Below, one piece after another: positions 1 through 64,000 of a DNA stretch of 64,000 bases. Source of the DNA: Williamsia sp. CHRR-6 (GTDB lineage: Bacteria; Actinomycetota; Actinomycetes; Mycobacteriales; Mycobacteriaceae); the NCBI RefSeq assembly GCF_018474015.1, contig NZ_JAHCSG010000003.1, forward strand, positions 186,001 to 250,000, given 5' to 3'. Positions within the stretch are counted from its first letter, which is position 1. Every line of letters begins with the position of its first letter. The position numbers and the translations under genes are program-made. The notes under the pieces were generated by a model, which was not told the DNA's origin, did no database searches, and saw only the letters and a list, made by a program, of their open reading frames with translations.

Positions 1-1629
1 CGCGGTTCGTTGCCCGATGACGACCATGTGATCACCGTCCAGGACGAAGCCGGGACCATCGTGGCCAGCTCGCACACGGTCAAGCAACTGCTGGGCCTCA
101 GTTACGAGGAACTGTTGGGGCGAAACGCCCATGAGCCGCTGTGGGCGGCGATCGACACCGACGGACAGTCGTTGCGCGGGGCCGATCACCCTCCGATGCG
201 AGCGGTCCGTGCAGGCGAGCCCGTCACCGATGAGGTGATCGGAATCTTCGGCCGGGTAGCTGATGTCGGCGGTTACATCTGGCTCAGGATCGACAGCTTT
301 CCCCTGCCCGAGCCCTTGCGCGAGCGCGGTGGCGCGGTCATCACCTGCGCCACCGAACTGGCCGGGCCCGAGGCGGATCGACTACGGCTCACGCAGTCCG
401 AGCGCATGTTCCGCGGCATCGCCGACCGTGCGCAGGAGGCGATGGGACTGCACTCACTCGACGGCACCTGGCTGTGGGCCTCCCCGGCCAGCGCGTCGGT
501 GTTGGGTCACGATCCCGCTGATCTGTTCAGCACCAACGTCTTCGACATCATCCATCCCGAGGATGTCGCGATGGCGCAAGCGCGACTGGCCGACTTGATG
601 AGGGGCAGTGGACCTCTCACCGTGGGTATCCGTATGGTTCGCCCCGACGGCAGCACGCTGTGGGCCGAGGTGATCGGGCAACTCATCCGCGACCAGAACG
701 GCGACCCTTACCAGCTGCAGTCCTCATTCCGCGACATCACCGGCCGGGTGGACGCCGAGCGCGCGCGTGACGCCGCCCTGGGGGTGTTCGAGTCGGTGAT
801 GGCCAGCTCTCCGATCGGGATGGCGTTGTGCGATCTCGACGGCACCGTTCGCACCACCAACAATGCGCTGCACGAGATCCTCCGTTGCAGCGCAGGCGAT
901 CTCATCGGACACACCCTCGTCGACCAGATCGACACCGAGCAGCGCGAGCGAGTGGCCGAACAGCGCCACGCCATCGTCACCGGACGCACCGCCAACGCCC
1001 GGTACGAAGCCCGGTTCCGGTTCGGTTCGCACGTCTTCTGGGGTGAGTCGACGGTGGTGGTGTTGCGCGACGCCGACGGGACGCCCAGCGGCGTGTTGGA
1101 GCAGGTCACCGACGTGTCGGCGCGCCGCAACGCACACGCCGAGTTGGAACGTCGTGCCACGTCCGATCCGCTGACCGGCCTGCCGAACCGCGCCCGGCTG
1201 CTGCACGATCTCGAAGCCGCTCTGGAGAACGCTCGGTCCACCGGCGAGAAGGTGGGAGTGTTGTTCATCGACGTCGATCGGTTCAAGTCGGTCAACGACA
1301 CCTGGGGCCACTCGGTGGGTGATGAGGTGTTGCGCACCGTGGCCGACCGGCTGACCACCTCGGTGATGGGACGTGGTTCGGTGATCCGTTTCGGCGGTGA
1401 CGAATTCGTGGTCGTGTGCCAGGGCCGGATCGATGCGGTGACCGCCGCGTTCGGTGCCGTGCGCCGCGCCATGAGCCGCCCGTTCATCTCCGAATCCGGC
1501 ACCGACCTGGCCGTCACGGTGAGTGTGGGCGAGGCGCTGGGGGCCACCCGCCCGGCCGAGGACCTGCTGCGTGAAGCCGATCGCACCATGTACCTGGCCA
1601 AACACGGCCGCGACCGCCCCGGCCTCTGA
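1..1629 (+). CDS. PAS-PAS-PAS-GGDEF diguanylate cyclase (5' end may lie outside the window)
   Basis: Probable cyclic-di-GMP synthase with sensory PAS domains. The reading frame is open to the first base of the window, so the N-terminus may be missing; the first in-window start codon is a TTG at 10. Three PAS-like segments are visible, at about residues 5-85, 130-250 and 260-375 counted from base 10. A GGDEF domain follows, with the intact catalytic motif RFGGDEFVVV near residues 460-468. The usual inhibitory I-site RxxD just before it reads RGSV, so product inhibition may be lost. No EAL domain follows. There are no obvious membrane segments in the visible part, so it is probably cytoplasmic. 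It converges on thiG across a tandem repeat array that begins right after the stop. The sensed signal cannot be deduced. Confidence 0.85.
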   Translation, partial: RGSLPDDDHVITVQDEAGTIVASSHTVKQLLGLSYEELLGRNAHEPLWAAIDTDGQSLRGADHPPMRAVRAGEPVTDEVIGIFGRVADVGGYIWLRIDSFPLPEPLRERGGAVITCATELAGPEADRLRLTQSERMFRGIADRAQEAMGLHSLDGTWLWASPASASVLGHDPADLFSTNVFDIIHPEDVAMAQARLADLMRGSGPLTVGIRMVRPDGSTLWAEVIGQLIRDQNGDPYQLQSSFRDITGRVDAERARDAALGVFESVMASSPIGMALCDLDGTVRTTNNALHEILRCSAGDLIGHTLVDQIDTEQRERVAEQRHAIVTGRTANARYEARFRFGSHVFWGESTVVVLRDADGTPSGVLEQVTDVSARRNAHAELERRATSDPLTGLPNRARLLHDLEAALENARSTGEKVGVLFIDVDRFKSVNDTWGHSVGDEVLRTVADRLTTSVMGRGSVIRFGGDEFVVVCQGRIDAVTAAFGAVRRAMSRPFISESGTDLAVTVSVGEALGATRPAEDLLREADRTMYLAKHGRDRPGL

Positions 1630-1630
1630 C

Positions 1631-1714
1631 GTCGATTGGGCGGAAACCCGCGTCGACTGGGCGGAAACCGGCGCCGACTGGGCGGAAACCGGCGTCGACT
1701 GGGCTGAAACCCGG
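1631..1714. repeat. Tandem array A: four 21-bp units between convergent stops
   Basis: Four contiguous units of exactly 21 bases start at 1631, 1652, 1673 and 1694. Their core reads GTCGACTGGGCGGAAACC with one or two changes per unit. The array fills the whole gap between the stop codon of the GGDEF gene (ending at 1629) and the stop of thiG (starting at 1716). The reverse complement of the core shares TTCCGCCCAGTCGAC with the array at 61711-61773. There are no unique spacers, so it is not a CRISPR. Function unknown. Confidence 0.9.
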
Positions 1715-1715
1715 T

Positions 1716-2687
<972 letters not shown>

Positions 2688-2691
<4 letters not shown>

Positions 2692-3758
2692 GTGAATCTC
2701 CTCGGGTCCAGGACGGACGCCCAGCGGTTGTCGGGGCGGCCGGACAGCAGGTCGCCGACGATCTCGGCGGTGATGGGGGACAACATGATCCCGTTGCGGC
2801 CGTGGCCGGCCGCGATGATCGTGCGGTGGTCGATGCGGCCGATCAGCGGCAGGGCGTCGGGCGTCACCGGGCGCACCCCGCCACCCACCTCAGCCACCTG
2901 ATACTCCGCCAGAGCGGGCAGCAGATCGATTGCGTCACGCAGCAGATCGGCCACACCACCTGCACGGGGTCCGATGTTGCGGCGGTCGCCTACTTCGTAC
3001 TGGGTGGCACCCACCACCACCGCATCCGGTCGGGGCACGATGTAGACCAGACGGGAACGCCAGCGCGCGCGCACCACCAACGGCAACGGGGCGGGAGCCG
3101 TCTTCGGTCGCCGCAACCGGAGTATCTCACCCTTGTCGGCCCGAACACGGTTGTGCGGCAGCATCTCTGGGGTAGCCGCACCCGCCGCGACGACCACTTG
3201 GTCGACCGGCAGTCGCCGAATGTCGGTGACACGTCCAGTCCGCGTCTGCACACCTGCGGCGGCGACGGCAACGGTCAATGCCCGCAGCAGTGCCCGATTG
3301 TCCACTGCGCCTTCACCGACGGCCAGTCGTCCCCGCCGCACCGAACTGCCCAGACCGGGAGCGATCGATCGGATCTCTCTGCTGCTCAACGGTTTCAGTC
3401 CGCAGCCCTGGGTGTTCAAATAGGTCTCGACGCCGGTGAGGTAGCCGGCGTCTGCGCTGTCGGCAGCCACCAGCAGGGTGTCGGTGGCCACCATCACCGA
3501 CGGATCGCCGAGGTCGACGATGACCTGTGGCCAACGTTGGGCAGCAGCACGGGAGAAGGCCAACAACTGATCTTCGCCTGGGCGAGCTTCAGCCAGACAA
3601 CCCAGCATCCCGCCCGCCACAGCCGAGGCGGGGTCGGTGTCAGGATCGCGGTAGACCGTTGTCGTCCAGCCGAGCGCAGCCGCGCGCCACGCGACCATCA
3701 GACCCACCACACCGGCGCCGATCACCGCGAGCGTGCCAGGGGCAGCATCGGTGGTCAT
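2688..3758 (-). CDS. thiO: Glycine oxidase ThiO
   Basis: FAD-dependent oxidase of the DAO family that oxidises glycine to the imine used by ThiG. This is the aerobic alternative to ThiH. The 356-residue protein starts with the dinucleotide-binding motif [16 protein letters not shown] near residues 12-27. A C-terminal segment reads [17 protein letters not shown], followed by [13 protein letters not shown], both typical of DAO-family FAD contacts. It is the first gene of thiO-thiS-thiG. A strong Shine-Dalgarno (AAGGAGGTG) lies just before the ATG and sits at the 3' edge of the TPP aptamer, so translation is probably controlled by thiamine pyrophosphate. Confidence 0.95.
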
Positions 3759-3765
3759 CGAACAC

Positions 3766-3858
3766 CTCCTTCCTGCACCGGCATTACCCGGATCAGGTTC
3801 GACGGTCAGCGGCAGTCGGCCGCGATCTCAGCCCGACTCGTCCCTCGGGCTCCCGTGT
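3766..3858 (-). promoter_or_regulatory. TPP riboswitch (THI element) upstream of thiO
   Basis: Read on the minus strand, this segment contains the THI-box landmarks in order: GGGAGCCC, GGGCTGAGA, GAACCTGATCCGGGTAAT and GCCGGTGCAGGA. The Shine-Dalgarno of thiO directly follows, so ligand binding probably hides the ribosome-binding site. A minus-strand TAGGCT at 3876-3871 is a plausible -10 hexamer for the transcript. The divergent gene thiE is not downstream of the element. Confidence 0.95.
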
Positions 3859-3904
3859 GGTTGGTTTCAAGCCTACGGCGTGTGTGTTCGCTACGGTCGG
3901 CGGA

Positions 3905-4585
3905 GTGGAGCCCCGTGAACGCCTGACCGATGCCCGCCTTTATCTGTGCACCGATGCGCGCCGCGAGCGGGGCGATCTGATCGATTTCATCGACGCCGCC
4001 GTGCGCGGCGGGGTGGACATCGTGCAGCTGCGCGACAAGGGATCGGTTGGCGAGCAGCAGTTCGGCGTGTTGGAGGCGGCCGCCGAGCTGGATCTGCTGG
4101 CGGCGATCGGTGAGGTGACCAGACGTCACGGGGCGTTGCTTGCGGTCAACGACCGCGCCGACATCGCCGCGGCGTCCGGTGCCGACGTGCTGCATCTGGG
4201 GCAGGACGACCTGCCCCCCGCCGCTGCGCGCACGATCGTTGGCCCCGGCGTGGTCATCGGGCGCTCCACCCACGATCCCGACCAGGCCCACGCCGCCGAC
4301 GCCGACCCGGATCTGGACTACTTCTGTACCGGACCGGTGTGGGCCACCCCGACCAAACCGGGTCGCCCCGCAGCAGGTCTGGAGTTGGTGCGGAGCAGCT
4401 CAGCACGCCCGAACCGACTGCCCTGGTTTGCGATCGGAGGGATCGACGACCAGCGGCTGCCCGAGGTTCTCGCCGCCGGTGCGCGGCGGATCGTGGTGGT
4501 CCGCGCGATCACCGCGGCCGCCGACCCCGAATCTGCAGCCGCCGCCCTGCGGAGGGCGGTCGTCAGCGCGGTTCGCACGGCCTGA
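3905..4585 (+). CDS. thiE: Thiamine-phosphate synthase ThiE
   Basis: Joins HMP pyrophosphate and thiazole phosphate to give thiamine phosphate. The 226 residues contain [62 protein letters not shown] and WFAIGGI, which are the ThiE substrate-binding blocks. The GTG at 3905 is chosen because homologous N-termini begin near here; the frame stays open about 126 codons upstream but those codons run through the riboswitch antisense. There is no Shine-Dalgarno. TACGGT at 3893-3898 is a possible -10 that would make the mRNA leaderless. The last codons of the gene are already part of the repeat array that follows. Confidence 0.95.
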
Positions 4586-4786
4586 CCTCGCTCGCACGGC
4601 CAGGCCCCGTTCGCACGGCCAGGCCAAGTTCGCACGGCCCGACCCCGTTCGCACGGCCAGGCCCCGTTCGCACGGCGCATGCGGCGTGCGAACGGCACCC
4701 AACCGTGCGAACAACACCTCACCGTGCGACAGACGCGCAACCGTGCGAACGGCACCCAACCGTGCGAACAACACCTCACAGTGCGA
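4572..4786. repeat. Inverted tandem array B: 6 + 6 units with 19-bp period
   Basis: Six units with core TTCGCACGG start at 4572, 4591, 4610, 4629, 4648 and 4667. Six units of the reverse-complement core CGTGCGA then start at 4685, 4704, 4723, 4742, 4761 and 4780. Every step within each half is 19 bases. The first unit overlaps the end of thiE, whose last residues AVRTA are encoded by it. The two halves can fold on each other as a long hairpin in RNA. Function unknown; it could terminate thiE transcription. Confidence 0.9.
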
Positions 4787-4862
4787 CGACCACCTGCCGA
4801 CATCAGACGTGACGGGCGACTCCTTGCCCGCAGGCCCGGGCACGTCGTATCGTCGACGCATC

Positions 4863-4904
4863 ATGAAGCGCATTCTCGTAGTACGCCGCCGCAGCGGGGT
4901 CTGA
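4863..4904 (+). CDS. Leader peptide MKRILVVRRRSGV (branched-chain amino acid type)
   Basis: A 13-codon open frame, MKRILVVRRRSGV, with four consecutive branched-chain codons (Ile-Leu-Val-Val). It lies 80 bases before a gene for a free-standing LeuA regulatory domain. A promoter-like pair TTGCCC (4824-4829) and TATCGT (4848-4853), spaced 18 bases, would start transcription only a few bases before the ATG. The end of the peptide gene forms one arm of a strong hairpin. This arrangement is that of an amino acid attenuator; the peptide itself is inferred and has no homology evidence here. Confidence 0.65.
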   Translation: MKRILVVRRRSGV

Positions 4905-4983
4905 ACCGACCGACCCCCCGCTGCGGGTCGTCGCGCGCGCTGGCGCTGTTGGTCCCCCTTTTTGGCCGGAAGAACCATCCATC
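4889..4983 (+). promoter_or_regulatory. Attenuator-like leader RNA before the LeuA-domain gene
   Basis: CCGCAGCGGGGTC (4889-4901), which overlaps the last codons of the leader peptide, can pair with GACCCCCCGCTGCGG (4912-4926) with a two-base bulge. A pyrimidine run with five Ts (4959-4963) follows about 30 bases later, just before the Shine-Dalgarno region of the next gene. Ribosome position on the Ile-Leu-Val-Val codons would decide whether the first arm is free. Whether control is on termination or on translation start cannot be told by eye. Confidence 0.55.
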
Positions 4984-5439
4984 ATGAACACCCTGCTCGA
5001 ATCCGCACCGCCGCGCGCTGCCGCCGGCGATTGCCCCATCTCCCTGCCGCGTGACCTGCGCAGGGACGCCCAACGCATGGGCTGGGCGGCGTTCACCGCC
5101 CACTACGGCGACACCCGCACACTGCGACTTGGCAGTTGGGATGCCAGCGTCGCCCGCAGCGACCATTTCGACTACCGCGCCACCATCGGGCTGGGTGCCC
5201 GCATCGTGTCGATGCAGGCCTCGGCGTTGGGCCCGCTGGCTGCGGCCACCGCGATGCTGCACGACCTGGGTGCATCGACCGAGATCATCCGCGTCTTCCA
5301 GACCCGACTGGATGGTCAGACGGTTGCGCTGGTCGAAGCCGAGCGAGACCGTCGACGTCACTGGGGCATGGGCATCGACGCCGATCCACACAGGGCCGGG
5401 GTCGCCGCACTGGTCGCTGCCACCGACAAGCTGCTCTGA
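4984..5439 (+). CDS. Free-standing LeuA-type regulatory (dimer) domain protein
   Basis: A 151-residue protein resembling the C-terminal allosteric domain of 2-isopropylmalate/homocitrate synthases, without the catalytic TIM barrel. Features include YRATIGLGARIVSMQASALGP (positions 59-79; key parts are DYRA, GLGAR and the small-residue turn ASALGP), then a second half containing ATAMLHDLGASTEIIRVFQT and a final VAALVAATDKLL helix. It could bind leucine or another branched-chain acid, modulate LeuA in trans, or have an unrelated role. The upstream Ile/Leu/Val leader peptide supports a branched-chain link. The start ATG has only a modest purine-rich site (GGAAGAA). The assignment rests on pattern recognition of the domain. 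Confidence 0.7.
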   Translation: MNTLLESAPPRAAAGDCPISLPRDLRRDAQRMGWAAFTAHYGDTRTLRLGSWDASVARSDHFDYRATIGLGARIVSMQASALGPLAAATAMLHDLGASTEIIRVFQTRLDGQTVALVEAERDRRRHWGMGIDADPHRAGVAALVAATDKLL

Positions 5440-5470
5440 TCGCTTCCCGACCCTCACTCGCCGCAGGCGG

Positions 5471-5938
5471 TCACCTGTCGAGATGGTCGCGGAGCGTCGG
5501 CCACGCCTTGGCGAAGGCCGGATGCAGCGGCAGATCGTCCACCTGATGCTCTGGTACCCAACGTAATTCGGCCGACTCATTGTTGGCCACGGTGTCCAGG
5601 AGATCGTCCGCCTCGGCGATCACCGTGTGATACGTCCACCCGCTGACCGCTCGATGAGTCTCCACCGCCGCGCGTACCTGCACTTCTTCGGAGGAGATCC
5701 CGGTCTCCTCGTCGGCCTCCCGCAGTGCGGTGTCCTCGGGGGTCTCGTGGGAATCGCGCGCGCCGCCAGGGATCCCCCAGGTTCCACCCTGGTGGCTCCA
5801 CGCGGCCCGATGCTGCAACAGCACCCCACGCGATCCGTCGCCCATCGGCGCGTACAGGAGCAACCCCGCTGCGCCGTGCAACCCCCAGTACCGCGACCCG
5901 TCGGGGTCGAAGACCCAGCCGTCACCGTCTCCACGCAT
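5471..5938 (-). CDS. mutT3: Nudix hydrolase, MutT3-like
   Basis: A 155-residue Nudix protein that probably cleaves oxidised or other nucleoside di/triphosphates. The Nudix box is complete: G-x5-E-x7-REUxEExGU appears as GGARDSHETPEDTALREA followed by DEETGI. The frame extends 72 codons upstream of the chosen ATG, but homologues begin with a RGDGDGW segment, and MRGDGDGW starts at 5938. It is the expected gene between thiE and glnX in mycobacterial order. It is divergent from glnX across 166 bases. Substrate preference cannot be read from the sequence. Confidence 0.88.
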   Translation of the reverse strand: MRGDGDGWVFDPDGSRYWGLHGAAGLLLYAPMGDGSRGVLLQHRAAWSHQGGTWGIPGGARDSHETPEDTALREADEETGISSEEVQVRAAVETHRAVSGWTYHTVIAEADDLLDTVANNESAELRWVPEHQVDDLPLHPAFAKAWPTLRDHLDR

Positions 5939-5998
5939 TGCCGGGCCCTCCTGTTCTGGTCTCCACTCCACCCTGCCACGGCGGCCCCACCCGGGCGT

Positions 5999-6031
5999 GT
6001 CCGGTTGTGATGATGTGCGGGCGAACCGGAC
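5999..6031. promoter_or_regulatory. Inverted repeat in the mutT3/glnX divergent promoter region
   Basis: GTCCGGTT (5999-6006) and AACCGGAC (6024-6031) are perfect complements separated by 17 bases. A direct repeat ATGTGCGGG also occurs at 6013 and again at 6039. A -10-like TAGAGT lies at 6050-6055 in front of glnX. The inverted repeat would sit at or just before the -35 region and may bind a regulator. Confidence 0.4.
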
Positions 6032-6104
6032 AGACCACATGTGCGGGATTAGAGTCGAGGGGCACCTCACAACACCCACGCTCGACGAGCGGGAAGGATC
6101 CAGT

Positions 6105-7553
6105 GTGACCGGCGATGCAGCGACTCTGCGGTCCCGGCTCACTCGTGGCACCACGCCCCTGGCCGAGCAGTCGTCCGTCGGGGATCGACGAGGTCTCTCC
6201 GCCCGCGGTGCGCGCCGCGAACTGCTGGAGCTCTACCGCGAACAGAACCAGTCCTCTCAGTCGCCGTCACCGTTCAAGTCGTTGCGCGAGCTGGCCGGGA
6301 CCAGCCCGGGGCGGTTGTTCATCATCGCTGCCGTCCTGTTGATCGGGGGCATCGGCGCCGGATGGTACTCGGCCACCGCACTGGACAACCGCACCAGCGC
6401 GTTACGGCAGACCATCTCCGACACCGAGCCGATCGCCGAGTCGTCGCAGATCCTCTACGCCAACCTCTCCATCGCCGACGCCTCAGCCAACGCCGCGTTC
6501 ATCTCCGGCGGGCTGGAACCGGCCAGTCTGCGCGAGCGTTATGCCTCGGCCATCGCCACGGCCTCACAGGCGCTGATCCAGGCGGCTGCGGGCACCACCA
6601 AGGAGAACGTGGTGGTGCGCACCGACCTCAACGCACTGGCCGAACGGCTGCCGGTCTACACCGGGCTGATCGAGTCCGCACGCACCAACAACCGCCTGGG
6701 CAACCCGGTGGGGTCGGCGTATCTCGGCGAGGCGTCTGATCTGATGCAGACCACCATTCTGCCTGCGGCTCAACGTCTTTACACTGCGCGGTCATCAGCC
6801 ATCAGCGACCCACAGAACAGGTTCACCAACCCGCCGTGGGGCGTCTACGCCGCGCTCGGGGTGCTGTTGGCGGCGCTGCTGGGTGCCGACTTCTACGTGG
6901 CCCGGCGCACCAACCGCAAGATCAACCTGGGGCTGCTGCTCGGATCGGTGGCCATCGTCGTGGCGCTGGTGTGGGTGCTGGTGGGCAGCCTGTTGTCGGT
7001 GTCGGCCACCAAAAGTGCCGAGACGCAGGGGGCACGCCCGCTGCGTGAGCTCACCTCGGCGCGCATCCTCGTCCAGCAGGCGCGGTCGGTGGAGACCCTG
7101 TCGATCGCCCGCCGCGGCGATCAGGACAAGTTGCAGCAGCAGTTCGTCGACGCCAGTCGGCAGGTGCGCGCCATCTTGGAGGCCTACGACCGGGCGGCAG
7201 GCAACGACTCGGGACCACGTGACGCCCAGCGCCCGGTGCAGGCGGCCATCGGCGCTCTCAACGCCTGGGACGACGCGCATGCGGCGACCGTCGAGCGGTC
7301 CGACGCCGGCGACTACTCCGGGGCCACCGCGCTGGCCGTGGGCAACACCCCCGACGGATCAGCACGGGCCTACGCCACCCTCGACACCGCTCTGACCAAG
7401 GCGATCACCGCCACCCGCACCCGATTCCGCGACGAGATCAACACCGCGCGGGTGGTCATCGGGTTCGCGGGCTCGGGCGTGTTGGCACTCGGAGTGCTGG
7501 CCGCAACGGCCAGCGTGGTCGGGCTGGTCCCGCGCATCCGGGAGTACCGATGA
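6105..7553 (+). CDS. glnX: Membrane sensor GlnX
   Basis: Membrane partner of GlnH and PknG in sensing external aspartate/glutamate; in mycobacteria GlnX passes the signal to PknG across the membrane. The 482-residue protein has a polar N-terminus of about 65 residues and a first membrane segment (LFIIAAVLLIGGIGAGWY). A helical external domain follows, then two close membrane segments near residues 245 and 275, a second external helical domain, and a last segment near the C-terminus (VVIGFAGSGVLALGVLAATA). The GTG start is preceded by GGGAAGGA at 6091. The frame is open further upstream but has no better site. The ATGA overlap with glnH and the tight spacing to pknG indicate one operon. Confidence 0.9.
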   Translation: MTGDAATLRSRLTRGTTPLAEQSSVGDRRGLSARGARRELLELYREQNQSSQSPSPFKSLRELAGTSPGRLFIIAAVLLIGGIGAGWYSATALDNRTSALRQTISDTEPIAESSQILYANLSIADASANAAFISGGLEPASLRERYASAIATASQALIQAAAGTTKENVVVRTDLNALAERLPVYTGLIESARTNNRLGNPVGSAYLGEASDLMQTTILPAAQRLYTARSSAISDPQNRFTNPPWGVYAALGVLLAALLGADFYVARRTNRKINLGLLLGSVAIVVALVWVLVGSLLSVSATKSAETQGARPLRELTSARILVQQARSVETLSIARRGDQDKLQQQFVDASRQVRAILEAYDRAAGNDSGPRDAQRPVQAAIGALNAWDDAHAATVERSDAGDYSGATALAVGNTPDGSARAYATLDTALTKAITATRTRFRDEINTARVVIGFAGSGVLALGVLAATASVVGLVPRIREYR

Positions 7554-8524
7554 GTCGTCGGACGGTGTTCGTGCTGCTGCTGGCCGTGCTCGCGGTGGGC
7601 GTATCCGGCTGCCTGCGCGTCCCGGCCCCGCCGGACAACCCGCCGTCGGCCAGCGCGACGATGCCGACGCCGCCGGGATTGCAGGCCGACGCTCCGCGCG
7701 AACCGGTGCCCAACGAGGAGTCATGCGAGACGGGCAGCCTGCGCCCTGGGCCCATGCCGCAGGTGGGCAGGATGCCGCCGGGGTCGACGATGGCCACCAT
7801 CTTCGCGCGCGGCCGACTGATCGTGGGGGTGGACGTCGGGTCCAACCTGTTCAGTTTCCGCGACCCCATCAGCGGCAACATCCAGGGTTTCGACGTCGAC
7901 ATCGCCAGGACCATCTCCACGGCGATCTTCGGCGAGCCCGACCGCATCGAGTTCCGCATCCTGTCCTCCGACGAGCGGATCAGCGCGTTGCAGACCAACC
8001 AGGTCGACCTGGTGGTCAAGACCTTGAGCATCACCTGTGACCGCCTGCGCGACATCGCCTTCTCGACGGTGTACTACGAAGCCTCACAACGGATTCTGGC
8101 GTTGCGGAGTTCGCGTATCAACGACGCGACCGATCTGCGCAACCGGCGGGTGTGCGCGGCGCGCGGCACCACGTCGATCGGCCGTCTGCAGCAGCGGGTG
8201 CCCAGCGTGCGGGTGTCGACGGTGTCGACGTGGGCCGATTGCCTGGTGGTGTTGCAGCAGGGCGGGGTGGACGCGGTGTCGACCGACGACGCGATCCTGG
8301 CCGGTCTGGCCACCCAGGACCCCTACGTCCACGTGGTGGGGGCCAGCCTCGGCGACGAGCCCTATGGCATCGGCATCAACAAGCAATCCGAGGATCTGGT
8401 GCGCTTCGTCAACGGGGTGCTCGAACAGATCCGTAACGACGGGACCTGGGCGGAGATATACAACAGGTGGCTCTCGGTCCTCGGACCTCGCTACTACCCG
8501 CCGCAACCGACCTATCGGGACTGA
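7550..8524 (+). CDS. glnH: Lipoprotein GlnH, family 3 amino acid-binding protein
   Basis: Extracytoplasmic solute-binding protein that captures aspartate/glutamate-type amino acids and presents them to GlnX. The 324-residue protein has a lipoprotein signal: VFVLLLAVLAVGVSGC, with the lipobox Cys near residue 22. A Pro-rich linker follows. Then come the family 3 landmarks GRLIVGVDVGSNLFSFRD, GFDVDIARTI, LQTNQVDLVVKT and VCAARGTTS. No ABC permease or ATPase genes accompany it, which fits a sensing rather than transport role. The start overlaps the glnX stop by 4 bases, and pknG follows within 12 bases. Confidence 0.93.
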   Translation: MSRRTVFVLLLAVLAVGVSGCLRVPAPPDNPPSASATMPTPPGLQADAPREPVPNEESCETGSLRPGPMPQVGRMPPGSTMATIFARGRLIVGVDVGSNLFSFRDPISGNIQGFDVDIARTISTAIFGEPDRIEFRILSSDERISALQTNQVDLVVKTLSITCDRLRDIAFSTVYYEASQRILALRSSRINDATDLRNRRVCAARGTTSIGRLQQRVPSVRVSTVSTWADCLVVLQQGGVDAVSTDDAILAGLATQDPYVHVVGASLGDEPYGIGINKQSEDLVRFVNGVLEQIRNDGTWAEIYNRWLSVLGPRYYPPQPTYRD

Positions 8525-10972
<2,448 letters not shown>

Positions 10973-10984
10973 GGCTGCCGCAAT

Positions 10985-11152
10985 CACCCGTCGACCGTGC
11001 CGATATCACCCGTCGACCGTGCGGCATCCGTGCCTTAGGGTGACATTTCGGCACGGTCGACGCGGTATTTCGGCACGCTCAACGCCTTACTTCGGCACGG
11101 TCGACGCGGTATTTCGGCACGCTCAACGCCTTACTTCGGCACGGTCGACGCC
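10985..11152. repeat. Inverted tandem array C: 2 + 5 units, 22-bp period
   Basis: Two units with CACCCGTCGACCGTGC lie near 10985 and 11008. Five units of opposite sense starting TTCGGCACG follow at 11047, 11069, 11091, 11113 and 11135, each 22 bases long. Units alternate between two variants, giving a 44-base higher-order repeat. The array ends at the stop codon of the convergent glycosyltransferase gene and starts 12 bases after the pknG stop. The two orientations can pair in RNA. Function unknown; bidirectional termination is possible. Confidence 0.9.
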
Positions 11153-11872
11153 TCAGGGCCGGTCCAACGCAGCGAGCATCGCCGCCGACATCCTCTCCCG
11201 CACACGGCGGTTGGTCTCGTCGCGCGGTTGCTCGGTCAACTGCTGCGACCACTTCCGGTACAGCAGGCTTACGCTACTGCGGTGACGGCCGCGGCTGGTG
11301 AGGTTGATCCGCGCCAGCAGCGACACGTCTTCACTTCGGGGCAGCGCGGTGTATCCGCCTGCAGCCCACAATGTCTCGGCCCGCATCGCCACGGTCGTCA
11401 CGTGCACGTCGATGATGGGTCCGCCCGCCCACTGCCGGGCGATGTCGCCGACGGGAACCATGCGACCGGGCGATGCCCCAGCGACATCGCGAACAGATCC
11501 GTCGGGCAACAGATCTCGCGCCGCAGACGTGGTCCAGCCGATCGTGGGATCGGCAAGGGCAGCGATGTCGGAGGCCAGGGCACCGGGCAACAGCAGGTCG
11601 TCGGCGTCGAGGTTGCGCAACAACGGGGCATCAGCGTGGGCGGCGGCGAGGTTGCGGCACAGGCCGGGACCACCGGGCCGACCCGCTGCGATGACCACGA
11701 TTCGGGGGTCGTCGGGGACGTCCAGCGGCATCGGGGGTCCGTCGATGCAGATCACCCACTGCCACGTCTGCGATCCCGAAAGCGTTTGCCCGAGCACCGA
11801 TTGCGCTGTGTCGGCCAGGTGGTGGGCGACGTGCGGTCCGAGTGCGGTGAGCACGGAGATGGAAGGGATCAT
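11153..11872 (-). CDS. Family 2 glycosyltransferase
   Basis: A 239-residue GT-A fold glycosyltransferase. It opens MIPSISVLTALG, has a nucleotide-sugar segment VICIDGP, and carries the metal-binding acidic motif NLDADD near residues 92-97. There are no membrane segments. Acceptor and sugar are unknown. It is the last gene of the minus-strand run pta-ackA-acyltransferase-glycosyltransferase and starts only 5 bases after the acyltransferase stop, so it is probably co-transcribed with them. A role in a cell-envelope glycolipid is possible but only inferred. Confidence 0.75.
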   Translation of the reverse strand: MIPSISVLTALGPHVAHHLADTAQSVLGQTLSGSQTWQWVICIDGPPMPLDVPDDPRIVVIAAGRPGGPGLCRNLAAAHADAPLLRNLDADDLLLPGALASDIAALADPTIGWTTSAARDLLPDGSVRDVAGASPGRMVPVGDIARQWAGGPIIDVHVTTVAMRAETLWAAGGYTALPRSEDVSLLARINLTSRGRHRSSVSLLYRKWSQQLTEQPRDETNRRVRERMSAAMLAALDRP

Positions 11873-11877
11873 CGCAG

Positions 11878-13335
11878 TCAGGGTACGTCGGAGTCGGGGT
11901 GGTCACCGATGAGCGAGTTGCGGTGGGCATCGATGGACTCGTCAAGACGGGACAGATAGTCATCGAGGACAGGGATCGCCACCGAATCGGCGGTCACACT
12001 GATGAACAACCGATCGTTGCCCCGGTAGATCACGTGCGCCAGTCGTGGACTGGACAGGGACGTGGCCGAGAAGCGGCCGACCACCTTCAATCCCGCAACC
12101 TGATCCGACACCGACGTGTCGGCGAGGTTGGAGATGACGATGTCGACCGGGCTCGGCGGCACACCACGGCGGCGCAGTACGCAACCGATCAGCGCGAGCA
12201 CCGGCGCGGGCATCGCGTGGATCAGCCCGGGTGCGCGTCCCGTCGCTCCGGCTGCGGCGCGCACCCGGTTCTTGTGTCGCACGATCTCGGAGTGGATGGT
12301 GGCCAGCCGCACGCGTGGGTCGTCGATGGCACTGCGGGTGTTCACCGCCACGGTGGTGAACAGGTTGCGTAGGTCGGGGTTCGGATTCGCGCCACCGGCA
12401 GCCGCGGTCGTGGGCGCATCTGCCGTCCCGCGGCGAACGAGATGCACCGGCATGGCCGCGAACACCTCGCCGGTCAACCCTTCTCCGGCCGCGGCCAGGT
12501 GGCTGCGCACTGCCTGCCCGATGATCGACACCATCAGATCGTTGGCGGTCGCATCATGCACCTGAGCCCGCATGGCGGCCACGTCGGCGGCGGAGATCAC
12601 GGTGAATCCGACCGCCCGTGGCCCTTCGGTGGCGCCAGCCAGGCGCGAGCGTCGTGGACTCACCCCGGTCAATGCGGTCACCGGGCGGGAGCGCCCCGGA
12701 CGGATGCGGGCGGCCACACACAGTGCCGCCCAAAGGAACCGGCCCCAGATGGCGGGTTGACGCAGCACTGCGGCCACCGCCAGCCGCGGTGTGCTCGGGG
12801 CACGATCGGTCGAGATCTGTTGGGTATCGGTGGGATCCGAGGCCGGCGGGGTATCCCAGTCGTGGTCGAACATCAGGTGGTGGAACCGTCGGCCGTCCAT
12901 CACCGCGTGATGGTAGGAGAAGGCCAGGATGCTCACCCGGCCCTCGATCCCGGGGAGACCGGTCACGTCAGCCAGCACGTCGAGTCGCCAGGGTGGTCGA
13001 TTCACCTCGAGCGGCCGATCGGCGATGGTGGTCAGCAATTCACCTGCGGCAGCCCAGGTGTCGAGGCCGGTGTGAACGCTGATGTGGGCGTCGAGATCGA
13101 TCGCGTCGACCCGGTGCCATACCGGCAGATCCAGATCGGCCGGTACCCGGATCGGAACCTGAAACAATTCGTCGGTGCTGCGCACCCAACCAGCCAGCCG
13201 GGCGAGCAGGTCTCCACGCAGCTCGTCGTCCACACCGTCCGGGGTGGACAGCACGGTGCACGACACGACGTGCGCGTCACGCTGGGCGCGATCGAGCAGC
13301 AGATACGCGGCGTCACGGGCCGAGAGCCGCACCAC
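11878..13335 (-). CDS. Wax ester synthase/diacylglycerol acyltransferase-like protein
   Basis: WS/DGAT-family acyltransferase of about 485 residues, which would esterify acyl-CoA to diacylglycerol or fatty alcohols for storage lipid. It begins with the typical RLSARDAAYLLLDR. The catalytic motif HHxxxDG is present as YHHAVMDGR. The family C-terminal block with SNLADTSV, YRGNDRLFISVTADS and a final DYLSRLDESI helix follows. The GTG at 13335 fits the GGGGAG at 13346-13341; a GTG at 13332 is also possible. The upstream open frame is antisense-free ackA overlap and is rejected. It follows ackA by 13 bases, which may link acetyl-phosphate/acetyl-CoA metabolism with storage lipid. Confidence 0.82.
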   Translation of the reverse strand: MVRLSARDAAYLLLDRAQRDAHVVSCTVLSTPDGVDDELRGDLLARLAGWVRSTDELFQVPIRVPADLDLPVWHRVDAIDLDAHISVHTGLDTWAAAGELLTTIADRPLEVNRPPWRLDVLADVTGLPGIEGRVSILAFSYHHAVMDGRRFHHLMFDHDWDTPPASDPTDTQQISTDRAPSTPRLAVAAVLRQPAIWGRFLWAALCVAARIRPGRSRPVTALTGVSPRRSRLAGATEGPRAVGFTVISAADVAAMRAQVHDATANDLMVSIIGQAVRSHLAAAGEGLTGEVFAAMPVHLVRRGTADAPTTAAAGGANPNPDLRNLFTTVAVNTRSAIDDPRVRLATIHSEIVRHKNRVRAAAGATGRAPGLIHAMPAPVLALIGCVLRRRGVPPSPVDIVISNLADTSVSDQVAGLKVVGRFSATSLSSPRLAHVIYRGNDRLFISVTADSVAIPVLDDYLSRLDESIDAHRNSLIGDHPDSDVP

Positions 13336-13348
13336 GGGCACTCCCCGA

Positions 13349-14551
13349 CTAACCGGCCCGCACCAGTGCGGCCGCCTGCCGCGCGATGGCCAGTTCCTCG
13401 TTGGTGGGCACCACCAGCACCGACACCTCGCTGTCGTCGCTGGAGATGCGGCGGGCTCCTGGGATGCGGGTGGTGTTGCGTTCGTCGTCGAGCACGATCC
13501 CGAACCTCTGCAGGTCGGCCAACGCATCTCGGCGCACAGCGGCGGCGTTCTCGCCGACACCGGCGGTGAACACGATGGCATCGACCCGACCCAGCTCGAT
13601 CAGGTACGCCCCGAGGTAGCGGCGTAACCGGTGGATGTAGACGTCGTAGGCCAGTCGGGCATCCGGGTCGCCTGCTTCGACCAGGTCGGTGATCGCCCGA
13701 AAGTCGTTCTCCCCACACAATCCCTTCAGCCCAGAGGCCGAGTTGAGCATCCGGTCGATGTCATCGATGTCCATCCCCGACACCCGGCGCAGGTACATCA
13801 CGATCGCGGGATCGATGTCGCCGCTTCGGGTTCCCATCACCAGGCCCTCCAGCGGGGTGAGTCCCATCGTGGTGTCGACAGGACGACCACCGCGGATGGC
13901 TGAGGCCGACGCCCCGTTGCCCAGGTGCAGCACGATCTGATTGATCTGTCCGGTCGAGACACCGAGGAAGTCGGCCGCGGCACCGCTGACGTACTCATGT
14001 GAGGTGCCGTGGAATCCGTAGCGCCGGATGTGATGGGTGGCCGCGACGCTGCGGTCGATGGCGTAGGTGGCTGCACGAGCGGGCAGGTCGTGGAAGAAGG
14101 CGGTGTCGAACACGCACACCGCGGGCACGTCCGGCAGCAGCTCCCGCATCGCCCGAATACCCATGAGATTCACCGGATTGTGCAGCGGGGCCAGGCTGGC
14201 GAGCCGATCGATCTCACCGATCACGGTGTCGTCGACGAGGGTGGGTGCACTGAAGCTCTGCCCACCGTGCACCGTCCGATGCCCCACCGCGAGCATGTCA
14301 CTGTCGGCCAGATGTGTTCCGGCGTCGGTGAAAAACGCCAACGCCTGGGTCAGTGCGGCGTGATGATCAGGCAGATCACCGACGTGACGCCACGTCCGCC
14401 CGGCCTGCTGATGCTCGGCGCTCGCGCCGACCGACCCGATCTGATCGACCATCCCCACAGCGATCTTGTCACCCGAATCAGGATGGAGCAGTTGATACTT
14501 CAGTGAAGACGATCCGGAGTTGAGGACCAGGACCGCACCGTCGGCGCTCAC
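13349..14551 (-). CDS. ackA: Acetate kinase
   Basis: Interconverts acetate plus ATP and acetyl phosphate plus ADP. The 400-residue protein has the N-terminal signature VLVLNSGSSSLKYQL. It also has GHRTVHGG, CVFDTAFF, RYGFHGTSHEYV and LHLGNGASASAIRGGRPVDT, and a C-terminal VFTAGVGENAAAVR. The ATG overlaps the pta stop by 4 bases. It pairs with pta for acetate overflow and assimilation and matches the ackA-pta neighbours of pknG in mycobacteria. Confidence 0.98.
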   Translation of the reverse strand: MSADGAVLVLNSGSSSLKYQLLHPDSGDKIAVGMVDQIGSVGASAEHQQAGRTWRHVGDLPDHHAALTQALAFFTDAGTHLADSDMLAVGHRTVHGGQSFSAPTLVDDTVIGEIDRLASLAPLHNPVNLMGIRAMRELLPDVPAVCVFDTAFFHDLPARAATYAIDRSVAATHHIRRYGFHGTSHEYVSGAAADFLGVSTGQINQIVLHLGNGASASAIRGGRPVDTTMGLTPLEGLVMGTRSGDIDPAIVMYLRRVSGMDIDDIDRMLNSASGLKGLCGENDFRAITDLVEAGDPDARLAYDVYIHRLRRYLGAYLIELGRVDAIVFTAGVGENAAAVRRDALADLQRFGIVLDDERNTTRIPGARRISSDDSEVSVLVVPTNEELAIARQAAALVRAG

Positions 14552-16656
14552 GACAGCGCCTGCGCCTGGATGGCGGTGATCGCGACGGTGTTGACGATGT
14601 CAGAGACCGTCGCCCCACGCGAGAGATCGTTGATGGGTTTGCGCAGACCCTGCAGCACCGGCCCGACCGCCACGGCCCCGGCACTGCGCTGCACCGCCTT
14701 GTAGGTGTTGTTGCCGGTGTTGAGGTCGGGGAACACCAGAACCGTGGCCTGCCCGGCCACCGGCGAGCCGGGCATCTTCGATGCGGCCACCGACGGCTCC
14801 ACGGCGGCGTCGTATTGGATCGGTCCTTCCACCAACACCTTCGGGGCGCGTTCGCGCACCAGGCTGGTCGCGGCGCGCACCTTGTCCACATCCACCCCCG
14901 ACCCGGACTCCCCGGTCGAATAGGACAGCATCGCGACCCGCGCGGTGATGCCGAACTGTTCGGCGGTGGCCGCCGAGGAGATCGCGATGTCGGCGAGCTG
15001 TTGCGCCGAGGGGTCGGGGACGATGGCGCAGTCACCGTAGGCCAGCACCTTGTCGGCCAGGCACATGAAGAACACACTCGACACCGTCGACACCCCGGGC
15101 AGCGTCTTGATGATCTCGAACGCCGGCCGAATGGTGTGTGCGGTGGTGTGTTTGGCGCCCGAGACCATGCCGTCGACGATGCCTTCCTGCACCATCATGG
15201 TGCCGAAGTAGGAGACGTCGGTCATCACCTGGTGGGCGCGCGCCAATTTCATGCCCCTGTGCTTGCGCAACTCGGTGTAGGCCTCGGCAAAGCGGTCGAG
15301 GTGTTCGGAGGTGGCCGGGTCGATGACCTGTGTGTCGCCGAGGTCCACCCCGAGTTCGGCTGCGCGCGAGCGCACCGCCTCCTCGTTGCCCAGCAAGGTC
15401 AGCTCGGCCACCTTGCGTCGCAGCAATCGTCCTGCCGCACGCAAGATCCGGTCGTCGTCCCCCTCGGGCAACACGATCCGGCGACGATCCGACTTCGCCC
15501 GTGCGATCAACTGGTATTCGAACATCTGGGGCGTGACCACCGACGGGGTGGGCAGCTGCAGCTTCTCCAGCAGCGACTCGGAGTCGACGTGGTGTTCCAT
15601 CAGGGCCAGCGCGGCATCCACCTTGCGCACCGACTCCACCCCCACCCGGCCACGCGCCTGCGCCGCGATCCGGGCGGTGTCGTAGGTGCCGTGCCCGCAG
15701 GTGATGATCGGCAGCGACGGTTTGAGACCGGCCACCAGCGACTCGATCATCGGATGCGGTCGCAGCCCACCGTTGAGGATGAGGCCGGCCAACTTCGGAA
15801 AGCCTTGCGCCGCATTGGCCATCACCAACGCCAGCAACACATCTGACCGGTCGGCCGGGGTGATCACGGCCACGCCGTCAGTGAGTCGCTCCAGGATGTG
15901 TTCAGCTGTCATGCCGCCCACCATCACCCGCATCGCCTCACGCGAGAGCAGTTCGGGGTCCCCGCTGTAGAGCTCCCCGTCGAGCGCAGTCATCAGCTCT
16001 GACATGGTCGGCGCCACCAGCACCGGGTCCTCCGGTAGCGCCCAAGCGGGAAGTCCGGTGCCCTCCAACGCGATCCGGATGGCGTCGAGTTCGGCGGGGT
16101 CACATCGGTTGGCCACCAGAGCCACCGCCTGGGCGTGCATGGACCGCACCTCGGACAGACACACATCGGCCAACGCCCGCATCGATTCCGGGCTACGACC
16201 GGATGCGCGCAGCGCCAACAGGATGGGGGCACCGAGGTTGGCCGCCACCCGAGCGTTGAAGCTCAGTTCAGACGGGCTGGCCACATCGGTGTAGTCCGAA
16301 CCGATGATCAGCACCGAGTCACACTGTTCCTGCACGCGGTGGAACCGGTCGACGATCTCGCCCAGCGCCCCTTCGGGATCGGCGTGGACCTGCTCGTAGG
16401 TGACCCCGATGCACTCCTCGTAGCTGAGATCAGCCGAATCGTGTTCGACCAGCAGGTCGAGGATGTAGTCGCGTTCTGAGTCGACGGCCCGCGAGATGGG
16501 CCGGAAGACACCGACGCGACCACCGGTGGCGGCCAGCAGGTGCAGGGCGCCCAAGGCGATGGTCGACTTACCGGTGTCCCCCTCCGGCGAGGCGATGTAG
16601 ACACATTTCGACTTCTGTTCGCCGCGGTCGGTCGGCGGTGCGGGTGCGAAGGCCAT
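14548..16656 (-). CDS. pta: Phosphate acetyltransferase, long two-domain form
   Basis: Converts acetyl-CoA and phosphate to acetyl phosphate. At 702 residues it is the long form. An N-terminal P-loop-like DRTGG region (VYIASPEGDTGKSTIALGA) covers about residues 1-370. The catalytic PTA_PTB domain follows, with RIVLPEGDDDRILRAA, MVSGAKHTTAHTIRPA, CAIVPDPSAQQLADIAI and LVEGPIQYDAA. It is the first gene of the minus-strand pta-ackA-acyltransferase-GT run. A long divergent intergenic region of 321 bases separates it from the SDR gene. Confidence 0.97.
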   Translation of the reverse strand: MAFAPAPPTDRGEQKSKCVYIASPEGDTGKSTIALGALHLLAATGGRVGVFRPISRAVDSERDYILDLLVEHDSADLSYEECIGVTYEQVHADPEGALGEIVDRFHRVQEQCDSVLIIGSDYTDVASPSELSFNARVAANLGAPILLALRASGRSPESMRALADVCLSEVRSMHAQAVALVANRCDPAELDAIRIALEGTGLPAWALPEDPVLVAPTMSELMTALDGELYSGDPELLSREAMRVMVGGMTAEHILERLTDGVAVITPADRSDVLLALVMANAAQGFPKLAGLILNGGLRPHPMIESLVAGLKPSLPIITCGHGTYDTARIAAQARGRVGVESVRKVDAALALMEHHVDSESLLEKLQLPTPSVVTPQMFEYQLIARAKSDRRRIVLPEGDDDRILRAAGRLLRRKVAELTLLGNEEAVRSRAAELGVDLGDTQVIDPATSEHLDRFAEAYTELRKHRGMKLARAHQVMTDVSYFGTMMVQEGIVDGMVSGAKHTTAHTIRPAFEIIKTLPGVSTVSSVFFMCLADKVLAYGDCAIVPDPSAQQLADIAISSAATAEQFGITARVAMLSYSTGESGSGVDVDKVRAATSLVRERAPKVLVEGPIQYDAAVEPSVAASKMPGSPVAGQATVLVFPDLNTGNNTYKAVQRSAGAVAVGPVLQGLRKPINDLSRGATVSDIVNTVAITAIQAQALS

Positions 16657-16977
16657 GGGTTCAACCTAGCCAGGTGTTCGGGCCGGCACCCGGTCGGGAG
16701 CAGAGCCCAAACCCTGACGCCGGGACGGCATCGGAGCGTTCTCCCCAGATGGTGTCTCAACTGTGATCGGTCCGTGACACCTGACCGACAACAGCTGGTG
16801 ACGGCGTTGCCCTGCGGCCCAGCGACATTGGACTCACCGGCGGTTGCCCACCTGCGCCGCCCCGCGCCGCGTCGGCGAGCCTGTCGACGGCAGGTCGATC
16901 AGTACTCTCGCGAGCGGCCGCGCCGGTGACTTCCGGCGGCGATATGCCACCAACAAATCATGTCGAGAGGAACCCAG
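16657..16977. promoter_or_regulatory. Divergent intergenic region between pta and the SDR gene
   Basis: No supported gene lies in these 321 bases. An inverted repeat GGTGTC (16751-16756) / GACACC (16776-16781) with an 18-base... to 19-base centre is the clearest element, about 95 bases upstream of pta. TACTCT at 16903-16908 could be a -10 for the SDR gene. The region marks the left edge of the block that separates pta from fgd. Confidence 0.35.
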
Positions 16978-17754
16978 GTGAAACGTTTCGAGAACAAGGT
17001 GGCCGTGGTGACCGGCGGCGTATCGGGCATCGGAGCGGCAGTCACCCGGCGGCTACTCGACGAGGGTGCCTCGGTCGTGGTCGCCGACATCAGCGCGGAC
17101 GTGGCGACGTCGGCGACCGAGACGTTCGGGCCCTCGGTGGCCGGTGTCCGCACCGACGTCACCGACCCCACATCGGTGACGGCCCTGTTTGCCGAGGCGG
17201 TCGAGAGGTTCGAGACCATCGACGCGGTGTTCAACGTGGCGGGCGGCCAGAAACCAGGGCTCATCGCCGACCTCGACTTCGAAACGTGGAAATTCAACAT
17301 CGCGTTGAACCTGCACGGCACGTTCCTGGGAGTTCAAGCGGCGGCGCGCACGTTCGGCGAACTGGGCAAGACCGGGTCGATCACCAACATGGCGTCACTC
17401 AACTCGTTCACCCCGATGTTCGGCGGTGCCGCCTACGCCACCGCCAAAGCGGGGGTCGCGATGCTCACCAAGAACGCGGCACTGGAGTTCGGCGAGGTGG
17501 GAATCCGGGTGAACGCCATCTCTCCGGGTCTGGTGGCCACCCCGCTGACCGCCGATCTGTTCAAAATCCCCGGATATGAGGAGACGGCACTGTCCCGCAT
17601 CCCCGCGGGCCGACCGGCCCGACCCGAGGAGATCGCAGGTGTCGCAGCGTTCCTGGCCTCCGAGGACGCGGCCTACATCAGCGGCGAGAACCTGGTGGTC
17701 GACGGTGCCTGGCAGACGACCGGGTACCCGGATCTGCGTCGCTTCTTCAGCTGA
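16978..17754 (+). CDS. Short-chain dehydrogenase/reductase
   Basis: Classical SDR of 258 residues with TGGVSGIG (NAD(P) binding), DIS at the end of beta 2 (Asp suggests NAD), NVAGG and the catalytic Y-x-x-x-K as YATAK. The C-terminus contains ISGENLVVDGAW. The GTG at 16978 is chosen because GAGAGGAA sits 6 bases before it; an in-frame ATG at 16960 overlaps that site. It stands alone between pta and a convergent glycosyltransferase. The substrate is unknown. Confidence 0.85.
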   Translation: MKRFENKVAVVTGGVSGIGAAVTRRLLDEGASVVVADISADVATSATETFGPSVAGVRTDVTDPTSVTALFAEAVERFETIDAVFNVAGGQKPGLIADLDFETWKFNIALNLHGTFLGVQAAARTFGELGKTGSITNMASLNSFTPMFGGAAYATAKAGVAMLTKNAALEFGEVGIRVNAISPGLVATPLTADLFKIPGYEETALSRIPAGRPARPEEIAGVAAFLASEDAAYISGENLVVDGAWQTTGYPDLRRFFS

Positions 17755-17788
17755 GTCAGGTGGTGGTCGGCCGACAGCGCCATTCCGG

Positions 17789-19795
17789 TCAGGTCAAGCG
17801 GTAGACGGTCTGCCCGCCGACCGTCTGTGCGGTGTAGTTGTCGGCCACCCAGGCGGCGATCTCAGCGGCACTCGAGTTCGACCCGCCCGGGGACCCGCCC
17901 TGGGACCCGCCGATGTAGTAGCCGATCTTGCCCGCCTCCACGTACGCGATGAACTGCGCCAGCGTGGGGGTGGGATCACCACTCCAGCCACCGATGGCCA
18001 TCACCGATGTGCCGCTGGCGATCTCGTAGCCGGCGGCCGACTGTGAGCCGTTGGTGGCCGCCGCCCACGTCGCGGTCGTCGCCTTCAACAGCGCGGCCAA
18101 TGCGGAGTCGGTCCCCTGCCCACCGATGCCGGCAGGCGCAGTCGGCCGGGCACCCGACGAGGCCGCGGCACCGGGGGCAGCTGCCGACGGTGCTGCGACG
18201 CCGGAACGATCACCGCCCGGTCCGCCCATGCCGCCGCCCATCCCGCTGTCACCGTCGGCGGTCTCCACCGCGGTCGGGATCGATCCGCTGTGCGCGGTGG
18301 CCGAGGTGGCCACACCGAACGCCGCGGTGGCCGAGAACCCGCTCATCGCGCCGACGATCACTGCCGCCGCGATCAGCTTCCGAGCTCCGACCCGGTTGCC
18401 GATCGCGATCGCGATCGCCGACACCGCCGACAGGCCCACCAGCGCGATGTGCGTCCACGCCGGACCGAACTCGGCCCGATCCAGCAGCACATACGACCAG
18501 CCTGCGGCCAGAATGATCATGGTCGACAACGCGATTGCTCCGTCTGGCCGATCACGCCGCTGCCACGCGAGTACGCCACCCAGACCGACCAGAGCGCCGA
18601 TCGCAGGCGCCAGGGCCACCGTGTAGTACGGGTGAATGGTGCCGCTCATGTAGCTGAAGATGACGCCGGTGACGATCAACCAGCCGCCCCACATCAGCAC
18701 ACCGGTGAGTTCGGGCCGACCGATCCGACTGTCGGTACGACGCGAGAAGCGTTGTGCACCTGTTTGATACACCGCATAGGCGATGACGAAGAGGGCCACC
18801 GGAAGCAGCCAGGAGATCTCGTAGCCCATCTCAGAGCCGAACAGGCGGTTGAGTCCGGTGACACCACCGAAACTCGAGCCGGCCGCACCCTGCCCACCCG
18901 TGTTCCCGCCGCCACCGCCGGCGGACGCGCCGAAGATGCGGCCGAGGCCGTTGTAACCGAGCACCAGGTCCATCACGGTGTTGTCGGTGGAGCCACCGAT
19001 GTAGGGCCGAGATCCCGCCGGCCACAACGCAACCACCAGTACCCACCACCCGGCGGAGATGATCAGCGACATCGTCGCCACCGCCAGGTGTAGGCAGCGG
19101 CGCAGCCAGCCGGTCTTCGCCATCAGCAGGTAGGTGAGACCGAAACCCGGAAGCACCAGCAGGCCTTGGAGCATCTTGGTGAGGAACGCCAGCCCCAAGG
19201 CCGTTCCCACCAGCGCCAGCCACGTCCAGGATGAGACGGCCACCGCACGAACCAGCGCGTAGGCGGCGGCCACCATCAGCAGCACCAGCAGGGCGTCGGG
19301 ATTGTTGAACCGGAACATCAGGGCCGCGGCCGGGGTGAAGGCCAGCACGCTGCCCGCAATCAGCCCGGCCACCACACCTTGTCGGGGATCACCGACACTG
19401 CGACGCACGGTGGCGTAGAGCAGGCCGACTGCGGCCACCCCCATCAGGGCCTGCGGGGCCAGCACCGCCCAGCTGTTCATACCGAACAGTCGCACCGAGA
19501 GCCCGGTCACCCACAGCGACGCCGGCGGCTTGTCGACGGTGATGAAGTTCTGCGCATCCAACGATCCGAAAAACCATGCCTTCCAGCTGCTTCCACCCGC
19601 TTGCGCAGCCGCAGCGTAGAAACTGTTGGCGTAGCCGTTGATCGAGAGGTTCCACAGGTACAGCACTGCGGTCACCACCAGCAGCGCAGGCAGGGCGGCG
19701 CGACCGGCCCACCGCCCCGGGTCGGCCAGTGGTCGAGGCGCTGGGGTGGGTTGCACTCTCGGCGATGTGGGTGGTCGATCGATGACGATGCTCAC
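17789..19795 (-). CDS. Polytopic GT39-type glycosyltransferase (YkcB/ArnT-like)
   Basis: A 668-residue membrane protein with about 11-12 hydrophobic segments. Near residues 60-110 it has the acidic motif and loop of polyprenyl-phosphate-dependent transferases: NSFYAAAAQAG, then FITVDKPPASLWV. A low-complexity Gly/Ala-rich linker (SGMGGGMGGPGGDRSG) leads to a soluble C-terminal domain with YYIGGSQGG and TVYRLT. It probably transfers a sugar from a lipid-phosphate donor on the outer face. The GTG start has GGAGGG at normal distance. It lies downstream of the alpha-galactosidase gene but 148 bases away with a palindrome between, so it may be transcribed separately. Confidence 0.82.
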   Translation of the reverse strand: MSIVIDRPPTSPRVQPTPAPRPLADPGRWAGRAALPALLVVTAVLYLWNLSINGYANSFYAAAAQAGGSSWKAWFFGSLDAQNFITVDKPPASLWVTGLSVRLFGMNSWAVLAPQALMGVAAVGLLYATVRRSVGDPRQGVVAGLIAGSVLAFTPAAALMFRFNNPDALLVLLMVAAAYALVRAVAVSSWTWLALVGTALGLAFLTKMLQGLLVLPGFGLTYLLMAKTGWLRRCLHLAVATMSLIISAGWWVLVVALWPAGSRPYIGGSTDNTVMDLVLGYNGLGRIFGASAGGGGGNTGGQGAAGSSFGGVTGLNRLFGSEMGYEISWLLPVALFVIAYAVYQTGAQRFSRRTDSRIGRPELTGVLMWGGWLIVTGVIFSYMSGTIHPYYTVALAPAIGALVGLGGVLAWQRRDRPDGAIALSTMIILAAGWSYVLLDRAEFGPAWTHIALVGLSAVSAIAIAIGNRVGARKLIAAAVIVGAMSGFSATAAFGVATSATAHSGSIPTAVETADGDSGMGGGMGGPGGDRSGVAAPSAAAPGAAASSGARPTAPAGIGGQGTDSALAALLKATTATWAAATNGSQSAAGYEIASGTSVMAIGGWSGDPTPTLAQFIAYVEAGKIGYYIGGSQGGSPGGSNSSAAEIAAWVADNYTAQTVGGQTVYRLT

Positions 19796-19821
19796 GGGCA
19801 GTCCCTCCAGGAGGAGTCAGC

Positions 19822-19842
19822 AGATCGGTCGGTCACCGATCT
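19822..19842. promoter_or_regulatory. 8-5-8 inverted repeat upstream of the GT39 gene
   Basis: AGATCGGT (19822-19829) and ACCGATCT (19835-19842) are perfect complements around a 5-base centre. The element is 27 bases before the glycosyltransferase start and 102 bases after the alpha-galactosidase stop. It could be an operator for the former or a weak stem-loop after the latter. There is no T run. Confidence 0.4.
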
Positions 19843-19943
19843 CGTTGTCCTCACCCTGGGTCATCGGCCTGCCGCGACTGGTGGTGATCACCTGGGAGAA
19901 CGCTGTGAGCGCCACCGCTGCCGGGGTGAAAAACGGTGGGTGC

Positions 19944-22076
19944 TCAAACGGAGTCGACGCGGAGCAGGATCCCGGTCTCGGGGAACAGCACGGGTACGGC
20001 CACGCCGGCATTGGCCAGCATCGACCCGGTCAGTTCCACTCCGTCGCCCACCCAGGGCGGCGCCGCAATCCCGTGGCCCGGGTCGCTGAGGTCGGGGTCG
20101 ACCCGCACCCGGTAGCGCCGATCCGCGTCCAACCCCGGCAGCCGCACCCGATCGCTGCGGTCCTCGGCACAGGTGTCGATCTTGATCACCGCGAACACCG
20201 CCGACGACGAGTCCTGGGCCACCACCCCGTGCACCCAGACACTCGGGTCGGGGTGATCGGCCCGGACCACCTGCCCGGTGTGCAGCATGGCCCGCAGCTC
20301 CCGATAGGCGGCCGTGAACGCTCGGATCAGATCCCGCTCGGATGAATCCAGCTCGGTCACATCGAGTTCCAGTCCGGCGTGTGCGAACAAGGCGGTGAGA
20401 CAACGGAACCGTAGCGTCGCCCGCCGACCCGTCGTGTGCGACACCGCAGGACCCACATGCGACCCCAGCAGCTCCGGCGGGATCAGCTGCATGGTCCACC
20501 GGTTGACCTGTTGCCGCTCCAGCGGATCGTTGGTGTCTGAACCCCACACCCGCGCAGTGTGATCGAGCATCTCCAAATCGATGCGGCCACCACCGGAGGC
20601 GCACGACTCGATCTCCAGGCCCGGATGACGCGCGGTCAACTCATCGAGCAGTCGGTACACCGCCAGCGTGTGTTGATGCACCCCGGCGCGACCGTCGTGC
20701 GCCACCGCAGCCAGCAGGTCGCGGTTGTGGTCCCACTTGAGATAGTCGGGGCGCTCGGTGCTCACGATCGCGTCGAGCCGGTGCAGCAGGTGGTCGAACA
20801 CCTCAGGGCGAGTCAGATCCAGGACCTGTTGATGCCGCCACGGCAGTGGGGTTCGCCCCGGAGAGCCCAGGATCCACTCCGGGTGTGCGCGCGCCAGATC
20901 GGAGTCCGGGTTGACCATCTCGGGTTCCACCCACAACCCGGGCGACATCCCCAGTGCTCGAACATGATCGAACAGCGGCGCCAGCCCGTGCGGCCAGACG
21001 TCGGGATCGACGAACCAGTCGCCGAGCCCGGCGGTGTCGTCGCGGCGATGCCGAAACCAGCCGTCATCGAGAACGAAACGCTCCACACCGACCTGTGCTG
21101 CGGTGTCGGCCAGCGCTCGCAGCCGGGTCAGGTCATGATCGAAATACACACCCTCCCAGGTGTTCAGCACCACCGGTCGGGGTGTACGCGGGTGATTGCG
21201 GCGCGCCCGCAGCCATCGGTGGGTGGCCTGCGCGGTGCCGTCGAGACCGTGCGCGGAGTAGACGAAATGCACCCACGGCGTGGAGTACGTCTCGCCGCAG
21301 GCCAACGAGATCTCCCCGGGAGCCAACAGTTCACCGCCACCGATCACCCCCGCGGCCTGTCCGGCGCGCTCGGGGAATCGCTCGGCCAGGTGCAGGTGAT
21401 CGCCACTGAACGCGACATGCGTCTGCCACACCTGGCCGGTCTGAAAGCCGAACCCGGCGCTGCCCGCGGCCATGATCAGTGTGGCGTCGTGGCCGGTCCG
21501 TCCGCGCCGCGACGCCCGCACCACACTGCCGTGAAGAAACTCTCGTCGCTGCGGGGTGCGTTCTCGGCAGTGCCGTCCGGTCAGGTCCAGCAGCTCGGTG
21601 GCGGTGTCCGGGAGCGGCATCAACGCCCGCACCCCACCGACCCACACATCCCCGTCGACACAATTCGTCACCGAGATACGCATGCGCAGAACCGAACCGG
21701 TGATCTCCAACTCGATCGACAACGCGATCCCGGCGGTGTCGTCGGAGGCGGTGACCGCGACACCACAGTCGGTGGCGAGCACCTGCACGTCGGCGAACCG
21801 CGGGTAGATCACCCGAGGCCCGCGGTGCAGTTCCATCGCCGGGGTTCCCTGCCAGCCGTCGTCGGGACCGGGCGCCAGCGAGAACACCCGGGGCACATCG
21901 GTGCTCGAGTGCGGTACCCCGGGAACCGACACGGCCTGCAGAGTAGTCAGGTCTGCCGCGGTGAGGTCGCCGAGGTCAGCGCCCCAGTGCAGCACGTACG
22001 GCAGACCTTGTTCGGGGACGGCGAGCACCACCGACACGTCGTCGCCGCGCAGCACCACGTGGCTGGCGGTGACCAT
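19944..22076 (-). CDS. GH36 alpha-galactosidase
   Basis: Hydrolyses terminal alpha-galactosides (melibiose, raffinose-type sugars) in the cytoplasm; no signal peptide is seen. The 710-residue protein has the GH36 catalytic region: VLDDGWFRHRRDD, WVEPEMVNPDSDL, the nucleophile Asp in YLKWDHNRD near residue 447, and the acid/base Asp in ESCASGGGRIDLEML near 498. The ATG at 22076 is preferred to an ATG 15 bases upstream because GGTGAGG then serves as ribosome-binding site. It is the last gene of the binding protein-permease-permease-GH36 run, 24 bases after the permease stop. Confidence 0.93.
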   Translation of the reverse strand: MVTASHVVLRGDDVSVVLAVPEQGLPYVLHWGADLGDLTAADLTTLQAVSVPGVPHSSTDVPRVFSLAPGPDDGWQGTPAMELHRGPRVIYPRFADVQVLATDCGVAVTASDDTAGIALSIELEITGSVLRMRISVTNCVDGDVWVGGVRALMPLPDTATELLDLTGRHCRERTPQRREFLHGSVVRASRRGRTGHDATLIMAAGSAGFGFQTGQVWQTHVAFSGDHLHLAERFPERAGQAAGVIGGGELLAPGEISLACGETYSTPWVHFVYSAHGLDGTAQATHRWLRARRNHPRTPRPVVLNTWEGVYFDHDLTRLRALADTAAQVGVERFVLDDGWFRHRRDDTAGLGDWFVDPDVWPHGLAPLFDHVRALGMSPGLWVEPEMVNPDSDLARAHPEWILGSPGRTPLPWRHQQVLDLTRPEVFDHLLHRLDAIVSTERPDYLKWDHNRDLLAAVAHDGRAGVHQHTLAVYRLLDELTARHPGLEIESCASGGGRIDLEMLDHTARVWGSDTNDPLERQQVNRWTMQLIPPELLGSHVGPAVSHTTGRRATLRFRCLTALFAHAGLELDVTELDSSERDLIRAFTAAYRELRAMLHTGQVVRADHPDPSVWVHGVVAQDSSSAVFAVIKIDTCAEDRSDRVRLPGLDADRRYRVRVDPDLSDPGHGIAAPPWVGDGVELTGSMLANAGVAVPVLFPETGILLRVDSV

Positions 22077-22100
22077 GACAGCCTCACCCATGCAGGGCGC

Positions 22101-23027
22101 TCACTTGTTGGCGCCCATGGTCAATCCGGAGACGAAATGCTTCTGCAGTCCGATGAACACCATCACGGTGGGTAGCGCCACCAGCACCGATCCCGCCGCC
22201 AGCAGGTTGGTGTTGGTGAAGAACGCGCCCTGCAGGTTCTGCAGGGCCGTGGTCACCGGCAATTTCTTGCCGCTCACCATCAGCGACAGCGCCCAGAAGA
22301 AGTCGTTGTAGATCCAGGTGACCATCAGGGTGGCCAGCGCCGCGAGCGCCGGACGGCACAGCGGCAGCACCACCTGCCAGTACTGACGGAACAGCCCGGC
22401 ACCGTCCACCGTGGCGGCCTCGAGCAGTTCGGGCGGAACGGTTTTCATGTAGTTGCTCAGCACGAACACACAGAAACCGGTCTGGAATGCGACATGCACC
22501 AGGATCAGGCCCCAGTAGCTGTCGTACAGCGAGCCCGACGAACTCATCCACAGCGGCAACGGGATCGCGTTGTACAGCCGGAACAACGGGGTCAGCAAAG
22601 TCTGCTGCGGCAGCAGGTTGCCTGCGATGAAGACCGCCAACATGATGATGTTGAACTTCCACGAATAGCGCACCAGGATGAACGCCGCCATCGACCCGAG
22701 GAACAGGATGAGCACCACCGCAGGCACGGTGATGATCACCGAGTTCCAGAAGTACCGCGGGATGTCGCCGGTGGTCCACGACTGCACGTAGTTGTCGAAG
22801 GTGTAGCCGCCGAAGGACAGGTAGCCGTGTTTGAGCGTGTAGTCGTTGTCGCGGAACGAGTTGTACACCGCCCAGGCCATCGGGAACAGCCAGAGGATCG
22901 CCAGCACGCTCAACACGAGGTAGGTGAGCTTGGCGGCCAGGCTCGATCGGCGTGTGTTGGCCACCGCCGAGGCATTGCGTGGTCCCCGGGGTGGGGGCGT
23001 GCTTCTGGGTGCGGTCAGTGTGGTCAT
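22101..23027 (-). CDS. ABC sugar permease, MalG-type
   Basis: Inner-membrane subunit of a CUT1-family sugar importer, 308 residues with six hydrophobic segments. The ATPase-contact EAA loop reads PPELLEAATVDGAG and is followed by FRQYWQVVLPLCRPALAAL. The C-terminus ends in KHFVSGLTMGANK, typical for the MalG side. It forms a pair with the permease upstream. No ATPase is encoded in this run; the one at 30881-31963 is the obvious candidate. The GH36 gene downstream suggests the cargo is an alpha-galactoside. Confidence 0.92.
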   Translation of the reverse strand: MTTLTAPRSTPPPRGPRNASAVANTRRSSLAAKLTYLVLSVLAILWLFPMAWAVYNSFRDNDYTLKHGYLSFGGYTFDNYVQSWTTGDIPRYFWNSVIITVPAVVLILFLGSMAAFILVRYSWKFNIIMLAVFIAGNLLPQQTLLTPLFRLYNAIPLPLWMSSSGSLYDSYWGLILVHVAFQTGFCVFVLSNYMKTVPPELLEAATVDGAGLFRQYWQVVLPLCRPALAALATLMVTWIYNDFFWALSLMVSGKKLPVTTALQNLQGAFFTNTNLLAAGSVLVALPTVMVFIGLQKHFVSGLTMGANK

Positions 23028-23063
23028 CGGTTTTCTCCCAGAACGGTTGCGGGGCTGCGCTGC

Positions 23064-24011
23064 TCAGTCATCTCGACCGCGCAGCACGATGGTGAGGTAG
23101 ATGGCGATGAAGACCAGCGAGATGATCAGCATCATCGTGGCCAACGCCGATCCGAAGCCGATACGACTGGCCTCACCGACCACGTTGGAGGTGACCAGCG
23201 CGGAGATGAGTTCGAGCCCGTTGCGTCCTCGGTTGATCACCCACACCAGGTCGAAAGCGCGCAATGCTTCGATGACGGTGATGACCATGACCAGTAGGTT
23301 GGTCGGCTTCATCAACGGGAACACCACGCGGAAGAACGTGCGAACGGGCCCGGCGCCGTCCATCACCGCGGCCTCGCGCACCGACGGGTCGATGCTCTTG
23401 AGGCCGGCCAAGTACAGCAGCATGATGTAGCCGGTGTGGCGCCACGCCGCGGCCACCATCACCGACCAGATGTTGACGTCTGGATCGCCCAGCCAGTCGA
23501 CGTTGGTGCCCAACAACGTGTTCAACACGCCGGTGTCGCTGGAGTAGATGAGCTGCCAGATGAATCCGATGAGCGCCATGGACAGCACCACCGGCACATA
23601 GAAGATGCTCTGGTAGATGCGGGTGCCGCGGATCCCCCGGTCGAGCAGCACCGCCAACAACATGCCCAGCACAGTGGGGAACACGAACAAGAACGCCAGC
23701 CACAGCAGGTTGTTCTGGACGGCCTGCTGGAACGGCGGGTAGGCGTCCACGGCGTCGGTGTAGTTGCGGGTACCGATCCAGGTGATGGTCTTCAACCCGC
23801 CGATCCCATCCCACCGGGTGAACGACAGGATGACGGTGAACACCGTTGGGATCCAAATGAACCCGAGAACCAATGCGGCTGGGACACCCAGCATCACAGC
23901 GGCGGTGATCTTCTCGCGACGGCTACGCCGGATACGCGGCGCCCGTTGGCGTTCAGGCGCTGCGGCGGGCGATTGCGGGGACGGTGTGGGTCGTGGGGCG
24001 ATGAGAGTCAT
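23064..24011 (-). CDS. ABC sugar permease, MalF-type
   Basis: 315-residue CUT1-type permease with a polar N-terminus and six hydrophobic segments. The EAA loop reads SVREAAVMDGAG, followed by RTFFRVVFPLMKP. The ATG at 24011 is chosen because the codons before it lie in the intergenic space and have no homology pattern. It is 70 bases downstream of the binding-protein stop and 36 bases upstream of the second permease. It works with the neighbouring permease and binding protein. Confidence 0.9.
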   Translation of the reverse strand: MTLIAPRPTPSPQSPAAAPERQRAPRIRRSRREKITAAVMLGVPAALVLGFIWIPTVFTVILSFTRWDGIGGLKTITWIGTRNYTDAVDAYPPFQQAVQNNLLWLAFLFVFPTVLGMLLAVLLDRGIRGTRIYQSIFYVPVVLSMALIGFIWQLIYSSDTGVLNTLLGTNVDWLGDPDVNIWSVMVAAAWRHTGYIMLLYLAGLKSIDPSVREAAVMDGAGPVRTFFRVVFPLMKPTNLLVMVITVIEALRAFDLVWVINRGRNGLELISALVTSNVVGEASRIGFGSALATMMLIISLVFIAIYLTIVLRGRDD

Positions 24012-24081
24012 CGGAAGAACACCTGATCTCTTGGGTGCGAAACAGCGGACGGGACGGCGGCGAGACGAACGACCTGAGGGA

Positions 24082-25374
24082 TCAGGTCCCGAACACCGAC
24101 TTCTTCTGCCGCTCGATGTCACGCAGGACACCCTTGACGTCTCGGGGGTTGCCCAGGAACTGTTGCATCGCCGGGATCATCACGATCGAAGCGAAGTCGG
24201 GTCGGGTGTCGCGGTCGAGATACTGGGTGACCGCGGTGGCCTTGGCCACCAGCTGCGCCGACTTCTGCACCAGCGCCGGGAATTCGGTGAGATCGGCGTC
24301 CTTGTGTGCGGGCACCGCCTGGGGGTCCTTGCGGGCGTAGGCCACGGCGGGGGCGGCGGTGGTGAGGAAGTTCAGGAAGGCCTCGGCACCGGCCCGGTTG
24401 CGGGGACCCTTGCGCATCATCAGCCCGTCCATGGGGGCCTCCACCGCGCCCATGCCGATGGCTGAGTCCATCTCGGGGAACGGGAAGAAGTCCAGATCCT
24501 CTCGATCTGGACCCTCGGGGAAGCTCTGCGCCACGAACAGTCCGACCACCATCATGCCCACCTCCTTGTTCAACAGGGCCTGCTGCGACTCGGAGATCTT
24601 GCGACCCAACGGCTGTGGCTGCTGGTAGGTGATCAGCTCACGCCACGCGTCGAACACCGGGGTGACCCGCTTGTCGGTCCACGCGTACTGCCCGGCCAAC
24701 AGGTCGCGGTGGAAGTCCACCCCGTTGAGCCGCAGGTTCAGGTAGTCGAAGGTGCCGAACGGCGGCCATCCGTCGCGTGCTCCGAACCCGATGGGCGTGA
24801 TGCCGTCGGCCTTCATCTTCTTGCTCAGTGCGATCAACTGGTCGAAGGTGGTCGGAACCTCGTAACCCTTTGCCGCCCACAGACTCTTGCGATAGAAGAT
24901 GCCCCACGGATAGTAGAAGAACGGGATCAGGTACTGCTTTCCGTCGTCAGCGGTGGAGGCGTCCTTGAAGCTGGCGTTGAAGCTGTTGGGGTTGGCCCGC
25001 CACACCGAGCTCACATCGTCGATGAGGTCCTTGTCGGCGAAGTAGCGCAGACGGTATCCCGACATCCAGGTGATCACGTCGTCGGGCGTGCCCTGCAGAT
25101 AGTTGTTCAGGTTCTCCTGGAACGAGGTCGAGTCGACGGTGTTGACGCTGACCTTCTTCGACGACGCCTGGGTGAACAGGTTGACCACGTCGACGAGACC
25201 GGCCTTGGCGTTCTTGTCCGACAATCGCGAACCGATCGTGACGGTGGTGGAGTAGTCGGTGCCGCTGCAGCCGGCCAGAGCTCCGCCGGCGGCCAGCAGG
25301 CCCGCCGCGGTCAGCGACCCCCGCAGGAAACGACGCCGATCAATCGGCAGGTCGAGTGGGGATTGTCGTGTCAT
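24082..25374 (-). CDS. Extracellular sugar-binding lipoprotein (Tat-type signal)
   Basis: Family 1 solute-binding protein of 430 residues. The N-terminus has a twin-arginine motif DRRRFLRGS followed by a hydrophobic stretch and lipobox ALAGC, so a folded, lipid-anchored export product is likely. The mature part shows NLNNYLQGTPDDVITWMSGY, FYRKSLWAAKGYEVPTTFDQ and QQFLGNPRDVKG, typical of CUT1 binding proteins. GGAGGA lies just before the ATG at 25374. It is the first gene of the minus-strand galactoside uptake operon and divergent from the beta-galactosidase gene. Confidence 0.92.
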   Translation of the reverse strand: MTRQSPLDLPIDRRRFLRGSLTAAGLLAAGGALAGCSGTDYSTTVTIGSRLSDKNAKAGLVDVVNLFTQASSKKVSVNTVDSTSFQENLNNYLQGTPDDVITWMSGYRLRYFADKDLIDDVSSVWRANPNSFNASFKDASTADDGKQYLIPFFYYPWGIFYRKSLWAAKGYEVPTTFDQLIALSKKMKADGITPIGFGARDGWPPFGTFDYLNLRLNGVDFHRDLLAGQYAWTDKRVTPVFDAWRELITYQQPQPLGRKISESQQALLNKEVGMMVVGLFVAQSFPEGPDREDLDFFPFPEMDSAIGMGAVEAPMDGLMMRKGPRNRAGAEAFLNFLTTAAPAVAYARKDPQAVPAHKDADLTEFPALVQKSAQLVAKATAVTQYLDRDTRPDFASIVMIPAMQQFLGNPRDVKGVLRDIERQKKSVFGT

Positions 25375-25596
25375 CGTGGTCCTCCGCCGTTCGCCGGCTC
25401 CGCGTCGTCGCGGAACCACCGATCTGGTCTAAACAAACAATTTCAACCACCGACAACAGACGTGATCGGCCGTGAAAGTGATGTGGGTTACACAAGCACA
25501 CGCGTTACTCGATGTCAATGCGCGGGCGACCAGGGGAAGTCCCGTGTATTCCTGTTCGTTTTTGTTGACATTCGCGAGCTCGTGGTTCAGATTGTG
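25375..25596. promoter_or_regulatory. Divergent control region of the galactoside locus
   Basis: About 220 bases between the binding-protein gene and the GH42 gene. On the plus strand a perfect -35 TTGACA (25565-25570) is followed 17 bases later by CAGATT (25588-25593), right before the GH42 start. AAACAAACAA (25432-25441) and TTCGTTTTTGTTGAC (25556-25570) are A/T-rich elements of opposite sense, each near one promoter. They are candidate operators for the DeoR-type regulator at 27657. A hairpin TCCGCG-TCGT-CGCGGA (25399-25414) lies in the 5' leader of the binding-protein mRNA. Confidence 0.5.
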
Positions 25597-27657
25597 ATGG
25601 TGACCACACCCACCGACCGCCTACGCACGGGCTGGCCCACCGGCGACCAGCTGTCCTACGGCGGGGACTACAACCCCGAGCAGTGGCCCGAGGAGACCTG
25701 GCCCGCCGACATCGAGTTGATGCGCGAGGCCGGGATCAACCTCGTCACCGTCGGGGTGTTCTCGTGGGCGTTGCTGCAACCACGCCCCGACGCGTGGGAC
25801 TTCGGCTGGCTGGACCGCATCATGGATCTGCTGCACGCCGGTGGCATCCGAGTCGATCTGGCCACCGCCACCGCCTCGCCCCCGCCGTGGTTGGCCATTG
25901 CGCACCCAGAGATCCGGCCCGTCGACGCCAACGGCACCACATACGCCATCGGAAGCCGTCAGACCTGGAGCCCGAGTTCGGCTGTGTACCGGCAGTATTC
26001 ACTGCGACTGGTGGAGGCGATGGCGCTGCGTTATCGCGACCACCCCGCGTTGGCCATGTGGCATGTGTCCAACGAGTTGGGGTGCCACAACTCGCGCTGC
26101 TACTCCGCGGAGTCGGCGGACGGTTTCCGGAGGTGGCTGCGCGCCCGGTACACCGACATCGATGCGCTGAACACCGCGTGGGGCACCGCCTTCTGGAGTC
26201 AGCGTTACAGCGACTTCGACGAGGTGGTGGTGCCGTCGAGGTCGACCGCCGCCCCCAACCCCACCCACTTCTTGGACTGGCGACGATTCTGCTCAGACCG
26301 ACTACTCGAGCAGTACCTCGCCGAGCGCGACATCCTGCACCGACTGTGCCCCGACGTTCCGGTGACCACCAATTTCATGGTGGGACTGGGCAATCCGCTC
26401 TCACCCGCGGGCGACATGGACTATGCGGCGTGGGCACCCACCCAGGACATCGTGTCCACCGACCACTATCTCGTCGACACCGCAGACCGCAGCGGGCACG
26501 AACGGTTGGCGTTCTCCGCCGACCTCACCCGCGGGATCGGTACCGGCGACCCGTGGTTGCTGATGGAGCACTCCACCAGTGCGGTCAACTGGCAGCCGGT
26601 GAACCGGGCCAAGGCGCCCGGAGAGATGCTGCGCAACAGCCTGTCTCACCTGGCTCGTGGCGCGGACGGGATCTGTTTCTTCCAGTTCCGCGCCTCCGCC
26701 AGTGGCGCCGAGAAGTTCCACTCTGCGATGGTCCCGCATGCGGGCCCCGACTCGGCTCGCTGGCGCGAGGTGGTGGAACTCGGCCGCATCCTGCACGCGG
26801 TCTCGGCCGTTCGAGGCAGCCGGGTGCAGGCCGACGTGGCCATACTGTTCGACTGGGAATCGCAGTGGACCGGTGAGATCGACGGGCACCCTTCGACGTT
26901 GGTGCAACACCAGGAGATGGCCGAACGCCTCCACGGTGCGGTCACCTCGTTGGGGCTGACCGCCGACGTCGTGGGACCCACCGCCGACCTGTCGCGACAC
27001 CGCGTCATCATCGTCCCCGCTCTGTACCTGTGTGACCGCGAGCAGGCGGATCGGATCGCTGCGGCCGCTGCGGCCGGCGCCCAGGTGCTGATCACCTTCT
27101 TCTCGGGCATCGCCGATCGCGACGACCACGTCTACCTCGACGGCTATCCCGGCGCCTTCCGCGATCTGCTGGGCGTGCGCGTGGAGGAGTTCTTCCCCCT
27201 GGACGCGCAGACGCAGGTCGAACTCACCTATCAGGACACCCGGCGCACTGGACGACTGTGGACCGAGACGCTCAGCGTCGCCGACGATGTCGAGGTGCTG
27301 GCCGAGGCCGTCGTCGACGCACCCGGCGCCGCCCGATCCGTCCCGGTGCTCACCCACCGGTCGGTCGGGTCGGGCGCAGGCTGGTACCTGGCCACCCTCC
27401 CGGATGTCGACACCCTGCGCGACATCGTCGAATCTGTCTGCAGAGCAGCAGGTCTGACCACCACTGCGGCCCCGGGACTCGAGGTAGTGCGGCGCCGCTC
27501 GGACACCGGCTCATGGCTGTTCGTGATCAACCACTCCCAGGACAAGGCGACGGTCGCGGCCACCGGAACCGACCTGCTCACCGGCGCTGCGGTGAGCGGC
27601 GAGGTGCACGTGGCCGCCGGTGGCTGCGCGGTCATCGCCGAGACACAAGCCCACTGA
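25597..27657 (+). CDS. GH42 beta-galactosidase
   Basis: Cytoplasmic beta-galactosidase of 686 residues without a signal peptide. GH42 landmarks: LSYGGDYNPEQWP at the N-terminus, acid/base Glu in HVSNELG near residue 161, and nucleophile Glu in LMEHSTSAVNWQ near 324. The trimerisation and small C-terminal beta domains follow. The start could be ATG 25597, GTG 25594 or GTG 25600; there is no Shine-Dalgarno, and the mRNA may be leaderless. The frame is open far upstream, but only antisense to the binding-protein gene. It is the first gene of the plus-strand run GH42-deoR-galT-galK-ATPase. Confidence 0.94.
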   Translation: MVTTPTDRLRTGWPTGDQLSYGGDYNPEQWPEETWPADIELMREAGINLVTVGVFSWALLQPRPDAWDFGWLDRIMDLLHAGGIRVDLATATASPPPWLAIAHPEIRPVDANGTTYAIGSRQTWSPSSAVYRQYSLRLVEAMALRYRDHPALAMWHVSNELGCHNSRCYSAESADGFRRWLRARYTDIDALNTAWGTAFWSQRYSDFDEVVVPSRSTAAPNPTHFLDWRRFCSDRLLEQYLAERDILHRLCPDVPVTTNFMVGLGNPLSPAGDMDYAAWAPTQDIVSTDHYLVDTADRSGHERLAFSADLTRGIGTGDPWLLMEHSTSAVNWQPVNRAKAPGEMLRNSLSHLARGADGICFFQFRASASGAEKFHSAMVPHAGPDSARWREVVELGRILHAVSAVRGSRVQADVAILFDWESQWTGEIDGHPSTLVQHQEMAERLHGAVTSLGLTADVVGPTADLSRHRVIIVPALYLCDREQADRIAAAAAAGAQVLITFFSGIADRDDHVYLDGYPGAFRDLLGVRVEEFFPLDAQTQVELTYQDTRRTGRLWTETLSVADDVEVLAEAVVDAPGAARSVPVLTHRSVGSGAGWYLATLPDVDTLRDIVESVCRAAGLTTTAAPGLEVVRRRSDTGSWLFVINHSQDKATVAATGTDLLTGAAVSGEVHVAAGGCAVIAETQAH

Positions 27658-28454
27658 TGCTCGCCCACCAACGCCACCAGGCCATCCTCGACGCGGTGTC
27701 GGTCACCGGCACCGTCCGAGTCGTCGATCTCGTTGCCCAGCTGGGTGTCTCGGACATGACCATCCGGCGTGACATCACCGAACTCGCGCAGCGCGGACTG
27801 GTGGAACGAGTGCACGGCGGTGTGACCATGCCCGGCACGGCCAGCGTGCACGAACCAGGCTTCACCGCCAAGTCGACGATGGAGAGTGAGGCCAAACGCG
27901 CCATCGCCGTCGCCGCAGCGGAATTGGTCCGTCCTGGCACCTCCATCGGCATCTCCGCGGGCACCACCACCCACGCTTTGGCCCGACTACTCGCGCCGGT
28001 GGCCGATCTGACCGTCATCACCAACTCGGTGCCGGTCGCCGACACCCTCTACGAGAACGGCCGCAGCGATCAGACCGTGCTGCTCACCGGTGGGCAGCGC
28101 ACTCGCTCGTTCGCCCTGGTGGGCCCGATCGCGGTCAACACCATCACCTCGTTGCACCTCGACATGCTGTTCCTGGGCACTCATGGCTTCGACGTGGAGT
28201 CCGGGCTCACCAGCCCGAATCTCATGGAGGCCCAGACCAACCTGGCGTTGATCCGCGCGGCGCGACGTGTGGTGGTGCTGGCCGATCACACCAAATGGGG
28301 AGTCACTGCCTTGAGTTCCATCATCCCGCTGCGTGAGGTGGATGTGCTGATCACCGATGTCGGCATCGGTGCCGCCGCCCGCGACGAGCTGTCTGCACAC
28401 ATCGACGAGGTCATCCTGGCCCGCCCGTCGACGTCCTCGGTGGTGTCGGGATGA
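27657..28454 (+). CDS. DeoR-family transcriptional regulator
   Basis: 265-residue regulator with an N-terminal winged helix (RHQAILDAVSVTGTVRVVDL and GVSDMTIRRDITELAQRGLV) and a C-terminal DeoR sugar-phosphate-sensing domain (GISAGTTTHALARLL, DMLFLGTHGFD, VVLADHTKWG). It starts in a TGATG overlap with the beta-galactosidase stop, and galT starts within its end. It is likely to repress the divergent galactoside operons and to respond to a galactose-derived phosphate. The possible operators are described in the region 25375-25596. Confidence 0.92.
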   Translation: MLAHQRHQAILDAVSVTGTVRVVDLVAQLGVSDMTIRRDITELAQRGLVERVHGGVTMPGTASVHEPGFTAKSTMESEAKRAIAVAAAELVRPGTSIGISAGTTTHALARLLAPVADLTVITNSVPVADTLYENGRSDQTVLLTGGQRTRSFALVGPIAVNTITSLHLDMLFLGTHGFDVESGLTSPNLMEAQTNLALIRAARRVVVLADHTKWGVTALSSIIPLREVDVLITDVGIGAAARDELSAHIDEVILARPSTSSVVSG

Positions 28455-29626
28455 CCGCACAGCCCATCACGCCGGGTCGTGGCGAGGTCGAGCTCATCGG
28501 CTCGGGACGGGTACGTAAGACCCGCACCACCCTGTCCGACGGTCGCGAGCTGATCTACTACGACGACTCTGAACCGTACCGATCGGGTTCGGCTACCAGG
28601 GATCTCGTGGACACCCGCGACATGCCTCGGTCGGTGTCGCAGTCGCAGATGCGGTTGGACGTGTTGACCGGTGAATGGATCGTGATCGCCGCCCAACGCA
28701 TGGATCGCACTTTCCTGCCGCCGCCGGACGAGTCACCACTGTCCCCCACCCGAGCGGGCAAAGCACCCACCGAGATTCCCGCCGACGACTACGACGTGGT
28801 GGTGTTCGAGAACCGGTTCCCCGCACTGGCCACCACCGCCGCCGAGCAGCAGCTACCGGATTCGGTCGATGCAGAGTCGTTGTGGCCATTGGCTCCCGGG
28901 ACCGGACGGTGCGAGGTGGTGTGCTTCACCTCCGACGCCGAGGCCGCCTTCGGTTCGCTGCCGGTGTCGCGGGTGCGCACTGTGATCGACGTGTGGGCCG
29001 ACCGGACCGCCGAACTGTCCACCGTGGCCGGGGTGGCGCAGGTCTTCCCGTTCGAGAACCGCGGCAAGGAGATCGGGGTGACACTCACCCATCCCCACGG
29101 TCAGATCTACGCCTACCCCTACCTGCCGCCCCGCGGGGCGGCCCTGATCCGTCAGGCCCGCGCTCATCACGAGCGCACCGGCAGGTCGCTGCTGGCCGAC
29201 GTGTTGGCCGCCGAACGCCGGTCCAGGCGACGCCTGGTCATCGACGGAATCCATTGGAGTGCATACGTTCCTGCGGCGGCACGGTGGCCGGTGGAGATCC
29301 ATCTGGCGCCGCACCGCGACGTGGCCGATCTCAGTGAGCTCGATGATGTCGAGCGCGATGAGCTGGCGGTGGTGTATCTCGATCTCCTGGGACGGATGGA
29401 CCGCTTCTTCGAGGGCGTGGACGCACTGCCCTACATCGCGGCCTGGCATCAGGCACCCATCGGTACCGACCGGCCCCTGGGACGGCTGCATCTGCAACTG
29501 TTCTCGATGATGCGCTCGCCCGGTCGGATGAAGTTCTTGGCCGGGTCGGAGTCGGCGATGGGCGCGTGGGTCAACGACACCACACCCGAGCGCATCGCCG
29601 ATCGGTTCCGGGAGGTGGCACGGTGA
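28451..29626 (+). CDS. galT: Galactose-1-phosphate uridylyltransferase
   Basis: Second step of the Leloir pathway: exchanges UMP between UDP-glucose and galactose 1-phosphate. The 391-residue protein has FENRFPAL, PFENRGKEIGVTLTHPHGQ (catalytic His near residue 216 in HPHGQ), WHQAPI and a C-terminal LHLQLFSMMRS. Its start overlaps deoR by 4 bases and its stop overlaps galK by 4 bases. No galE lies in the window, so the epimerase must be elsewhere. Confidence 0.95.
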   Translation: MTAQPITPGRGEVELIGSGRVRKTRTTLSDGRELIYYDDSEPYRSGSATRDLVDTRDMPRSVSQSQMRLDVLTGEWIVIAAQRMDRTFLPPPDESPLSPTRAGKAPTEIPADDYDVVVFENRFPALATTAAEQQLPDSVDAESLWPLAPGTGRCEVVCFTSDAEAAFGSLPVSRVRTVIDVWADRTAELSTVAGVAQVFPFENRGKEIGVTLTHPHGQIYAYPYLPPRGAALIRQARAHHERTGRSLLADVLAAERRSRRRLVIDGIHWSAYVPAAARWPVEIHLAPHRDVADLSELDDVERDELAVVYLDLLGRMDRFFEGVDALPYIAAWHQAPIGTDRPLGRLHLQLFSMMRSPGRMKFLAGSESAMGAWVNDTTPERIADRFREVAR

Positions 29627-30837
29627 CCGTCACCAGTGCACGTCGCGTCGATCCGATTGCCGCTGATGCCGTGGGGAATTCTGCGACCGAGGCGTTCGTG
29701 CAGGCGTTCGGGTACCGCCCGACCGGGGTGTGGTCGGCACCGGGACGGGCCAACCTGATCGGCGAACACATCGATTACGCCGGCGGGACGGTGCTGCCGT
29801 TCGCGCTGCCGTATGTGACTGCAGCGGCGGTCTCGGTGCGGGCCGACGGCGTCGTGCGCTGTGTGTCGACGCATGAAGAGCAGGGCTGGGAGGGGCCGGT
29901 CGACCAGGTCGCCCCAGGTCATCCCACCGGGTGGGCGTCGTATGTGGCCGGAGTGCTCTGGGTGCTGGCCACCCGTGGATTGCTCAGCGCAGGAGTGGGT
30001 TTCGACATCGCGATCGCCTCGTCGGTACCCATCGGATCGGGTCTGTCGAGTTCGGCGGCGCTGGAGTGCTCGGTGGCGTTGGCGGTGGCGGAGTTGACCG
30101 GGTTGCCCACCACCGAACCTGAAGACCGGCTTCAGTTGGTGACCGCCGCCATCCGCGCGGAGAACGAGATCGCCGGTGCGTCCACCGGCGGGATGGATCA
30201 GTCGGTGTCGATGCTGGCCCGGTCAGGCTCGGCGTTGCTGCTGGACTGCCGGACGTTTGCGCATTCGCACATTCCGCTGGATCCGGCTAGATCGGGGGCT
30301 GCGCTGATGCTCATCGACTCCAACACGCCGCATCAGCTGGTCGGCAGCGCCTACACCGATCGCCGCGCCGACATCGACACCGCCGCCGAACGGCTGGGGG
30401 TCGCGTCGCTGCGTTCGGTGCGCGACGTCGACGCCGCACTCGCCCGACTCGCCGCGGACGGCGGTGAACGCCTGGCGCGGCGCGCGCGGCATGTGCTGTC
30501 GGAGATGCGCCGAGTCGAGCTGGCCGTCGAGGCGATGCAGACCGACAACCTGCGGTTGGTAGGCGAATTGCTCAGTGCTTCACACGCATCCCTGCGCGAC
30601 GACTACGAGGTCTCCACCTCGGCGCTCGACGCCATCGTCGCCGCCGCGCTCGACGGGGGCGCCTGGGGTGCCCGGATGATCGGTGGCGGATTCGGTGGCT
30701 GCGCACTGGTGCTCTGTGCCGCTGACCGCGAGGAGATCATCGCCGCTGCCGTGGCTCAGACGCTCGCTGCCGCCGAACACCCCACGCCCAGTGTCTATGT
30801 GGCCAGTCCCGGCCCACCGGCCCGCCGTTTGCAGTAG
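29623..30837 (+). CDS. galK: Galactokinase
   Basis: Phosphorylates galactose at C1. The 404-residue GHMP kinase carries the galactokinase signature GRANLIGEHIDYAGGTVLP (near 40-58), the ATP loop PIGSGLSSSAALECS and the C-terminal GGGFGGCALVL. The GTG at 29623 overlaps the galT stop (GTGA) and has GGGAGG at normal spacing. It works with galT and the two galactosidases, which both release galactose in the cytoplasm. Confidence 0.95.
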   Translation: MTVTSARRVDPIAADAVGNSATEAFVQAFGYRPTGVWSAPGRANLIGEHIDYAGGTVLPFALPYVTAAAVSVRADGVVRCVSTHEEQGWEGPVDQVAPGHPTGWASYVAGVLWVLATRGLLSAGVGFDIAIASSVPIGSGLSSSAALECSVALAVAELTGLPTTEPEDRLQLVTAAIRAENEIAGASTGGMDQSVSMLARSGSALLLDCRTFAHSHIPLDPARSGAALMLIDSNTPHQLVGSAYTDRRADIDTAAERLGVASLRSVRDVDAALARLAADGGERLARRARHVLSEMRRVELAVEAMQTDNLRLVGELLSASHASLRDDYEVSTSALDAIVAAALDGGAWGARMIGGGFGGCALVLCAADREEIIAAAVAQTLAAAEHPTPSVYVASPGPPARRLQ

Positions 30838-30880
30838 AACACCCCAACAACAGACCCATTCACAACCTGAGGAGAACACA

Positions 30881-31963
30881 ATGGCTGCAGTGAGTTTCGA
30901 TTCGGCCACCAAGCTGTACCCGGGCACCGATGTACCCGCAGTCGACTCGCTGGACCTGGAGATCGCCGACGGCGAGTTCCTGGTGCTGGTCGGACCGTCT
31001 GGCTGCGGCAAGTCCACGTCGCTGCGCATGCTTGCCGGCCTCGAAGACGTCGATTACGGGCGGATCCGTATCGGCGGCACCGACGTGACCGCGCTGCCGC
31101 CGAAAGAGCGTGACATCGCGATGGTGTTCCAGAACTACGCGCTCTACCCGCACATGACCGTGGCCAAGAACATGGGCTTCGCGCTGGAGATCGCCGGTAT
31201 GGCGAAGGCTGAGATCGCCACGCGGGTGGCCGAGGCCGCCAAGATCCTCGACCTCGGTGACTACCTGGACCGCAAACCCAAGGCGCTCTCCGGTGGCCAG
31301 CGACAGCGAGTCGCCATGGGCCGAGCCATCGTTCGCAACCCCCGGGTGTTCCTCATGGACGAGCCGTTGAGCAACCTCGACGCCAAGTTGCGGGTACAGA
31401 CCCGCACCCAGATCTCCCAGCTGCAGCGGCGGCTGGGCACCACCACGGTCTACGTCACCCACGATCAGGTGGAGGCGATGACCATGGGCGATCGGGTCGC
31501 GATCCTCAAGGCTGGCGTGCTGCAACAGTGCGACACCCCGAAGGCCCTGTACGCCAGGCCGATCAACCGTTTCGTCGCAGGATTCATCGGCTCCCCGGCC
31601 ATGAACTTCTTCGAGGCGACCGTCGCCGACGATCACGCCGTGTTCGGGTCCTTGACGCTGCCGGTGCCGCGAGATGCGCTGGCGGGGTTGACCGGAAGTG
31701 CAGTCACCGTCGGAGCACGCCCGGAGCACTGGCGGCTGGCCGAAGACGGGGTGAAGGTGAACGTCGACGTGGTCGAGGAGTTGGGCTCCGACGGCTACAT
31801 CTACGGTCGCATCTCCTCCGGCGGCCCGGGTGAGGAGGCCCAGATCGCGGTGCGGGTGCCCGAGAACAGCGCGATCAGCAAGGGGGACGTGGTCTCGGTG
31901 TTGCCTGAGGCAGACCGCCTGCACTTTTTCGCAGCCGACACCGGTCAGCGGCTGGGCAGCTGA
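30881..31963 (+). CDS. ABC sugar importer ATPase, MsmX/UgpC-type
   Basis: 360-residue ATPase with Walker A GPSGCGKST, Q-loop FQNYALYPHMTV, signature LSGGQRQRVAMGRAI, Walker B RVFLMDEPLSNLDAKLR and the switch His in VTHDQVEAMTMGD. A C-terminal TOBE-type regulatory domain follows. The ATG at 30881 has GAGGAGAA 6 bases before it; the open frame upstream is antisense-free overlap with galK and is rejected. Two CUT1 importers in the window lack an ATPase. This is the only candidate, and members of this family are known to be shared between importers. Confidence 0.95.
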   Translation: MAAVSFDSATKLYPGTDVPAVDSLDLEIADGEFLVLVGPSGCGKSTSLRMLAGLEDVDYGRIRIGGTDVTALPPKERDIAMVFQNYALYPHMTVAKNMGFALEIAGMAKAEIATRVAEAAKILDLGDYLDRKPKALSGGQRQRVAMGRAIVRNPRVFLMDEPLSNLDAKLRVQTRTQISQLQRRLGTTTVYVTHDQVEAMTMGDRVAILKAGVLQQCDTPKALYARPINRFVAGFIGSPAMNFFEATVADDHAVFGSLTLPVPRDALAGLTGSAVTVGARPEHWRLAEDGVKVNVDVVEELGSDGYIYGRISSGGPGEEAQIAVRVPENSAISKGDVVSVLPEADRLHFFAADTGQRLGS

Positions 31964-32006
31964 TCGCGGCACCCGAACTCCCGCGGCCGCCGGCACCGAC
32001 TCCTCA

Positions 32007-33104
32007 TCACGGGCAGAGCTGATCGCCTGCGGCCCCGCATGATCCACGCACCATCACCTGCGGCCACAGCGTGATCCGGTGCACCGGACGATCGGTGGCC
32101 GCGGCGGCTCGGGTCAACGCCAGCTCCGCGGCCACCGCGCCCAGCCGGAACTTGTCCGGGCGCACCGCGGTCAGCGGCGGATCGGCCGCCGAGGCCACCT
32201 CGTCGTCGTAGGACACCACGGCGAGATCGGTGGGGACAGACAGTCCGAGATCGCGAGCGCGTTCGATGATCCCGATCCCCTCGGTGTCCGAGTGCACCAC
32301 CACCGCGCGCGTATGTCCCCGCACCAGGGTCTCGATCACCTCGTCATAGGCCTCCCGCCAGCCCGCGGCGCCGTACGGCGGAATGTCGAGATCGGCTGCG
32401 CCGGTGTCGATACCGAGTTCAGCGACGGTCTGCGACCACCCCGCGCGCACACGGCTGGTGGTGGGGCTGGGCCGCGCGGTGAGCAGCCCGATCCGACGGT
32501 GCCCCAACGCGGCGAGATGCCGCACGGCCAGCCCGGCACCCAGCGCGTGGTCGGTGACCACCGCATCCACGGCCAGCGTGGGCAACTCGGCAGGTGGAGT
32601 GCGCTCGAGGAGCACCACCGGAATGGGCAGGGTGCCCAACCATCGCAGCAGATCGATTGAAGTCCGACACCCCAGCGTCGGAACGGCCAGCAGCGCCTGC
32701 ACACCCTGGTCGACCAGACGGGTGAGTTGTCGTCGATTGTCGTCGGGGTCGTAACTGGAGCCACGCAGTGCCAGCCGATCACCACTGTCGGCCACCGCCA
32801 TCTGGGCGCCCCGGACCACAGCCGGCCAGTAGTACTCCATCGAGGGCACCACCATCCCGATGAACGTCCGGGAGGTCCGCGCCCCGGGCCGCGACGTCGT
32901 GGTGGTGGGTGGGCGATCGAGCCGGCGCGGCAACGCCACCCCACCGTGCACCCGCGTCAACAGTCCACGATCGGCCAGCCGGGTGACGTCTCGACGGACG
33001 GTGACTGCCGTGACACCAAGTCGCACAACCAGATCCTGCAGCCGGACGGTCCCGTGTTCACGCACCGCAGCCAGGATCAGGTCTTCCCGTTCGGCGGCCA
33101 ACAT
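32007..33104 (-). CDS. Hybrid regulator: DeoR-type HTH fused to a LacI-type sugar-binding domain
   Basis: 365-residue repressor-like protein. The N-terminus is a DeoR-type winged helix (EREDLILAAVREHGTVRLQD and VTAVTVRRDVTRLADRGLLT), as in the gal regulator. From about residue 80 the protein has a LacI/periplasmic-binding fold: FIGMVVPSMEYYWPAVVRGA, LLAVPTLG, HLAALGHRRIGLL, AVVVHSDTEGIGI and VVSYDDEVAS. The ATG at 33104 has AGGAG 6 bases before it. It is divergent from the second ABC importer across 100 bases that hold a repeated half-site, and probably controls it in response to a free sugar. Confidence 0.85.
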   Translation of the reverse strand: MLAAEREDLILAAVREHGTVRLQDLVVRLGVTAVTVRRDVTRLADRGLLTRVHGGVALPRRLDRPPTTTTSRPGARTSRTFIGMVVPSMEYYWPAVVRGAQMAVADSGDRLALRGSSYDPDDNRRQLTRLVDQGVQALLAVPTLGCRTSIDLLRWLGTLPIPVVLLERTPPAELPTLAVDAVVTDHALGAGLAVRHLAALGHRRIGLLTARPSPTTSRVRAGWSQTVAELGIDTGAADLDIPPYGAAGWREAYDEVIETLVRGHTRAVVVHSDTEGIGIIERARDLGLSVPTDLAVVSYDDEVASAADPPLTAVRPDKFRLGAVAAELALTRAAAATDRPVHRITLWPQVMVRGSCGAAGDQLCP

Positions 33105-33115
33105 CTTTGCTCCTG

Positions 33116-33141
33116 AACGATTCTGATCGTTTCTGATCGAT
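33116..33141. promoter_or_regulatory. Operator-like repeat AACGAT-TCTG-ATCGTT-TCTG-ATCGAT
   Basis: Three 6-base half-sites separated by an identical TCTG spacer give a 10-base period, one helical turn. The first two half-sites are perfect inverted copies (AACGAT and ATCGTT). The element is 12 bases upstream of the hybrid regulator start and 64 bases upstream of the binding-protein gene, well placed for autoregulation and control of the importer. Confidence 0.6.
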
Positions 33142-33204
33142 TCGATTGACGACGCTACCCGCACCCTCGACGCTGTCGGGAACAAACGACGAAATGGAGA
33201 AGCA

Positions 33205-34545
33205 ATGCCGCTTCATCCCACTCACCAGGCACCCGTCGCACCCAGACTGGACCGGCGCAGTTTTCTGCGGGGCGGCGCGATGATCGGCGGCGCACTGATC
33301 GCCGGAAACGCCCTGTCGGGGTGTGCATCCACCTCAGCTCCGGGCGGGGCGAGGACGGTCACGTTGTGGTCGTGGCTGACCGGGATGAACAAGTACGTCG
33401 CAGCCTTCAACGCCTCGCAGACCGAGGTCCACGTGGAGCTGTCGGTGATCGCATCGGGTCTGTCGGGCGGATACGCCCAACAGACCAACGCCATCCGGGC
33501 CCACAACGCCCCCGACATCCTGCACGTGGAATATCAAGGGCTGCCTCAGATCTTGACCAGTGGCGGGCTGCGCGACATCACCGCCGAGGTGGCCGACCTG
33601 GAGTCGGGTTACAGCCCGGCCGCGTGGCGCGGGGTGCGGCCCGACGGTCGCACCTGGGCCATCCCGATGGACCTCGCACCCCAGGCGTTCTACTACCGCA
33701 AGGATCTCTTCGACAAACACGGCATCGAGGTACCCACCACCTGGGACCAGTTCGGTGTCGCCGCCCGCGCGGTGCGCACCGCCGCACCCGACGCTCGCAT
33801 CGCCTCGTTCCCGCTCAACGATGGCTCGTTCTTCGCCGGGATGTGCTGGGGCGCAGGTGATCCCTGGTGGCGCGTGGCCGACTCCCGCTGGCAGGTGAAC
33901 ATCGCCTCAGACGGGTCGATGCGCACCGCCCGCTTCTGGCAGCAGATGATCTCCGACGATCTGGTGCGCACCATCGCTACCAGCGGGCAGGAGTGGAGCG
34001 CGGCCATGCACGAGGGTCGGTTGTGGGGGCTGCTCGGGGCGGCGTGGAGTGTGGGCACGTTCAAAAAGACCGTCCCCGACGACAAAGGCCGATGGGCGGT
34101 GGCGCCGATGCCGGTGTTCGACCGCGCCACCCCCACCAACGGCGTGCAGGGAGGAACCGCCTTCGGGATTTCCCGCGAATCGCGCAATCACCAAGCCGCA
34201 CTGACGTTCCTGCGATGGCTGTCCACCAATCCGAAAGTGCCTGCGATCGGGGCCACCTTCACCTCCCCGTTCTCGGCCTACATCCCCAACCGGACCATCG
34301 CGCGCGCGGCCTACAAGGGCGGATTCTTCATCGGCGACCCGGTGTACGACGTCCTCGACACCGCCGCCGAGCGGGTGCCGGACTGGACGTGGGGACCCAA
34401 CGCACTGGCCGTCTTCTCCACCGTGGTGGACAAGATCGGCGCCACCGCAGGCGATCTGCCGGGCGCGGTGCAACAGATCCAGTCAGCCACCGTGGCAGAC
34501 ATGCGCAAGCGCGGTCTCGCCGTCGTCGAAGGGACCCGCTCATGA
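33205..34545 (+). CDS. Extracellular sugar-binding lipoprotein of the second ABC importer
   Basis: 446-residue family 1 binding protein. A Tat motif DRRSFLRGG precedes a hydrophobic segment and lipobox ALSGC. The mature protein begins with TVTLWSWLTGMNKYVAAF, the typical opening of CUT1 binding proteins, and contains AFYYRKDLFDKHGIEVPTTW. TGGAGAAG lies before the ATG. First gene of a plus-strand operon whose five genes overlap or nearly overlap. The sugar is unknown. Confidence 0.92.
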   Translation: MPLHPTHQAPVAPRLDRRSFLRGGAMIGGALIAGNALSGCASTSAPGGARTVTLWSWLTGMNKYVAAFNASQTEVHVELSVIASGLSGGYAQQTNAIRAHNAPDILHVEYQGLPQILTSGGLRDITAEVADLESGYSPAAWRGVRPDGRTWAIPMDLAPQAFYYRKDLFDKHGIEVPTTWDQFGVAARAVRTAAPDARIASFPLNDGSFFAGMCWGAGDPWWRVADSRWQVNIASDGSMRTARFWQQMISDDLVRTIATSGQEWSAAMHEGRLWGLLGAAWSVGTFKKTVPDDKGRWAVAPMPVFDRATPTNGVQGGTAFGISRESRNHQAALTFLRWLSTNPKVPAIGATFTSPFSAYIPNRTIARAAYKGGFFIGDPVYDVLDTAAERVPDWTWGPNALAVFSTVVDKIGATAGDLPGAVQQIQSATVADMRKRGLAVVEGTRS

Positions 34546-35489
34546 TCACCGTGTCACCGGCCCGGGACACCACGCCCACGGCGCGACCTCGACCTGCCCC
34601 GGACCGCACCGCGCGCACGCGCCGTCGGCGCACCGGCAGCCTCGCGGGACTGTTGTTGGCCGCACCCTTCATCCTGCTGTTGATCGGCACCGTCCTGGTT
34701 CCGGTGGGCTATGCGATCTACCTGAGCGCCTTCACCGATCGGCTCTCCGGATTGGGATTCGGTGGTCCTCGACAGGTCTTCGTCGCCCTTGGCAACTACG
34801 CGACCGTGCTCACCGACCACGACTTCCTGCGCTCGGTCGGCAACGTCTGCCTCTACGCACTGATCCACGTGCCGCTGATGATGGGATCAGCACTGCTGCT
34901 GGCGTTGCTGCTCGACTCGGCGGTCACCCGATTTCGACAGGTGTGGTCGTTGGCGATGTTCCTGCCGTACGCGGTGCCAGGCGTGATCACCGGACTCATC
35001 TGGGCCTACCTGTATTCGCCTGGTATCGGCCCGATCAACGCCATCTCGCCGGTCGACCCGCTCTCGGGTCACGGGATCCTGGGCTCGATCGTGAACATCT
35101 CCCAGTGGCAGTGGATGGGCTACAACATGATCATCTTCTACACCGCATTGCAGACGGTACCCAAGGAACTGTTGGAGGCCGCCCGCGTCGACGGAGCGGG
35201 TGAGATCAGGACGGCCCTGCAGGTGAAGGTCCCTCTCATCCGACCCACCGCATTCGTGGCCCTGGTCTTCACCATCATCGGATCCATGCAGCTGTTCACC
35301 GAACCGCTGATCCTGCGCACCTTCACCGGAGCCATCTCCTCCACCTGGACCCCCAGCCTGTATGTGTACGAATCCGCCTTTGTGGCAAACGATTACGGGA
35401 GAGCTGCCGCGGCCTCGGTCATCCTGGCGCTGGCGTCGGCGCTGCTCTCGGCGCTGGTGATGCAACTGTCGACACGAAGGAGTCGGTGA
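34542..35489 (+). CDS. ABC sugar permease, MalF-type
   Basis: 315-residue permease with six hydrophobic segments and the EAA loop VPKELLEAARVDGAG near residues 208-222. It starts in an ATGA overlap with the binding-protein gene. The N-terminus is rich in Arg/Thr/Pro and cytoplasmic. Partner of the next permease; no ATPase in this operon. Confidence 0.93.
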   Translation: MITVSPARDTTPTARPRPAPDRTARTRRRRTGSLAGLLLAAPFILLLIGTVLVPVGYAIYLSAFTDRLSGLGFGGPRQVFVALGNYATVLTDHDFLRSVGNVCLYALIHVPLMMGSALLLALLLDSAVTRFRQVWSLAMFLPYAVPGVITGLIWAYLYSPGIGPINAISPVDPLSGHGILGSIVNISQWQWMGYNMIIFYTALQTVPKELLEAARVDGAGEIRTALQVKVPLIRPTAFVALVFTIIGSMQLFTEPLILRTFTGAISSTWTPSLYVYESAFVANDYGRAAAASVILALASALLSALVMQLSTRRSR

Positions 35490-36385
35490 TGACCACCCTG
35501 CAGGATCGACCCACCGCGATCCCCGACACCCCACGGGGATCAGTCACCAGCTCACGCTGGACCTCGCGCACTGCGGTACACACCATCTTGATCATCGGTG
35601 CGCTCTACAGCGTGCTGCCGCTGGTCTGGTTGGCCACTGCGGCAACGAAATCGACCCAGGACTTCTCCACCACCTCGGCGTTCGAGTTCGGCGAATGGAA
35701 CCTCGGACACAACATCGGGGCCTTGTTCACCGAGGAGGACGGGATCTTCTGGGAGTGGATTCGCAACTCGCTGCTCTACGCCGGTCTCGGTGCCGCAGTG
35801 GGGTCGCTGATCTGCGCCGCGTGCGGCTACGCGCTGGCCAAGATCCCGTTTCCGGGGCGCTCGCTGCTGTTCGGTCTCACCCTGACCGGAGTGCTGGTCC
35901 CCACCACCGCTCTGGCCATGCCGCTGTACCTGCTGGCCTCGGAGCTACGGATGGTCAACACCTTCTGGGCCGTGTTCATCCCCCTGCTGACCAACCCGTT
36001 CGGCGTGTACCTGGCCCGGGTCTATGCCGAGGCCTCGGTTCCCGATGAGATCATCGAGGCCGCCCGCATCGACGGCTCCAGTGAACTGCGCACCTTCGTC
36101 CGAATCGCTATGCCCATGATGCGGCCCGGGATCGTGACGGTGTTCCTCTTCCAATTCGTGGCCATCTGGAACAACTTCTTCCTGCCGCTGGTGATGCTGA
36201 CCGACCAGCACCTGTTCCCGATGAGCCTGGGGCTGTTCCAGTGGAGCAACCGTACAGTCCAGTTCCCGCAATACAATTCGCTGGTGGTAACCGGGTCACT
36301 GCTCGCGGTCATCCCACTCATCGTGGCCTTCATCGTGTTGCAGCGGCAGTGGCGGCCCGGGTTGGCCGCCGGGGCGGTCAAGTGA
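35489..36385 (+). CDS. ABC sugar permease, MalG-type
   Basis: 298-residue permease with six hydrophobic segments and an EAA loop VPDEIIEAARIDGSSELRTF. The ATG at 35489 is preferred over GTG 35486 because AGGAG at 35478-35482 then has a 6-base gap. It overlaps the upstream stop by one base, and its own stop overlaps the next gene by 4 bases. The C-terminal segment QRQWRPGLAAGAVK is typical of the MalG side. Confidence 0.93.
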   Translation: MTTLQDRPTAIPDTPRGSVTSSRWTSRTAVHTILIIGALYSVLPLVWLATAATKSTQDFSTTSAFEFGEWNLGHNIGALFTEEDGIFWEWIRNSLLYAGLGAAVGSLICAACGYALAKIPFPGRSLLFGLTLTGVLVPTTALAMPLYLLASELRMVNTFWAVFIPLLTNPFGVYLARVYAEASVPDEIIEAARIDGSSELRTFVRIAMPMMRPGIVTVFLFQFVAIWNNFFLPLVMLTDQHLFPMSLGLFQWSNRTVQFPQYNSLVVTGSLLAVIPLIVAFIVLQRQWRPGLAAGAVK

Positions 36386-37392
36386 AGGCTCCGAACACGC
36401 TGCTGGTGATGGACGACGACACCTTCCGATTGCAGTTCGGGCCGGCGGAGCTGGCGCGGTTGCGGGCGGTCGCCACCGTGTCCGACCCGATCCGGTTGGG
36501 CGAGTTGAGATCACCGACTGCACGCGCACGTCTGGCCCACACCGAGGTGCTGCTCACCTCGTGGGGCTGTCCACCTCTGGACGCCGAGGTCCTCGGCTCG
36601 GCACCCCGGTTGCAGGCGGTGTTCCACGCGGCCGGTTCAGTTCGGGGGCACGTCTCCTCGGCCGTGTTCGACCGGGGCATCGTGGTGACCACCGCCGCCG
36701 ATGCCAACGCAGAGCCGGTGGCCCAGTACACCCTGGCCGCGGTGCTGTGGTCGTTCAAGAAGGCCCCGTTCCTCGCCGCCGACGCCCGAGTCCACCGCGC
36801 CGACTGGAGCTATCGAGAAGCTCGCGGCGAGCTGTCCGGGCGCGATCGGGTGGTCGTGGTGGTGGGGTTCTCCCGAGTGGGTCGACGGGTGACCGAGCTG
36901 CTGCGCATCACCGACAGCGCCGAGGTCGTGGTGGTTGATCCGATCACCGACCCCGACGAGATCCGGCGCGCCGGTGCGCAACCCGCCACGCTGGCGAACG
37001 CCCTACCGCGCGCCGACGTGCTGAGCCTGCACGCGCCGTCGCTGCCGGAGACCCGACACATGATCGGAGCCGCCGAGCTGGCCGCGCTCCCCCGGTTCGC
37101 CACCGTCATCAACACGGCGCGCGGGGCGTTGATCGACACCGCCGCCCTCGAACACGCCTGTGGCACCGGACGACTGCACGCAGTGCTCGATGTCACCGAC
37201 CCCGAACCGCTGCCTCCGGACAGTCCGCTCTACGACCTACCGAACGTGATGCTCACCCCGCATGTGGCGGGATCACTCGGTGGCGAGGCCCGGCGCATGA
37301 GCGCGGCCGCACTCGATGAACTCGAGCGGTTCGCCCGCGGGGATCCACCGCGAGCACCGGTCACCGCGCCGAGTCTGGCCGTACAGGCATGA
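36382..37392 (+). CDS. D-2-hydroxyacid dehydrogenase family protein
   Basis: 336-residue protein of the D-isomer-specific 2-hydroxyacid dehydrogenase family. The catalytic triad is present: Arg in INTARGALID, Glu in TDPEPLPPDSPL and His in LTPHVAGSLGG. The nucleotide motif is altered: GFSRVG replaces the common GxGRIG, so the second Gly is Ser. The GTG start overlaps the permease stop (GTGA), so it is co-translated with a sugar importer. It may reduce or oxidise a sugar-acid breakdown product. The exact substrate and cofactor are not clear. Confidence 0.85.
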   Translation: MKAPNTLLVMDDDTFRLQFGPAELARLRAVATVSDPIRLGELRSPTARARLAHTEVLLTSWGCPPLDAEVLGSAPRLQAVFHAAGSVRGHVSSAVFDRGIVVTTAADANAEPVAQYTLAAVLWSFKKAPFLAADARVHRADWSYREARGELSGRDRVVVVVGFSRVGRRVTELLRITDSAEVVVVDPITDPDEIRRAGAQPATLANALPRADVLSLHAPSLPETRHMIGAAELAALPRFATVINTARGALIDTAALEHACGTGRLHAVLDVTDPEPLPPDSPLYDLPNVMLTPHVAGSLGGEARRMSAAALDELERFARGDPPRAPVTAPSLAVQA

Positions 37393-39341
37393 CCACCTGG
37401 ACACGCGCCGACTGGATCGGCTGCGTGGACCGGCTGCTCGCCGCCGTCGAACCGTACCGGTCACCGGGTGGTGCCCGCATCGACCTTCCTGGACCGGCCA
37501 GTTGTTACGGCCCGGATTCCGATGGACTGGAGGGCTTCTCACGCACCTTCCTCGCCGCAGCACTGAGAACACGCGGCGAGCAGGGGGCCGATCCAGGCGG
37601 AGTGCTGGAGCGTTACGCCCGCGGCTTGGCCGCCGGCACCGATCCTGGTCATCCCGAGGCGTGGCCGCGACCCGATCAGCTCGATCAGGCGAAGGTGGAA
37701 GCGGCCTCCATCGCGTTGGGTCTGCAGTTGACGCGACCGTGGTTGTGGGACCGACTCGACGGCGGGGTCCGCGCCCGCACCATCGACTGGCTGAGCTCTG
37801 TTGTGGGACAGCCATATCCACCGATCAACTGGGTCTGGTTCCAGGTGGTGGTCGAGTCGTTCCTGCGTGAGGTGGGCGGAGAGTGGTCGCGCGCTGACAT
37901 CGACGCCGGCCTGGCCGTACACGCCACGTTGCGACGCCCCGACGGCTGGCGCACCGATCGCGACGGCGAACGCAGCTACGACCACTACGTCGGTTGGGCA
38001 TTGCACCTGTTCCCACAGCTGTGGGTGGAACTGTTCGACGTCACCGACGGCCCCGCGCCCCTGTGCCCGGCAACGCTGGTCGACACCTGGCGCGCAGACC
38101 TGCGCGACTACCTCACCGACGCCGTGCACCTGGTGGGCGCGGACGGATCGCCACTGCTGCAGGGACGTTCACTGATCTATCGGTTTGCCGCCGCAGCTCA
38201 GTTCTGGTTGGGCGGGTGGACGGGCACCCTGGATCCGGCGGTCGCACGTCGGGCAGCCGGTCTCATCGTGCGGCACTTCGACGATCGGATCACCCACCCG
38301 CTGACCCTGGGCCTGCATCATCAGTGGCCGGCCATGCGACAGGCGTATTCGGGTCCAGGGTCACCGTATTGGGCCGCACAGGGGTTTCTCGGGTTGGCTC
38401 TGGGTCCTGAGCACCCGATCTGGCAGACCAGCGAGTCGCTGGTGCCGTCCGAGCGCGGGGATCAGCTACGCGTCGCCACCGCGCCGGGCTGGCTCATCAG
38501 CATCCATGACGGCCTCACCTGCGTACACAACCACGGCACCGATCACGCTGCAGTCGGCTCGCGCGCGGGCGATGCCCCGCTGTACGCGCGACTGGGCTAC
38601 TCGACCGCCACCATCCCCCCGTTGGTGGGCGCCACCGTGGCTGCGCCCCTGGACAATTCGGTCACCGTCGTCGACACTCGCGGGTCATCCACCCACCGGA
38701 CCGGGTTCGCGACCCTGCGGTGCGAAGTCCTTGGACACACAGCGATCGGGGTGTCGCGGGCACGCCTGCACTGGGTGGACGCCACCGCTGACGACTCCCC
38801 CGACCACGGGTCGGGTCGAACGGGATCGGTGGTCGACGGACCCGTGGTGACGGTGATGTCGGTGGTGCGGCCCGGGGTGGAGATCCGGGTGGCCCGCGTG
38901 GAATCCACCGACCGGGGATGCACCGGTCGGATACGCGTCGGCGGCTGGCCGGTGTCGGGAGCGTCTGATGCGCTCGTCGTCAGCACCGATGCACTGAGCC
39001 GCGACCAGCGGGTGTCGGTGGGCGATCTGTGTTCGACGATCGTCGGACTGCACGGACTCGACGAGGGCGGGGTACACCACGAGACCGATGTGACCCCGCT
39101 GGGGGCCGCCACCGCCACGCCGTGGCTTGCGACCGGTTCGAACGCCGAGCCGGGGACAGTGGTGGCGGCGTTGATCGCGTTGCGACGCAGTCCGATCGAC
39201 GCAATGCCCACCGCGGCCGTGCACCCCGAGGGCATCGAGGTGCGCTGGACGGCCGACGACGTGGTGTCGGTGCGGTGGCCGACGGTGGATCAGCCCGATT
39301 CCAGCCAGCCGATCAACACGTCCGCATCGGTGGCCAGCTGA
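37389..39341 (+). CDS. DUF2264 domain protein
   Basis: 650-residue protein of the DUF2264 family, recognised from its N-terminal pattern (EGFSRTFLAAALR, PPINWVWFQVVVESFLREVG, YDHYVGWALHLFPQLW). The N-terminal half looks like an alpha/alpha barrel, and a beta-rich C-terminal region starts near residue 420. No signal peptide, so cytoplasmic. Such folds occur in sugar-cleaving enzymes, and the place directly behind a sugar importer suggests action on the imported glycoside; this is inference. The start overlaps the dehydrogenase by 4 bases. The 3' end overlaps the convergent isomerase gene by 52 bases. Confidence 0.8.
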   Translation: MTTWTRADWIGCVDRLLAAVEPYRSPGGARIDLPGPASCYGPDSDGLEGFSRTFLAAALRTRGEQGADPGGVLERYARGLAAGTDPGHPEAWPRPDQLDQAKVEAASIALGLQLTRPWLWDRLDGGVRARTIDWLSSVVGQPYPPINWVWFQVVVESFLREVGGEWSRADIDAGLAVHATLRRPDGWRTDRDGERSYDHYVGWALHLFPQLWVELFDVTDGPAPLCPATLVDTWRADLRDYLTDAVHLVGADGSPLLQGRSLIYRFAAAAQFWLGGWTGTLDPAVARRAAGLIVRHFDDRITHPLTLGLHHQWPAMRQAYSGPGSPYWAAQGFLGLALGPEHPIWQTSESLVPSERGDQLRVATAPGWLISIHDGLTCVHNHGTDHAAVGSRAGDAPLYARLGYSTATIPPLVGATVAAPLDNSVTVVDTRGSSTHRTGFATLRCEVLGHTAIGVSRARLHWVDATADDSPDHGSGRTGSVVDGPVVTVMSVVRPGVEIRVARVESTDRGCTGRIRVGGWPVSGASDALVVSTDALSRDQRVSVGDLCSTIVGLHGLDEGGVHHETDVTPLGAATATPWLATGSNAEPGTVVAALIALRRSPIDAMPTAAVHPEGIEVRWTADDVVSVRWPTVDQPDSSQPINTSASVAS

Positions 39342-40051
39342 TCGATGCGATCGTCGATCACGAACTCCAACAACACGTCCAGGGGGCGCCCGGCAGCGCG
39401 CGCGAGGGTGATCACCGCAGTCCACAGCTCGACGCGTCGGGCCAACGGATGCCGGACGTCGGCCGGCCACCAGGAGAAGGCGTGGATCGCCACCGTGTGT
39501 CCGAGCACCGCACGCAGCCCGTCGAGTGCCTGGGCGTCGGACACCGACCGGGGCGGCTGCCAGTAGGTGCCCAGGGTGGCGGGCCGGTCGATCTCGGCGA
39601 GCAGTTCGAGGGTGGAATCGACTGTGTCGGTGAGGGTGTCGCCGTGAAACTCCAGACCAATGGTCACTCCGTGTGCGGCCGCGCGGTCGGCCAGCACCCG
39701 GGCGTCGCGCACCACCTCAGCGCGCGTGTCCGCGTCGGTGTCGGCTGATCCGAGCGAGCCCGCCCACACCCGTATTCGCGGGGCCCCGAGCGCGACCGCG
39801 GTGTCGATCACCGGGGTGGGATCGCTACTGTGACCGAGCCGTAGATAGCTGCCGTAGGCGGCCACCGCGAGTCCAGCATCGAGCGTGCGTGCGGCCACCG
39901 ACCGGGCCAGGGGCAGGTCGTGCGGGGGGACGTGAACGTCACCGCCCCACTCGATGGCCGCCAAGCCGGCGGCCGCCGCCTGCGCGATCACCGCGTCCAC
40001 CGGCTGGGCGCGCAGCGTCACCGAGCACAATCCCGGTCTCAGATCAGACAC
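39290..40051 (-). CDS. Sugar phosphate isomerase/epimerase-like TIM barrel (first)
   Basis: 253-residue xylose-isomerase-like TIM barrel. Metal-site candidates are Glu in AIEWGGDVHVP, Glu-His in IGLEFHGDTLTD, His in VAIHAFSW and Glu near the end in VLLEFVIDD. The GTG at 40051 has no clear Shine-Dalgarno; TAGGGT on the minus strand (40063-40058) would give a leaderless mRNA. A 14-base palindrome of LacI type sits just upstream. The gene lies 54 bases after the LacI stop on the same strand. Together with the Gfo/Idh gene this suggests epimerisation or cleavage of an oxidised sugar. Confidence 0.8.
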   Translation of the reverse strand: MSDLRPGLCSVTLRAQPVDAVIAQAAAAGLAAIEWGGDVHVPPHDLPLARSVAARTLDAGLAVAAYGSYLRLGHSSDPTPVIDTAVALGAPRIRVWAGSLGSADTDADTRAEVVRDARVLADRAAAHGVTIGLEFHGDTLTDTVDSTLELLAEIDRPATLGTYWQPPRSVSDAQALDGLRAVLGHTVAIHAFSWWPADVRHPLARRVELWTAVITLARAAGRPLDVLLEFVIDDRIDQLATDADVLIGWLESG

Positions 40052-40065
40052 AGGGTCACCCTACT

Positions 40066-40079
40066 GGAATGCGCATTCC
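40066..40079. promoter_or_regulatory. LacI-type operator GGAATGCGCATTCC
   Basis: Perfect 14-base palindrome with central CG pair, the form bound by LacI-family repressors. It lies between the likely -10 and -35 of the isomerase gene. It shares the pattern GGAAWGCGCWTTCC with the palindrome at 41234-41253, so both are probably bound by the LacI protein encoded between them. Confidence 0.75.
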
Positions 40080-40105
40080 CAGACGCCGCGTTCGGGGTAT
40101 CACGG

Positions 40106-41143
40106 TCACAACCTCGTGCTTGCTCGCAGCTGCACCCGACCGCCCACCACGACCCGTCCCCGCCCCGACTCCGGCGTCGCGAGCGAATCGGTCGATGACG
40201 CCGATTCGAGCGCCAGCTCCAGGGCCCGGCGACCGAGATCGGCGAGTGGAAGGGCGACGGTGGTCAGCGCCGGGCGGATGTCGCGTAGCACCGGGATGTC
40301 GTCGAAGCCGGCCACCGCGATGTCCTCGGGCACCCGCAACCCTGCGTCGAGGACCGCCGACAGCGCACCGAGAGCGACGAGGTCGTTGACTGCGAACACG
40401 CAGCGCGGGCGGCGGGGGCGGTCCACAAGGGTGGCCATGGCCCGGTATCCACCGTCGCGGTCGAAATCGCATCCGACGATGTCGGCGGGCCGGGGCGCCA
40501 CGCCGAGTTCGGCGAGGGCCAACACGAAGCCCTCGGCGCGATCGCGCGCGGTGAGCAGATCCGATGGGCCGGCCAGCACACCCACCTCGCGATGACCCTG
40601 CGAGTACAGGGCTCGCGCCAACGCGCCCGCCCCGAATCGGTTGTCCACCACCACTGTCGGGACATCCAACACCTCTTGCCCGATGGCGGCCACAGCACCC
40701 CCATCGCGCCGGATGGCCGCGAGTTCGGTGCGCATCGCCGCGGTCATCTCAGCGTCGGCGGTCCGGGATCCGGCGATCACCACCGCCTGCAGCCGCTGAC
40801 GGCGCAGCATGGCGACCAGGTCGAGTTCGCGTCGCGGGTCACCCTCGGAGCTGGCGATGGTGACCAGCAGCTCGCGCGCGGTGGCCGCCGCCATCACACC
40901 GGCGGCGATGGTGGAGAAGTACGGATCGGTGATGTCGCGAACCACCAACCCGACGGTCGCGGTCCGACCGCGGGCCATCGCCTGGGCCTGGGCGTTGGGG
41001 GCGTAGTCCAACTCGGCTGCCGCGGCCAGCACCCGATCTCGCAGCTCGGGGGCCACCGTGCGTCCGGCGCTGCCGTTGAGCGCGCGCGAGGCGGTGGCCG
41101 CAGACACCCCGGCGCGGCGCGCCACCTCAGCCAAGGTCGTCAC
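40106..41143 (-). CDS. LacI-family transcriptional regulator
   Basis: 345-residue repressor. The helix-turn-helix reads TLAEVARRAGVSAATASRALNG, followed by the hinge LDYAPNAQAQAMA and the ligand domain starting VGLVVRDITDPYFS. The GTG at 41143 marks the normal LacI N-terminus; the frame continues far upstream only as antisense of the Gfo/Idh gene. Flanked by two matching palindromes, one before the isomerase gene and one in the divergent promoter toward the Gfo/Idh operon, so local control of both is likely. Confidence 0.95.
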   Translation of the reverse strand: MTTLAEVARRAGVSAATASRALNGSAGRTVAPELRDRVLAAAAELDYAPNAQAQAMARGRTATVGLVVRDITDPYFSTIAAGVMAAATARELLVTIASSEGDPRRELDLVAMLRRQRLQAVVIAGSRTADAEMTAAMRTELAAIRRDGGAVAAIGQEVLDVPTVVVDNRFGAGALARALYSQGHREVGVLAGPSDLLTARDRAEGFVLALAELGVAPRPADIVGCDFDRDGGYRAMATLVDRPRRPRCVFAVNDLVALGALSAVLDAGLRVPEDIAVAGFDDIPVLRDIRPALTTVALPLADLGRRALELALESASSTDSLATPESGRGRVVVGGRVQLRASTRL

Positions 41144-41233
41144 ATCGGTCCTGTCTGCCGTCCGACGGACATCGGTGATGTCCGAGCTGAGCCTACCCAG
41201 GTCTTGCGCGATCCCGGGGTCATCGGGCACCCT

Positions 41234-41253
41234 ATGGGAAAGCGCTTTCCCAT
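41234..41253. promoter_or_regulatory. 20-base perfect palindrome, LacI-type operator
   Basis: ATGGGAAAGCGCTTTCCCAT is perfectly palindromic over 20 bases and matches the LacI/CcpA style core GAAAGCGCTTTC. It lies in the divergent region, 41 bases before the Gfo/Idh start and 91 bases before the LacI start. Confidence 0.85.
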
Positions 41254-41293
41254 CGGATCGATCGCGATCTCGACCCGAGCCTCGAGGAGTCAC

Positions 41294-42457
41294 ATGTCCA
41301 CCGTGCGGATCATCATGAACGGCGTCACCGGCCGAATGGGCTATCGCCAGCACCTGGTGCGGTCGGTGCTGGCCATCCGCGATGCGGGCGGCCTGGTGAC
41401 CGCGGACGGACAACGCGTGCAGATCGAGCCGATCCTGGTGGGCCGCAACGCCACCAAGCTGGCCGAGATCGCCGCGCGGCACCACATCGATTCGTGGACA
41501 ACCGATCTGGAAGCAACACTGGCCGACCCGAGTGCCACCGTCTACTTCGACGCGCAGACCACCAATGTTCGCCGGGAGGCGATCCTGGCCGCACTGGCCG
41601 CCGGCAAGCACGTCTACACCGAGAAGCCGACCGCCGAGTCATATGCGGCTGCCCTCGAACTCGCCGCGGCCGCCGATCAGGCCGGGGTGATTCATGGCGT
41701 GGTGCACGACAAGCTGTACCTGCCCGGCCTGCGCAAGTTGAAGCGACTGGTCGACAGCGGATTCTTCGGCCGAATCCTGTCGGTACGTGGCGAATTCGGC
41801 TACTGGGTGTTCGAGGGCGACTGGCAGCCAGCCCAGCGGCCGAGCTGGAACTACCGGGCCGCCGACGGCGGCGGGATCGCCGTCGACATGTTCCCCCACT
41901 GGAACTACGTGTTGGAGAACATCATCGCGCCGGTGCAGGCAGTGACAGCGCGGTTGGCCACCCACATCCCGCATCGGGTTGACGAGGACGGCCACCCTTA
42001 TCAGGCGACGGCCGACGATGCCGCCTACGCGATCTTCGAACTCGACGGCGGGGTGATCGCCCAGATCAACTCGTCGTGGGCAGTCCGGGTACACCGCGAT
42101 GAACTGGTGGAGTTCCAGGTGGACGGCACCCACGGCAGCGCGGTGGCCGGCTTGTTCGCCTGTCAGGCTCAATCGCGGGTGTCCACCCCCAAGCCGGTGT
42201 GGAACCCCGACCTGCCCACCGACATCCGGTTCCGCGACCAATGGGCACCGGTGCCCGACAACGCCGAGTTCGGCAACGGGTTCGCCGAGCAGTGGCGCGA
42301 CTTTCTCGGCGACGTTCTGGCCGGACGACCGCATGCCTACGACTTCCACGCCGGGGCTCGCGGGCTGCGCCTGGCCGAGGCCGGGATCGAGTCATCGACC
42401 ACCGGTCGGCGCGTGGACGTACGCACCACGCCGGTCGCTGCGGCGGCCCGAGCATGA
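41294..42457 (+). CDS. Gfo/Idh/MocA-family oxidoreductase
   Basis: 387-residue NAD(P)-dependent sugar dehydrogenase family protein. The N-terminus VRIIMNGVTGRMGYRQHLVRS is an unusual Rossmann start with GVTGRMG. The catalytic EKP motif is present in VYTEKPTAES, and the likely catalytic His lies in DMFPHWNYVLE. GAGGAG stands before the ATG. First gene of the operon Gfo/Idh-DUF993-TIM barrel. Enzymes of this family often oxidise sugar hydroxyls, frequently at C3 or C1. Confidence 0.9.
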   Translation: MSTVRIIMNGVTGRMGYRQHLVRSVLAIRDAGGLVTADGQRVQIEPILVGRNATKLAEIAARHHIDSWTTDLEATLADPSATVYFDAQTTNVRREAILAALAAGKHVYTEKPTAESYAAALELAAAADQAGVIHGVVHDKLYLPGLRKLKRLVDSGFFGRILSVRGEFGYWVFEGDWQPAQRPSWNYRAADGGGIAVDMFPHWNYVLENIIAPVQAVTARLATHIPHRVDEDGHPYQATADDAAYAIFELDGGVIAQINSSWAVRVHRDELVEFQVDGTHGSAVAGLFACQAQSRVSTPKPVWNPDLPTDIRFRDQWAPVPDNAEFGNGFAEQWRDFLGDVLAGRPHAYDFHAGARGLRLAEAGIESSTTGRRVDVRTTPVAAAARA

Positions 42458-43626
42458 CCACCGCCGCGCCGCCCCGGCTGGTTCTGCCCGGTCCAGACGG
42501 CGATCTCGTGGAACATCAGATGACGACGCCGCGCGAGTTTCCCCGCCATCGGAACCCGCACACGGTTCGCACGGTGTTCGCCGCCGCCCATGTGGTACCC
42601 GATCCGTTGTCCGACACAGCTCCCGGCGCTCCCGCAGTGCTGGACTGGGACGCCACGCTCGCCTTCCGTCGACACCTGTTCTCCCACGGCATGGGCGTGG
42701 CCGAGGCCATGGACACCGCGCAACGTAACATGGGACTCGACTGGGCCTGCGCCGCCGAATTGATCTCGCAGACAGCGCAACTGGCACAGGAGCACGAGGC
42801 CCGGGTGGTCGCGGGGGCGGGAACCGACCACGCCCCCGAGGCCCGCACCCTGCGTGATGTGACCGCAGCCTACGTCGAGCAGGTGCAGACCGTGCAGGCC
42901 ACTGGCGCCGCCGTGGTGGTGATGGCGTCGCGCCAGCTGGCCGCAACTGCCACGTGCGCAACCGATTACGTTCAGGTCTACCGTGACGTGCTGGCCACGG
43001 CAGATCGCCCGGTGATCCTGCACTGGCTGGGTACGGTGTTCGATCCACAGCTGCACGGCTACTGGGGCTCTGATGATGTCGATGTCGCAACCCAGACCTT
43101 CCTGGGCCTGTGTCACGATCACGCCGACCGGATCGACGGGGTGAAGGTGTCGTTACTCGACGCCGACCACGAGATCCGTGTGCGCGCAGCTTTACCCGAT
43201 TCGGTGCGTCTGTACACCGGCGACGATTTCCACTATCCGGAATTGATCCGCGGCGACGGCACCCATGTCTCCCACGCGCTGCTGGGCGCATTCGCTGCGG
43301 TGGCCCCCGCCGCGTCGGCGGCGCTGGACGCCTTGGCCGCGGGCGACGTGGCCGGCTACGACCGTGAGATGGCGTCCACCCTGCCGCTGTCACGGCACAT
43401 CTTCAGCGCCCCCACCCCGTACTACAAGACGGGTATCGCGTTCATGGCGTGGCTGTGCGGACATCAACCACGCTTCTCCATGGTGGGTGGGATGGCCACG
43501 GCCCGATCGGTGTCGCACCTGGTGGATCTGTTCCGGCTGGCCGACGAGGCAGGTCTGTTGATCGATCCCGACCTTGCTGCGCACCGCATGTCGCTGTTCC
43601 TGGAGTTGAACGGGGTGGAGCGATGA
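42454..43626 (+). CDS. DUF993 TIM-barrel protein
   Basis: 390-residue protein of the DUF993 family, related to dihydrodipicolinate-synthase-like aldolases. Blocks seen: VFAAAHVVPDPL, AVVVMASRQLAA, VILHWLGTVFDP, DRIDGVKVSLLDADHEI (Lys in GVKVS is a Schiff-base candidate) and LYTGDDFHYPELI. The ATG overlaps the Gfo/Idh stop, and the stop overlaps the next gene. A lyase or aldolase step on an oxidised sugar is a reasonable guess; there is no direct evidence. Confidence 0.82.
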   Translation: MTTAAPPRLVLPGPDGDLVEHQMTTPREFPRHRNPHTVRTVFAAAHVVPDPLSDTAPGAPAVLDWDATLAFRRHLFSHGMGVAEAMDTAQRNMGLDWACAAELISQTAQLAQEHEARVVAGAGTDHAPEARTLRDVTAAYVEQVQTVQATGAAVVVMASRQLAATATCATDYVQVYRDVLATADRPVILHWLGTVFDPQLHGYWGSDDVDVATQTFLGLCHDHADRIDGVKVSLLDADHEIRVRAALPDSVRLYTGDDFHYPELIRGDGTHVSHALLGAFAAVAPAASAALDALAAGDVAGYDREMASTLPLSRHIFSAPTPYYKTGIAFMAWLCGHQPRFSMVGGMATARSVSHLVDLFRLADEAGLLIDPDLAAHRMSLFLELNGVER

Positions 43627-44528
43627 GCACGACGGTGCTCGATGTCCCCTCGGGGACCCCTGCGCGCGTGGCGACCCCGCGACCAGGCGATCGGCGATTG
43701 GGGCGACTGTCGTTGAACCAGCGCAGCATCGCATCGTGGTCGGTGGCGCAGACGGTGGCGGGCTGCGTGGCCGCCGGGGTCCCGTCGGTCGGACTGTGGC
43801 GTGAACCGGTGGCCGCGGCCGGGCTGGCGGTGTCTGCGCGGATGGTGGCTGACGCCGGGCTACGGGTGTCCTCGTTGTGTCGCGGCGGATTCCTCACCGC
43901 CGCAGAACCCGAGCGACAGCGGGATGCGTTGTCGGACAATCGACGCGCCATCGATGAGGCGGTCACCCTGGGCACCGACACCCTGGTGATGGTGGTCGGC
44001 GGGTTGCCGGCCGGGTCGCGAGATCTGGTCGGGGCGCGTCGGCGCGCGGAGGATGCGATCGCCGAGTTGGTCCCGTACGCGCGGGCACGCGGAGTGCGCC
44101 TGGCGCTGGAGCCGATGCATCCGCTGTACGCCGCCGATCGTGGAGTGTTCTCCACACTGGCCCAGTCCCTGGACGTGGCCGAGCGGTTCGCGGTCGACGA
44201 GGTCGGCGTGGTGGTCGACACCTTCCACCTGTGGTGGGATCCTGTGCTACCCGCGATGATCCGGCGCGCGGGTCCGCGGATCGCATCATTTCAGCTGGCC
44301 GACTGGATCACCCCGCTGCCCCCGGATGCGTTGCTGTCGCGTGGGGTCCCCGGCGACGGACACATCGATTTCGCCGCCATCACCGGCATGGTCGTCGATG
44401 CGGGCTATCGCGGCGATGTCGAGGTGGAGATCTTCAACGGGGATCTGTGGGCGGCGGCGGGATCGGACGCACTGGAAACCATCATCCGGCGCTACGTCGA
44501 ACTCGTCGCCCCGCATCTGCTCGCCTGA
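43623..44528 (+). CDS. Sugar phosphate isomerase/epimerase-like TIM barrel (second)
   Basis: 301-residue xylose-isomerase-like protein. It has RLSLNQRSIASW at the first strand, VSSLCRGGFL, RLALEPMHPLYA (metal Glu), VGVVVDTFHLWWDP (metal Asp and His), SFQLADW and a C-terminal DVEVEIFNGDLW (metal Glu). The four metal-ligand blocks are complete. It overlaps the DUF993 gene by 4 bases. Likely epimerase or isomerase in the same pathway; distinct from the first TIM barrel at 39290. Confidence 0.85.
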   Translation: MSTTVLDVPSGTPARVATPRPGDRRLGRLSLNQRSIASWSVAQTVAGCVAAGVPSVGLWREPVAAAGLAVSARMVADAGLRVSSLCRGGFLTAAEPERQRDALSDNRRAIDEAVTLGTDTLVMVVGGLPAGSRDLVGARRRAEDAIAELVPYARARGVRLALEPMHPLYAADRGVFSTLAQSLDVAERFAVDEVGVVVDTFHLWWDPVLPAMIRRAGPRIASFQLADWITPLPPDALLSRGVPGDGHIDFAAITGMVVDAGYRGDVEVEIFNGDLWAAAGSDALETIIRRYVELVAPHLLA

Positions 44529-44544
44529 GCTGCGGCATCGGCGA

Positions 44545-45900
44545 TCACGCCCCGACCGCGAGATCGATCACCCGTAACGGAGAACGGCCGGCTTCTTGTC
44601 CAGGCTCCTGGAACATCACCGACAGCACGCCCGAACGCAGCCGGGACCTGTCGACGGTGCATTCGGTGAACGAGTCGACACCGGCGCCGTCGAACACGAT
44701 CGACCAGTCCAGCCAGTTCGCTGCGGCCGACGCCGCCGCGACACGTCCGTCCGGGAGCACCGCGTAGGCGGTGTCGTCCTCGGCGATCACCAGCTGGGTG
44801 CGCCCGAACCGTCCGGACTGCACACCCAGTTCGGTTCGTTGCCAGGTGTGTGCGACGCGCACGAGGTGCACCGGACGCGCGTGGTCACGGCGCTGGGTCA
44901 CGAAGTCGCTCACCACCGGACGTGTCTGCGGCGGCACGTAGCTGATCATGACATGGGGTCGACCGGCGGAGTCGACGGCTTGAGACTCCTGGTTGATCAG
45001 CGCGTGATCCGGGCCCAACGCATCGACGACATGACCTGGGGTGCCCCAACTCACCACAAGATCACCTCCGGTCCGCGCCGCGAGCTCACCACCGTCGGTG
45101 TACCAGGTGGACCCCAGATCATCGGAGTACACGTATCCGGTGTCGTGATTGGCCAGGCCACCTGGATCACTCAGAACCGTTCCGCCACGTGCTGATTCGC
45201 GCCAGGTGAAGGCGGCGTGTAGTCGCCCGTTTCGGTCGAGATCCAACCCGTGCAGGTAGGCGTTACGGGTGTGGTTGGTCCGCCCGTTGGGAGCCACGTA
45301 GCGACCGGTGGAACCGGTCCAGGCGCCTCGAGTAGTCCACTTCGACTGTGTCGGATCGTATTCGGCGAGCTCACACACGCCGCCGCCGGAGTGCCCGGTG
45401 CGGTAGGACAGCAACAGTCCACCGGCAGGCGTGCCCACGAACTGCGGATAACTGATGCCCCCGAGATCGACGCCACCGAGCGTGCGTTGCACCACCGCAA
45501 AGGATTCCCGACCCCACGGCGCAGCACCGTCGACGAGATGTGGATGCGACACCGTGTAGTAGACGGGCGTGTCATGGGTGTCCATCGCCACGTGCAGGCG
45601 TCCGTCACCGCGGGAGACCCCCAGGGAGATGGTGTTGTGTGAGTCCACCGCCGAGAGATCATGATCGAACGCAAAGGTCTGCCATGGGCCGACCGCGTAA
45701 CCCTCGACCGCACGCCTGGACAACCGAACCCCACGATCGCTGCCGTACCAGGCGGTGTATTGATGACCACCCGCGGTCACCAGCGAATCACGTTGGAAAG
45801 ATGCGACATTGGGGACACCGCTATAGGTCACCTCGAACAGCGCTGACTCGTCGAGCACGGTGATGCCCAATGTGGTCAACGTCGGACACGACCGCGACAC
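44545..45900 (-). CDS. BNR-repeat (BNR_4-like) family protein
   Basis: About 451 residues, beta-propeller-like. Features are YTAWYGSDRGVRLSRR, a SHNTISLGVSRGDGRLHVAMD block, SYPQFVGTPAGGLLLSYR, a RNAYLHGLDLDRNGRLHAAFTWRE-type blade (positions about 230-253) and YSDDLGSTWY (Asp-box-like). Families with this pattern include sialidase-like hydrolases and some polysaccharide lyases. No signal peptide is visible from any start, which is odd for such an enzyme. GTG 45900 is chosen for the AGGTG site before it; GTG 45858 or nearby TTG codons are possible. It lies 13 bases after the crotonase stop on the same strand. Confidence 0.7.
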   Translation of the reverse strand: MSRSCPTLTTLGITVLDESALFEVTYSGVPNVASFQRDSLVTAGGHQYTAWYGSDRGVRLSRRAVEGYAVGPWQTFAFDHDLSAVDSHNTISLGVSRGDGRLHVAMDTHDTPVYYTVSHPHLVDGAAPWGRESFAVVQRTLGGVDLGGISYPQFVGTPAGGLLLSYRTGHSGGGVCELAEYDPTQSKWTTRGAWTGSTGRYVAPNGRTNHTRNAYLHGLDLDRNGRLHAAFTWRESARGGTVLSDPGGLANHDTGYVYSDDLGSTWYTDGGELAARTGGDLVVSWGTPGHVVDALGPDHALINQESQAVDSAGRPHVMISYVPPQTRPVVSDFVTQRRDHARPVHLVRVAHTWQRTELGVQSGRFGRTQLVIAEDDTAYAVLPDGRVAAASAAANWLDWSIVFDGAGVDSFTECTVDRSRLRSGVLSVMFQEPGQEAGRSPLRVIDLAVGA

Positions 45901-45913
45901 CGGAGCACCTGAG

Positions 45914-46678
45914 CTACGAGCCGGCGATCGCGGCTTGACCGTCCACCCCACGGACCGCCGATCGCAGGGCGGCCGCGGTGGCGGCGTACCGAGACGCCTT
46001 GATCTCGCCCAGCGTGCGTCCCCGCGTGTTCTGGTGGGCCCGGGCATGATCCAGTGCGGCCGGTAGCACCTGATCCAGAGGCGTTGCTGCGTCGACGATT
46101 CCACGCGCGGCCGCCTCGGTGCCGCCGTAGCGTCGGCCGGTCATCAGCAGTTCGTGGCCCACGCGCACGGGCACCCGGTCGGCGACGAGCATCACGCTGC
46201 CAGGGGCATAGCTGGCTCCGATGGTGACGCCCGGCATGCAAAGGTAGCCGCGATCGGCTCGCATCACCGCATGGTCGTGGGCTATCGCGAACAGCGCACC
46301 CGCACCGAAGGCGTGTCCAGGCACCGCCGCCACCGTGGGCATCGGGAAGGTGAGGATGCGGGCGAGCAAGCGCTGCACCGATTCCACATAGGGATCCACC
46401 TCGTCGACATGCGACAGCACCCATGCGGTGTCCAGACCGGTGGAGTAGAACTTGCCTGCCGATGTGGTCACCAGTGCGGCCGGACCCTGCCCGGCCTCCA
46501 CCTCATCGAGCAAGGCGTTGATCTCGGCGACTTGATCGGGGCCGAAGACGTGTTCGTCGTCGGTCACCTCCACTGCGCCGAGATGCAGCACGAACACAGA
46601 GTCGTCGCGGGTGAGGTAGGCCACCACCGGCACACTACCGTTCGTCGGCGGCGATGTCCGGTTCACACGGTCAGTCAC
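45914..46678 (-). CDS. Enoyl-CoA hydratase/isomerase family protein
   Basis: 254-residue crotonase-fold protein. The oxyanion-hole regions are visible: AALVTTSAGKFYSTGLD and VPGHAFGAGALFAIAHDH. The KFYSxGLD pattern resembles delta3,delta2-enoyl-CoA isomerase-type members rather than classical hydratases. The GTG at 46678 overlaps the PucR gene end by 8 bases. It may serve fatty-acid or dicarboxylic-acid breakdown together with the nearby monooxygenase. Confidence 0.82.
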   Translation of the reverse strand: MTDRVNRTSPPTNGSVPVVAYLTRDDSVFVLHLGAVEVTDDEHVFGPDQVAEINALLDEVEAGQGPAALVTTSAGKFYSTGLDTAWVLSHVDEVDPYVESVQRLLARILTFPMPTVAAVPGHAFGAGALFAIAHDHAVMRADRGYLCMPGVTIGASYAPGSVMLVADRVPVRVGHELLMTGRRYGGTEAAARGIVDAATPLDQVLPAALDHARAHQNTRGRTLGEIKASRYAATAAALRSAVRGVDGQAAIAGS

Positions 46679-47933
46679 GCACCGTCCTGAGTTGCACGAC
46701 CAGCAGCGCGGCAGCGACGTCGATGGGTCGCTCCGACAGCGGTCGGGGCAGCAGTTCGTCGGCCCGACGCAGTCGACGCTCCACAGTGTTGCGGTGGGTG
46801 TAGAGCCGTTGGGCGGCGCGGGTGGTGTTGAAACGTTCCTGCACCACCGTGACGACGGTGGAACGCAACATCGGATCGGCGGTCTCGAAGGCGCCCAACG
46901 TATCTCGGACAAACGAAGACATCCGCACCGGATCGGCCGACATCAGCGAAACCAACCGTACCTCGTCGTAGGTGGCCACCCGACGAGGCGAGGCCAACGC
47001 GGCCAGCACCTGCTGCGCCGTGAGCGCTTCGAGATGGCTGGTACGGAACCCCTCCACGCCGCGCCCCGCGCGGCCCACGGTCACCCGGACGTCGGGATGG
47101 GCGGCAACGGCTTCCCGCACCGCATCACCGTCGGGGTGCGAGGCGGTGGGAAACCACGTCCACACAATGGCCGCCCCCGCCACCACCGTCAGCCGCCGCC
47201 GACACCCGAACGACCGCATCAGGTCCTCAGCCGCCACATCGAGTTCGGCTGACAGATCATTCGACGGCACCCACAGCACGGCAGCCAGATGAGGTCCGGT
47301 CAACGCGTACCCCAGGGCGTACTCGGCGCGGTCGGCCGGGACGGGCGCACCGGAGACCAGCAGGCTCGCCGTCTCCAAGCGCGTGCTGGCCGAACCGCGG
47401 GTCAGCTCCTCCCGTTCGGCCTCGATCGCCACTTCCACCGAGTGCACGGTGTCGTCGATGAAGCAGTTCAGCGACAGGCTGGTCACCGAGAGCACCTCGA
47501 CCAGGGTCGCCGGATCTGGTGCGACATCGACACATTCACGCACCCACTCCTGCCAGGCGATCTGCTGCCCGGCCCGCCAGCTGGCTCGATCGGCGTCATC
47601 GAGTCCGCGTCGCACCAGGTCGCGGGCCAGATCAAGGGATTCGGCCCCGAGGTAGGGCACCACCCGTTCACCGGGCGCGCTGACGTTCGACGACAACCAT
47701 TGCAGCGCATTGGCTTCGCTCACCGAACGGTCTGCGGTGGACAGCGCCGGATCTGATCGCAGCCCATCGGGCGAGGCCGACTGCGACGCTTCGAAGAGCG
47801 CGTCGACGAACTCCTGCTCGCGGGTCAGCAACCGTTCAGCGACGCGCCGGATCACGCGGCGGGCCGCGTCTGACACCTCCGGCCACGACAGGCTCACCGG
47901 TGCAGTATGCACCTCGGATTCGTCCACGCTCAT
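46671..47933 (-). CDS. PucR/CdaR-type transcriptional regulator
   Basis: 420-residue regulator with a helical N-terminal domain, a GGDEF-related middle region and the C-terminal PucR helix-turn-helix TLGAFETADPMLRSTVVTVV, then RFNTTRAAQRLYTHRNTVERRL. The ATG at 47933 has only CCAAGAG before it. It sits between the monooxygenase fusion gene (31 bases upstream) and the crotonase gene, all on the minus strand, and may be autoregulated and control them and the divergent SDR. Confidence 0.88.
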   Translation of the reverse strand: MSVDESEVHTAPVSLSWPEVSDAARRVIRRVAERLLTREQEFVDALFEASQSASPDGLRSDPALSTADRSVSEANALQWLSSNVSAPGERVVPYLGAESLDLARDLVRRGLDDADRASWRAGQQIAWQEWVRECVDVAPDPATLVEVLSVTSLSLNCFIDDTVHSVEVAIEAEREELTRGSASTRLETASLLVSGAPVPADRAEYALGYALTGPHLAAVLWVPSNDLSAELDVAAEDLMRSFGCRRRLTVVAGAAIVWTWFPTASHPDGDAVREAVAAHPDVRVTVGRAGRGVEGFRTSHLEALTAQQVLAALASPRRVATYDEVRLVSLMSADPVRMSSFVRDTLGAFETADPMLRSTVVTVVQERFNTTRAAQRLYTHRNTVERRLRRADELLPRPLSERPIDVAAALLVVQLRTVRD

Positions 47934-47964
47934 CTCTTGGATCCAACCCGGTCGCCGGATGAAC

Positions 47965-50409
47965 TCAGGCCGTCACCGATTCTTTCGTCGGTGTCGTTGT
48001 CGCCGCGGAGCGCAGATGGCCGTCGAGCAAGCCGATGATCCGCGCGGCGACCGCTGCGTTGAGGTGGTGGCCCATGTCCTCGATCACCTCGTGGCGGGCG
48101 CCGGGAATCGCCCGGGCGGTGGCCGCGCCGCCGCTGGCCGCGACCATTCGATCCTTGTCGGCGTTGATCACCAACGTAGGCGCGGTGATTCGACCCAGTT
48201 GCCTGGTGCGATCGCCCGACGCACCGATCGCCCCGATCTGGCGGGCGTCGCCGCGACCTCGAAGTTCACCGGCACCTCGATTCCACGCCCTTCTCGCCCA
48301 GGCGGTCTCGGTCTCCTCGACGATGGGGTAGGCGCTGCGCGACCCGATGTGCTTGAGCAACGACACCTGCGCCTTGGCGAACTCGGAGATGTTGCTTGGA
48401 ACCGGCGCCAACAGGCGCGGCAACGTCGACTTCGCGGGCTGCCCCACGTCCCGAGCGCCGGTGGTCGACGCGATGGAGGTCAGCGAGCTCACCAGATCCG
48501 GGTGCCGCACAGCCAGGGTCTGAGCGATCATGCCTCCCATAGATATCCCGATGACATGCGCGCGGTCGACACCGATTGCGCGCAGCAGGCCAGCTGCGTC
48601 GTCGGACATGTCCTCAAGGCTGTACGCACCGTCAGGAGCGGTGCCGCGCAACATGTGCAACGGGTTGGGCATCGGGCTGTCGTTCAGGTGCGTGGAGCGC
48701 CCGCTGTCCCGATTGTCGAACCGCACAACGTGATAGCCGCGGTCGACGAGGTCGCCGACAAAGCTCTCCGGCCACGACGTGAGGTCGAGCCCGAGGCCCG
48801 GCACCAGCAGCACCGGCTCGCCCGACGGATCGCCGTCGGTGCGATAGCACAGCGTGATCCCGCGACCGACGTCGGCAAACGAGTCAGCCGCATCGGTGTC
48901 AGAGCCGGACCGTGCAGGGCCGGTACCGAAGGTGAGGTCGGGGTCGGTCACGTCGCCACGCTTGTAGATGTCGGCGTCGCCGGGATAACTCATCGACATC
49001 ACCCACGGATATGCGTCGCCCTGCCGCGGCTGCTGGTCGAGTACTCGCTGCACGTAGCCCGCGCTGAAATCCATGAGCGGACGCGTCTTCATCCCCTCCG
49101 GTAGCTCGGGAACAACTGTGGTGTAACCCAAGTCGTCCATGTAGGACAGCAGACGCACGAAGTATTGCGACAGCAGACCCACTTTCAGGGTCCACGATCC
49201 GTGCGTGTAGCCGATCAGGAACGCCAGGTTGGGAATCCCCGAGAGCATGTTGCCTTTGAAGGCAACGGTCTCCGACAGCGTGATGGGCTTGTCGTCGACG
49301 CTGATCTGCATGCCGCCGAACAGTCGCACGTTGAGACCGGTTGCGGTGATGATGATGTCGGCGTCGAGGTGCTGGCCTGAAGACAGCTGGATGCCGGTCT
49401 CGTCGAAGGTCTCGATGGTGTCGGTGACCACCGAGGCGAGACCACTGGTGATGGCCTCAAAGTAGTCGCCACCGGGGCTGGCACACAGCCGCTGATCCCA
49501 TGGGTCATACGGCGGGTTGAAGTGGGTGTCCACCGGGTACTGGTCCGGCAGCGCGCGCCGGTTGACCCGCCGGATGTAGCGACGCATGGTCTTGGGAAAC
49601 TTCTGCCCGAGTTGAACATTGGCCGACTCGAACCACACCTGGAACGCTCGGATGGCGGCGTAAGCCTTGTCCCTGGGCAGCACCGCGCGCAGGGTGTCGG
49701 AGATACGGTCCCGCTTGGGGACGGGCATCACGTAGGTGGGGGTGCGTTGCAACTGGACCACGTGGGCGGCGCCCTGCAGGTTCGGGATGAGGGTGACCGC
49801 AGTGGCGCCGCTACCGATCACCACGATTCGCTTGCCTCGGTAGTCGAGGTCTTCGGGCCAGTGCTGTGGATGGATCACCTGGCCGCGGAACCGATCCCGG
49901 CCGGGGAAGTCGGGGGTGTAGCCCTGGTCGTAGTTGTAGTACCCGGTCGCGTTGAGCACGAACGTCGCCGTCATCTGCACGCGTCGGCCGGTGTCGACCT
50001 CTTCCACGTCGACGACCCACAGCGCATTCGCGCTGGACCAGTTGACCGCGACGACCTTGCGCTGATACCGGATGTGCGGCTCGATGCCGTACTTGTGTGA
50101 CACCCCGCGCATGTAGGTGAGGATCTGCTGGCCGTCGACGAGGACGGTGTCCTCGAGCCAGGGTTCGAACTCGTAGCCGAAGCAGTGGTGATCGGAATCC
50201 GACCGAATACCCGGATACTTGAACAGGTCCCAGGTTCCACCCGAGGCGGCACGCCCCTCGAGGATGACGAAGGACTTACCAGGAAGGTCCTTCTTGAGGT
50301 AGTAGCCGGCCCCGATGCCGCCGAATCCAGCACCGACCACAACCACATCGTGGTGCTCGACAGCGTGTGCGGCGGCGGGTGTCTCCGACGAGGTGGTGGT
50401 TGCAGACAT
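47965..50409 (-). CDS. Baeyer-Villiger-type flavin monooxygenase fused to an alpha/beta hydrolase
   Basis: 814-residue two-enzyme fusion. Residues 1 to about 500 are a class B flavin monooxygenase with FAD motif GAGFGG (26-31), the Baeyer-Villiger fingerprint FRGQVIHPQHWP (174-185) and NADPH motif GSGATA. Residues from about 525 are an alpha/beta hydrolase with LLVPGLGLD, DNRDSGRST and nucleophile elbow GISMGG (Ser near 622). A final VIEDMGHHLN carries the catalytic His. The pairing suggests ketone to ester to acid plus alcohol in one polypeptide. GAGGAG precedes the ATG. It is divergent from an SDR that could supply the ketone from an alcohol. Confidence 0.93.
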   Translation of the reverse strand: MSATTTSSETPAAAHAVEHHDVVVVGAGFGGIGAGYYLKKDLPGKSFVILEGRAASGGTWDLFKYPGIRSDSDHHCFGYEFEPWLEDTVLVDGQQILTYMRGVSHKYGIEPHIRYQRKVVAVNWSSANALWVVDVEEVDTGRRVQMTATFVLNATGYYNYDQGYTPDFPGRDRFRGQVIHPQHWPEDLDYRGKRIVVIGSGATAVTLIPNLQGAAHVVQLQRTPTYVMPVPKRDRISDTLRAVLPRDKAYAAIRAFQVWFESANVQLGQKFPKTMRRYIRRVNRRALPDQYPVDTHFNPPYDPWDQRLCASPGGDYFEAITSGLASVVTDTIETFDETGIQLSSGQHLDADIIITATGLNVRLFGGMQISVDDKPITLSETVAFKGNMLSGIPNLAFLIGYTHGSWTLKVGLLSQYFVRLLSYMDDLGYTTVVPELPEGMKTRPLMDFSAGYVQRVLDQQPRQGDAYPWVMSMSYPGDADIYKRGDVTDPDLTFGTGPARSGSDTDAADSFADVGRGITLCYRTDGDPSGEPVLLVPGLGLDLTSWPESFVGDLVDRGYHVVRFDNRDSGRSTHLNDSPMPNPLHMLRGTAPDGAYSLEDMSDDAAGLLRAIGVDRAHVIGISMGGMIAQTLAVRHPDLVSSLTSIASTTGARDVGQPAKSTLPRLLAPVPSNISEFAKAQVSLLKHIGSRSAYPIVEETETAWARRAWNRGAGELRGRGDARQIGAIGASGDRTRQLGRITAPTLVINADKDRMVAASGGAATARAIPGARHEVIEDMGHHLNAAVAARIIGLLDGHLRSAATTTPTKESVTA

Positions 50410-50725
50410 CGGTGCTCCTCAGTGTTGACGACGTGGGGGGATCGGGATGCGTGCCCTCCACTCTCAATGACTCAGGTCACTCTCGCCACGTCACTTTGCC
50501 TCGTTTCGAGGCTGAGAGTGGTGCACTGCGCCCCATCACGTGGGCAACCTCGACGAAAGCACAGCAACCGCGCAGCGATCGGATGACCGATATACGGCGA
50601 TTGGCCGGGGCGCTGGTGCACTGTGCCACGCAAGTGACCTGAACGTGGTGCGAAGCGACATCGTCGCCGCGGGGGTCAGGGGATCACTCTCATTGAATCC
50701 GCGCGTCATCAGAGAGGAACTCCTC
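50410..50725. promoter_or_regulatory. Divergent control region, monooxygenase fusion / SDR
   Basis: 316 bases without a gene. A perfect 10-base motif occurs twice in opposite sense: TCAGGTCACT (50472-50481) and AGTGACCTGA (50633-50642). The copies are 63 and 84 bases from the two start codons, one for each direction. This symmetry suggests a regulator site at each promoter, possibly for the PucR-type protein. Confidence 0.5.
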
Positions 50726-51547
50726 ATGAACAAGTTCACCGGGAAAGTCGCCGTCGTCACCGGGGCCGGCTCAGGCATCGGGCGCGCACTCGCGGTGGGC
50801 CTGGCCCAGCGTGGCGCCCGACTGGCCCTGGCCGACGTCGACGAGGCGGGCCTGACCGAGACCGTCAAGGCACTCCCGCACACCGAGGTGATGACCGCGA
50901 AAGTCGACGTCTCCGATCGGCATTCGGTGGCAGACTTCGCACGCGAGGTGAAGCAACGGTTCGGTGTGGTCCACCAGGTGTACAACAACGCGGGTATCGC
51001 GCCGATCTATCAGACTGTGCTGGAACAGGATTACCGCGATTACGAACGCACATTCGCGGTCAACCTGTGGGGCACCATCCACGGCACCAAGGAGTTCCTG
51101 CCACACCTCATCGAGTCCGGCGACGGCCACGTCGTGAACATCTCCAGCCTCAACGGCATCATGGCCGAGAGCGGAATTGGTCCATACGCCACAACCAAGT
51201 TCGCGGTCCGAGGCTTCACCGAGACACTGCGCGTGGAGATGCTCAAAGACAAGCTGCCGGTGAAGGTCAGCATCGTTCATCCTGGCGGGGTCAAGACCAA
51301 CATCTCCCGCGAATCTCACGTCGAAGGTGTCAGCGCCGAAGAGGCTCGCCGCGCCAAGATCTACGAAGAGCAGCTCTACACGTGGACACCTGCACAGGCA
51401 GCCGAGCGGATCCTGACCGATGTGGCCCGCGGAAAGGGGCGCATCTGTTTTGCCCAGACGCGCTGGGTTGATCCGATGGTCAGGCTGTTCCCCTCGTCCT
51501 ACCCGCGCCTGGCGGTCTGGCTGGAGAAGCGGTTCTTCGGCAGCTGA
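50726..51547 (+). CDS. Short-chain dehydrogenase/reductase (second)
   Basis: 273-residue SDR with VVTGAGSGIGRALAVGLA, the NNAG motif in VYNNAGIAP, Ser in NISSLNG and YATTK as active site. Asp-Val at the end of beta 2 points to NAD. The C-terminal tail (WVDPMVRLFPSSYPRLAVW) is longer and hydrophobic, as in SDRs linked with flavin monooxygenases. AGAGGA lies before the ATG. It is divergent from the monooxygenase-hydrolase gene and probably oxidises an alcohol to the ketone that the monooxygenase uses. Confidence 0.88.
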   Translation: MNKFTGKVAVVTGAGSGIGRALAVGLAQRGARLALADVDEAGLTETVKALPHTEVMTAKVDVSDRHSVADFAREVKQRFGVVHQVYNNAGIAPIYQTVLEQDYRDYERTFAVNLWGTIHGTKEFLPHLIESGDGHVVNISSLNGIMAESGIGPYATTKFAVRGFTETLRVEMLKDKLPVKVSIVHPGGVKTNISRESHVEGVSAEEARRAKIYEEQLYTWTPAQAAERILTDVARGKGRICFAQTRWVDPMVRLFPSSYPRLAVWLEKRFFGS

Positions 51548-51610
51548 GCCGCTGCGCGACCCCGGAGATCCGTTGCCCGCCTTGATGCCTGCGCGGCGAC
51601 AATCCCACCC

Positions 51611-52633
51611 TCACACGGCGACGCTGAGGCCGCGTAACCGCGGAGCGAGGTCCTTCTCGAAGTGGGTGAGGAAACGACGCTGATCGTGCCCGGGGGCGTG
51701 AAACACCAGGTGATTGAGTCCGGCGTCGGTGTACTGCTTGACCTGTTCGACTGCCTCATCGGGGTCGGAGGTGACAATCCAGCGTTTGGCTACCTGCTCG
51801 ATGGGAAGCTCGTCGGCCAGGCGTTCCATCTCGGTGGGGCTGGACACAGTGTGTTTCTGCTCGGCAGTCAGTGACAACGGCGCCCAGAACCGTGTGTTCT
51901 CCAGGGCCAGTTGCGGATCCGGGTCGTACGAGATCTTGATCTCGATCATCCGGTCAATCGCCTCGAAGCTGCGTTCAGCCTTCGCCGCGCCCTCCTTGAC
52001 CGCGGGGATCAGCTTCTCGGTGTAGAGGTCCATGCCTTTGCCTGAGGTACAGATGAAGCCGTCGCCTGCACGCCCGGCGTATCGCGCCACCACCGGACCA
52101 CCCGCGGCCACGTACACGGGAACGGGTTGTTCGGGGATGTCATAGAGGAAGGCATCTTTGGTCGTGTAGTAGTCGCCCGCGAAGTCGATGTGATCGCCGG
52201 TCCACAGCTCGCGCATCAGGGCGATCGCTTCGCGCAGACGCGCGAAACGCTCCTTGAACTCGGGCCATTCGCCGGTGAAACCGGTGGCGTATTCGTTGAG
52301 TGCCTCACCGGTGCCCACGCCCAGCATGATGCGCCCCGGGTACATGCACGCCATCGACCCGAACGCCTGCGCCAGCACGGCGGGGTTGTAGCGGAACGTG
52401 GGCGTCATGACCGAGGTGCCGATCTGGACGCGTTGGGTGCGCTCACCCACTGCCGCCATCCAGGTCAGCGAGAAGGGAGCGTGCCCGCCCTCGTGGCGCC
52501 ACGGCTGAAAGTGGTCGCTGACGGCCACCGAGTCCATGCCGGCTTCCTCGGCGGCCACCGAGATCTCCACCAGCTCACGGGGATCGAACTGCTCGGCCGA
52601 AGCCTTGTACCCCAGCCTGAGTTCCTGCGTCAT
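51611..52633 (-). CDS. fgd: F420-dependent glucose-6-phosphate dehydrogenase
   Basis: Oxidises glucose 6-phosphate to 6-phosphogluconolactone while reducing coenzyme F420. The 340-residue luciferase-like TIM barrel opens with [17 protein letters not shown]. It has [20 protein letters not shown] (His and Trp at the F420 site), VGTGEALNE (catalytic Glu) and [21 protein letters not shown]. The ATG at 52633 has GAGGAG before it; the earlier open frame crosses the promoter palindromes and is rejected. In M. tuberculosis the orthologue is next to pta; here about 35 kb of other genes lie between. Confidence 0.96.
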
Positions 52634-52661
52634 TGCGTCTCTCCTCAACCGCGAGCCGTCG

Positions 52662-52721
52662 CCCTGTGGACCGGACGTTGACATCCAATCTAGCGACCGA
52701 GCGCCCGCTCGGTCCACAGGG
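52662..52721. promoter_or_regulatory. Nested palindromes in the fgd promoter
   Basis: An outer 12-base inverted repeat CCCTGTGGACCG (52662-52673) / CGGTCCACAGGG (52710-52721) surrounds an inner palindrome GACCGAGCG-CC-CGCTCGGTC (52695-52714). The outer right arm overlaps the inner right arm. The inner one resembles operators of TetR-family repressors in Actinobacteria. A minus-strand TAGATT (52692-52687) next to it may be the -10 for fgd. No TetR gene lies in the window. Confidence 0.55.
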
Positions 52722-52760
52722 TGAACCGTACGGGGCCAGCACCGGCGCTTGCGAATCGCC

Positions 52761-53022
52761 GTGAAGGGCGTCGGACTCCGCAAGCTGCGCCAGAACGCAT
52801 CCGAACTGATTCGCGATGTCGAGTCGCGCGGGGAGATCTCCATCATCGTCGCTGGTCGAGCGACCACTCGCACGCAGCCTCCCGCGCGCCACGTGCGGCG
52901 AAGTTTCGACGACATCGCGCCACTTTTCGGCTGTGCGCAGAAACCCCGACCGCCTCAACATCCGAGATCCCATCACAGACCTTCGCAGCCACGACCAGCC
53001 CGTGGACGCGATGGCGGTATGA
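52761..53022 (+). pseudogene. Frameshifted Phd/YefM-like antitoxin remnant
   Basis: Frame from GTG 52761 reads [20 protein letters not shown], then [20 protein letters not shown] and [10 protein letters not shown]. This is the usual opening of prevent-host-death antitoxins ([13 protein letters not shown], then a VAGRP-like turn). After PLF the expected continuation is in another frame: [14 protein letters not shown], ending at a stop at 53022. A single frameshift would restore one antitoxin-length protein. No matching toxin gene can be read downstream. Confidence 0.5.
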
Positions 53023-53313
53023 CGCATGCGACCGAACTCCCGCACAGGCGTTCGGACTGGATACTATGCCGAGGAACCGAACCGGCCCGGTGGCCGTCTC
53101 AGCAGGGAACGGTTCGCCATCGCGGATGCCCTCCCCGTCGGGTCAGTCGCACAAATGGAGATGTGGTGGCGAGTACGCCCGACGATTGGGTAATGGTCAT
53201 TTACGAGAGCGCCCAAGGGCAGCCATCAATTTCGGTCGGGTCACCGTGCTTCTGAAAAATCCCAGGTCAACAATTCGATGAGTTGGCCCGATACGTTCAC
53301 CCGATCAAGGTGA

Positions 53314-53454
53314 CCACTGGGCCACTTCGCACGGTCGGGCGGTGGCGGTCATCGCTGGCTGTGCCGAAGAAGCGCGCGTTCGGGCAGCGTCCGGGACTTG
53401 GCCATCCCAGACGAATTCGATGCGCCCCTCCCGCACCGCGAGCTGGCCGCATAG
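53314..53454 (+). pseudogene. Second antitoxin C-terminal remnant
   Basis: The frame ending at TAG 53452-53454 ends RDLAIPDEFDAPLPHRELAA. The segment (P)DEFDAPLP is a common C-terminal toxin-binding tail of type II antitoxins. The frame is closed upstream at 53311-53313 and has no start or N-terminal DNA-binding part. The region 53023-53313 and 53455-53499 around it holds no gene I can support. Confidence 0.4.
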
Positions 53455-53499
53455 GGATCCCACCTCACGACCCAAGTGCCACCAGGATCGATCGACCCG

Positions 53500-54840
53500 T
53501 CAGCGCGGTAGCCACAGACAGAACACCGCACCGCTGCTGGGGCCGGTGGAGTCCAGGCAGGTGAGGTCACCGCCGTGGGCTCGCGCCAGTCCACGAGCCA
53601 CCGCCAGCCCCAATCCGCTTCCGCCGGTGCGACGATCGCGGGCATCGTCCAAGCGCACCAGGCGTTCGAAGATGCGTTCACGATCGGCCGGGGCGACACC
53701 CGGGCCGGTGTCGGACACCAGCAGGCTCACCGCGTGCGGTTCGTCGACCACCGACACCCGCACCGACCCGCCCGGCGGGGTGGCCTGACACGCGTTGTCC
53801 ACCAGGTTGGCCACGATCTGACTGATCCGGCTGGCGTCCACCGCAATCGGTGCAGCAGCCCCGTGTACCTCGATCGTCAACTGCGGGTACAGAAGTCGCA
53901 CCCGTGCCACCTGTTCGGCGGCCAATGCACCCACATCCGTCGGCGCCGGGGTGATGGCGATGCCCGAATCGATCCGGGCCATGTCGACCATGTCGTCCAC
54001 CAACCGACCCGCCCGGCGGGTCTCCTGAACCAGCAATAGACACAACTGTTCCCGCTCCTGCGCCGGCATGTCCGGCGGCGCCTGCAGCAGAGTCTCGGCG
54101 ATGGCCTGCACACCACTGATCGGCGTCCGCAACTCGTGGCCGGCATCAGCGACAAACCGGCGCACCGCCTGTTGGGCTGCCCGCTCGTTGTGTTCAGCTC
54201 CCTCCAGGGAATCCAACATCGCGTCGAAAGCTGCTGCGGTACGGCCCAATTCGGTGTCGCGGCGCTGCGGGGTCAACCGTGCGCCACGCCGACCGGTCGC
54301 AATCGAGCGGGCCAACGCCGTCATCGCATCCAGCGGCGCCAACGCATAGCGCACTGCGATCCACAACAGACCGGCCGCGACCAACACGGCTATCGCCCCG
54401 GCGATCACCAGCCCCCACAGCAGACGACCGCGCACCCGGTCCAACAGGCGGTTGTCCACGGCGAGGGTGAGCTGGGCACCGCGTGCCCAGGCCCTGCCAC
54501 CTCGCAGGGTGATGGTGCGTCGTGACTCGGTGGCATTGGGTGGCAACGCCTTCCCCACCACCGACCCATCCGACAGCACCAGCTGAGCCCGCACCGACTG
54601 CCCGTCGATACGCGCGATGAATGCCTCCGGGCGGGCCACCGTGCGAGCCAGCTGGCGGGAATATGTGGCCCGCTCGTTCAGCAAGCTGTTCACATCGCGT
54701 TTGGCTGCGACGGTGAACAGCGTGCCCGCAGTCACGATCACCACGGCGATCACAGCGGTGATGATGACACTACCGATCACCGTGACCCGAAGGCGCAGCG
54801 AATGTGTCTGCAGCCCAATCTTTTCACGGCCGATCATCAT
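53500..54840 (-). CDS. Two-component sensor histidine kinase
   Basis: 446-residue membrane kinase. First membrane segment VIGSVIITAVIAVVIVTAG near residues 20-40, an extracellular domain of about 100 residues, second segment LLWGLVIAGAIAVLVAAGLL, HAMP, then the dimerisation domain with phospho-acceptor His in DAGHELRTPISG (near 234). The ATPase domain has NLVDNACQATP, DTGPGV and GGSGLGLAVARGLARAHGG. It starts at ATG 54840 in an ATGA overlap with the response regulator stop, so the two are co-translated. The signal is unknown; neighbouring secreted proteins suggest an envelope cue. Confidence 0.93.
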   Translation of the reverse strand: MMIGREKIGLQTHSLRLRVTVIGSVIITAVIAVVIVTAGTLFTVAAKRDVNSLLNERATYSRQLARTVARPEAFIARIDGQSVRAQLVLSDGSVVGKALPPNATESRRTITLRGGRAWARGAQLTLAVDNRLLDRVRGRLLWGLVIAGAIAVLVAAGLLWIAVRYALAPLDAMTALARSIATGRRGARLTPQRRDTELGRTAAAFDAMLDSLEGAEHNERAAQQAVRRFVADAGHELRTPISGVQAIAETLLQAPPDMPAQEREQLCLLLVQETRRAGRLVDDMVDMARIDSGIAITPAPTDVGALAAEQVARVRLLYPQLTIEVHGAAAPIAVDASRISQIVANLVDNACQATPPGGSVRVSVVDEPHAVSLLVSDTGPGVAPADRERIFERLVRLDDARDRRTGGSGLGLAVARGLARAHGGDLTCLDSTGPSSGAVFCLWLPR

Positions 54841-55517
54841 GATTCCGAATCGCGAGTCACGCCAAGCCGATATCCCAGCCCTCGCTCGGTGTGCAGCAGC
54901 CGCCCACCGTGCGCCTCCAATTTCTTGCGCAGCGCGCTGATGTGCACCTCCACCAGATTCGGGTCGTAGTGCTCGTAACCCCATACCGCGGTGAGGATCT
55001 GGGTCTTGCTCAGCACCCGGTCGCGGCGCTGTGCGAGATGATGCAGCATTCGGAACTCGGTGGCGGTCAACGTGATCGGTTCACCGGCTCGCGTCACCGT
55101 CGCCGACTCGGGGTCGATCGTCAGGTCGTCGATGTGGATCGCGGTGGCCAAGCGACCTCGCCGCCGCAGCACCGCCGCCACCCGAGCCACCAGTTCAGCC
55201 ATCTCGAACGGTTTCACCACGTAGTCGTCGGCACCGTCGTCGAGGCCACGTAGACGATCGGCGACGGCGTCGCGTGCAGTGACCATCACGATCCCCGCAT
55301 CGCAGCGCCGCCGCACGATCTTCAGCAGGTCAAAACCATCCGATCCGGGCAGCATCACGTCCAACAGCACTGCATCGGGCCGGAACTCGTCGATGTCGCG
55401 CTCCAGCCGCGCCCCGTCCTCGCGCGCAAGCACGCGGTGTCCGGCGTCGGTCAACGCGGCTGCGATGGCCACCCGGATGGGGGTGGCGTCCTCCACCACC
55501 AAAACCGACGTGCTCAT
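54837..55517 (-). CDS. OmpR/PhoB-family response regulator
   Basis: 226-residue regulator. The receiver domain has E9-D10, phospho-acceptor Asp53 in LLDVMLPGSDG, the Thr in VTARD and Lys in VVKPFEMAEL. The C-terminal winged helix has LTATEFRMLHHLAQ, LSKTQILTAVWGYEHYDPNLVEVHISALRKK and GLGYRLG. It is the first gene of the kinase pair. A CTGAAGG direct repeat with an 11-base period at 56240-56257, in the divergent region behind the next gene, is a plausible binding site. Confidence 0.96.
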   Translation of the reverse strand: MSTSVLVVEDATPIRVAIAAALTDAGHRVLAREDGARLERDIDEFRPDAVLLDVMLPGSDGFDLLKIVRRRCDAGIVMVTARDAVADRLRGLDDGADDYVVKPFEMAELVARVAAVLRRRGRLATAIHIDDLTIDPESATVTRAGEPITLTATEFRMLHHLAQRRDRVLSKTQILTAVWGYEHYDPNLVEVHISALRKKLEAHGGRLLHTERGLGYRLGVTRDSES

Positions 55518-55539
55518 GACGCGGATTCTGCCAGGGCGA

Positions 55540-56205
55540 TCAGCTCGGTTGGGTGGGAGTCGACGGCGGGGCCTGCCCGGCCGGGGCTGTCGGCTTGGGG
55601 GTCCGCTTGACCACTCGCATCGCCATCACCGTGGTCCCCTCACGCTTACCGAGCACCACGATCCGATCGCCCACCGCGAATTCGCTGCGCTGCTGCGGTT
55701 TACGCGCAGTCCCGAATGCGGTCTGATCGGTGATGTCGACAGTGAGGGTCTCCCCAGAACGGGCCTTGATGGTCCAGGTGTCACCTGTGATCGCGCTGAT
55801 CTGGCCGACCGCACCCCGGGCTGCACGATTCTTTCCGTGTTTGCCGGCCTTGCCATGCTTGCCCTCGGCCATCGGCGGCCCGCCGAAATGCGAGTCCATG
55901 GCAGTGGGGCGCACCCGGTCGTGGTGGTCGTCGGGGGCGGCCGCCCACGCGATGCCACCGCCGATCAGTCCACCCACCAACAGGGCGATGACGCCCACCA
56001 GGACGAGCGGCCGTCGAGACGATCTGTCACCGGCTGACTGAGGTGCGCCGGCGCGGGGATCGGCCGGTGGCGCAGGATCGCCTGCGACCGGTGTCTCGGG
56101 CAACGCTGCGGTGGATCCGCCCTGTTCATCGGGGTAGGCACGCACTGGCTCCTCGATCGGGCGATCGATGCGGCGGGTGTCGTCGGGTTGTTCTGGATGT
56201 GTCAT
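55540..56205 (-). CDS. Membrane-anchored DUF5666-like protein
   Basis: 221 residues: a Pro/Asp/Glu-rich cytoplasmic N-terminus (1-65), one membrane segment LVLVGVIALLVGGLIGGGIA (66-85), a His/Lys/Gly-rich linker (KHGKAGKHGKN), and a small beta domain GQISAITGDTWTIKARSG with ITDQTAFG and VVLGKREG typical of DUF5666, then a Pro-rich tail. It lies 22 bases upstream of the response regulator on the same strand and probably belongs to its operon. It may be a target or modulator of the two-component system. The His-rich linker could bind metal; this is speculation. Confidence 0.72.
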   Translation of the reverse strand: MTHPEQPDDTRRIDRPIEEPVRAYPDEQGGSTAALPETPVAGDPAPPADPRAGAPQSAGDRSSRRPLVLVGVIALLVGGLIGGGIAWAAAPDDHHDRVRPTAMDSHFGGPPMAEGKHGKAGKHGKNRAARGAVGQISAITGDTWTIKARSGETLTVDITDQTAFGTARKPQQRSEFAVGDRIVVLGKREGTTVMAMRVVKRTPKPTAPAGQAPPSTPTQPS

Positions 56206-56239
56206 GACAGCAAAGCTAATCCGCGTCGAGGCGCTGAAC

Positions 56240-56257
56240 CTGAAGGCCTTCTGAAGG
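56240..56257. promoter_or_regulatory. CTGAAGG direct repeat with 11-base period
   Basis: CTGAAGG at 56240-56246 and 56251-56257, separated by CCTT. Seven-base direct repeats with four-base spacing are the usual binding form of OmpR/PhoB-family regulators. The site is 35 bases upstream of the DUF5666-like gene and 52 bases upstream of the DUF1800 gene, in the divergent gap. Confidence 0.55.
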
Positions 56258-56308
56258 TCGGATCGCAGCCCTGGCCCGCCACCTCACGCTCTGTCCACAC
56301 TGGTCGGT

Positions 56309-57613
56309 ATGAACCGTTCTGCCGACTGGATCGCCGCCGCACGTACGCTCACCCGGCTGGGTTTCGGCACCACTGCCGCCGAAGTGGACGCCACCCTCAG
56401 CGCGGGCCTGAACACCGTGGTTGTCCAACGCCTTCGCGCATCAACAGCATCCGATCCCGGGGCACAAGCCACGCCGCCACCCACCTTCACGCCGATGGCA
56501 CCACTGGGCAAGTCACCGGACAGGGCCAGCCGTTCGGCAGCCAAGCGCACGGCTGCCGAGCACACCGTGGAGCTGACACGGTGGTGGCTGCATCGAATGG
56601 TGACTACCCAGAACCCGACCATCGAGAAGCTGACCCTGCTGTGGCACAACCATTTTGCCACTTCTGCTCAGAAGGTTCGAGACCCGCACGCGATGCTGGC
56701 GCAGAACCAGACGTTGCGGGCATTGGGGCGGGGGCAGTTTCGCCCGCTGGCGTATGCGATGCTGACCGACCCGGCGATGTTGAAGTGGCTGGACGGCGGC
56801 AAGAACACGCGACGCGCCCCCAACGAGAACCTCTCTCGCGAGTTCATGGAGCTGTTCGCACTCGGTCACGGTGCCGGGTACACCGAGAGTGATGTTCGCG
56901 ACGGGGCGCGCGCGCTCACCGGGTGGCACATCACGCCCGCCGGAACAGCCCAGGTGCGGGCGCGTCTGCACGACAACGGGATCAAGTCCGTGCTTGGAGT
57001 GCGCGGCGACCTCGACGCGGCCGGGTTCTGTGACGCGGTACTCGACCATCCGGGCTCGGCCGCCCACGTGGCCACCCGGATGTGGCGTCAGATCGCCTCC
57101 GACACCGATCCGTCAGCAGCAACACTGCGCCGACTGACCGACGCCTACGGGTCACGCCGCGACATTTCCGCGCTGGTCAATGCGATCGTCGGCGACCCTG
57201 AATTCATTGCCACATCACGGGTTCGAAGCCCGGTGGAATGGCTGGTCGGCGCTACCCGCGCGCTGTCCCCACAGGTCCAGACCGCTGACCTGACCGCCAT
57301 GGCCTTCACACTGCGTCAGCTTGGGCAGCTGCCGTTCTACCCGCCCAACGTCGGCGGATGGCCCGCCGGACAGGGCTGGCTGTCAACCGCAGCAGCCCAA
57401 ACGCGGCTGCGCGCAGCCACCCGACTGGCGAGTACACCACAGAACACCACCGTCGTCGACGCCGCACCTGGCGATCGGATCGACGCGATCGCCGAGGTCC
57501 TGGGGCTGGCCGGCTTCACTGATCGCACTGCTGCAGTGTTGCGGCCCTTGATCTCACGTCCGCCGTCATTGATTGCAACGGCGCTGGTCAGTCCTGAATA
57601 CCTCACCGCCTGA
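56309..57613 (+). CDS. DUF1800 family protein
   Basis: 434-residue DUF1800 protein: AARTLTRLGFGTTAAEVD at the N-terminus, LTLLWHNHFATSAQKVR, MLKWLDGGKNTRRAPNENLSREFMELFALG-type core (about residues 155-185) and LPFYPPNVGGWPAGQGWLS near the end. No clear signal peptide and no Shine-Dalgarno. DUF1800 and DUF1501 genes are very often adjacent, as here (30 bases apart), but the biochemical role is not known to me. The divergent two-component operon may control the pair. Confidence 0.88.
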   Translation: MNRSADWIAAARTLTRLGFGTTAAEVDATLSAGLNTVVVQRLRASTASDPGAQATPPPTFTPMAPLGKSPDRASRSAAKRTAAEHTVELTRWWLHRMVTTQNPTIEKLTLLWHNHFATSAQKVRDPHAMLAQNQTLRALGRGQFRPLAYAMLTDPAMLKWLDGGKNTRRAPNENLSREFMELFALGHGAGYTESDVRDGARALTGWHITPAGTAQVRARLHDNGIKSVLGVRGDLDAAGFCDAVLDHPGSAAHVATRMWRQIASDTDPSAATLRRLTDAYGSRRDISALVNAIVGDPEFIATSRVRSPVEWLVGATRALSPQVQTADLTAMAFTLRQLGQLPFYPPNVGGWPAGQGWLSTAAAQTRLRAATRLASTPQNTTVVDAAPGDRIDAIAEVLGLAGFTDRTAAVLRPLISRPPSLIATALVSPEYLTA

Positions 57614-57643
57614 ACACCATTGCGTCCCGAAAGGCCAGACATC

Positions 57644-58891
57644 ATGCGAGACATCGATCGTCGCACGTTCCTCACCGGCTCCGCCGCGGTCGGCGCGCTG
57701 GGGGTCCTCGGTGGAGTCACCGCTGTCACCGTCGATCAACTGATGGCCCACGGCCGCGAACGCCCCCACATCCAGGGCGAGGGCATCGTGGTGGTGGTGA
57801 CGCTCTACGGCGGCAACGATGGCATCAACACCGTCATCCCGTACGCCAACAGCGCCTACCACGACGCGCGCCCCGAGCTCGCGTACGCCGAATCCGATGT
57901 GCTGCATCTGGATTCCGATCTCGGCCTCAACCCGGCGCTGGGTGGCCTGCACGGTCTGTGGGGCAAAGGTGAGCTGGCCATCGTGCGGGGAGTCGGTTAC
58001 CCGAAGCCTGATCGCAGCCACTTCCGGTCGATGGACATCTGGCAGACCGCGTCACCGGATCAGCCGGTGAACACGGGCTGGATGGGGCGCTGGCTCGACT
58101 CCACCGGCGCCGATCCACTGCGCGCGGTGAGCGTCGGATCGACGCTGCCGACATTGGCGATCGGCGAGAGATCAACTGCAGCAGCACTTCTCCCCGGAGC
58201 GGGTGCACCACCGGCCGCGTCGGTCACCACGCTGGCCGCATTGAGCCGAAGCGACCCCACCGACTCATCCGCAGCGCGTCTGGTGTGCGAATCGTATGCG
58301 GCTCAACAGCGCGCCGCCGCCACATTCGGGCCGGTTGCCGGATCAGGTCGCGCCACAACCGATCCCGACATCTCTCGCCCCACCACGCCGACCAAGGGCG
58401 TCAAAGCAGCGAAAGGCTCGTCGCTGAGTGAGCAACTCGACCTGGTGGCCCGCTGCATCCAGGCCGGCGCTCCGACCAGGATGTACTCGGTGAGCCTCGG
58501 CGGTTTCGACACCCACGCCGACGAACGTGGCACCCAGGAGACGCTGCTGGCCGAGCTCGATCACGCGCTGGCCGGTTTCGTCACCACCATGGCCGACGAT
58601 CCGCACGGACGCGACGTGGTGGTGATGGCGTACTCGGAATTCGGGCGCCGCGTCCACGCCAACGCCTCACAGGGCACCGATCACGGCACCTCAGGCCCAC
58701 TGTTCGTCGCCGGCGCAGGCGTGAAGGGCGGGTTCTACGGCGACGAGCCCAGCCTCACCGACCTGGACAACGGAGACCTGAAGGTGACCACCGACTTTCG
58801 CGACGTGTACGCCGAATTGCTGGGCACGGCGCTGGGTGCTGATCCGACACCGGTGGTCGGGTCGGGTCGGCGGCCGGTCGGATTCCTCTGA
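57644..58891 (+). CDS. DUF1501 family protein with Tat signal
   Basis: 415-residue DUF1501 protein. The N-terminus DIDRRTFLTGSAAVGALG is a twin-arginine export signal. Family blocks: VVVVTLYGGNDGINTVIPY, PDRSHFRSMDIWQT, SLGGFDTHADERGTQ, VVMAYSEFGRRVHANAS and GTDHGTSGPLFVAG. These resemble sulfatase/phosphatase-type metal sites, but activity is not established. It follows the DUF1800 gene by 30 bases and is probably co-transcribed. Confidence 0.9.
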   Translation: MRDIDRRTFLTGSAAVGALGVLGGVTAVTVDQLMAHGRERPHIQGEGIVVVVTLYGGNDGINTVIPYANSAYHDARPELAYAESDVLHLDSDLGLNPALGGLHGLWGKGELAIVRGVGYPKPDRSHFRSMDIWQTASPDQPVNTGWMGRWLDSTGADPLRAVSVGSTLPTLAIGERSTAAALLPGAGAPPAASVTTLAALSRSDPTDSSAARLVCESYAAQQRAAATFGPVAGSGRATTDPDISRPTTPTKGVKAAKGSSLSEQLDLVARCIQAGAPTRMYSVSLGGFDTHADERGTQETLLAELDHALAGFVTTMADDPHGRDVVVMAYSEFGRRVHANASQGTDHGTSGPLFVAGAGVKGGFYGDEPSLTDLDNGDLKVTTDFRDVYAELLGTALGADPTPVVGSGRRPVGFL

Positions 58892-58980
58892 CACGGTCGG
58901 ATTTGCCGGGATTCATCTGTCGGCGAACAGCGGCGTTCTCGCATTGACCGCACCCTGTGTGCAGGGCATACGCTCACCTG

Positions 58981-60879
58981 ATGTCCATGGAATCTGTTGC
59001 GTACAACTCGCTCTACCGCACGATGAGTTCGGCGGGACGCAACAACCGGACGCCCCGCGGCGTCAACCGCACCACTCTGCGTCGCATCCTGGCGTTCGCT
59101 GCGCCGCATCGAAGGCGGATCGCGGTGTTCTTGGTGCTGTCGGTGTTCGTGGCGGTGCTGACGGTGGCAACTCCCATCCTGGCTGGACGGGTGGTCAACG
59201 AGATCACCGGCCGCGGCTCGTCATCGACGGTCATCTGGCTGGCCGTGCTCATCGCGGTGGTGGCGGTGGTCGACGCCGCCGTGGGTCTGGTGGTGCGGTG
59301 GCTGTCGGCCACCATCGGCGAAGGCCTGATCCTGGATCTGCGACGCACCGTGTTCGATCACGTGCAGCAGATGCCCATCGCGTTCTTCACCCGCACCCGC
59401 ACCGGGGCATTGGTCAGTCGGCTCAACAACGATGTGATCGGCGCGCAACGCGCGTTCAGCGACACCCTGTCAGGGGTGGTGTCCAACGTGGTCACCCTGG
59501 CGTTGACCATGACGGTGATGCTGATCATCTCGTGGCAGATCACGCTACTGGCCCTGATCTTGTTGCCCATCTTCGTGATTCCCGCACGACGGATGGGTGC
59601 ACGGATGGCAGACCTGTCGCGTCAAGCCGCGCAGTACAACGCCGAGATGTCCACCCAGATGACCGAACGGTTCTCTGCACCCGGCGCCACGCTGGTGAAG
59701 TTGTTCGGACGGCCCGATGAGGAGTCGCGCGAATTCGCGGCACGGGCACGCAATGTACGGGCCATCGGCGTGGAACGTGCGATGGTGCAGGCGGTTTTCG
59801 TCACCGCGCTGACTCTGGTGTCGGCGTTGGCGCTGGCCCTGGTCTACGGACTGGGCGGATTCCTCGCTGTACGTGGACATCTCGATGCCGGACAGGTGGT
59901 GTCGTTGGCGCTGCTGTTGACTCGGATGTATGCGCCGCTGACGGCGCTGGCCAATGCGCGGGTCGAGATCATGAGCGCCATGGTCAGTTTCGAGCGCGTC
60001 TTCGAGGTGACCGACCTCATCCCCCTCATCGTCGACAAGCCCGATGCGGTGGACCTGCCTACGGGACCGGTGACGATGGCTTTCCGCAACGTGTCGTTCG
60101 GCTATCCGTCGGCCGACAAGGTGTCCCTGGCGTCACTGGAAGAGGTTGCGCAACTTGATAACCGGGGCGGCGTCGAGGTGATCCACGACGTGTCCTTCGA
60201 GGTGCCCACCGGTTCGATGATCGCACTGGTCGGCAGCTCGGGCGCAGGCAAGTCGACGCTGGCGCAACTGGCCACGCGGCTCTACGACGTCGACTCCGGG
60301 GCGGTGACGGTCAACGGACTCGACGTCCGCGACATCACCCAGGCGTCCCTGCATCGGTCGGTTGGTCTGGTCACCCAGGACGGGCACCTGTTCCACGACA
60401 CGGTGCGCTCCAACCTGATGCTCGCCGCTCCACAGGCCACCGACGACGACATCTGGGCTGCGCTTCGCCGCGCCCGCCTCGACGACCTCGTCCGATCGCT
60501 ACCCGATCAGCTCGACACCGTTGTCGGTGAACGCGGCTACCGACTGTCCGGTGGCGAACGCCAACGGTTGACCATCGCCCGGCTGCTGCTGGCGGCACCG
60601 TCGGTGGTGATCCTCGACGAGGCCACCGCCCACCTGGATTCCACCTCGGAAGCCGCTGTGCAGGAAGCGCTTTCAGAGGCGTTGGCGGGTCGAACATCGA
60701 TCGTCATCGCGCACCGACTGTCCACGGTGCGGGCGGCCACCGAGATACTGGTCCTCGAGGACGGGCGGGTCATCGAGCGCGGTACCCACCCCACGCTCTT
60801 GGCGTCGGGTGGACGCTACTCCGAGCTGTACCGAACTCAGTTCGCCGACAAAGAGACCAGCCCCGCACACGCAACGTAG
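58981..60879 (+). CDS. ABC exporter, fused membrane and ATPase domains
   Basis: 632-residue half-transporter. The membrane domain (about 40-330) has six helices, with the coupling segment near MPIAFFTRTRTGALVSRLNND. The ATPase domain has Walker A GSSGAGKST, Q-loop VTQDGHLFHDT, signature LSGGERQRLTIARLLL, Walker B VVILDEATAHLD and switch IAHRLST. A small insertion before Walker A (SLASLEEVAQLDNRGG) is unusual. ATG 58981 is favoured: TTGACC (58944-58949) and CATACG (58967-58972) would start transcription at this codon. Substrate unknown; lipid or drug export are possibilities. Confidence 0.9.
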   Translation: MSMESVAYNSLYRTMSSAGRNNRTPRGVNRTTLRRILAFAAPHRRRIAVFLVLSVFVAVLTVATPILAGRVVNEITGRGSSSTVIWLAVLIAVVAVVDAAVGLVVRWLSATIGEGLILDLRRTVFDHVQQMPIAFFTRTRTGALVSRLNNDVIGAQRAFSDTLSGVVSNVVTLALTMTVMLIISWQITLLALILLPIFVIPARRMGARMADLSRQAAQYNAEMSTQMTERFSAPGATLVKLFGRPDEESREFAARARNVRAIGVERAMVQAVFVTALTLVSALALALVYGLGGFLAVRGHLDAGQVVSLALLLTRMYAPLTALANARVEIMSAMVSFERVFEVTDLIPLIVDKPDAVDLPTGPVTMAFRNVSFGYPSADKVSLASLEEVAQLDNRGGVEVIHDVSFEVPTGSMIALVGSSGAGKSTLAQLATRLYDVDSGAVTVNGLDVRDITQASLHRSVGLVTQDGHLFHDTVRSNLMLAAPQATDDDIWAALRRARLDDLVRSLPDQLDTVVGERGYRLSGGERQRLTIARLLLAAPSVVILDEATAHLDSTSEAAVQEALSEALAGRTSIVIAHRLSTVRAATEILVLEDGRVIERGTHPTLLASGGRYSELYRTQFADKETSPAHAT

Positions 60880-60941
60880 CGGTGCCACTGGCGCGATCGC
60901 TAGGGTTGTGACATTCGTACGGACGAGAAGACGAGGGGTTC

Positions 60942-61694
60942 ATGGACTGGTCTCTGCGCGCGTGCAGCCGACGGGGTCACGCGACTTACGACCCTACCGA
61001 CCATCCAGGACTGCGCGACCGTCTGCACGTGACCACGGCCGCCGGCGAGGCGTGGCGTTGCCTGCGCTGCGGGGTGTTCGCGGTCGGAGAGCCACGCGGG
61101 CGCGGACCCGCCGACGAGGCACCCGACATCGCCGGTGGTAACGCTGCGCGTGACCGCGTGGTGTTGCGGCTGCTGGCGGTCGAGCGAGGATTGCGTGGCG
61201 TGGTTCTGCTTCTCGCTGCGTTCGCGGTCATCCAGTTCCGAAACAAGCGCGAGTCGGCACGCCACGTCGTCGACAAAGAACTTCCGCTGCTGCGGCCGCT
61301 AGCCGATCAACTCGGTTGGAACATCGACGATTCCAAGATCGTCCGGCTCATCGAGTCGAGTTTCACTCTCAGCTCCACCACACTGGTCTGGATCGGCGTC
61401 GGCATCATCGTTTATGCCGCGCTGCAGCTGATCGAAGCCACCGGGCTGTGGCTGATGAAGCGGTGGGGCGAGTACTTCGCCGTCGTCGCCACCAGCATCT
61501 TCCTCCCCCTCGAAATCTACGAACTGACCGAAAAGGTGACGGTGCTGCGCATCCTGCTGCTGGCGGTGAACATCGCGGCCGTGGCCTGGTTGGTCTGGAG
61601 CAAAAGGCTTTTCGGCGCCAACGGGGGTTCGAAGGCATACCAGGGAGAGCATCATGCCAACAGCCTGCTCACCGTTGAACGCGCCGCAGCCTGA
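60942..61694 (+). CDS. DUF2127-type integral membrane protein with N-terminal zinc-ribbon-like part
   Basis: 250 residues. The first 60 contain Cys and His pairs (ACSRRGHATY, then WRCLRCG), suggesting a small metal-binding knuckle. The rest has four hydrophobic segments, and the DUF2127 pattern VVLLLAAFAVIQF, STTLVWIGVGIIVYAALQLIEATGLW and MKRWGEYFAVVATSIFLPLEIYEL is recognisable in parts of at most 20 residues each. GAGGGG stands before the ATG. It ends 17 bases before repeat array D. Function unknown. Confidence 0.75.
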   Translation: MDWSLRACSRRGHATYDPTDHPGLRDRLHVTTAAGEAWRCLRCGVFAVGEPRGRGPADEAPDIAGGNAARDRVVLRLLAVERGLRGVVLLLAAFAVIQFRNKRESARHVVDKELPLLRPLADQLGWNIDDSKIVRLIESSFTLSSTTLVWIGVGIIVYAALQLIEATGLWLMKRWGEYFAVVATSIFLPLEIYELTEKVTVLRILLLAVNIAAVAWLVWSKRLFGANGGSKAYQGEHHANSLLTVERAAA

Positions 61695-61710
61695 ACCGTC
61701 GATTCGCGCA

Positions 61711-61773
61711 ACTTCCGCCCAGTCGACGGGGACTACCGCCCAACCGACGAGGATTACCGCCCACTCGACGGGT
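61711..61773. repeat. Tandem array D: three 21-bp units between convergent genes
   Basis: Units start at 61711, 61732 and 61753, each 21 bases, with core TACCGCCCAGTCGACGGG. A more degenerate copy may precede them near 61698. Unit length equals that of array A at 1631-1714, and TTCCGCCCAGTCGAC is identical to the reverse complement of that array. The array lies between the DUF2127 stop and the stop of the metallophosphoesterase gene. Confidence 0.85.
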
Positions 61774-61787
61774 CGGGTGCGGGCGGG

Positions 61788-63527
61788 TCAGCGCGGTGAG
61801 GTGAGCAGCAGCTCCACGTTGTGGTCGAGCGGACCACCGAGTCGGCTGGGTTCACGGCCGATGTCGTTGTAGGAGAACTCCCGGTACATCGACGCCAGCC
61901 CAGTGACCGAATGATCGCTGTAATCAACCGAATACGGGGCCGCCGACTCGATCAGCGTGGCGAAGAGCGACAGCGTCCCGTCCTTGTTGTCACACACCTC
62001 CACGATGCGAGCGTTCTGAGGGAAGTCGATGTGGGACGCGGTGTTGATCTCCCAGAAGCTCTGCGCTGCAGTCCTTCCCCGGTGTGGGGTAATCTTGTTC
62101 TGATGGGTGTGCCCGTTCACCCAGGCCACCACGTTGGGGAACCGCTTGAAGAACTCGACCAGATACTTGCCGGTGAACCGCGCTTCCAGCGGATGCTCAG
62201 GGTCGGGGATGGGCAGTTCCATGGTGGTCGAGGTGTGGTGGCTGAACATGACGAACAGCGTGTCGTCGGCGGCGTGGGTCACCTTGCGGCCAGTGGCATC
62301 GTAGTAGGTGCGCGACCCCCGGGTGAGCAGCCGCTCGATCCACCGCAGTTGCACGTCCCCTATCGAACCGTCCACGAAGCCTGCATGATTGGTGGTGTCC
62401 ATCGAGATACCCACCACGCCAGGCGCAATGGGGAACGAGTAGTACGTGATGCCCGATGTCGGTGCGTCTGAGGCGAACCCGTGGCCCACTGGGCCGGGCC
62501 CGGTGTAGCGCGGCTTGAGATGTTCGGCCATGTACTGCCGCGTGGTGAATGGGCGCCGACGGGCATCCGGTGTCACCGCGCGCACCGGTCCCTTGGTCAT
62601 CAGCTCGCCGAACAGGCGGGGCACCGCGGCGGGGTCGGTGCGAAACGCCGCCGAGATCCGATCGATCTGCGCTTGACCGCTGGGCACGTCGATCTTGGTG
62701 CCACCCACGTAGAACTCGTCGATGAACCCGATGCCACTGGGTGCGGTGCCCTGCACGCTGTCGTCGTGGTTGCCGAACACGCTGTACCAGCGCATCTTCA
62801 GGCCCGGACTGGTGATGGGTGTGATGGTCGAGGCCAGCAGTCCGGGGATCTGCGGGAAGCCACGGCGCTTGTAGATGTCTGCCATCGGCGACTCGGCCTG
62901 CCAATACAGGGCCGAACCCCAGACCTGCACGCCCTCATACCGATTCGGGTCGCCGGTCGAGGGCCGTAGGGTTCCCCCCGACAGCAGCGTCAACATCCAG
63001 TCCAACTCGGCGAACTCGTGGTTGTCGGTATTGTCGCCGGTGGACACCAGACAGTCGAATGCTCGTCCCGAGAACGGTCCTCCCGGCAGCGAATTGATAC
63101 GTTGCACCAGGGTGATCGCACCGTGGGTGGTCATCTTCTCGTGCGGGCGAAACGCCGACCCGTTGTCCAGGTGGATGAACTCGGCGCGTACCGGGCTCTC
63201 GGCGTCGACGATGTGGATGTCGGTGGTTTGCACGATGGAGGCCACGCCCACCCGACGATCGTCGCGACCGGGTTTGGCCGGGGCCAGCTCGGTGCGCACC
63301 ACCAGCGGCCAGGCGGGTCCGGCCACGATGCGCCGATACCGCTGGGGGCCAGTGGCCTTGGGTACGCCGACCGCTTCCAGCGTGGTGCCCGCCGTCGACA
63401 CGGCACGCGACTCGACGGCGGGGTCAGCGAAGGCGGTGGGAGACCATCGGGGCAGCGCACCGGCGGTAGCGGCGACTCCCAGCACTCCCGAGGCTTTGAT
63501 GACGCTGCGGCGAGACAGATTGACCAT
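61788..63527 (-). CDS. Tat-exported metallophosphoesterase
   Basis: 579-residue calcineurin-like phosphoesterase. The N-terminus SRRSVIKASGVLGVAATAGA is a Tat signal. The metal-site motifs are in order: TTDIHIVD, STGDNTDN, FGNHDDS, SHHTST and NGHTHQN. Long inserts between them match a family of secreted actinobacterial phosphoesterases (I recall this as TIGR03767). There is no Shine-Dalgarno before ATG 63527; CACAAT (63540-63535) would give a leaderless mRNA. A 17-base palindrome overlaps that hexamer. Substrate unknown. Confidence 0.88.
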   Translation of the reverse strand: MVNLSRRSVIKASGVLGVAATAGALPRWSPTAFADPAVESRAVSTAGTTLEAVGVPKATGPQRYRRIVAGPAWPLVVRTELAPAKPGRDDRRVGVASIVQTTDIHIVDAESPVRAEFIHLDNGSAFRPHEKMTTHGAITLVQRINSLPGGPFSGRAFDCLVSTGDNTDNHEFAELDWMLTLLSGGTLRPSTGDPNRYEGVQVWGSALYWQAESPMADIYKRRGFPQIPGLLASTITPITSPGLKMRWYSVFGNHDDSVQGTAPSGIGFIDEFYVGGTKIDVPSGQAQIDRISAAFRTDPAAVPRLFGELMTKGPVRAVTPDARRRPFTTRQYMAEHLKPRYTGPGPVGHGFASDAPTSGITYYSFPIAPGVVGISMDTTNHAGFVDGSIGDVQLRWIERLLTRGSRTYYDATGRKVTHAADDTLFVMFSHHTSTTMELPIPDPEHPLEARFTGKYLVEFFKRFPNVVAWVNGHTHQNKITPHRGRTAAQSFWEINTASHIDFPQNARIVEVCDNKDGTLSLFATLIESAAPYSVDYSDHSVTGLASMYREFSYNDIGREPSRLGGPLDHNVELLLTSPR

Positions 63528-63536
63528 GCGCCAGAT

Positions 63537-63553
63537 TGTGCATCAGATGCACA
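63537..63553. promoter_or_regulatory. Perfect palindrome TGTGCATC-A-GATGCACA
   Basis: 8-1-8 perfect inverted repeat ending 10 bases before the metallophosphoesterase start and covering its likely -10. It has the size and place of a repressor operator. A second stem-loop, GGTGTC (63560-63565) / GACACC (63573-63578), lies just beyond, directly after the stop of the upstream gene, and may end that transcript. Confidence 0.6.
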
Positions 63554-63581
63554 CATTGCGGTGTCTGAATCGGACACCCCG

Positions 63582-63956
63582 CTATTGGTCGGTGGGCTCC
63601 TCAGGCGTGTTGGCGGCGCGCACCAGTTCGACGGCCTGCACCAAGCCGAGACCCTTGTCGGCGCGACGCAGCGTACGGATCTGCGCGGTCTCCCCGTGGA
63701 TGGGTTCGATCAGTTCACGCACCTCGTCCAACGTCCAATCGCGGGGCTTGGGGGTGGGCCGGAACTGGGCGATAAGCACGCCGATGTTGGCGAGGATGAC
63801 CACCACGCCGACGGCGATCCAGAACCAGCGCCGATCGTCCCACCACCCGATCATCAGGTAGCCCACGCAGCCCAACATCACCAACGATCCCAGCAGGATC
63901 ATGATCTTCGAGAGTCCGCGGGCCGCGCCGGTTGCTGCGGAAAGGCCGTCATCCAT
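63582..63956 (-). CDS. Small membrane protein of unknown function
   Basis: 124 residues with two membrane segments, IMILLGSLVMLGCVGYLMIG (about 18-37) and FWIAVGVVVILANIGVLIAQ (about 45-64). A soluble tail of about 55 residues follows, with a charged helix WTLDEVRELIEPIHGETAQI. I do not recognise the family. It lies 54 bases upstream of the metallophosphoesterase on the same strand, separated by a possible terminator and an operator-like palindrome, so the two may be expressed separately. Confidence 0.65.
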   Translation of the reverse strand: MDDGLSAATGAARGLSKIMILLGSLVMLGCVGYLMIGWWDDRRWFWIAVGVVVILANIGVLIAQFRPTPKPRDWTLDEVRELIEPIHGETAQIRTLRRADKGLGLVQAVELVRAANTPEEPTDQ

Positions 63957-64000
63957 GGCGACGAGTGTATCGACGCCGCCGGTGATCAGCGGAATGCGTC

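Follow-up and report, generated by a model that had tools for sequence, protein, structure and literature searches.

A predicted LacI regulon with a DUF993 protein, a Gfo/Idh oxidoreductase and two TIM barrels in Williamsia: a candidate module for catabolism of a sugar, a sugar acid or a glycoside

In Williamsia sp. CHRR-6, genes for a Gfo/Idh oxidoreductase, a DUF993 protein and two xylose-isomerase-like TIM barrels lie around one LacI-family gene. Do they form one pathway, and on what kind of compound would it act? The window analyzed here is a stretch of 64,000 nucleotides (contig NZ_JAHCSG010000003.1, positions 186,001 to 250,000), to which all coordinates refer. The open reading frames that a sequence-only reading had assigned to this set at 39290..44528 were confirmed. 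The minus strand encodes TIM1 (39290..40051; 253 aa; PF01261, 53 bits) and the predicted LacI-family repressor of the module (40106..41143), which has LacI HTH and sensor domains and whose start at 41143 is our choice inside a longer open frame. The plus strand encodes the Gfo/Idh oxidoreductase (41294..42457; identified by profile match; 3oqb, E 8e-140), DUF993 (42454..43626; PF06187, 574 bits; 4dnh, E 3e-110) and TIM2, an IolI-like isomerase/epimerase (43623..44528; PF01261, 126 bits; matches to 7vpf, 3ju2 (SMc04130) and 3qc0). The latter three genes overlap by 4 bp at each junction, and both TIM barrels score above the curated PF01261 cut-off of 31.1 bits.

Gfo, DUF993 and TIM2 are a standing unit. 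The three genes are adjacent in 107 of the 127 DUF993 loci examined, in four phyla, and 77 of 80 named loci preserve their order; the arrangement is thus not due to chance. The named loci are the best 80 of at least 590 confirmed among at least 597 pattern matches and are biased towards sequences resembling the 18 query sequences. Of the 47 further loci, 13 were taken from the phylum of the window, where 24 genomes matched (its own included), 33 from the phylum of genome G299, where 35 matched (G299, represented already by L092, and the split match G498 were omitted), and one from another sample with two matches, the other being L099. Genes were called by our own codon-usage script instead of being taken from annotation. 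L082 (at a contig edge) and L150 (with an inserted gene) were counted as non-trio loci, and L151 as a trio despite a Gfo in pieces. Pfam names apply to representatives only, the other members being assigned by BLAST or small profiles that are possibly broader than Pfam. In the window's phylum, 24 of 296 sampled genomes gave a DUF993 match, as did 35 of 398 in the phylum of G299; the counts include the Williamsia genome and G299, respectively. Half of the non-trio DUF993 loci (10/20) contain CoA-transferase and enoyl-CoA-hydratase genes, and the family may therefore function in several pathways.

The trio and TIM1 are probably one LacI regulon, judging from two predicted operators. A perfect palindrome, TGGGAAAGCGCTTTCCCA, lies in the gap between LacI and Gfo (41235..41252), and a second, imperfect operator with two mismatches lies 12 bp ahead of the TIM1 start (40064..40081). 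When up to two mismatches are allowed, the 4.0-Mb genome contains the operator in only these two places, before Gfo and before TIM1. The reversed control pattern also occurs in one place, and 7 of 100 window shuffles reached two matches at up to three mismatches, so the count alone is not striking; the operator claim rests on position and on conservation in relatives, not on the number of matches. Among loci from the best 80 of at least 590, the operator core precedes Gfo in 36 of 78 and is absent in 42, and LacI is divergent beside Gfo in 42 of 80. The predicted operators agree with the earlier placement of both TIM barrels, Gfo/Idh and DUF993 under one LacI protein.

Which chemistry could DUF993 contribute? 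A structure model and fold comparison show a DHDPS-type (beta/alpha)8 fold. In a profile alignment, a moderate match with a probability of 61%, K231 falls on the invariant Schiff-base lysine of DHDPS in strand 6. This lysine is present in 128/128 DUF993 proteins, which are all different and include many close kin. DUF993 thus shares the fold, the Schiff-base lysine position and a GDD motif with the DHDPS / N-acetylneuraminate lyase superfamily, but it has 14-20% identity to it in fold tables, gives no PF00701 match and carries about 36 more N-terminal residues. The GTTGE keto-acid carboxylate motif of DHDPS is replaced by D87-T88-A89-Q90-R91 (A89 in 121/128, the other four residues in 128/128), and we therefore do not file DUF993 as a pyruvate-dependent member. 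In addition, His190 occupies the place of the catalytic Tyr of DHDPS. The earlier label ‘aldolase-like’ fits the fold and lysine position, and a class-I aldolase-type lyase is the most likely assignment. Since both GTTGE and the catalytic Tyr are missing and the match is moderate, the reaction could be a dehydration or isomerization and not a retro-aldol cleavage. Two homologues from Sinorhizobium meliloti have solved structures, both named uncharacterised: SMc04132 (4dnh; 48% identity to DUF993) and SMc04130 (3ju2), a close homologue of TIM2 (E 3e-66). In the literature searched, SMc04132 and SMc04133 are mentioned solely as rows of one table, and no paper was found for DUF993 by name, though 4dnh has been solved since 2012.

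TIM2 keeps its metal ligands E163, D199, H202 and E269 in 109/109 sequences. It matches IolI (1i60) with an E-value of 3e-20 and stays under the equivalog cut-offs for hydroxypyruvate isomerase (34.5 vs 353 bits) and 5-keto-L-gluconate epimerase (45.6 vs 300 bits). The candidate ligands of TIM1 are E134, Q165, H190 and E229, a role suggested by their conservation in seven sequences; a Gln here takes the place of the Asp usual in PF01261. TIM1 matches AsbF (3dx5) with an E-value of 4e-11, and its fold search returned many tied PF01261 proteins with no single closest function, families missing from the fold tables not being counted as excluded. It is a candidate isomerase, epimerase or eliminase. 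In Gfo/Idh, the residues E110-K111-P112, D198, H202 and R51 are conserved in 109/109 sequences.

Our preferred reading, to which we give a probability of about 0.48, is a catabolic module acting on a sugar, a sugar acid or a glycoside; it would combine oxidation, isomerization and cleavage and deliver a C3 compound as D-glycerate. LacI would repress TIM1 and the Gfo-DUF993-TIM2 operon via the two shared operators. Gfo/Idh would use NAD(P) to convert between hydroxyl and ketone, a property of its family, presumably in the oxidative direction. TIM2, together with TIM1 where present, would move or epimerize the carbonyl or hydroxyl with a divalent metal, as the conserved ligands suggest. Lys231 of DUF993 may then form a Schiff base with the keto intermediate, and fold and lysine position point to retro-aldol C-C cleavage. 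One product would be a C3 compound equivalent to hydroxypyruvate, tartronate semialdehyde or glyceraldehyde, and gene neighbourhoods suggest that it is converted to D-glycerate and phosphorylated by glycerate kinase. The earlier idea finds partial support: an oxidised-sugar pathway stays plausible, and all four enzymes seem to belong to a single LacI regulon. The literature searched yielded no pathway described for these genes as a set, in keeping with its having been called possibly undescribed.

D-glycerate is a likely candidate for the end product, since two families of glycerate kinase are repeatedly found next to DUF993, in 13 of 107 trio loci and 5 of 20 other loci. By chance, a 20-kb locus would contain one in less than 1% of cases, assuming one to two copies per genome; related loci are not independent. 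PF02595 glycerate kinase is not in the stretch examined for 94 of the 107 trio loci, and that of the Williamsia genome lies on another contig, as one frame matched in two pieces. In two loci (L147, L148), the kinase is part of a run with epimerase-family, DHDPS, MR_MLE and aldehyde dehydrogenase genes, and could there belong to a separate sugar-acid pathway. We also considered glucosylglycerate or another glycosyl-glycerate as the substrate, which would account for the kinase.

The sequence-only reading had named levoglucosan degradation as a parallel. According to the excerpts of its description (PMC10066097), that pathway (LgdA, LgdB1, LgdB2/B3, LgdC) shares Gfo/Idh, PF01261 barrels, LacI regulators and a nearby ABC importer with the module, which differs by another Gfo, an added DHDPS-fold protein and a regulon without a second reductase; these excerpts describe no DHDPS-like step. 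The Gfo reaches 67 bits against an NCBIfam equivalog cut-off of 650 for levoglucosan dehydrogenase (LgdA), which excludes this identity and speaks against the pathway, as does the trio locus of the degrader P. nitroguajacolicus LG01 (L053, 21 kb), where a search with the window protein finds one Gfo only. A set from A. tumefaciens, AtOGE/AtHYD/Gfo for O-glycoside elimination, likewise joins a Gfo oxidoreductase to two TIM-barrel proteins in the excerpts consulted (PMC10628242). Having its enzyme families in common with these two pathways favors a version along the lines put forward earlier: Gfo would oxidise C3 of a glycoside, a TIM barrel would beta-eliminate the aglycone from the 3-keto-glycoside, and the sugar product would be left to the other enzymes for hydration and reduction or cleavage. 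The 3-keto-glucoside 4-epimerase 6wn6 is also among the distant relatives of TIM2 (E 4e-9). Behind TIM2 in Saccharopolyspora, Amycolatopsis and Nocardioides loci, there is a sorbosone-dehydrogenase/LamG protein and a small protein whose lectin-like matches are all sub-threshold, a pair that resembles 3-keto-glycoside hydrolase clusters. The small protein (in one clade) gave no DUF1080 match and that identity was rejected, which counts against this version. Given the low LgdA score, the single Gfo in place of an oxidase-plus-reductase pair, and a DUF993 and glycerate kinase left unexplained, we consider this version rather unlikely. Deformylation of 3-keto-glucose to ribulose is chemically possible. 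Inositol catabolism (IolG/IolI) similarly has a Gfo dehydrogenase and an IolI-like TIM barrel in one operon, but our Gfo is under the NCBIfam equivalog cut-off of IolG, inositol 2-dehydrogenase (52.5 vs 355 bits), and the regulon has no further inositol genes.

Upstream lies an operon that the sequence-only reading had joined to the module as one pathway of 32-44.5 kb. It comprises, on the plus strand, a carbohydrate ABC importer (33205..36385; SBP_bac_1 and two permeases), possibly part of the system, the D-2-hydroxyacid dehydrogenase HADH (36385..37392), both identified by profile match, and DUF2264 (37389..39341; PF10022, 305 bits), which is convergent with TIM1 and overlaps it by 52 bp. 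A DeoR-type HTH fused to a LacI-type sensor (32007..33185, minus strand; profile match) is, from its position, probably the separate regulator of this operon. The whole-genome search at up to two mismatches found no operator at 33205-39341, and a single regulon was rejected. The trio, HADH, DUF2264 and a sugar importer do occur together in one other lineage, of Pseudomonadota (L163, L167), but a Streptomyces genome (L196) has a permease-HADH-DUF2264 run and DUF993 on different contigs. The single-pathway claim is thus weakly supported, and the operon might at most feed a uronic-acid-containing compound into the module in this genome.

This operon is also the basis of a uronate reading. Here a glucuronide would enter through the importer and be dehydrated by DUF2264, after which TIM, Gfo and DUF993 would stand in for the usual isomerase, reductase and 2-keto-3-deoxygluconate aldolase, respectively, to give pyruvate and glyceraldehyde or glycerate. 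Members of the DUF2264 family (formerly GH154) are reported as uronate or glucuronate dehydratases in the excerpts of PMC12269599. The distant PDB relatives of DUF2264 are 8oi4, 9o4u and 9nwf. A relative of L-rhamnose-alpha-1,4-glucuronate lyase is encoded next to the module. A GH88/GH105 partner for removing unsaturated uronate is not found in the Williamsia genome (PF07470, 0 matches), so another uronate route would be needed. The gene combination of L163/L167 also favors this reading, as do the uronate-pathway-like genes beside the trio in L147/L148. Moreover, DUF993 occurs in 3 of 5 DUF2264-bearing genera versus 15 of 199 genera overall (hypergeometric p 0.003, uncorrected for kinship or genome size, with the window's own genus, picked for having both, in the count). 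Nevertheless, DUF2264 is present in just 2 of 127 DUF993 loci, both of one lineage, it lies outside the LacI regulon, and DUF993 has no keto-acid motif, which makes the uronate reading decidedly unlikely.

The direction of the redox step bears on one more alternative, in which a keto compound is the starting point for DUF993 and TIM2, with Gfo working as an NADPH-dependent reductase that yields glycerate or a polyol. Its support is Arg51, which follows the second strand of Gfo and which suggests NADP preference. Such a preference leaves the direction unfixed, and HADH, whose homologue directly follows TIM2 in L145, is the commoner hydroxypyruvate reductase; a reversed module is improbable.

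Returning to the preferred catabolic module, a wider claim, possible yet doubtful, is that DUF993 is the founding family of new DHDPS-fold Schiff-base aldolases that do not use pyruvate-type keto acids, within a widespread undescribed non-phosphorylating sugar pathway. If true, DUF993 would act after Gfo has oxidised the sugar, breaking its ring or chain, so that compounds of the hexose or uronate type would be split with no phosphorylation step and feed into metabolism as D-glycerate. The fixed operon, the recurring operator and the glycerate kinases turn an orphan DUF993 into a testable pathway hypothesis, with tractable hosts such as S. meliloti and Streptomyces.

At least three importer classes (SBP_bac_1, NMT1 and Peripla_BP_6) are represented next to the trio, so that no single obvious substrate fits. 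In loci of the Arthrobacter group, which are close kin, a 395-aa PF01261 protein lies near the trio, in some with an FGGY kinase; presumably these genes point to L-rhamnose, and such a connection was considered. In Bradyrhizobium and Microvirga, a 465-aa protein with only a weak, sub-threshold enolase-family match is located between the importer and Gfo.

The genes named by the sequence-only reading, a LacI regulator, a Gfo/Idh dehydrogenase (Gfo), DUF993 and two xylose-isomerase-like TIM barrels, were all found at 39290-44528 of the window (G000:C3:186001-250000), which lies in a genome of 4.0 Mb. The observation itself was thus confirmed, while its interpretation is supported in part. Open reading frames with profile matches place TIM1 (39290-40051) and LacI (40106-41143) on the minus strand, and Gfo (41294-42457), DUF993 (42454-43626) and TIM2 (43623-44528) on the plus strand, the latter three being successively joined by four-base overlaps.

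A scan of named genomes returned at least 590 DUF993 relatives; the 80 highest-ranking ones make up the named loci. Among these best 80, DUF993 adjoins Gfo in 78, TIM2 in 77 and both in 77, and a divergent LacI gene lies beside Gfo in 42. Together with 47 whole-genome loci, the set comprises 127 DUF993 loci, 107 of which carry the adjacent trio. TIM1 was detected in 6/80 named and 1/47 further loci (directly following TIM2 in locus L144). We regard Gfo-DUF993-TIM2 with high confidence as a standing unit. Its hosts include members of the Actinomycetota, Pseudomonadota, Bacillota (Gracilibacillus) and Chloroflexota (Thermosporothrix). DUF993 matches occur in 24/296 genomes of the window's phylum (own genome, one fragment and one borderline match included), 35/398 of the phylum of genome G299 and 2/299 of that of genome G296, again counting the named genomes. 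In locus L151 (G008:C1:371000-390500) the Gfo and DUF993 matches are split into pieces in different frames, representing either a decaying copy or sequencing errors. The plasmid pPSED02 record of Pseudonocardia dioxanivorans CB1190 (L033) carries the trio followed directly by a glycerate kinase gene. A Gfo-DUF6807 fusion lies directly behind TIM2 in L090 (12181-14307, Pfam), with homologues in L044 and L093.

The gap between LacI and Gfo contains a perfect palindrome, TGGGAANGCGCNTTCCCA (41235-41252). With at most two mismatches, it occurs at only one other place in the genome, 40064-40081, just before TIM1 (two mismatches). The operator count alone proves little, since the pattern read backwards also has one match in the genome, and two matches turn up in 7/100 shuffled versions of the window when up to three mismatches are allowed. 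The operator claim is instead based on conservation of the core before Gfo across loci: a 14-base core (at most one mismatch, within 400 bp) precedes Gfo in 36/78 loci, with 49 sites in 35.9 kb before Gfo versus 22 in 1.51 Mb elsewhere; for five control palindromes, the counts in those stretches before Gfo were 0, 0, 0, 0 and 1. The 42 loci lacking the core at this threshold include those of Streptomyces, Saccharopolyspora, Amycolatopsis and Bradyrhizobium, L071 excepted. Core sites also precede TIM1 in five Arthrobacter-group loci (L040, L043, L046, L053, L080), an NMT1-type importer permease in five (L035, L038, L042, L047, L056), a sugar-binding protein in three (L044, L090, L093) and a mandelate-racemase-family gene in two (L090, L093); the genes behind these sites were assigned by Pfam for L038, L042, L044 and L090 and by homology for the remainder. 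Because operators precede both TIM1 and Gfo and the core is conserved in relatives, the LacI protein encoded here most probably governs both TIM1 and the trio through these predicted operators, and we put the probability that they form one LacI regulon at about 0.8. The proposal of a single LacI protein is supported for these genes, but the whole-genome operator search leaves the importer-HADH-DUF2264 operon (33205-39341, plus strand; HADH, D-2-hydroxyacid dehydrogenase) outside the regulon.

Levoglucosan degradation, cited earlier as an example, is not supported, as Gfo scores 67 bits against a levoglucosan dehydrogenase cut-off of 650 bits; the inositol 2-dehydrogenase score is likewise far under its cut-off (52.5 of 355 bits). 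The closest structure, 3oqb, is named no more specifically than oxidoreductase. Gfo residues EKP, D198, H202 and R51 are conserved in 109/109 sequences, as are the putative metal ligands of TIM2. TIM2 is IolI-like (1i60, E 3e-20), with ketose 3-epimerases and 3-keto-glucoside 4-epimerase as more distant relatives. TIM1 is nearest to AsbF by sequence, and many PF01261 proteins tied in the fold comparison. Within the openly licensed literature, no paper was found for 'DUF993' by name and none for the gene set; in a table of the single paper found by six locus and structure names, SMc04132 and SMc04133 are given as uncharacterised protein and putative oxidoreductase, respectively.

Most likely, the trio is a non-phosphorylating catabolic module yielding a C3 compound en route to glycerate, in which DUF993 would act as a DHDPS-fold lyase with a new specificity. 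That DUF993 is a Schiff-base lyase is probable; retro-aldol cleavage to a glycerate precursor is a tentative proposal with slightly less than even odds. PF02595-type glycerate kinase genes occur in 13/107 trio loci (not found in the other 94, within the locus stretches examined) and 0/20 non-trio loci. They directly follow TIM2 in L033, L037, L141 and L146 and LacI in L059, L091 and L100, and end an NMT1-importer run in L038 and L140. The seven cases among the named loci belong to Pseudonocardia, Micromonospora, Nocardia, Nocardioides, Marinobacterium, a Microbacteriaceae bacterium and Arthrobacter. L145 has HADH as the next gene after TIM2. In 5/20 non-trio loci, DUF993 lies near a DUF4147/MOFRL protein, which we take to be of the class-II glycerate kinase type. 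Three findings count against the glycerate link: no PF02595-type gene was found in those 94 trio loci, the glycerate kinase copy of the window's genome is on a different contig from the trio, and 10/20 non-trio loci carry CoA-transferase and enoyl-CoA-hydratase genes (Pfam for L092 and L180), with an aldehyde dehydrogenase gene in 8 of those 10. In the DUF993 tree most non-trio members cluster, but the trio/non-trio label needs four changes.

This third DUF993 context, with CoA-transferase, enoyl-CoA hydratase and aldehyde dehydrogenase, was seen in L092, L164, L168 and L171-L175, each with a LacI gene except L164. Nine Bradyrhizobium and Microvirga loci (L068, L074, L089, L097, L101-L104, L106) encode a protein of ~465 aa with a weak enolase-superfamily match only, between an NMT1-type importer and Gfo (about 7.2-8.8 kb).

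To the left of TIM1 lie a hybrid regulator that combines a DeoR-type HTH (PF08220) with a LacI-type sensor domain (PF13377; Pfam; 32007-33185, minus strand) in one fusion protein, a carbohydrate ABC importer, HADH and DUF2264, whose end overlaps the convergent TIM1 by 52 bp. Published work on the DUF2264/ex-GH154 family (PMC12269599) describes members that dehydrate beta-D-glucuronate and so prepare substrates for GH88 enzymes, the equation of GH154 with DUF2264 being drawn here from PDB matches of the window protein. A PF07470 (GH88/GH105) profile search of the own genome gave no match, so the known DUF2264-GH88 cycle is incomplete here. The suggestion that 32-44.5 kb forms one pathway is weakly supported by the joint recurrence of DUF2264, HADH and a sugar importer in L163 and L167; these close kin are, however, the only 2/127 DUF993 loci with DUF2264, and their importer has only generic likeness to that of the window. 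A Streptomyces DUF2264 locus (L196) has a permease-HADH-DUF2264 run (62, 44 and 42% identity) on a contig other than that of DUF993, and HADH adjoins DUF2264 in 1/10 other DUF2264 loci. DUF993 is present in 3/5 DUF2264 genera versus 15/199 overall (hypergeometric p 0.003, a value that ignores kinship and genome size and includes the window's own genus). A functional link between this operon and the trio module is possible though rather doubtful, and a single regulon for both is unlikely.

To the right of TIM2 and convergent with it, a BNR_4 gene (44545-46104, minus strand) encodes a relative of L-rhamnose-alpha-1,4-D-glucuronate lyase (PDB 7esk/7esl, E 3e-30), which scores 101 of 700 bits against the BT3686 alpha-L-rhamnosidase model; homologues were found in 0/127 DUF993 loci. 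Between 19944 and 31963 lies a galactoside/galactose region, with a galactokinase assigned by Pfam and an alpha-galactosidase-like protein, a second importer, a GH42-like protein, a DeoR regulator and galT judged by eye from the translations. This region and the uronide-type genes to its right could form a plant-gum island. An 814-aa open reading frame at 47965-50409 (minus strand) appears, by eye, to encode a flavin monooxygenase-alpha/beta hydrolase fusion.
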